Source: a bacterium
GTDB taxonomy: Bacteria; SZUA-182; DTGQ01
Reading direction: 5' to 3'
Length of the DNA stretch: 23,195 nt
Assembly: GCA_040755755.1 (NCBI GenBank)
Contig: JBFLZW010000071.1
Location: forward strand, 1-23,195
Position numbers and translations under genes: made by a program. Under the pieces are notes generated by a model. The model saw only the letters and a list, made by a program, of their open reading frames with translations, was not told the DNA's origin and did not search any database. Positions 1 through 23,195 of the stretch are shown here, in pieces. Within the stretch, counting starts at the first letter, position 1. Every line of letters starts with the position of its first letter.

Positions 1-40
1 TAAGTGCCATTCAAACTAAATGCCAATCTAACCATTTAAT

Positions 41-80
41 CTTCTTCCGGCTTCCAACTCTTGATTCCTGGCTCTTCTTG
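41..80. repeat. Diverged copy of CT-rich repeat (left of perR)
   Basis: A CT-rich stretch reading CTTCTTCCGGCTTCC, then AACTCTTGATTCCTGGCTC, aligns by eye with the reverse complement of the left arm of the repeat at 724-758 (CTTCTTCTGGATTCC then GACTCCTGGCTCCT). It differs by a few transitions and one ~7-nt insertion of the repeat unit. It is therefore probably an older copy of the same dispersed element, on the other side of the PerR gene. I see no gene in 1-198 otherwise. Confidence 0.5.
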
Positions 81-198
81 CACCAAAGTTTGAACAAAAT
101 TTCTATTGTACGGGCAGTAAGGGCCTATCAGCAGTGGAGATGGAAGAACATGGCAGTGAAGCGGTCCTATCGATAAATCGGGTCCACATGAAAATCAA

Positions 199-227
199 TT
201 GACTATTAGTAATAGTTATGATATAGT
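199..227 (+). promoter_or_regulatory. Predicted sigma70-type promoter of perR
   Basis: TTGACT at 199-204 and TATAGT at 222-227 are separated by exactly 17 nt, a good match to a housekeeping promoter. The expected transcription start is 6-8 nt after the -10 box, which falls on or next to the ATG at 234. No Shine-Dalgarno-like sequence lies before that ATG, so the mRNA may be leaderless. Confidence 0.6.
203..215. promoter_or_regulatory. Fur/PerR-like palindromic operator in perR promoter
   Basis: CTATTA-G-TAATAG is a perfect 6-1-6 inverted repeat, AT-rich like PerR/Fur boxes. It overlaps the end of the -35 element and the spacer of the predicted promoter. A repressor bound here would block its own transcription, so autoregulation is inferred. 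The shared ATTACTA core reappears at the peroxiredoxin promoter (895-901). Confidence 0.5.
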
Positions 228-233
228 AATGGT

Positions 234-683
234 ATGAACAGCTCAGATAAAAGTCCTCTCCTGAGTATCTTTAAGGAGAAATGTAAAGAACATCATCTGA
301 AAATTACCCCACAGCGGATAATTATTTATGAGGAATTGCTCAAGGCCAAGGACCATCCTTCAGTAGATATGGTATTTCAAAAAGTAAGAAGCATACTGCC
401 CACCATATCATTTGATACTGTATATAGAACGATGTCTACCTTTACTGAAGTTGGAATTATCGAGATTGTGGAGGGGTACAGCGGAGTAAGACGTTTTGAT
501 GCGGATGTAAGTCCTCATCACCATTTTATCTGCCTGCGCTGCAATCGGATAATCGATTTCTGGGATAAAAATTATAATGATCTCCCGCTTCCCCAAAGCA
601 TGGAGGCGCAGCATGTGATATTAAAAAAAAAGGTTATCCTTGAAGGCATATGCAACCAATGCAGGCAAGGCCAAAAAGAATAA
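234..683 (+). CDS. perR: PerR-like Fur-family transcriptional repressor
   Basis: This 149-residue protein is a normal-length Fur-family metalloregulator, expected to be a cytoplasmic DNA-binding dimer. The N-terminal winged helix includes LKITPQR (res 22-28) and the recognition-helix region DTVYRTM (61-67). The zinc-binding pairs C100-x2-C103 and C140-x2-C143 give the structural site. By comparison with Bacillus PerR the regulatory metal site would be H41, D89, H95, H97 and D108. The Asp in IIDFW (D108), where Fur and Zur have Glu, favours PerR, a peroxide sensor using Fe-dependent His oxidation. The context agrees: the next gene is a peroxiredoxin with a similar palindrome in its promoter. 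The ATG at 234 is needed to keep the N-terminal helix, although it has no visible ribosome binding site and sits almost on the predicted transcription start. Family assignment is firm; the PerR subtype is an inference from residues and neighbours. Confidence 0.88.
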   Translation: MNSSDKSPLLSIFKEKCKEHHLKITPQRIIIYEELLKAKDHPSVDMVFQKVRSILPTISFDTVYRTMSTFTEVGIIEIVEGYSGVRRFDADVSPHHHFICLRCNRIIDFWDKNYNDLPLPQSMEAQHVILKKKVILEGICNQCRQGQKE

Positions 684-723
684 AATTTCGCTCTCATATA
701 TCAGTCACCATATCTTTCTCATT

Positions 724-809
724 AGGAGCCAGGAGTCGGAATCCAGAAGAAGGTAAAAGAACTCTTTATCCAATGAAGTTTTTTTACCTTCTTCTGACTC
801 CTGGCTCCT
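724..809. repeat. Imperfect inverted repeat (14+14 bp arms) after perR
   Basis: The left arm (724-758) and right arm (782-809) are complementary over AGGAGCCAGGAGTC plus AGAAGAAGGTAAAA. The left arm carries an extra 7 nt (738-744, GGAATCC) between the two 14-bp blocks. The loop is about 23 nt. A transcript would fold into a long hairpin. It could serve as a transcription-end structure for perR, but there is no uridine run after it, so a mobile or REP-like palindromic element is at least as likely. Confidence 0.75.
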
Positions 810-830
810 GACTCCTGACTCCTGGCTCCT
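796..830. repeat. Tandem 7-mer repeat GACTCCT/GGCTCCT, five units
   Basis: Five uninterrupted heptamers (GACTCCT, GGCTCCT, GACTCCT, GACTCCT, GGCTCCT) occupy 796-830. The first two units form the end of the right arm of the 724-809 inverted repeat. There are no spacers, so it is not a CRISPR array. A relative is found at 41-80. Confidence 0.85.
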
Positions 831-873
831 CTTTTAAAACGGTGTGATGTCTAATATATATGAGCGAAATTTT

Positions 874-902
874 TTTACTATTTTATTTGTAATCATTACT
901 AT
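874..902 (+). promoter_or_regulatory. Predicted promoter of the peroxiredoxin gene
   Basis: TTTACT at 874-879 and TACTAT at 897-902 are 17 nt apart. The architecture mirrors the perR promoter, with a palindrome at the downstream core element. The match to consensus is only moderate and the 5' leader would be about 160 nt, so another start further down cannot be excluded. The remaining leader (903-1050) holds further AT-rich near-palindromes (907-918 and around 944-956) but no gene. Confidence 0.4.
889..899. promoter_or_regulatory. PerR-box-like palindrome at the peroxiredoxin promoter
   Basis: GTAAT-C-ATTAC is a perfect 5-1-5 inverted repeat overlapping the predicted -10 element. It shares ATTACTA with the reverse complement of the box at 203-215. 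A common repressor, most simply the PerR-like protein encoded upstream, could control both genes. The assignment rests on palindromy, position and context only. Confidence 0.45.
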
Positions 903-1068
903 CTACTAACAATTATTAAGAAGATGATATTATTTGAGTTACCAGATAATTATTCAGGTATCTCACCGTTCTCTTCCCTGTTGAGGAGAGAGAGCCAGCA
1001 GATAGTAACATGGTTTGTTTTTACTTTGGTTTCAGGAGAAGAAAAAATAACTTATCAGGAGGTTTATC

Positions 1069-1752
1069 ATGGATTGCAGAGAAAATGATGTTCATATCCC
1101 CATTATTGGGGAAAAAGCCCCATCGTTCAAAGCAGATACCACCCAGGGAGTTATTAACTTTCCCGATGACTACCAGGGGAAATGGGTTATCCTGTTTAGT
1201 CATCCCGCCGACTTTACTCCGGTATGTACAACCGAATTTATGACTTTTGCCACCATGGAAAAAGAGTTTAATGACTTAAACTGTAAGCTCATAGGGCTTT
1301 CAATAGACAGTATCTTTAGCCACATTGCCTGGCTGCGGACAATCAAGGAAAAAATAAAATATAAAGGCATGGAAAATGTTGAGGTCAATTTTCCGGTGAT
1401 TGCTGATTTGAAAATGGAAGTCGCCAGAGCATATGGCATGATTCAGCCTGCGGCGAGTACCACACAAGCTGTCAGAGCGGTATACTTTATCGATCCGGAG
1501 GCCAAAGTCCGGGCACTTATTTATTATCCACTTTCAAATGGAAGGAATTTTCAGGAGATTAAACGGCTCCTCATCGCCATGCAAACTTCAGATAAACATC
1601 ACGTTGCAACACCAGCGGATTGGCAGCCGGGTGATGATGTCATCGTGCCCCCGCCGGGAAGCTGCGGTACTGCCAAAGAGCGGGTTGACAATGCTGAAAA
1701 GAAGGGGTTTAAATGTCTTGACTGGTTTATCTGCTTTCGGTCTCTGACCTGA
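1069..1752 (+). CDS. Peroxiredoxin, Prx6 / archaeal-type thioredoxin peroxidase
   Basis: This 227-residue thiol peroxidase is expected to reduce H2O2, alkyl hydroperoxides and possibly peroxynitrite in the cytoplasm. The catalytic motif PADFTPVC places the peroxidatic cysteine at C53 with T50 and P46; the supporting arginine lies in the TTQAVRAVYF segment (R137). The length and C-terminal arm are those of the Prx6 subfamily, longer than AhpC. The C-terminal CLDWFIC gives C216 and C222 with the same six-residue spacing as the extra cysteines of archaeal thioredoxin peroxidases such as the Aeropyrum enzyme, so a resolving cysteine is likely present. C199 is a further cysteine. The start is set by a strong AGGAGG (1057-1062) six nt before the ATG. 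It lies 385 nt downstream of perR with its own promoter and a PerR-box-like palindrome, so peroxide induction is likely. The electron donor is unknown. Confidence 0.92.
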   Translation: MDCRENDVHIPIIGEKAPSFKADTTQGVINFPDDYQGKWVILFSHPADFTPVCTTEFMTFATMEKEFNDLNCKLIGLSIDSIFSHIAWLRTIKEKIKYKGMENVEVNFPVIADLKMEVARAYGMIQPAASTTQAVRAVYFIDPEAKVRALIYYPLSNGRNFQEIKRLLIAMQTSDKHHVATPADWQPGDDVIVPPPGSCGTAKERVDNAEKKGFKCLDWFICFRSLT

Positions 1753-1776
1753 TTTTCAGCCTGTACTGATGAAACA

Positions 1777-1808
1777 CCGGGGGTGGGACAGGAACCTCCC
1801 GCCCCTGG
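1777..1808 (+). terminator. Strong RNA hairpin after the peroxiredoxin gene
   Basis: A 12-bp stem (1777-1788 with 1797-1808) pairs completely in RNA, with ten Watson-Crick pairs, two G-U pairs and an 8-nt loop. It starts 24 nt after the stop codon. There is no U-tract behind it, so it is not a classical intrinsic terminator. It may protect the 3' end, cause pausing, or separate the peroxiredoxin from the cytochrome gene. Confidence 0.5.
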
Positions 1809-1918
1809 AAACCGGAGGGAAGGTGGAGTGAGAAAATCCAGCCTGATCGTGTCTCAGGACTGTCTTTGCTGCACGTTGTAATTTAATCATTAAGATGCTT
1901 GTTATGAGGGAATAGGAT

Positions 1919-3451
1919 ATGAGAAAAATCTCTCTGAGTATTATCTTGATTACTTTGATTGGGTATTTTCCCTTTTTGTTTTCGTCTCTTTGCCAAGCAG
2001 CCGATAGTGAAGAGCTGAATAAACCTGCCGTGAAATTCAGTAAAGAAACCCATCGGTGTTTGGGATGTCACCAGAATGTTACTCCCGGAATAGTGCATGA
2101 CTGGGAAACGAGTTTACATTCACAAACAACTCCTTCTCAGGCATTTTTGAAAACAGAACTGGAAAGAAGAATATCCGCCAAATCGGTACAAGACGAACTG
2201 TCGAAGATAGCGGTTGGATGTTACGAATGCCACAGCCAGAATCAGGATAAGCATCCTGATAGTTTTACCCATTTTGGCATTAAAATTAATGTCGTCGTCA
2301 GCCCGAACGATTGCGCGGTTTGTCATCCTGTTGAGGCGAAAGAATATAGTTCCAGCAAGAAGGCATTTGCCTTCAGCAACCTGGAGAAGAATCCTGTTTA
2401 CAAGGCGCTGGTTGACACGGTTATTGGATTAAAAGAGGTCAACAAAGGGGCGGTAGCCGGCGGATCAAAACCATCGGACCATACCCGGAGTGAAACCTGC
2501 TATGGATGTCATGGAACTGAAGTAAAAGTGATTAGAGAGAAAGGAATTTTTAAGGAAAAATTCAACGTTACTGTCCCTGATTTATCCAACTGGCCAAATC
2601 AGGGTGTCGGGAGAATAAATCCTGACGGCAGCAGAGGCTCATGCAGCTCATGCCATCCCCGGCACAGTTTTTCTCTGCAAACGGCCAGAAAACCTGATAC
2701 CTGTGCTCAGTGCCATCTTGAGCCGGATGTACCTGCCTGGAATGTTTACAAGGAAAGTAAGCATGCCAATATCTACAGTTCGCACGAGAAGAGCTGGAAT
2801 TTTAAGAATGTGCCATGGGTATTGGGAGAAGATTTCACCTCACCGACTTGCAGCGCCTGTCACAGCAGTTTAGTAACTGATTCCCGTGGAAATGTTGTTG
2901 TCACGCGAACTCATGATTTCGGGGCCAGACTATGGGTAAGAATATTTGGCCTTGTCTACTCCCATGCTCAGCCAAGATCAGGAGAAACCCATATTATCAG
3001 GAATAAGGATGGGCTGCCGCTTCCCACAAATTTTGGAGGGGAACCGGCAGAATCATTTTTAATTGATCAGAAAGAACAGACCAGGCGGATCGCCAATCTC
3101 AGTTCGCTCTGTATTTCATGTCATAGTACGAGCTGGACAGAAAAACACTTCGACAAGCTTAATTCCACGATAGTCGAGACAGACCGGATGGTGAAAAGTG
3201 CTACCCTGTTACTGGTCAATGCCTGGGAAGAAAATTTGGCTGATAAAACCAATCCCTTCGATGAAGTAATAGAATCTCGATGGATAACGCAGTGGTTGTT
3301 TTATGGAAATTCTATCCGGTATGCTTCAGCCATGAGCGGGGCTCCGGATTATGCAACTTTCAAAAATGGCTGGTGGAATATGACGACGAACCTCAAGGAG
3401 ATGGAAGAATGGATAAAAGTGCACCGGCTTTTAAAGAATAAAGTAAGATAA
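1919..3451 (+). CDS. Octahaem cytochrome c, hydroxylamine oxidoreductase (HAO) family
   Basis: The 510-residue protein has an N-terminal Sec signal peptide (res ~1-27, ending CQA) and eight CxxCH haem sites at C47, C101, C132, C194, C242, C262, C311 and C398. It therefore acts outside the cytoplasmic membrane. The stretch WPNQGVGRINPDGS (225-238), followed by CSSCHPRHSF, ARKPDTCAQCH and YKESKHA, is a strong HAO-family pattern. HAO-like proteins oxidise hydroxylamine or, in the epsilon-type group, reduce nitrite or hydroxylamine; which applies here cannot be told. After haem 6 the family usually reads G-P-D-H, giving the distal Asp-His pair; here it is E-P-D270-V271, so the His appears replaced. 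I could not place the P460 cross-linking Tyr. No quinol dehydrogenase or small cytochrome partner is next to it. GAGGG at 1906-1910 sits 8 nt before the ATG. Alternatives such as octahaem nitrite/tetrathionate reductase fit less well. Confidence 0.84.
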   Translation: MRKISLSIILITLIGYFPFLFSSLCQAADSEELNKPAVKFSKETHRCLGCHQNVTPGIVHDWETSLHSQTTPSQAFLKTELERRISAKSVQDELSKIAVGCYECHSQNQDKHPDSFTHFGIKINVVVSPNDCAVCHPVEAKEYSSSKKAFAFSNLEKNPVYKALVDTVIGLKEVNKGAVAGGSKPSDHTRSETCYGCHGTEVKVIREKGIFKEKFNVTVPDLSNWPNQGVGRINPDGSRGSCSSCHPRHSFSLQTARKPDTCAQCHLEPDVPAWNVYKESKHANIYSSHEKSWNFKNVPWVLGEDFTSPTCSACHSSLVTDSRGNVVVTRTHDFGARLWVRIFGLVYSHAQPRSGETHIIRNKDGLPLPTNFGGEPAESFLIDQKEQTRRIANLSSLCISCHSTSWTEKHFDKLNSTIVETDRMVKSATLLLVNAWEENLADKTNPFDEVIESRWITQWLFYGNSIRYASAMSGAPDYATFKNGWWNMTTNLKEMEEWIKVHRLLKNKVR

Positions 3452-3470
3452 ACTGAAGATGTGCTGAACA

Positions 3471-3510
3471 CAGAAAAAGAAAGGGGATTACAGTGATCCT
3501 GTAACCCCTT
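3471..3510 (-). terminator. Intrinsic terminator of tRNA-Ala
   Basis: An inverted repeat at 3481-3510 (AAGGGG-A-TTACAG against CTGTAACCCCTT) forms a 12-bp stem with one bulge. Read on the minus strand it is followed by a T-rich run (TCTTTTTCTG, 3471-3480). It begins 9 nt after the CCA end of the tRNA gene. It could also end the convergent cytochrome transcript on the plus strand, where the tail is weaker. Confidence 0.75.
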
Positions 3511-3518
3511 GATTTTCA

Positions 3519-3594
3519 TGGTGGAGCTGATGGGATTCGAACCCACGGCCTTTTGACTGCCAGTCAAACGCGCTCCCAACTGCGCCACAGCCCC
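3519..3594 (-). tRNA. tRNA-Ala (anticodon GGC), CCA encoded
   Basis: A complete 76-nt cloverleaf can be folded on the minus strand. The acceptor stem is GGGGCTG with CAGCTCC. The D arm is GCGC/GCGC. The anticodon arm is TTTGA-CTGGCAG-TCAAA with anticodon GGC. The T arm contains TTCGAAT. The discriminator is A and a genomic CCA end is present. The third acceptor pair is G3-U70, the universal alanine identity element, which confirms the amino acid. It reads the GCC/GCU codons. Confidence 0.97.
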
Positions 3595-3615
3595 GCTTTT
3601 TCTAATTAACCGTGA

Positions 3616-3650
3616 ATTATACTCTATCATTTTACTAACGAGATTGTCAA
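3616..3650 (-). promoter_or_regulatory. Possible promoter of tRNA-Ala
   Basis: On the minus strand there is a perfect TTGACA (3645-3650) and a perfect TATAAT (3616-3621, 21 nt before the tRNA). Their spacing is 23 nt, too long for a standard pair. Either TATAAT works with a weak upstream element, or TTGACA pairs with ATAGAG (3622-3627) at 17 nt, preceded by TG. The 3595-3726 stretch holds no gene. A weak 6-bp hairpin lies near 3683-3707 after the TolC-type gene. Confidence 0.35.
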
Positions 3651-3726
3651 CTTTTTTAACATGAGACCATCGATTCAGAAGACAGACCCAGGGAAAACAA
3701 GTCTGTTTAAGAGTGCGAAAACCCCA

Positions 3727-5118
3727 TTAAGACTTCGGCTTATAAATTTCCTTCGTACTGAACCATTCATCATGGTAAAATGAAATGGAAGTCTCAAGGC
3801 GAGCGAGTGCAATATCCAGATCAGCCACAGCACCGATATACTCGGTGTATACCCTGGCCAATTCAGTCTCCATTTCGGTTATATCTATCGGCTTGGCCTT
3901 CCCTTCCGAGAATTTATCTCTAACCGTATCCAGTCTGCATTCAGCAGCCGCAAGCTTTTTTTCCTGTGCCTGTATCAACTTCTCCTTCTCTTTAACTGTC
4001 ATCCAGGCCTCTTCAACTTCTGTCATAATCGCTCTTTGGAGTTGCTCATGCTTATATCTGAGGCCGTCTCTCACAGCCTTTGCCCGGATAACCTCTGCCC
4101 GTGTCTGCCCCCATTCGAAGAGTGACCAATCCATCCAGGCACTCACTATCACGACCTGAGGTCTGTCTATCCTGGTTTCTTTCTGAAGATTGTAACTTCC
4201 TTTCAGGGAAATATGAGGATAAAATCCGCTTTCTTCCAGTTTAATGTTCTCTTCCGCTGACTTGACTCTTAACAGAGAGATCGCTAACTCCTCTCTATTC
4301 CTCCGGGCAGCTTCTTTAACCTCCTGGAGAGATGCGGTCAAAGATCCATTGAGAAGCCTTCCCTGGAGAGAGATTTCATCACCCTCCTGACTCTCCTGAT
4401 CTTTTTGCCCTCCTTGCGCTTCCTGATAGACCATGAGCTCTTTTAACCTGCGAAGGGCCAGATTTTTCCTGTTCCTGGTTTGATAGCAGTCAAGCTCGGC
4501 AAAGGCTAAATCAGCCTCAACCTGCAATATGTCTTCTTTCGGTATATATCCTTCGGTGTATTGTTCCTGCAAAATAGTAATCCTTGCCTTTTTTGATTCG
4601 AGTAGCTTTTCCTGAGTTTCCAGGCAATATTGCTCTCTCAATACCTGGTAATAGCTCTTTTTGACGTCAAGAACAAGCAATTGCTGCTGCTTTTCAATCT
4701 CGTACCGTGCTTCCTGGCTCATGAGCTTTGATCTTTTGAGAGAGTGGGTTAGATACCCGCCGGTAAACACAGGCTGTTCAAGAACCAGATTGACGCCGTA
4801 GGTATTTTGGTTTTCAGTGGAAAATTTAACATTTTCGGGCGGAATTCCCGGTCCAAAGACATGGCGTTCAAACAGGAAATAGTCAGACCTGTCACGAAAC
4901 GAGTATCCTCCCTGGAGTCTCATCGACGGCAAAAATTCCGTACGGGAAATCTTTACCTCCTGGCTTTTTGAGAAGGCATCCATCCCGTACGCCTTCAGAT
5001 CATTATTGTTTTTCAAGGCGAGTTGAATACAATCCTGCAGGGTCAGCTCGATCGGGCATGCATCGGTTATGAAAACCAATAAGGCTATTACAGCAATGGA
5101 AAGAACTATTTTCTTCAT
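3727..5118 (-). CDS. TolC-type outer-membrane efflux channel
   Basis: The 463-residue protein belongs to the outer membrane factor family, whose trimers form a beta-barrel plus alpha-barrel exit duct. It has an N-terminal hydrophobic export signal (res ~1-21, ending near TDAC). It has the usual first-domain opening LTLQDCIQLALKNNNDL and a second family repeat with EELAISLLRVKSAEENIKLEESGFYP. Long coiled-coil helices rich in Glu, Lys and Gln run through both halves. Length is normal for the family. A cysteine follows the signal, but TDAC is a poor lipobox, so lipid modification is doubtful. The start codon overlaps the stop codon of the adaptor gene by 4 nt (ATGA), so translation is coupled. 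As last gene of the exporter operon it is presumably the dedicated outlet for the adaptor/ATPase/permease, unlike heterocyst DevBCA, which uses an unlinked TolC. Confidence 0.92.
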   Translation of the reverse strand: MKKIVLSIAVIALLVFITDACPIELTLQDCIQLALKNNNDLKAYGMDAFSKSQEVKISRTEFLPSMRLQGGYSFRDRSDYFLFERHVFGPGIPPENVKFSTENQNTYGVNLVLEQPVFTGGYLTHSLKRSKLMSQEARYEIEKQQQLLVLDVKKSYYQVLREQYCLETQEKLLESKKARITILQEQYTEGYIPKEDILQVEADLAFAELDCYQTRNRKNLALRRLKELMVYQEAQGGQKDQESQEGDEISLQGRLLNGSLTASLQEVKEAARRNREELAISLLRVKSAEENIKLEESGFYPHISLKGSYNLQKETRIDRPQVVIVSAWMDWSLFEWGQTRAEVIRAKAVRDGLRYKHEQLQRAIMTEVEEAWMTVKEKEKLIQAQEKKLAAAECRLDTVRDKFSEGKAKPIDITEMETELARVYTEYIGAVADLDIALARLETSISFYHDEWFSTKEIYKPKS

Positions 5119-6143
5119 TTCAGGAATCTCACGGTTACGGTCATGCCATTCTTAAGCCCGGAAGGATCGTCCAATCGGGCATATATATCCTGAGCCTTGA
5201 CATCATAGGTTGCACCTGGATCAAAAGTCCTCAAAGAATGCCTTTTTAAAACAGGAAACAACTTATAAACCTTTCCCGGATATTCCCTGCCGGGGTAGGC
5301 ATCGGTAGAGACTGCTACTCTCTGTCCTGCCGTCACTTTACCGATATCGGCTTCTTCAAGTTCGGCCCGTATTCTCAACCTGTCCGGATTTATGAGCTTC
5401 ATCAGTGGAGTGCCGGGATTTACGATCTCCCCCGCATCCTGATATTGTTCGGCGACAAGTCCATCTATGGGGGAGATGATAGTATAATCTTCCAGCAATG
5501 CCTGATAATAACTCAATTCCGAGTTGGCTTTTTCAACCGCGGACCTGGCCTGCTCGATCTCTTCATCCCGTGTCCCTTTCAGAAGCTTTTTGAGGTCAGC
5601 CCTGGATACGGCAAAATTGGCAGCAGCTACCTGCATCTCTTCTTCCGCCTTCTCAAGGGCTACCAGCGTGGTCGCTTCCTTCTGATAGAGTCTTTTCTGC
5701 CTTTCATACTCTTTCCGGGCCTTTTCGGAGATGATTCGTGTACGCTCCGCATTGCTTTCGGCCATCTCGATGTCTTCCTTCCGGGAGCCTGTCTCAAGCT
5801 CTCTCAGGCGTGCTCTGGCCTCGTTCAGCATCGCCTCTGCCAGTTTGATCCTGGTAATGATTTTCTGATTATCGAGGATTATCAGAATCTGGCCCTTCCT
5901 GACCCTGTCTCCTTCATGAACCCTGACCTCTGAGATGCTGCCGGCAACCAGGTTGCTCACCTCAATTTCTTCCTCACTTTCCACGATACCCTTGGCAGCA
6001 ACGGTTTCATCCTTGCCTTTTGCATCCACGACCCTTTCCGTAACCACGTTCTTTTCCAGCAGTCTCGGACTGATTATGGCCAGGCCGACAGCCAGAACAG
6101 ACAGACCGGCGAGAATCATGATGCCGAAGCGGCTATTTTTCAT
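5115..6143 (-). CDS. Periplasmic adaptor, HlyD/DevB family
   Basis: The 342-residue membrane fusion protein is anchored by one N-terminal transmembrane segment (res ~7-26) and bridges the inner-membrane ABC transporter to the TolC-type channel. The order of parts is typical. The first half of the lipoyl domain contains GSISEVRVHEGDRVRKGQIL. A long Ala/Glu/Arg-rich coiled-coil hairpin follows (about res 95-215). Next comes the second lipoyl half (YTIISPIDGLVAEQYQDAGE) and then a beta-barrel region ending in KNGMTVTVRF. The ATG overlaps the end of the ATPase gene by 11 nt and has its own AGGAGG (6148-6153), four nt upstream. Its stop overlaps the start of the channel gene. The coiled coil and the neighbouring DevC-type permease favour the DevB subgroup over drug-efflux AcrA types. 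The substrate cannot be read from the sequence. Confidence 0.9.
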   Translation of the reverse strand: MKNSRFGIMILAGLSVLAVGLAIISPRLLEKNVVTERVVDAKGKDETVAAKGIVESEEEIEVSNLVAGSISEVRVHEGDRVRKGQILIILDNQKIITRIKLAEAMLNEARARLRELETGSRKEDIEMAESNAERTRIISEKARKEYERQKRLYQKEATTLVALEKAEEEMQVAAANFAVSRADLKKLLKGTRDEEIEQARSAVEKANSELSYYQALLEDYTIISPIDGLVAEQYQDAGEIVNPGTPLMKLINPDRLRIRAELEEADIGKVTAGQRVAVSTDAYPGREYPGKVYKLFPVLKRHSLRTFDPGATYDVKAQDIYARLDDPSGLKNGMTVTVRFLK

Positions 6144-6831
6144 GGTGCCTCCTCTTGTCTTCGACTATTTTTCCGTCTTCCATAATCAGGATCCGCTCAA
6201 AGAGAGTATCCAGCCTTCCGTCATGCGTTGCCACGACAACGCACTTCTTTTGTTCCGTGGCGATCTTTTTCAGGATCTCCATAATCCTCCTTCCGTTTGC
6301 AAAATCAAGATTAGCAGTAGGCTCATCAGCAAGAATGATCGGTGAATCGGCAGCCAAAGCCCTGGCCACAGATACCCGCTGTTTCTGCCCGCCGCTCAGA
6401 TCGCGGGGAAGAAAATGCATTCTTTCTGACAGGCCGACATCTGAAAGTAAACCCTGAGCCCTCGCATCTGCCTGTGCACCCTTCATTCCCTTTAAATGAA
6501 TTACCAAAAGGACATTTTCAAAGGCTGTCAGGGCCGGAAAAAGGTTGAATCCCTGAAAAATAAAGGAGAGATATCTTCGTCTGATCTGCGAAAGCTCTGA
6601 CTCCTTCAGGCAGGTAATGTCTGTGCCGTAGATTTGAAGAGACCCCTCCGTGGGACGCAGTATACAGCCAAGCATCGAAAGGAGAGTTGTTTTTCCACTG
6701 CCCGAAGGACCGAAAAGACCGATCACTTCACCCTCGTACAACTGAAGGTTCACTGATGAAACAGCAGTGACTTTATTCGATCCTTCAGTATAAACTTTCG
6801 TCAGGTTGGCTGAGGTTATACTCATCTTCAT
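6133..6831 (-). CDS. ABC transporter ATPase, DevA/MacB/LolD type
   Basis: This 232-residue nucleotide-binding subunit has every catalytic motif. Walker A is GPSGSGKTT (res 41-49), the Q-loop is at Q93 (FIFQGFNL), the signature is LSGGQ (145-149), Walker B is IILADEP (165-171), and the H-loop His is at H203. The LADEPTANLD pattern and short length place it in the MacB/LolD/DevA/FtsE group, which powers type VII-like mechanotransmitter permeases of the FtsX fold. It lies 17 nt downstream of the permease gene and overlaps the adaptor gene, so the three are one unit. Two ATG codons are close together (6831 and 6825); the first is used here, and a GA-rich stretch upstream could serve either. Expected to form a cytoplasmic dimer on the permease. 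Confidence 0.95.
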   Translation of the reverse strand: MKMSITSANLTKVYTEGSNKVTAVSSVNLQLYEGEVIGLFGPSGSGKTTLLSMLGCILRPTEGSLQIYGTDITCLKESELSQIRRRYLSFIFQGFNLFPALTAFENVLLVIHLKGMKGAQADARAQGLLSDVGLSERMHFLPRDLSGGQKQRVSVARALAADSPIILADEPTANLDFANGRRIMEILKKIATEQKKCVVVATHDGRLDTLFERILIMEDGKIVEDKRRHHEK

Positions 6832-6848
6832 CTCTTCTCATCCCTTCT

Positions 6849-7976
6849 CTAATCCCTGAAAAGTATTGCCGGGTCTATTTTTTTCACTTTTCTTACGGAA
6901 ATAAAAGCCGAAGAGAGGCACATGAAAAGGGTCAGCACAAACATCAGCATGTTTACCCATACCTTTACGGCCACGACCAGGTCCAGAGCTTCATAAATCT
7001 TCAGGGAAGCCAGGGTAAGTCCGAGGCTCAACAGGTATCCCAGGATTGCATTAATGAGTGCCTGGGAAAATATTATCCGGTAGATATCCGAATTATCCGC
7101 TCCCAGAGCCTTGAGCGTGCCAAATTCTCTGATATGCTCAATAGTGGAATTGTAGATGGTCTGACCCACGATGAGGATGCCGATGGAAAGGCTGATGAGG
7201 ATAGACATAAAGAAGGCAAATCCCGCGCCGGTTTCAATAGTCCAATACATTCGGGTCCTTCTGCTGAAGTCCCATTTCGAATAGATATCGACCCCTTTGA
7301 GCCGCCTTTTCAGGTTCTGAATCACCTCATCCACGGAATACCCGGGCAGGGCTTTGGCTATGATGAAAACGGTACTGTCAGGACCGAGCATGCCAACCAG
7401 CTTTTGCGCATACTGGTAAGAAGTAAAGATGATCGGAGCGGTAGTGACCGATTTGACTCCCTGGGATATACCGGCGATCTGAAGCCGCCTCCAGAGTACT
7501 TCCCGATAATCTCCGACTTGTGTCTGCCCGATTCTTTTCATGGCCGATTCATCTACTATGGCAAAATTGCCATTCTTGACCGCTTCTGCACACCCGGCCT
7601 TCATCTTCCATGGACCTCCAACACCGGTGTCGGGATTATAACCGACTATCTCCACCTGCTCGGTGCCCCCTTGTTTTTGCTTGATAACTCCCCAGGTAAC
7701 AATCAGGTTCTCAGCCCATTGGACACCCTCCGTGGATAGGACCTGATAATAAAGGTATTCCGGAATGGGTTGAGAAAAGTCAAAATTCCTGATATTTTTG
7801 GAAGTAACCCATATATCGCCGGGAGCATGGTCGATGATGGTCGATGATGTCTCCATTGAGCCAATGAAAATACCAATCTGAGCAAAGATAAGGCTTATGG
7901 CAAACACAATGCCAAGAAGAGTAATAAAAGACCTTACCTTGTTATAGAGCATAATTTTGAGTGCAACATAAAACAT
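6849..7976 (-). CDS. ABC transporter permease, DevC / FtsX-fold family
   Basis: The 375-residue inner-membrane protein has one N-terminal transmembrane segment (about res 13-36), a large periplasmic domain, and three C-terminal transmembrane segments in the last ~125 residues, the FtsX/MacB layout. The start of the periplasmic domain, PGDIWVTSKNIRNFDFSQPIPE, matches the DevC subgroup of heterocyst glycolipid exporters as I know it, more than MacB or LolC/E. A coupling-helix-like segment (IREFGTLKALGADNSDIYR) lies between TM2 and TM3, as expected for contact with the ATPase. The start at 7976 has no strong ribosome binding site. A 135-bp gap (7977-8111) separates it from the cyclase-like gene upstream. 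That gap contains a small palindrome, TCTGATTCATCAGA (7996-8009), and no convincing promoter or terminator, so co-transcription is possible. Confidence 0.9.
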   Translation of the reverse strand: MFYVALKIMLYNKVRSFITLLGIVFAISLIFAQIGIFIGSMETSSTIIDHAPGDIWVTSKNIRNFDFSQPIPEYLYYQVLSTEGVQWAENLIVTWGVIKQKQGGTEQVEIVGYNPDTGVGGPWKMKAGCAEAVKNGNFAIVDESAMKRIGQTQVGDYREVLWRRLQIAGISQGVKSVTTAPIIFTSYQYAQKLVGMLGPDSTVFIIAKALPGYSVDEVIQNLKRRLKGVDIYSKWDFSRRTRMYWTIETGAGFAFFMSILISLSIGILIVGQTIYNSTIEHIREFGTLKALGADNSDIYRIIFSQALINAILGYLLSLGLTLASLKIYEALDLVVAVKVWVNMLMFVLTLFMCLSSAFISVRKVKKIDPAILFRD

Positions 7977-8111
7977 AATGGCGAGTATCCGGCAATCTGA
8001 TTCATCAGACTAAGGTTTCATCATAACCTGCCCTTTTCCCCTGGCGACAGGTACTATAATTGATCGGCGGTCTCCTCTGCTCATAGCTATAAGTAAAGAG
8101 GGAGAAAATCG

Positions 8112-10139
8112 CTACTCTCCATTACTGGCCCGCGCCTCTACCAGATTCAGGAATTTTGCCAGGGTATGGAGAGGTAAATAGGTAGAAGATAATTCATAAT
8201 TTCCCCACGTATAGCCCACCAGCATGGTCCCTAAATATTCCTCGTCTCTCCACGACCCGTCCGGAAGCATGGTATTGATAAGATATTCGATGCCCCTTCT
8301 TACCTGCGGGCTCGATACCTCTCCAGCGGCAAGAAGGCCATCGAGCACATGGGCTGTCTGCACGGCGGTACTTTCCCCCACTCCGATATAGTTCGGATCA
8401 AAATAGGAATCCGCGCTTTCACCCCATCCCCCATCGGCGTTCTGTACGCTTTTCAGCCACTTGATTGCTCTTCGAATGTAAGGCTGTGCCGGATTTTCAC
8501 CAGCGGCCGCAAGCCCTTGAAGCACCTGGCCGGTGCCGTACGTACAATTTACTCCCCATCTGCCTTCCCAATAGCCGGGAGGTTTCTGTTGGCTCTTGAT
8601 AAAACCGATGGCTTTGGAGATCACAGCCGACCAATCTTTTTGTTTCTGATATCCCAGATTCCCGAGCGCTAAGATCACGCGGGAAGTTACATCAGCATTA
8701 CTCCAGTCGAAAAAGAAGGTCATATTGACATCAAGGAAATCAAAAATGAGACCTCCTTCCGGGTTCTGAGCATCTAAAGGATGAATCGTATTTTTGTCAA
8801 ACGAAGCCCATCCTCCATCGGCATTCTGCATGGATATTACCCAATCGACGCCGCGGTGTACGGAATCTCTGATGGCCGTCAGATTCTGGTCGTCGAGCAT
8901 AGAAAAAGCATTCAGGACGATTGCCGTATCATCATTGTCCGGCATCCAGGTGTTATCATGTTCGATTCCCCATCCGCCCGGTTTCCCTTCCGGATTATTA
9001 TGATACCATTCACCATAAATCATGCTTTGCCTGGAGAGCAGGTAAGCGACTGCTTTTTTCACCGCAGGGTGTTCGGACTCTATTCCGGCTGCAAGTAAGG
9101 CTTGTAAAGTATAACCCGTGTCCATTATCGGAGATTGGCAAAATGGCTGGTAGATCATGGTATCGGTTTCTTCCTGAATCAGAACTATTCCTTCCATGCC
9201 TTTTTCAATCACCCCTTGAAAAGATGGATCCCGCGTGGACTTCAGAGCCATTACACTGAGCATAGTGTTCATGGCTATACCAAACCAGTTCCCATCCACC
9301 TCCTGCCTTTCGAGAAGATAGTCCAATGCCTCCTGCTGTTTTCCCCCTTTCTTCGGGGGAATCTCAATCACACCTTCCTTCGGGTCTTTGATGAAAATTT
9401 CCCTGATTCCTCGCTCTTCAGGCACTCGAATCTTATAGTAGTTTTCGTATAGGACCATTAACGGGATCAGGCACGTGTGCGCATACCCTATCCGGTAGAG
9501 GAATTCTTCATGAACAAGCGCATCGGTGTTTGCCTGGATCATTTCATTCCAGGGCACCTGATCGAAGAGGGCTAAAAAAACTTTGATTTCTTTTTGTACC
9601 GACTCAGCCCCGCCCTGAGCGAGAATGAACTGCCTGGCCCTGACCATTCTTTCATCATCCGCACTGAGGCCAGCCAATTTCAAGGCCAGGTAATTGTCAA
9701 CCGCAAGAAAAAGCACACTTGCTCCCCCTGGATACATACTCCACCCGCCATCGGCCTGCTGCTCTGCAAGGATGTAGTTAACCGCCTTCTGCTGTCTCAC
9801 CTCATCTACCATACCCAGGTAATGCATTGTCATGATGTAATACGCGGTAAAGGAGGTATCGGTCTTTAACGGACCCCGCCAATACCCTTCCGGTGCCTGC
9901 CGGGAGAGAAGGTAATTTACCCCCCGGTTCATGGCTTCGCGGACATGGTGATAGTTTTTACCAATGATTTTACCATCAGCGCCGGTGGTTATTCCTTGCC
10001 CGGAAATACCATCATGGCCCCAAATCATCGTTTTCTCCTCAATGTCCAGGCTATTGAAAAGAGCCGTTTCCCGGGTTTTACAGCTCGATAATACCAGGAA
10101 ACTTATCAGTAAAAGAGCCAAGCTCAATCTTCGATCCAT
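8112..10139 (-). CDS. Squalene-hopene-cyclase-family protein, predicted lipoprotein
   Basis: The start at 10139 is preferred over the upstream in-frame ATG at 10280. AGGAGG sits 8 nt before it, and it gives a textbook 20-residue lipoprotein signal: MDRR, then a hydrophobic core, then the lipobox L-S-S-C20. The 675-residue product follows class II triterpene cyclases along its whole length. QW-type repeats end at W87, W133, W285, W444, W524 and W572. The acid motif D401-N-D-D404-T-A is intact, and RWGVNCTYGTG (527-537) matches the family's WGVNYxYGTx with Cys for Tyr. Known squalene-hopene cyclases are cytoplasmic-face monotopic enzymes without export signals, so a lipidated version would act in the periplasm or at the outer membrane. 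Residues ~21-65 are an added linker. It heads the minus-strand exporter operon. Activity on squalene or another polyprenyl/polyketide substrate is unknown. Family confidence is high, function moderate. Confidence 0.85.
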   Translation of the reverse strand: MDRRLSLALLLISFLVLSSCKTRETALFNSLDIEEKTMIWGHDGISGQGITTGADGKIIGKNYHHVREAMNRGVNYLLSRQAPEGYWRGPLKTDTSFTAYYIMTMHYLGMVDEVRQQKAVNYILAEQQADGGWSMYPGGASVLFLAVDNYLALKLAGLSADDERMVRARQFILAQGGAESVQKEIKVFLALFDQVPWNEMIQANTDALVHEEFLYRIGYAHTCLIPLMVLYENYYKIRVPEERGIREIFIKDPKEGVIEIPPKKGGKQQEALDYLLERQEVDGNWFGIAMNTMLSVMALKSTRDPSFQGVIEKGMEGIVLIQEETDTMIYQPFCQSPIMDTGYTLQALLAAGIESEHPAVKKAVAYLLSRQSMIYGEWYHNNPEGKPGGWGIEHDNTWMPDNDDTAIVLNAFSMLDDQNLTAIRDSVHRGVDWVISMQNADGGWASFDKNTIHPLDAQNPEGGLIFDFLDVNMTFFFDWSNADVTSRVILALGNLGYQKQKDWSAVISKAIGFIKSQQKPPGYWEGRWGVNCTYGTGQVLQGLAAAGENPAQPYIRRAIKWLKSVQNADGGWGESADSYFDPNYIGVGESTAVQTAHVLDGLLAAGEVSSPQVRRGIEYLINTMLPDGSWRDEEYLGTMLVGYTWGNYELSSTYLPLHTLAKFLNLVEARASNGE

Positions 10140-10147
10140 TTTGTAAT

Positions 10148-10153
10148 CCTCCT
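10148..10153 (-). promoter_or_regulatory. Ribosome binding site fixing the cyclase-like start
   Basis: CCTCCT on the plus strand is AGGAGG on the coding strand, 8 nt before the ATG at 10139. It is the main reason to start the protein at the lipoprotein signal rather than 47 codons upstream at 10280, where no such site is evident. Confidence 0.8.
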
Positions 10154-10202
10154 TGATTTCCCTAACCTGACCTCTTCCTAGGATCGGTAAAAAAAACAAA
10201 AA

Positions 10203-10230
10203 AATATACAAAGCCGGAACGCTTATACAA
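10203..10230 (-). promoter_or_regulatory. Possible promoter of the cyclase-exporter operon
   Basis: On the minus strand TTGTAT (10225-10230) and TATATT (10203-10208) are 16 nt apart, about 65 nt upstream of the preferred ATG. The surroundings are strongly AT-rich. The match is moderate and no operator is recognised. If used, the alternative upstream start at 10280 could not be transcribed from it. Confidence 0.35.
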
Positions 10231-10289
10231 CGAAGAAAAAATTTTCTTTCTATGCTGTACAGATGACTAATTCTTATCAAAATTCACGA

Positions 10290-10295
10290 TATAAT
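10290..10295 (+). promoter_or_regulatory. Possible -10 element of the PKS operon
   Basis: A perfect TATAAT lies about 110 nt before the start of the AT-ER gene. The hexamer 17 nt upstream (CTAATT, 10267-10272) is a poor -35, so an activator or another sigma factor may be needed. It lies in the 265-bp divergent region (10140-10404) shared with the cyclase operon. No other gene is seen there. Confidence 0.3.
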
Positions 10296-10390
10296 CATGT
10301 AACCGAAATTGTATCTTAAAACCAAATTACTGTCTGAGAGTGGAATATACAGAACCGGGGGTACCCCAGGCCAAGAAATCGCAACAATAG

Positions 10391-10397
10391 AGAGAGG
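10391..10397 (+). promoter_or_regulatory. Ribosome binding site fixing the AT-ER start
   Basis: AGAGAGG lies 7 nt before the ATG at 10405, directly ahead of the conserved AT opening [12 protein letters not shown]. The in-frame ATG at 10309 would add 32 residues without family similarity and has no such site. Confidence 0.65.
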
Positions 10398-10404
10398 CAA
10401 GAAA

Positions 10405-12711
10405 ATGGCAACATTTGTATTTCCAGGGCAAGGTTCGCAAAAGAAAGGCATGGGGGATGGGCTTTTCAATGACTTTCGAGAGCTCACTTCACAAGCGGAT
10501 ACTGTTTTAGGCTATTCTATCGAGGAGTTGTGCATCCAGGATGCCGGCGGGCATTTGGGTCAAACTGATTATACCCAGCCGGCCCTGTATGTAGTCAATG
10601 CCTTTACTTATCTGAAAAAAATTGCACTTTTGAGCCGAAAGCCGGACTTTGTTGCCGGTCACAGCCTGGGAGAGTATAACGCTCTTCTGGCGGCAGAGGT
10701 TTTTGACTTTGAGACCGGCCTGCGGCTGGTGAAAAAGCGAGGCGAATTAATGAGCCGGGCTCTTGGCGGGGGAATGGCTGCGGTAATTGGCCTGACCGAC
10801 AAAAGAGTGGAGGAACTGCTCAGGGAAAACCATTGCGATACCCTCGCTATTGCAAACTATAACGCACCGTCTCAAGTTGTGATTTCCGGCCCCAAGGCCG
10901 AGATCGATCAAGCCGGATCGATTTTTGAAGCTGCCGGTGCACGGGCTTATATTCCTTTGCGGGTAAGCGGGGCTTTTCATTCTCAATTCATGGAAGAGGC
11001 CAGGGAGAATTTTTTCAGCTTTCTGGAAGAGTTTGAATTTTCCGGGCCGAAAATACCGGTTATCTCCAATGTTACGGCCAGGCCATATACAAAAGAAGAC
11101 ATCAGGCAGCTGCTGGCTGATCAGATTACCCATCCGGTCAAATGGACGGCGTGCATCCGCTATCTGCTCGGACAGGGAGAGACGGAGTTTGAGGAGATCG
11201 GTCCGGGGACCGTATTGACCGGCCTGATCCAGCAGATAAAAAAAGAAGCTCAGCCTCTTGGGGAGGCCGGTCAGCAGGAGAGACGGGAGAAACAAAAGAC
11301 AAAACAGGCCAGAGCGGAAGAAGTCTGGCCGAAAATCACCGCCGCCTCTTTAGGCAGTGAGGAGTTCAAGCAGGACTATAACGTCAGGTATGCCTATGTC
11401 ACCGGCGGGATGTACCGGGGAATAGCCTCGAAAGAGCTGGTAGTGAGAATGGGGAAAGCAGGATTGATGGGCTATTTTGGCACCGGCGGCCTGGACCCTG
11501 GTCAGATAGAAGCAGCTATTCACTATATCCAGCGGGAGCTGAAAGACGGGCAAGCCTACGGAATGAATTTACTCTCCAATATCATCAATCCGAACGTGGA
11601 AGAGGAAACGATAGATTTATTTTTACGGCATGGGGTGAAGAATGTCGAGGCAGCAGCCTTTATGCAGATCACCCCGCCGTTGGTAAAATACCGGCTGAAA
11701 GGGCTCAGCCGGGATGCCGGGGGTAACATTGCCATCACCCACAGAGTACAGGCCAAGGTATCACGGCCTGAAGTGGCCCGGGCTTTTTTGAGTCCGGCCC
11801 CTGAACATATCGTACGAAAGCTTCTGGCCGAGAACAAGATTACCCGGGAACAAGCGGACCTGTCCACCAAAGTGCCTATGGCCGATGACCTGTGCGTAGA
11901 GGCTGACTCCGGCGGGCATACGGACCAGGGGGTAGCCTATGTCCTGATGCCAGCCATGATGAGGTTGCGGGATGAGCTGATGGATACCTACAAGTATCCC
12001 AGACGAGTGAGAGTCGGTGCCGCCGGGGGAATCGGCACACCGGAAGCGGTTATGGCAGCTTTTATGTTAGGCGCGGATTTTATCCTTACCGGATCTGTCA
12101 ATCAATGCACCGTCGAGGCTGGAACCAGTGGAGCGGTCAAGGATTTATTGCAGCAGATAAATGTCCAGGATACCGATTATGCACCGGCAGGAGATATGTT
12201 CGAATTAGGAGCCAAGGTTCAGGTTCTGAAAAAAGGGGTATTTTTTCCCGCCAGAGCGAACAAGCTGTATGAGCTGTATCGCCAGTACAATTCCCTGGAT
12301 GAAATAGATGAAAAAACAAAAAAGCAGATTCAGGAAAAATATTTTCAGCGAAGCTTTGAAGACATCTATAAGGAAACCAAAGCCTATTTTTCACAACACT
12401 ACCCCCAGGAGATCGAAAAAGCGGAACGAAACCCCAAGCATAAGATGGCCCTGGTCTTCCGATGGTATTTTGGACACACCACGCATCTGGCTTTGAGCGG
12501 CAGTGAAGAGCAGAAGGTGGATTATCAGGTACACTGCGGCCCTGCTTTGGGTGCTTTCAACCAATGGGTCAAAGGAACGCCTCTTGAAAACTGGAGTAAC
12601 CGGCATGTAGATGAAATTGCTGAAAAACTCATGCAGGAAGCAGCAGAGCTGCTCAATCATCGCTTTCAATCGCTTTTCAAGAGATCATCGTATCCGGGGG
12701 AGGCTCGATAG
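10405..12711 (+). CDS. Discrete acyltransferase - PfaD-type enoyl reductase fusion (trans-AT PKS)
   Basis: The 768-residue protein has the layout and size of PksE-type AT-ER proteins that serve trans-AT polyketide synthases. The N-terminal AT (about res 1-300) has FPGQGSQ, the nucleophile motif GHSLGE and the GAFHS histidine motif, so it should load malonyl units onto all ACPs of the system. A charged linker (~300-335) leads to the PfaD-like, FMN-dependent TIM-barrel enoyl reductase (~335-768). The ER has [16 protein letters not shown], the flavin-site EADSGGHTD and [11 protein letters not shown]. It would reduce selected double bonds in trans. It is first in the plus-strand operon, 30 nt before the ketosynthase gene, and divergent from the cyclase-like gene. 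The 10405 start is chosen from its ribosome binding site and the family N-terminus. Family assignment is firm; which modules use the ER is unknown. Confidence 0.93.
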
Positions 12712-12722
12712 GCACCAGGAAG

Positions 12723-12742
12723 AGGAGTAATAAGGAGTAATA
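12723..12742 (+). repeat. Tandem duplication of a 10-nt Shine-Dalgarno unit
   Basis: AGGAGTAATA occurs twice back to back (12723-12732 and 12733-12742), ending in the A of the ketosynthase ATG. The second AGGAG is only 4 nt from the start codon and the first is 14 nt away, so neither is at the ideal distance. Confidence 0.7.
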
Positions 12743-14142
12743 TGGTTTGGATACGGGAAGGGGAAGGCAGTAATGAAGCTCAAAGCATTGGGCTCAAGAT
12801 ACGTACGGCAGGGAAAGCACAAGGAAAGGTGAAAGGAAAGAAGGGGGAGAGAAGAAGAGATGTTGCAGTTATCGGGATGGCTTGCCGGTTTCCCGAAGCC
12901 AGGGACTACCATGAATTCGGTGATAATCTCCTTCGGGGGATCAATTCCATCCGGGAGATTCCTCCTGAGCGATGGGATATCAACAAGTATTATTCTCCCG
13001 ATATCGAGGAACCGAATAAAAGCGTCAGCAAGTGGTGCGGGCTCCTGGATGCCCCTGATCAATTCGATCACCACTTTTTTGCTGTCTCTCCACGGGAAGC
13101 CAGGAGCATGGATCCCCAGCAGAGACTGCTCCTTCAGGAAACCTGGCATTGCATAGAAGACTCAGGGGTCCCCCTGGCAAGTCTCCAGGAGAAGAGGACA
13201 TCGGTATATGTCGGCGTTATGGCCAATGACTATTGTCAACAGGCTATGACCAGGAATCTGGTTATTGACGGCTATGCCTGTCTGGGCAGCTATGATTGCA
13301 TGCTGGCCAACAGAATCTCGTATGTGTTCGGCTTGCGGGGTGAAAGCATATCGGTCGGGGCCGCCTGCGCCTCCTCATCGGTGGCGATCCACCAGGCCAG
13401 GCGTTCTTTGATAACCGGGGAAAGTGATTACGCCCTGGCCGCAGGGGTGAGTCTGGACCTTCATCCGTGGAAATATATCTCTTTTTCCAAATCGCGGATG
13501 CTCAGTCCGGACGGGCAATGTAAAACCTTTGATAAGGACGCCAACGGGTATGTGCCGGGGGAGGGAGCAGGAGTTCTGCTGTTGCAGCCTCTGGAGGAAG
13601 CGATCCGTGCCGGAAACCATATCCATGGAATAATCAGAGGTTCGGCAGTCAATCATGGCGGACAGGCATCATCGATCACTGCGCCACGGGTCAGAGCGCA
13701 AAGGGATGTCATTCTGGCTGCCTATGCGGATGCCCGGCTCAGTCCGGAGGCAGTGAGCTATGTGGAAGCACACGGGACCGGTACTTCACTGGGTGATCCG
13801 ATCGAGATAGAGGCCCTGACGCAGGCATTCCGGGTTTATACGGACCGGAAACAATTCTGCAAAATCGGCTCGGTCAAAACCAACATCGGGCATCTGGAAG
13901 CTGCGGCAGGAATCGCGGGTGTTATCAAGGTGCTGGTTATGATGAACCGGGGCAAGATACCCAAGACGTTAAATATCAAGATATTGAACCCTATTATCAA
14001 TTTTGGGGAATCTCCCTTTATGGTAGCTGACAGCCTGAGTGATTGGCCGGGGAGGGAGAAGGGTCTGGCCATCCGGGCCGGTGTCAGCTCATTTGGCATG
14101 GGAGGGGTAAACTCCCACATCGTGCTGGAATCTTTCTGGTGA
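12742..14142 (+). CDS. Stand-alone ketosynthase (first KS of the trans-AT PKS)
   Basis: The 466-residue protein is a single beta-ketoacyl synthase domain (res ~39-466) behind a basic 38-residue leader. It catalyses Claisen condensation of a thioester with a malonyl-ACP extender. The triad is complete: C209, H344 (EAHGTGTS) and H384 (NIGHLE). The nucleophile motif reads GAACASSS rather than the usual DTACSSS, which may mean unusual substrate or starter use. The protein stops right after the last KS strand (GMGGVNSHIVLESFW), without the KS-to-AT linker that normally follows. That linker is found at the beginning of the next gene, in a frame shifted by one nt. So this is either a true split module or a broken single gene. 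Alternative starts exist, because the leader has no family similarity. It lies between the AT-ER gene (30 nt) and the giant PKS gene (19 nt). Confidence 0.9.
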   Translation: MVWIREGEGSNEAQSIGLKIRTAGKAQGKVKGKKGERRRDVAVIGMACRFPEARDYHEFGDNLLRGINSIREIPPERWDINKYYSPDIEEPNKSVSKWCGLLDAPDQFDHHFFAVSPREARSMDPQQRLLLQETWHCIEDSGVPLASLQEKRTSVYVGVMANDYCQQAMTRNLVIDGYACLGSYDCMLANRISYVFGLRGESISVGAACASSSVAIHQARRSLITGESDYALAAGVSLDLHPWKYISFSKSRMLSPDGQCKTFDKDANGYVPGEGAGVLLLQPLEEAIRAGNHIHGIIRGSAVNHGGQASSITAPRVRAQRDVILAAYADARLSPEAVSYVEAHGTGTSLGDPIEIEALTQAFRVYTDRKQFCKIGSVKTNIGHLEAAAGIAGVIKVLVMMNRGKIPKTLNIKILNPIINFGESPFMVADSLSDWPGREKGLAIRAGVSSFGMGGVNSHIVLESFW

Positions 14143-14161
14143 GAACAGATATTTTTCATCC

Positions 14162-17100
14162 ATGAAATCAGAGCGCAGCAAATCGAAAATCAACCAGGTC
14201 ACGGGCTCGGACCCGTCCCGGGAGGGATGCACCAGTCATCCCTTTATCCTTTCTGCCGGATCCAGCCAGAGTCTGGAGGGCTTGATTGCCAGGTGGAAGG
14301 CTTTTGTTCGAAGCCCCGAATACGCCAGAGCCCAGCTCCAGGATATCTGTGCCACCCTGATGACCGGAAGGGAGCCTTTTTCGTATCGATGCGGTTGTCT
14401 GGTAGCCAGCAAAGAGGAGATAGAGGCGTTTCTTACCAAAGTCATCCTCCCTGTTTCCAAGTGCAGCACACCAAAATGGTGCCTTCGGATCGGCAGGTTC
14501 TCATGGACCGGTTTCGAGAAGGTCCGTCCGCTCTTTGCCCTCAGAGACTGCGGATTCATTCCTGCCCTGATAACCGGAGAGAGTACCGGCCTAATTTTGA
14601 GCCTGGCTGCCAGTGGCATGGTGAAGTTAGACGATGCCCTGGCCATGCTCAAAAAGTCAAAGCCAAAGCAGCTTGATCATCTTGAGCTTACCCGTCCCGG
14701 TTGTCCATTTTACGACCCCCTTGCCGGACAAACCATTCAGCCTTTCCTGATGAGTGAGTCCTACATCCGCTTCCTGGTCGATGGATATGACCTGCCGCAC
14801 GAGGTATCTCAATCCTCGGTGAATAAGGCCAGACTTTTAAAGGAATGCCAGTTCACCTTCAAAAAGTTTCTGGCAGACTGGGACCTTGTGCTGAAAAAAT
14901 CGGGGCTGGAAATCGGGCAGATGCTCTTTGACGATGAGCTTCTCTCACCGGCATCCGGGGAAGAATTCAGAAAGAAAAGACTGCTCCTTCTTTCGGCTGT
15001 CATGAGCTGCCTGCTCAAGCTTGATCAAAAATGGAGCTTAACGCCGCCAAAGCAGGCAGGCGAGCCACGGTTTTATGAACTCGTGGATCTTATTCTCGAT
15101 GAGGTACTGCCCAAAGAGGCAGTGGTGGAAATTTTCCTAAGCCAGGAGCCGGATTTTGCCAGGATAAGCCGGATACTCAACCAGCGGCAATCCTCTCTGG
15201 ATTTACGCAAGCCCTATACCTGTCTCAGAGAGCGCAATCAAGGTCTTACTGAAATTGCCGATCCGTATGACTGGCTGAATAAAGCTCTGGACATAAAGCC
15301 CCGGGTACCTGGTGTCGGTGAAGATTTTGTCTTTCTGGAATTCGGGGAATTGAGCGAACCCGCTCCCCCAAATCGTTCCGTCATCATGGACCTGTCATTG
15401 AATCCAGGGGAGAGCTTCAGGCTGACCCTGCTCCAGTTGTGGCTGCACGGGGCTTCGATAGCATGGCCGAGGCTCTATCCTGAAGGGACGTTTGGCAAAG
15501 TACCGCTGCCTGCCTATGACTTTGACCGGAAATCCTTCTGGCTGTCTGATAAACCCCCTGAGCAGGATAACCTTATGGATGCAGCCGGGCCTCATACCCG
15601 GCAGGTTTATTACCATAAGCCGACCTGGGTCCGGCAGGCTCCGCCGGTTTTGAATCAGGATGGAAGCAGGCGTGCTGCTCTTGTATTTATCAATGACCAT
15701 CCTCTGGAAAAGTCATTAGCAAAGCAGACAGCCAAGGCATACCGCAAGGTTTTTTCCATTCAGCAGGGGCCTTCTTTTGTCCGGAAAGGGCCGGACTCCT
15801 TCGAGATCATGGCCCAAAGAGAGCATGATTATTCGGAGGTCATGGGCCTGATAGCCGGAGAGATGGACGAGGGAATCGAGGGTTACGATATCCTGTATTT
15901 ATGGTCTTACGAGTCTGAAGCCACGCCTGCGAATGACGAGAAGGAGCTTGCAGAAAAACAGGAAAAAGGGGTGCAGGGTCTCTTTTTCCTGGCCAGGGCC
16001 CTGACCCGCCTCAAGATAAAGACTTCGATAAAGGTGGTGATCGCTACCTGCCAGAGCCAGGTGGTCAGACCGCAGGACAGGGGAGAAGGATATGGTTACG
16101 GTGGCCTTTTAGGCCTGGCCAGGACCATAGGGCTGGAAAATCCCAGGGTAAAAACAGCCATTATGGATTTTGCCGCCGGGGAGCTTGCCGCAGATGAGAT
16201 GGCCGCGATCCTGGTGAGAGAGGCAATGTCCCCACAATCCGCAGGTATGGTGGCCTTCCGCGGTAAAGATCGATATCAGTGGACGATTGAGCCAGTCTCC
16301 CTGGCACAGGAGGAGCACGGTGAATTTCTCCTGAAGGATAAGGGGGTCTATCTGCTTATTGGGGGCGCAGGCGGCATCGGCCTGAAAATAGCTGAGATGA
16401 TCACCCGAAAGGTCAGAGCGCGGCTGGTTCTGGCGGGAAGGTCGGAGCTGGATTCCCTGAGGCGGGAAAAGCTTGTGCAGCTTCAAAGCAGGGGGAGTGA
16501 GGTTCTTTACTTATCAGGGGACGCGGCCAGCCGGAAGGACATGAAAACCATACTCAGGACCATCAAAGAACGCTACGGTGAGCTTCATGGGGTGATCCAT
16601 GCCGGAGGAGTTCTGGAAGACAGGCTCCTGCTGAATAAGGACTGGCCATCCTTCCAGCGGGTGATGTCCCCCAAAGTGCAGGGGACCTGGATCATAAACC
16701 AGCTCACCCGCAAAGAACCGCTCGATTTCTTTGTGGTTTTCTCTTCCGTGGCATCTGTTCTGGGCAATCAGGGGCAGGCGGACTATGCAGCGGCCAACAG
16801 CTTTATGGATGCCTTTATTCAGTATCGAAGCCGCAATAATTTTCCGGGCAAAAGCCTCAGTATCAACTGGACGCTCTGGGCTGATGGGGGAATGGGGAAA
16901 AATCCTTCGGCAGTCAGGGCCTTTGCCGGAAAAACAGGGATCATTGACAGCCAGGCAGCCTCAATGGCCTTTAGTCAACTCCTTCATGGGCTGCAGGGCC
17001 AGTATATTGTCGCTGCAAATCCCGATTGTTTTCCGATAGAGAAGGAAAAAGTGTCCCCTTCACGCATAGCTGTGGGCCTGCCATATTCAGACCTTCAGAA

Positions 17101-20100
17101 CACTCTGGCAGAGCTTTTGGCTGCTGTCCTGCACCTTGATCCGAAGGAGCTGGATAAGGAAACTGACCTCCGGGAGTTTGGCCTGGACTCTCTTTCCCTG
17201 ACTGAATATGCAGAGCGGATCAAGGCCAGACTGGGTGTCGATATGAATGCCGCCCTGCTCTTTGAGTATACGACTATCAGGGATATTTCAGATTATTTGC
17301 ACGGGCAGTGCGTACCTCAGCCAGCAGGTGCTTGTTCCGAACGGGATAACCAGGAGAAAGAGGTGAGGGAGGCCGCTCCTCAGGACATTGCGATTATCGG
17401 TATGAGCGGCCGCTTCCCTGGTTCCCGGAACCTTTCCGATTTCTGGAAAAACCTCAGTGAAGGACGGGATTGTATTTCCGAAGTGCCGGCCGACCGCTGG
17501 AGATGGGAGGAGTATTTTGGCGATCCCCGAAGAGATGAGGATAAAACGGATTCCAAGTGGGGCGGTTTTTTGGATGATATTCGATCTTTCGATGCCGGAT
17601 TTTTCGGCATTTCACCCCGGGAGGCAGAGCTCATGGACCCTCAGCAGCGACTTCTGCTGGAAGAGTCCTGGCATGCCATAGAAGATGCCGGCTATCCGCC
17701 CTCAGCTCTCTCCGGCACGAGGACCGGCGTATTTATCGGTGTCTGCAACGATGACTATAACGAACTGGTGCTGAAAAGCGGAGTCAGGCTGGATGCGTAT
17801 ACCTCTACCGGCTCCTACTTTTCCCTGATCCCGAACCGGATCTCATACTTCCTGAATATCCACGGGCCGAGCGTAGCTGTCGATACGGCCTGCTCAAGCT
17901 CTCTGGTAGCCATTCATCAGGCCATTCAGGCCATCAATAACCGGGACTGCGTAATGGCTTTGGCAGGAGGAGTAAACATCTGCTGCACTCCCCGCCGGCA
18001 TATCTCCTTCAGTCATGCTGGCATGCTGTCCAGCGACGGACGCTGCAAGACCTTTGACAAAAAGGCCAATGGATACGTCAGAGGCGAGGGAGTCGGGATT
18101 ATCTTCCTGAAGCCTTTGGAAAAAGCGAGAGAGGACAACGATCATATTTATGGAGTCATCAGGGGAAGCGCGGTGAATCATGGCGGCCTTTCAAACTCCC
18201 TCACAGCTCCAAATCCCAATGCTCAGGCAGAGCTGCTCATCAGCGCCTATGAGAAAGCCAAGGTTGACCCTGCTTCGATAACCTTTATCGAAGCTCATGG
18301 GACCGGCACCAGTCTTGGAGATCCCATCGAGATCAACGGCTTGAAGAAGGCTTTTGAGGAGCTTTATAAAAGGTGGAATAAGCCGCAACCGGAGAAAGCC
18401 CATTGCGGGTTGGGTTCGGTGAAGACGAATATCGGCCACCTTGAACCGGCAGCAGGGATAGCCAGTGTCATCAAGGTGTTACTGTCGATGAAGCATGGAA
18501 TGCTTCCTGCCACCCTCCACTTTGATGAGCTTAACCCGTATATTCAGCTTGAAGGAAGCCCCTTCTATATCATCAAAGAGAACCTGTCCTGGAAGAACCT
18601 GAGCACTGATGACGGAAAGACAATACCACGGCGGGCGGGAGTCAGTTCTTTTGGCATTGGAGGGGTCAATGCTCACATGGTGCTCGAAGAGTATCTTCCT
18701 CCTGTTTCGCAACGAAACCGGGTGGAGCGGGATGAGCCGATTCGAAACCCGCAGATCATTGTGCTCTCAGCCAAAAATGAGGAAAGGCTGAAGGCTTATG
18801 CCGAGCAGATGCTGGTTTTCTTAACAACTCCTCCTGCCTCCGGTTCATCAGATGAACCTATCAACCTATCTGACCTTGCCTATACCCTGCAGGTTGGCCG
18901 GGAAGCTCTCGAGGAGCGCCTGGCACTTTTGGTATCGAGCCGGGAGGAATTGCTGGAAAAGCTCAGCCAATACTGTCAGGGTAAATTAGCCGTCAGGGAC
19001 ATCTATACGGGGAATATAAAAGCAACCAGGGCTAAAGTAGGACATCTGGTGACCGGAAAAGCGGGCAGAGAGTTTGTTGCAGAGATCATTCGTGATAAAG
19101 ATTTCTCCACCCTGATCCAGCTTTGGGTATTGGGGGTGGAAATAGACTGGAAGCTCCTGTATCAGGGCTCCCTGCCAAACCGCATCCCTCTTCCCCTCTA
19201 TCCGTTCGCTCAGGAAAAATACTGGATTCCAGCTTCCGGCACAAGCCCGGCAGAGGGCGGCCTCCGGCCCCTCCCGGATAAGCCCGATAGCCCGGGGCAG
19301 ATAGCCAGGCTCCATCCCCTGCTCGATAAAAACGTTTCCACCCTGCGGGAGCAAAGGTTTTCAACCATGCTGGCGGGTGATGAATTTTTCCTGGCAGATC
19401 ATGTGGTAGACGAGCAGAAGATATTGCCGGGAGCAGCCTACCTTGAAATGGCCAGAGCAGCAGGTGAGCTGAGTGGAGAAAAGAGGGTCCGCAAGCTGGA
19501 AAACATAGTCTGGGTACGGCCGATCAGTCTGTCCGGAGCGCCGCAGGAAATGCACATCAGCCTCTATCCGAATCAGGATCGGCCCGATCGCCAGAATAAG
19601 GTCGAGTATGAGGTGAGCACAACTGACGAGTGCAATCAAAGAATAGTGCACGCCCAGGGGAAGCTGGTCTATGAAGACCCTTCCGGCATCGATGCTGCGC
19701 CCGGCTTTCATGAAGCCAGCTATCCCTTGACTATCGATATCAAAGCTATCAGGGAACGGTGCCGGACTTCGATGGGAATCGCAGAGTGTTATCAGGCATT
19801 CCAAGCCAGAGGGGTGAAGTATGGCCCAAGCTTTCGGGCCATCAGGGAACTGTTCTCCAATGGAAAGGAAGCCCTGTCATATCTTGAGCTGCCGGCAAAC
19901 TTAAAACCCGAATCCGCGGAATTTACCCTGCATCCTGTTTTAATGGATGGAGCGCTGCAAACAGCAGCGGCACTCATGAGAAGCAGGGAAGCCGGACCGG
20001 ATAACACCTACCTTCCTTTTGCTCTGGGTGAGGTAGAGATCTTACGCCCCCTGCCCCAGGCATGCTATGTACATGTAACAGAAGAGAATCAGCACCTGAC

Positions 20101-23100
20101 TAAACCACCCGTGACGAGGTTTAATCTCCATCTTGCGGATAAATCCGGCCAGGTACTGGTAAGGATGAGGGATTTTTCCCTGCGGGCACTCAAGCACACC
20201 GGCTCTCAGAAGGAAGCCGGAAAATCGGGGAATGAAACCACCCGGATGTCCCCGATGTATTATCACAGCGTATGGAAGCCGTCGGATCCCGATTGTGCAG
20301 CAATTCCAGCAGGATTAGATCGCGGGCTGTCAGGGATGGTGGTAATTTTTGACATCAATCAGGATGTGCGAACAGCCCTGGAAGAGAGGCTGAAAAGAGC
20401 ATGCAGGGACTGTCCGGTAATTCTGGCAGTGCCGGGAAAAAGCTTCCGGAAGCTGGGTGATCGGATTTATGAAATCAATCCCGGACACAGGCAGGATTAC
20501 CTGGAATTCACTGAATGCCTTGATGCTCACAGTATTCTTCCGATAACTATCCTTCACTTGTGGGCAAAGAGTGACCCGACGGATATCCCCTCATGTCTTG
20601 ATTCCAGTGCCTATTCAGTACTCTACCTGAGTCAGGCCCTGATGGCCAAAAAGCCGCAAGACAAAATCAGGCTGCTGTACCTCTACCAAAGCCAGGACGA
20701 GGCACCCCATCATGCAGCTATCTATGGATTAGCTCGAACCATTCACCTGGAAAATCCAAAATTTACCGGCAAGACGGTGCATATCCGGGCTGCATCCGGG
20801 CAGGCTCTCGCTGCATCAAAGATAGCCGACATCATGATAGCTGAGCTTATGGCTGAAGATACGCCTGCGGTTGAGGTTCGTTATGAGCACGGGCACCGAT
20901 TCGTCAAGCGCTGGCAGGAACTTGAGCCTGACCGGGAAGTGAGTCCTGATCAGCAGGCCACTGCCCTCCTGAAGGAAGGCGGGGTGTATGTGATTACCGG
21001 AGGACTGGGGGGGCTGGGATTCATCTTTGCCCGCTATCTGGCCGGACAGGTGAGAGCAAAGCTTGTACTGGCTGGCCGCTCCGATCTGAGCACCAGGGGG
21101 CGGGATAGACTCACGGAGCTGGAATCCCCGGGAGTTGAGGTAATCTATGTCAAAGCTGACATAGCGCAGAAAGAGCAGGCACAAGCGCTCATGGCCAAAG
21201 CCCGGCAGCGCTTTGGCAGGATTGACGGGATTATTCACAGTGCCGGTATCCTGCGGGATTCCCTGCTGGTCAAAAAAACCCGGGACGAGATGGAAGCTGT
21301 TCTTGCTCCCAAGGTATATGGCACGGTGTATCTGGATGAGGCCACCGCTCATGATCAGCTCGACTTTTTCATCCTGTTCTCATCAATAGCATCGGTGACC
21401 GGCAATGTGGGGCAAAGCGATTATGCCTATGCCAACAGCTTCATGGACAACTTTGCCGCAAAGCGTGAGGGCCTGCGGCTAAAGGGGGAGCGCTCTGGCA
21501 AGACCCTTTCTATCAACTGGCCGCTGTGGCAGGAAGGCGGCATGAAAGTCGATGAACAGACCGAGACTTTCCTGGCCAGGACATTGGGCATTCAGGCACT
21601 CCAGACGCAAGACGGGATTGCGGCCTTTGTCAGGGGGTTAGCCTGTGAAGGCAATCAGATGCTGGTAGCAGGGGGGGATCGCGACAGGATACACCGGGTG
21701 CTTGGGCTGAGGGAAGATATTCCAGGATTGAGTAAACAGGCCCTCCCGTTGGCAGACCCTTCGGATATCATCGAGACAGGCAAGAGCCGGATAGACGGGG
21801 AGGCTTTACGGCACAGGCTCCAAAGGGACCTACAGAAGATGGCTGCCAGTATTCTCAAAATCAGGGAAGCTGATATCGACCCTGAGAGTGAGCTGAACGA
21901 GTATGGATTCGATTCCATCAGCCTGACTGAGTTTGCCAACCGGATAAACGAAAAGTATGACCTGGAGATCACACCGGCCATTTTCTTCGAGTATCTTTCC
22001 CTTGATTCACTGGTCCAGTATTTGAGCCAGGAGCAGGAATATAAGGACAAACTCATCCATTTCTATCAGGATAACCTGAATGTGGTCAGCCAGGCGATCA
22101 GCCGGGCGGAAGAAGCCGATGATGCCGCCCTTGTGGAGATACGGCCCAAAGAGGAGACCAGGCCGAGATTTCATGCTTTCGGTCTGGAAGGGGTGCAGCA
22201 GCAGGGTACAAGCCAGGATACAGCCTTCCGGCAGCCTTCCAGTGAGCCGATAGCCATTATCGGCATGGCCGGGGCCATGCCCCAGTCGGAGGACCTTGAG
22301 GCTTTCTGGAAGCATCTTAAAGAGGGCAAGGACCTTATCACCGAAATCCCGCCGGACAGGTGGGACTGGCGGGCCTATTATGGCGACCCGGCTCGGGAAG
22401 ATAATACCACCAATGTCAAATGGGGCGGGTTCATGAAAGATGTGGACAAGTTCGATGCCGCCTTCTTTGGCATCTCCCCGCGGGAGGCAGAGCTCATGGA
22501 CCCCCAGCAGAGGATTTTCCTCCAGACAGCATGGAAGGCCATTGAGGATGCAGGCTATAAACCTTCCGACCTTTCCGGAACCAGGACCGGGCTTTTCGTC
22601 GGGGTAGCCAACATAGACTACCAGGAGCTTCTGCGGGATCATGGGGTGAATATAGAAGCCCATACCTCGACCGGCAGGTCCCACTCGATCCTGGCCAACC
22701 GGATATCCTTCCTGCTGAATCTGCACGGCCCCAGCGAGCCGATCGACACTGCCTGCTCAAGTTCTCTGGTGGCTATCCACCGGGCAGTGGATGCCCTCCG
22801 CACCGGAGGCTGTGAGATGGCCATAGCTGGCGGAGTCAATGTCATCCTGAGCCCCACCCTGTATATTTCCTTTACCAGGGCAGGCATGCTGTGTGAGGAT
22901 GGCCGGTGCAAGACATTCGATAAGCGGGCCAATGGCTATGTCAGGGGTGAAGGGGTAGGAGCCATCCTGCTCAAGCCCCTGAGCAAGGCACAGGCAGATA
23001 ACGATCACATCTATGCCCTGATCAGAGCCACAGCGGAAAATCATGGCGGGCATGCCACCTCACTGACAGCCCCCAATCCCAATGCTCAGGCACAACTGCT

Positions 23101-23195
23101 GGTCAGTGCATACGAGAAGGCACAGATCGATCCTGCCACAGTCAGCTATATCGAAACCCACGGGACAGGAACCAGTCTGGGTGATCCGATCGAGA
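14162..23195 (+). CDS. Giant modular trans-AT polyketide synthase (3' end beyond window)
   Basis: One frame stays open from 14162 to the window end (3011 codons plus 1 nt); I checked the frame at the motif positions below. Domains by nucleotide position are as follows. KS-AT linker and degenerate AT, ~14235-15545 (GESTG, S141). KR1 with structural half, ~15600-16920 (GGAGGIG 734-740, Y875, N879, LED 818-820). ACP1 ~17090-17310 (GLDSLS, S1010). KS2 17381-~18690 (C1244, H1379, H1426). Post-KS linker to ~19230. DH ~19310-20200 (H1747, D1929, Q1933). KR2 ~20250-21560 (GGLGGLG 2280-2286, Y2421, N2425, LRD 2364-2366). ACP2 ~21820-22030 (GFDSIS, S2585). KS3 from ~22243 (C2865, H3000), cut by the end. 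There are no active AT domains, as expected with the AT-ER encoded upstream. With the preceding KS, module 1 gives a beta-hydroxy and module 2 a double bond. The Asp of LED/LRD suggests B-type KRs. The ATG at 14162 has only a weak, distant ribosome site, so translation is probably coupled to the KS gene. Start confidence is modest, PKS identity near certain. Confidence 0.93.
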   Translation, partial: MKSERSKSKINQVTGSDPSREGCTSHPFILSAGSSQSLEGLIARWKAFVRSPEYARAQLQDICATLMTGREPFSYRCGCLVASKEEIEAFLTKVILPVSKCSTPKWCLRIGRFSWTGFEKVRPLFALRDCGFIPALITGESTGLILSLAASGMVKLDDALAMLKKSKPKQLDHLELTRPGCPFYDPLAGQTIQPFLMSESYIRFLVDGYDLPHEVSQSSVNKARLLKECQFTFKKFLADWDLVLKKSGLEIGQMLFDDELLSPASGEEFRKKRLLLLSAVMSCLLKLDQKWSLTPPKQAGEPRFYELVDLILDEVLPKEAVVEIFLSQEPDFARISRILNQRQSSLDLRKPYTCLRERNQGLTEIADPYDWLNKALDIKPRVPGVGEDFVFLEFGELSEPAPPNRSVIMDLSLNPGESFRLTLLQLWLHGASIAWPRLYPEGTFGKVPLPAYDFDRKSFWLSDKPPEQDNLMDAAGPHTRQVYYHKPTWVRQAPPVLNQDGSRRAALVFINDHPLEKSLAKQTAKAYRKVFSIQQGPSFVRKGPDSFEIMAQREHDYSEVMGLIAGEMDEGIEGYDILYLWSYESEATPANDEKELAEKQEKGVQGLFFLARALTRLKIKTSIKVVIATCQSQVVRPQDRGEGYGYGGLLGLARTIGLENPRVKTAIMDFAAGELAADEMAAILVREAMSPQSAGMVAFRGKDRYQWTIEPVSLAQEEHGEFLLKDKGVYLLIGGAGGIGLKIAEMITRKVRARLVLAGRSELDSLRREKLVQLQSRGSEVLYLSGDAASRKDMKTILRTIKERYGELHGVIHAGGVLEDRLLLNKDWPSFQRVMSPKVQGTWIINQLTRKEPLDFFVVFSSVASVLGNQGQADYAAANSFMDAFIQYRSRNNFPGKSLSINWTLWADGGMGKNPSAVRAFAGKTGIIDSQAASMAFSQLLHGLQGQYIVAANPDCFPIEKEKVSPSRIAVGLPYSDLQNTLAELLAAVLHLDPKELDKETDLREFGLDSLSLTEYAERIKARLGVDMNAALLFEYTTIRDISDYLHGQCVPQPAGACSERDNQEKEVREAAPQDIAIIGMSGRFPGSRNLSDFWKNLSEGRDCISEVPADRWRWEEYFGDPRRDEDKTDSKWGGFLDDIRSFDAGFFGISPREAELMDPQQRLLLEESWHAIEDAGYPPSALSGTRTGVFIGVCNDDYNELVLKSGVRLDAYTSTGSYFSLIPNRISYFLNIHGPSVAVDTACSSSLVAIHQAIQAINNRDCVMALAGGVNICCTPRRHISFSHAGMLSSDGRCKTFDKKANGYVRGEGVGIIFLKPLEKAREDNDHIYGVIRGSAVNHGGLSNSLTAPNPNAQAELLISAYEKAKVDPASITFIEAHGTGTSLGDPIEINGLKKAFEELYKRWNKPQPEKAHCGLGSVKTNIGHLEPAAGIASVIKVLLSMKHGMLPATLHFDELNPYIQLEGSPFYIIKENLSWKNLSTDDGKTIPRRAGVSSFGIGGVNAHMVLEEYLPPVSQRNRVERDEPIRNPQIIVLSAKNEERLKAYAEQMLVFLTTPPASGSSDEPINLSDLAYTLQVGREALEERLALLVSSREELLEKLSQYCQGKLAVRDIYTGNIKATRAKVGHLVTGKAGREFVAEIIRDKDFSTLIQLWVLGVEIDWKLLYQGSLPNRIPLPLYPFAQEKYWIPASGTSPAEGGLRPLPDKPDSPGQIARLHPLLDKNVSTLREQRFSTMLAGDEFFLADHVVDEQKILPGAAYLEMARAAGELSGEKRVRKLENIVWVRPISLSGAPQEMHISLYPNQDRPDRQNKVEYEVSTTDECNQRIVHAQGKLVYEDPSGIDAAPGFHEASYPLTIDIKAIRERCRTSMGIAECYQAFQARGVKYGPSFRAIRELFSNGKEALSYLELPANLKPESAEFTLHPVLMDGALQTAAALMRSREAGPDNTYLPFALGEVEILRPLPQACYVHVTEENQHLTKPPVTRFNLHLADKSGQVLVRMRDFSLRALKHTGSQKEAGKSGNETTRMSPMYYHSVWKPSDPDCAAIPAGLDRGLSGMVVIFDINQDVRTALEERLKRACRDCPVILAVPGKSFRKLGDRIYEINPGHRQDYLEFTECLDAHSILPITILHLWAKSDPTDIPSCLDSSAYSVLYLSQALMAKKPQDKIRLLYLYQSQDEAPHHAAIYGLARTIHLENPKFTGKTVHIRAASGQALAASKIADIMIAELMAEDTPAVEVRYEHGHRFVKRWQELEPDREVSPDQQATALLKEGGVYVITGGLGGLGFIFARYLAGQVRAKLVLAGRSDLSTRGRDRLTELESPGVEVIYVKADIAQKEQAQALMAKARQRFGRIDGIIHSAGILRDSLLVKKTRDEMEAVLAPKVYGTVYLDEATAHDQLDFFILFSSIASVTGNVGQSDYAYANSFMDNFAAKREGLRLKGERSGKTLSINWPLWQEGGMKVDEQTETFLARTLGIQALQTQDGIAAFVRGLACEGNQMLVAGGDRDRIHRVLGLREDIPGLSKQALPLADPSDIIETGKSRIDGEALRHRLQRDLQKMAASILKIREADIDPESELNEYGFDSISLTEFANRINEKYDLEITPAIFFEYLSLDSLVQYLSQEQEYKDKLIHFYQDNLNVVSQAISRAEEADDAALVEIRPKEETRPRFHAFGLEGVQQQGTSQDTAFRQPSSEPIAIIGMAGAMPQSEDLEAFWKHLKEGKDLITEIPPDRWDWRAYYGDPAREDNTTNVKWGGFMKDVDKFDAAFFGISPREAELMDPQQRIFLQTAWKAIEDAGYKPSDLSGTRTGLFVGVANIDYQELLRDHGVNIEAHTSTGRSHSILANRISFLLNLHGPSEPIDTACSSSLVAIHRAVDALRTGGCEMAIAGGVNVILSPTLYISFTRAGMLCEDGRCKTFDKRANGYVRGEGVGAILLKPLSKAQADNDHIYALIRATAENHGGHATSLTAPNPNAQAQLLVSAYEKAQIDPATVSYIETHGTGTSLGDPIE
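14235..15545 (+). other. KS-AT linker with degenerate acyltransferase-like domain
   Basis: Residues ~25-460 of the giant PKS start and end like ordinary KS-AT linker segments: HPFILSAGSSQSLEGL at the front and GKVPLPAYDFDRKSFW at the back. In between, GFIPALITGESTG and AASGMVKLDDALAML resemble the nucleophile region of PKS acyltransferases, and DFVFLEFG resembles their C-terminal FLEIGP strand. The opening GQGSQ strand and a recognisable catalytic His segment are missing, and GHSxG has become GESTG. It is best read as an inactive AT remnant or an AT-docking region. Confidence 0.6.

Follow-up and report, generated by a model that had tools for sequence, protein, structure and literature searches.

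Enzymes of the squalene-hopene cyclase (SHC) family are viewed as monotopic proteins drawing squalene out of the inner membrane at its cytoplasmic face. MstE and the drimenyl diphosphate synthases, single- or double-domain class II terpene cyclases of the same toroid fold family, are precedents for SHC relatives using chains other than squalene and are not known to carry a lipoprotein signal. In engineered variants of the Alicyclobacillus acidocaldarius enzyme (AacSHC), positions 600, 601, 605, 607 and 261 set both the substrate and the product (PMC11165016). For export, DevBCA-TolC (HgdD), in which a DevB-like adaptor, a DevA-like ATPase and a DevC-like permease are encoded by separate genes and complemented by TolC, is the heterocyst glycolipid exporter (PMC6161253), and the MacAB-TolC pumps comprise a permease with the MacB periplasmic core and FtsX fold, an HlyD-type adaptor and TolC. 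Searching the open-licence literature, we found no relevant account of SHC export or of an SHC associated with a trans-AT polyketide synthase (PKS).

We analyzed a bacterial locus on which relatives of these systems are neighbors. The window, i.e. the whole stretch of 23,195 bp analyzed here, is an entire contig (C71) and carries the following features:

3727..5118, minus strand: outer-membrane channel of the TolC family, encoded at the end of the exporter operon (PF02321, E = 1.7e-61; TIGR01844, 129 bits, below the cut-off of 225)
5115..6143, minus strand: HlyD/DevB-type periplasmic adaptor (PF13437, PF16576; TIGR02971 DevB, 83.9 bits, below the cut-off of 129)
6133..6831, minus strand: DevA/LolD/MacB-type ABC ATPase (best NCBIfam model TIGR02982 DevA, 217.8 bits, below the cut-off of 295.8)
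6849..7976, minus strand: DevC/MacB-type permease (PF12704 and PF02687; TIGR01185 devC, 109 bits, below the cut-off of 290.35)
8112..10139, minus strand: SHC family lipoprotein (TIGR01507, 470.4 bits, above the cut-off of 431.1; fold Z 47.2 to 2sqc_A)
10080..10139, minus strand: predicted lipoprotein signal peptide with lipobox Cys20 (MDRRLSLALLLISFLVLSSC; from the sequence and a PROSITE-type lipobox pattern)
10140..10401, no strand: intergenic region separating the divergent cyclase and PKS ATGs
10402..12711, plus strand: FabD-PfaD didomain, a malonyltransferase acting in trans joined to a PfaD-type enoyl reductase (TIGR02814, 745 bits, cut-off 449; TIGR00128, 365 bits, cut-off 261)
12742..14142, plus strand: free-standing ketosynthase (KS) with active-site motif AACASS (PF00109, 1.6e-87)
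14162..23195, plus strand, open at the contig end: modular PKS, (linker)-KR-ACP / KS-DH-KR-ACP / KS..., with no integrated AT (domain order; 63-bp overlap with other contigs)

Every gene named in the initial annotation was recovered as an open frame with a family match, E-values ranging from ~1e-15 (FtsX domain of the permease) to 1e-224 (PfaD domain), and none of these matches is due to chance. Little or no DNA separates the four exporter genes (gaps of 17, −11 and −4 bp), the adaptor gene overlapping both of its neighbors, by 4 and 11 bp, and the cyclase gene lies 135 bp upstream of the permease gene on the same strand. The divergent arrangement first described was also found, with a length between the two ATGs of 262 bp, near the 265 bp initially given; in this interval (10140-10401), promoter-like matches are no more numerous than in shuffled DNA.

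The cyclase frame was listed from a TTG at position 10280. We assign its start to the ATG at 10139, which has a perfect AGGAGG a few bases upstream and would provide the protein with the lipoprotein signal MDRRLSLALLLISFLVLSSC. This lipidation call rests on the pattern, the ribosome-binding site and conservation: the PROSITE-type lipobox is present in 3 of 47 SHC-like proteins, i.e. the window protein and two relatives at 43-47% identity in which it also lies near the start, and in none of the 44 others. These three proteins display n- and h-regions besides the lipobox, features of a predicted export signal, which an ordinary SHC, working from the cytoplasmic side, lacks. The upstream opening of the mechanical frame would fit an ordinary, cytoplasmic-facing SHC whose start was wrongly assigned; we find this very improbable given the ribosome-binding site and the restriction of the lipobox to the window protein and its relatives, and the TTG start would itself add a second hydrophobic segment, still unlike the N-terminus of an ordinary SHC.

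An AlphaFold2 model of the cyclase (mean pLDDT 77) predicts that the SHC double alpha-barrel fold spans the whole protein, with a match to 2sqc_A of Z 47.2 (2.5 Å, 585 residues, 35% identity). The match to MstE and the drimenyl diphosphate synthases is weaker (Z 29-34), and toroid sugar enzymes rank after the terpene cyclases. With the A. acidocaldarius SHC (1SQC/2SQC), the window protein shares this whole-length fold, the catalytic DXDD acid motif (DNDDT, residues 401-405), residues W417, D447, W489, Y495 and Y609, and a family score above the TIGR01507 equivalog cut-off, which is also exceeded by its two relatives (461.6 and 467.3). It differs from that enzyme by the lipoprotein signal and by the substitutions W312M, F365I, F601L, F605T, L607G and Y612S. 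At the positions shaping the pocket around squalene (W312, F365, F601, F605 and Y612), ordinary SHCs keep the Alicyclobacillus residue in 32-35 of 35 cases, W312 and Y612 being invariant in all 35. H451R, E366 and F420 were dropped as pocket changes and not counted as remodeling because the same residues are common in ordinary SHCs (27, 28 and 33 of 35, respectively).

The two relatives are the only other lipobox SHCs in our census, which covered ~400 sampled genomes plus named loci, and both come from another phylum. In a search of 386 sampled genomes they score 1240-1260 bits, the next best hit reaching 449, and the three lipobox SHCs form one clade with a support of 100/100, which we interpret from the sequences as a rare, deep lineage within the SHC family. 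Within this clade W312 and F601 are replaced (by M and L) in all three members, and Y612 in the two compared with ordinary SHCs; the last Asp of DXDD is lost in the two relatives (DVDV and DVDC), so catalysis may not be the common function of the clade. In the DNA available around the relatives we found neither a PKS nor an exporter; one has a nitroreductase-like gene nearby and the other is surrounded by glycolysis genes. No SHC was found in the other genomes of the window genome's class, which is represented by nine genomes in the sampling, and no other class of its phylum appeared there. A contig scan with the cyclase alone as query gave no match, and a scan with a two-member cyclase alignment yielded nothing but ordinary SHCs or fragments (28-34%), all devoid of the signal. 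The squalene/phytoene synthase family PF00494 is absent from the window genome (97.6% complete) and from the genomes of the two other lipoprotein SHCs. Note that we rejected this absence as a strong argument and treat it as weak evidence, since the same search likewise detected no PF00494 in 10 of the 29 genomes that encode an ordinary SHC.

The exporter combines a MacB core and FtsX permease, an ABC ATPase, an HlyD adaptor and TolC (PF12704, PF02687, PF00005, PF13437 and PF02321), and close permease homologs (72-75%) are confined to two genomes from the same bacterial family. From its genes, we classify it as a family-specific tripartite ABC system of the DevC/MacB type that includes a TolC of its own. 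As in DevBCA-TolC, adaptor, ATPase and permease are separate genes; however, none of the three reaches its Dev cut-off, TolC is encoded inside the operon and the adjacent PKS is not a glycolipid synthase. Likewise, it resembles the MacAB-TolC pumps in its components, but its ATPase and permease are separate, whereas they are fused in MacB, and no equivalog cut-off is reached. In the sister genomes, the homologous loci lie beside ACP and FabF genes (G003:C253), an ACP gene and a malonyltransferase-like (AT) gene (G003:C201), or a UbiA-like prenyltransferase gene (G002:C49), and none of these loci has an SHC or a modular PKS alongside. These loci are few, four in three genomes with two stopping at contig edges, and the exporter operons share no upstream DNA above shuffled sequence. 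The lipid-like cargo initially proposed for the exporter gains support here: with homologs adjoining genes for ACP, FabF, AT or a prenyltransferase, it looks dedicated to lipid or acyl material, and its association with acyl or polyketide genes is supported. Its most likely cargo would be an acyl or polyketide lipid, carried across the envelope.

The PKS is of the trans-AT type, as first annotated, and forms a modular assembly line: the module proteins contain no PF00698 domain, and the AT is supplied by the free-standing FabD-PfaD protein. With trans-AT modular PKSs that have an AT-ER protein it shares the AT fused to a PfaD-type ER, KS-linker-DH/KR-ACP modules devoid of AT, split modules and a terminal thioesterase, with nothing beyond normal variation. 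It runs on past C71, because the last 63 bases of this contig are identical to the start of C74 and to the start of the reversed C62; the continuation carries two methyltransferase domains and the terminal thioesterase. From the observed domain order, the assembly line and its AT-ER probably release a partly methyl-branched, partly unsaturated acid. The AT-ER and the free-standing KS score far below the cut-off of TIGR02813 (PfaA) and the large PKS lacks an AT, which leads us to classify it as distinct from HglE/PfaA-type glycolipid or lipid synthases. Since the Dev cut-offs are missed and the PKS is modular trans-AT rather than HglE-type, the analogy with heterocyst glycolipid export drawn in the initial annotation is weak.

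What does the cyclase do? Most likely it acts on a chain other than squalene, either as a class II cyclase outside the cytoplasm or as a degenerate toroid. Once exported and lipidated, it would be periplasmic, probably at the outer membrane, and, with an intact class II acid motif and a pocket remodeled at positions that fix substrate and product in known SHCs, would most likely protonate and cyclize a non-squalene prenyl or polyene chain in this extracytoplasmic location. Alternatively, the protein may no longer be a cyclase and serve at the outer membrane as an alpha/alpha toroid with a scaffolding role or with a lipid or glycan as its ligand, in line with the DXDD broken in two of three clade members, the shared pocket substitutions and the ranking of toroid sugar enzymes next after the terpene cyclases. 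We consider this reading unlikely: the window protein scores above the SHC cut-off and retains DXDD together with W417, D447, W489, Y495 and Y609, a pattern that does not fit relaxed selection. A lineage combining a lipoprotein signal, the acid motif in at least one member and no detectable squalene synthase would, if true, mean that polycyclic lipids can be finished in the outer envelope or that the fold is reused there otherwise, and either reading of the cyclase is testable on a single expressible domain.

Is the cyclase part of a common pathway? The proposal that the PKS makes a lipid-like polyketide, which the exporter moves and the lipoprotein cyclase modifies at the outer membrane, draws on the proximity of the cyclase to the exporter and to the divergent PKS, on the acyl-synthesis genes adjoining the exporter homologs, and on the tailoring methyl domains and thioesterase of the PKS contigs. 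Linkage in one genome only had been set beforehand as refuting it, and the four-part arrangement occurs solely in this genome, so that one system including the cyclase fails this test; homologous exporter loci have no SHC or modular PKS, the cyclase relatives have no PKS or exporter nearby in the DNA available, and the PKS is not of HglE type. We judge it distinctly unlikely, and still more improbable its specific form, a class II terpene cyclase at the inner face of the outer membrane cyclizing a chain delivered by ABC-TolC, possibly a methyl-branched polyene polyketide from the adjacent PKS and not an isoprenoid. The exporter could instead be a pump of ordinary kind that exports an antibiotic-like trans-AT polyketide or protects the cell from it, with the cyclase-like lipoprotein as an unrelated neighbor: MacB-type pumps export small molecules and antibiotics (review, PMC5985334), MacB accounts for the subunit scores about as well as DevA does, and the PKS is modular and terminates in a thioesterase. 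Against this, the sister genomes keep the exporter at 72-75% with no adjoining modular trans-AT PKS, and its position there beside genes for ACP, FabF, AT or a prenyltransferase points to an older function in lipids; we regard such a pump as somewhat unlikely. Overall, the three parts of the locus need not be one system, and the reading we tentatively hold as likeliest is that of a class II cyclase located outside the cytoplasm and using a chain other than squalene. The recurrent siting of the exporter by ACP, KS, AT or prenyltransferase genes offers, in an uncultured lineage, a way to approach its substrate.

Elsewhere in the genome, a protein on C23 weakly matching the cyclase and two weak KS-like genes on C24 were inspected and appeared to have no connection with the locus. 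C36 encodes a PfaA-type synthase scoring above the TIGR02813 cut-off.

Family and domain searches of the window ORFs bore out the genes listed in the initial annotation. The window spans contig C71 from end to end, in a genome assembly of 5.26 Mb (88 contigs, 97.6% complete), and is laid out as follows:

3727-5118, minus strand, TolC
5115-6143, minus strand, adaptor
6133-6831, minus strand, ATPase
6849-7976, minus strand, permease
8112-10139, minus strand, cyclase-like gene
10402-12711, plus strand, malonyltransferase fused to PfaD-type enoyl reductase
12742-14142, plus strand, free-standing ketosynthase
14162 to contig end, plus strand, multimodular PKS

Minus-strand transcription runs from the cyclase-like gene through permease, ATPase and adaptor to TolC, the last four genes being closely packed and the permease lying 135 bp downstream of the cyclase gene, while 262 bp separate the divergent ATGs of the cyclase and malonyltransferase-enoyl reductase genes. 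The cyclase starts at ATG 10139, and a TTG start from mechanical ORF calling was dropped because AGGAGG precedes this ATG; the product begins MDRRLSLALLLISFLVLSSC-KT. Just downstream of the exporter operon lie a tRNA-Ala(GGC) and a terminator-like stem (3519-3594), where GC rises from ~0.43 on the left to 0.47-0.53 on the right, possibly an island edge. A multihaem cytochrome of hydroxylamine/hydrazine-dehydrogenase type (1919-3451; NF052343, below cut-off) has homologues in genomes G004 (67%) and G006 (48%) and none in the same-genus genome.

The cyclase scores above the NCBIfam squalene-hopene cyclase (SHC) cut-off (470.4 vs 431.1) and can be aligned to the Alicyclobacillus enzyme (AacSHC) across both domains. 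Its predicted structure, modelled from the window cyclase and six named relatives only (mean pLDDT 77.3), matches 2SQC with a Z of 47.2 and 2.5 Å over 585 residues. DXDD is present as DNDD, and W417, D447, W489, Y495 and Y609 (AacSHC numbering) are also kept. Compared with 35 ordinary full-length SHCs, the window cyclase has M at W312 and S at Y612, both invariant in the reference set (35/35), M at P263, I at F365, M at G600 and L at F601 (each conserved in 33/35), and T at F605 (32/35). Engineering of AacSHC alters substrate and product via positions 600, 601, 605, 607 and 261 (PMC11165016). Changes at 366, 420 and 451 are frequent in ordinary SHCs and were given no meaning.

A census of SHC-like proteins (PF13249 over 386 genomes, plus further named loci) yielded 45 distinct proteins, a single one of which, on contig C78 of genome G189, carries a lipobox and hydrophobic leader; it is 45% identical to the window cyclase across the cyclase part. 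Searching the seven-genome phylum of G189 added one further lipoprotein SHC (G386, contig C137), 55% identical to the G189 protein. The PROSITE-like lipoprotein pattern matches these two and the window cyclase only, 3 of 47 SHC-like proteins, and in a 52-protein tree the three form a single group (100/100 support, stem of 1.32 changes per site). When the 386 genomes were searched with a profile of all three, the G189 and G386 proteins scored 1240-1260 bits and the next best 449. The main find is this exported SHC clade, a variant form within the known SHC family. At the level of sequence pattern, the signal peptide of the window cyclase is established; the protein would presumably be lipidated and reside in the periplasm or at the outer membrane. 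Another well-supported SHC-like group (L014, L015, L016, L131 and L133; 666-835 aa, several families) lacks DXDD and has no obvious signal.

No protein of PF00494, the squalene synthase family, was found in the window genome (97.6% complete), in the other eight genomes of its class, or in G189 and G386. This fits a non-squalene substrate but is no proof, since 29 genomes that carry an ordinary SHC include 10 that likewise lack PF00494. These ten, in which the ordinary SHC is full-length, include G317, G376, G237, G233, G158 and G096; some of them may rely on a different squalene route or a different substrate. The window genome encodes two polyprenyl synthases.

For the exporter, close permease relatives (72-75% identity, one a fragment) occur in only two of 145 genomes, both of the same bacterial family; the remaining relatives reach at most 33% over most of their length. 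In G003, one permease-ATPase-adaptor set (contig C253) is transcribed away from genes for an ACP and a true FabF, which may be the primary fatty-acid pair, and a second exporter copy (C201) is divergent from ACP-like and malonyltransferase-like genes. In G002 (C49), a UbiA-like prenyltransferase (NF010118, 1.7e-17, below cut-off) and a 449-residue protein precede the permease start. Four loci in three genomes, window included, therefore adjoin acyl-carrier, ketide or prenyl genes, two of the four being on contigs that end there, and the initial annotation was right about the company this exporter keeps. No similarity to the window PKS genes was seen beside the exporter's distant relatives in G005, G053 and G125. 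The subunits fall short of the DevA, DevB and DevC cut-offs; the exporter is read as a DevC/MacB-type pump whose substrate is likely acyl or lipid.

The domain search detected no AT domain in any PKS module protein of the window and its continuation contigs, and the separate AT-ER protein matches the arrangement of trans-AT systems. The last 63 bases of the window (23133-23195) recur without mismatch at the start of contig C74 and of reversed C62, an exact repeat that marks an assembly break of k-mer length within near-identical ketosynthases. On C62 and C56, in no implied order, methyltransferase-ACP-KS starts come after DH-KR ends. C74 encodes KS-DH-ACP, KS-ACP-DH-KR-ACP and KS-ACP with an alpha/beta-hydrolase thioesterase, then a carboxyl-methyltransferase-like gene. 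The PKS is a modular line, and its one released product is likely a branched, partly unsaturated acid.

The readings of this locus partly overlap. We tentatively favour, at somewhat under even odds, a cyclase that works outside the cytoplasm on a substrate other than squalene, next to a lipid-type exporter; the altered residues, the missing PF00494 protein and the exporter's neighbours bear on this reading. Rather unlikely is that the exporter is an efflux pump for the polyketide and the lipoprotein an unrelated neighbour: the G002 exporter adjoins a prenyltransferase. That the lipoprotein is a non-catalytic toroid seems a little less likely still; the G189 and G386 proteins have DVDV and DVDC in place of DNDD and have thus lost the last aspartate, and the window protein keeps the motif. 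Least probable is the initial proposal of cyclase, exporter and PKS as a single lipid system. The gene set was correctly observed, but by the test that the initial annotation itself set the cyclase fails as part of a conserved unit: no PKS or exporter lies beside the G189 and G386 cyclases in the stretches examined. By eye, a nitroreductase-like frame adjoins the former on a contig of just 3.7 kb, and the latter sits within a glycolysis run (GAPDH, PGK, TPI).

Compared with the window PKS, a nearer analogue of glycolipid/PUFA synthases is the PfaA-type synthase of two large proteins on C36, a separate contig of the window genome (L052:3062-17294; TIGR02813, 1262.8 bits). Similar large frames occur in G001, G002 and G003, so this lipid synthase may be conserved in the family. 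A second trans-AT-type cluster, on C50 of the window genome (L054:7535-11718, L092:1064-3377) and G003 contig C372 (L091), comprises KS, KR-ACP-thioester reductase, GMC oxidoreductase and separate AT and PfaD. On C50, a single reading frame joins the thioester reductase to the central part of the GMC oxidoreductase, apparently through a deletion or an assembly join; the two are separate genes in G003.
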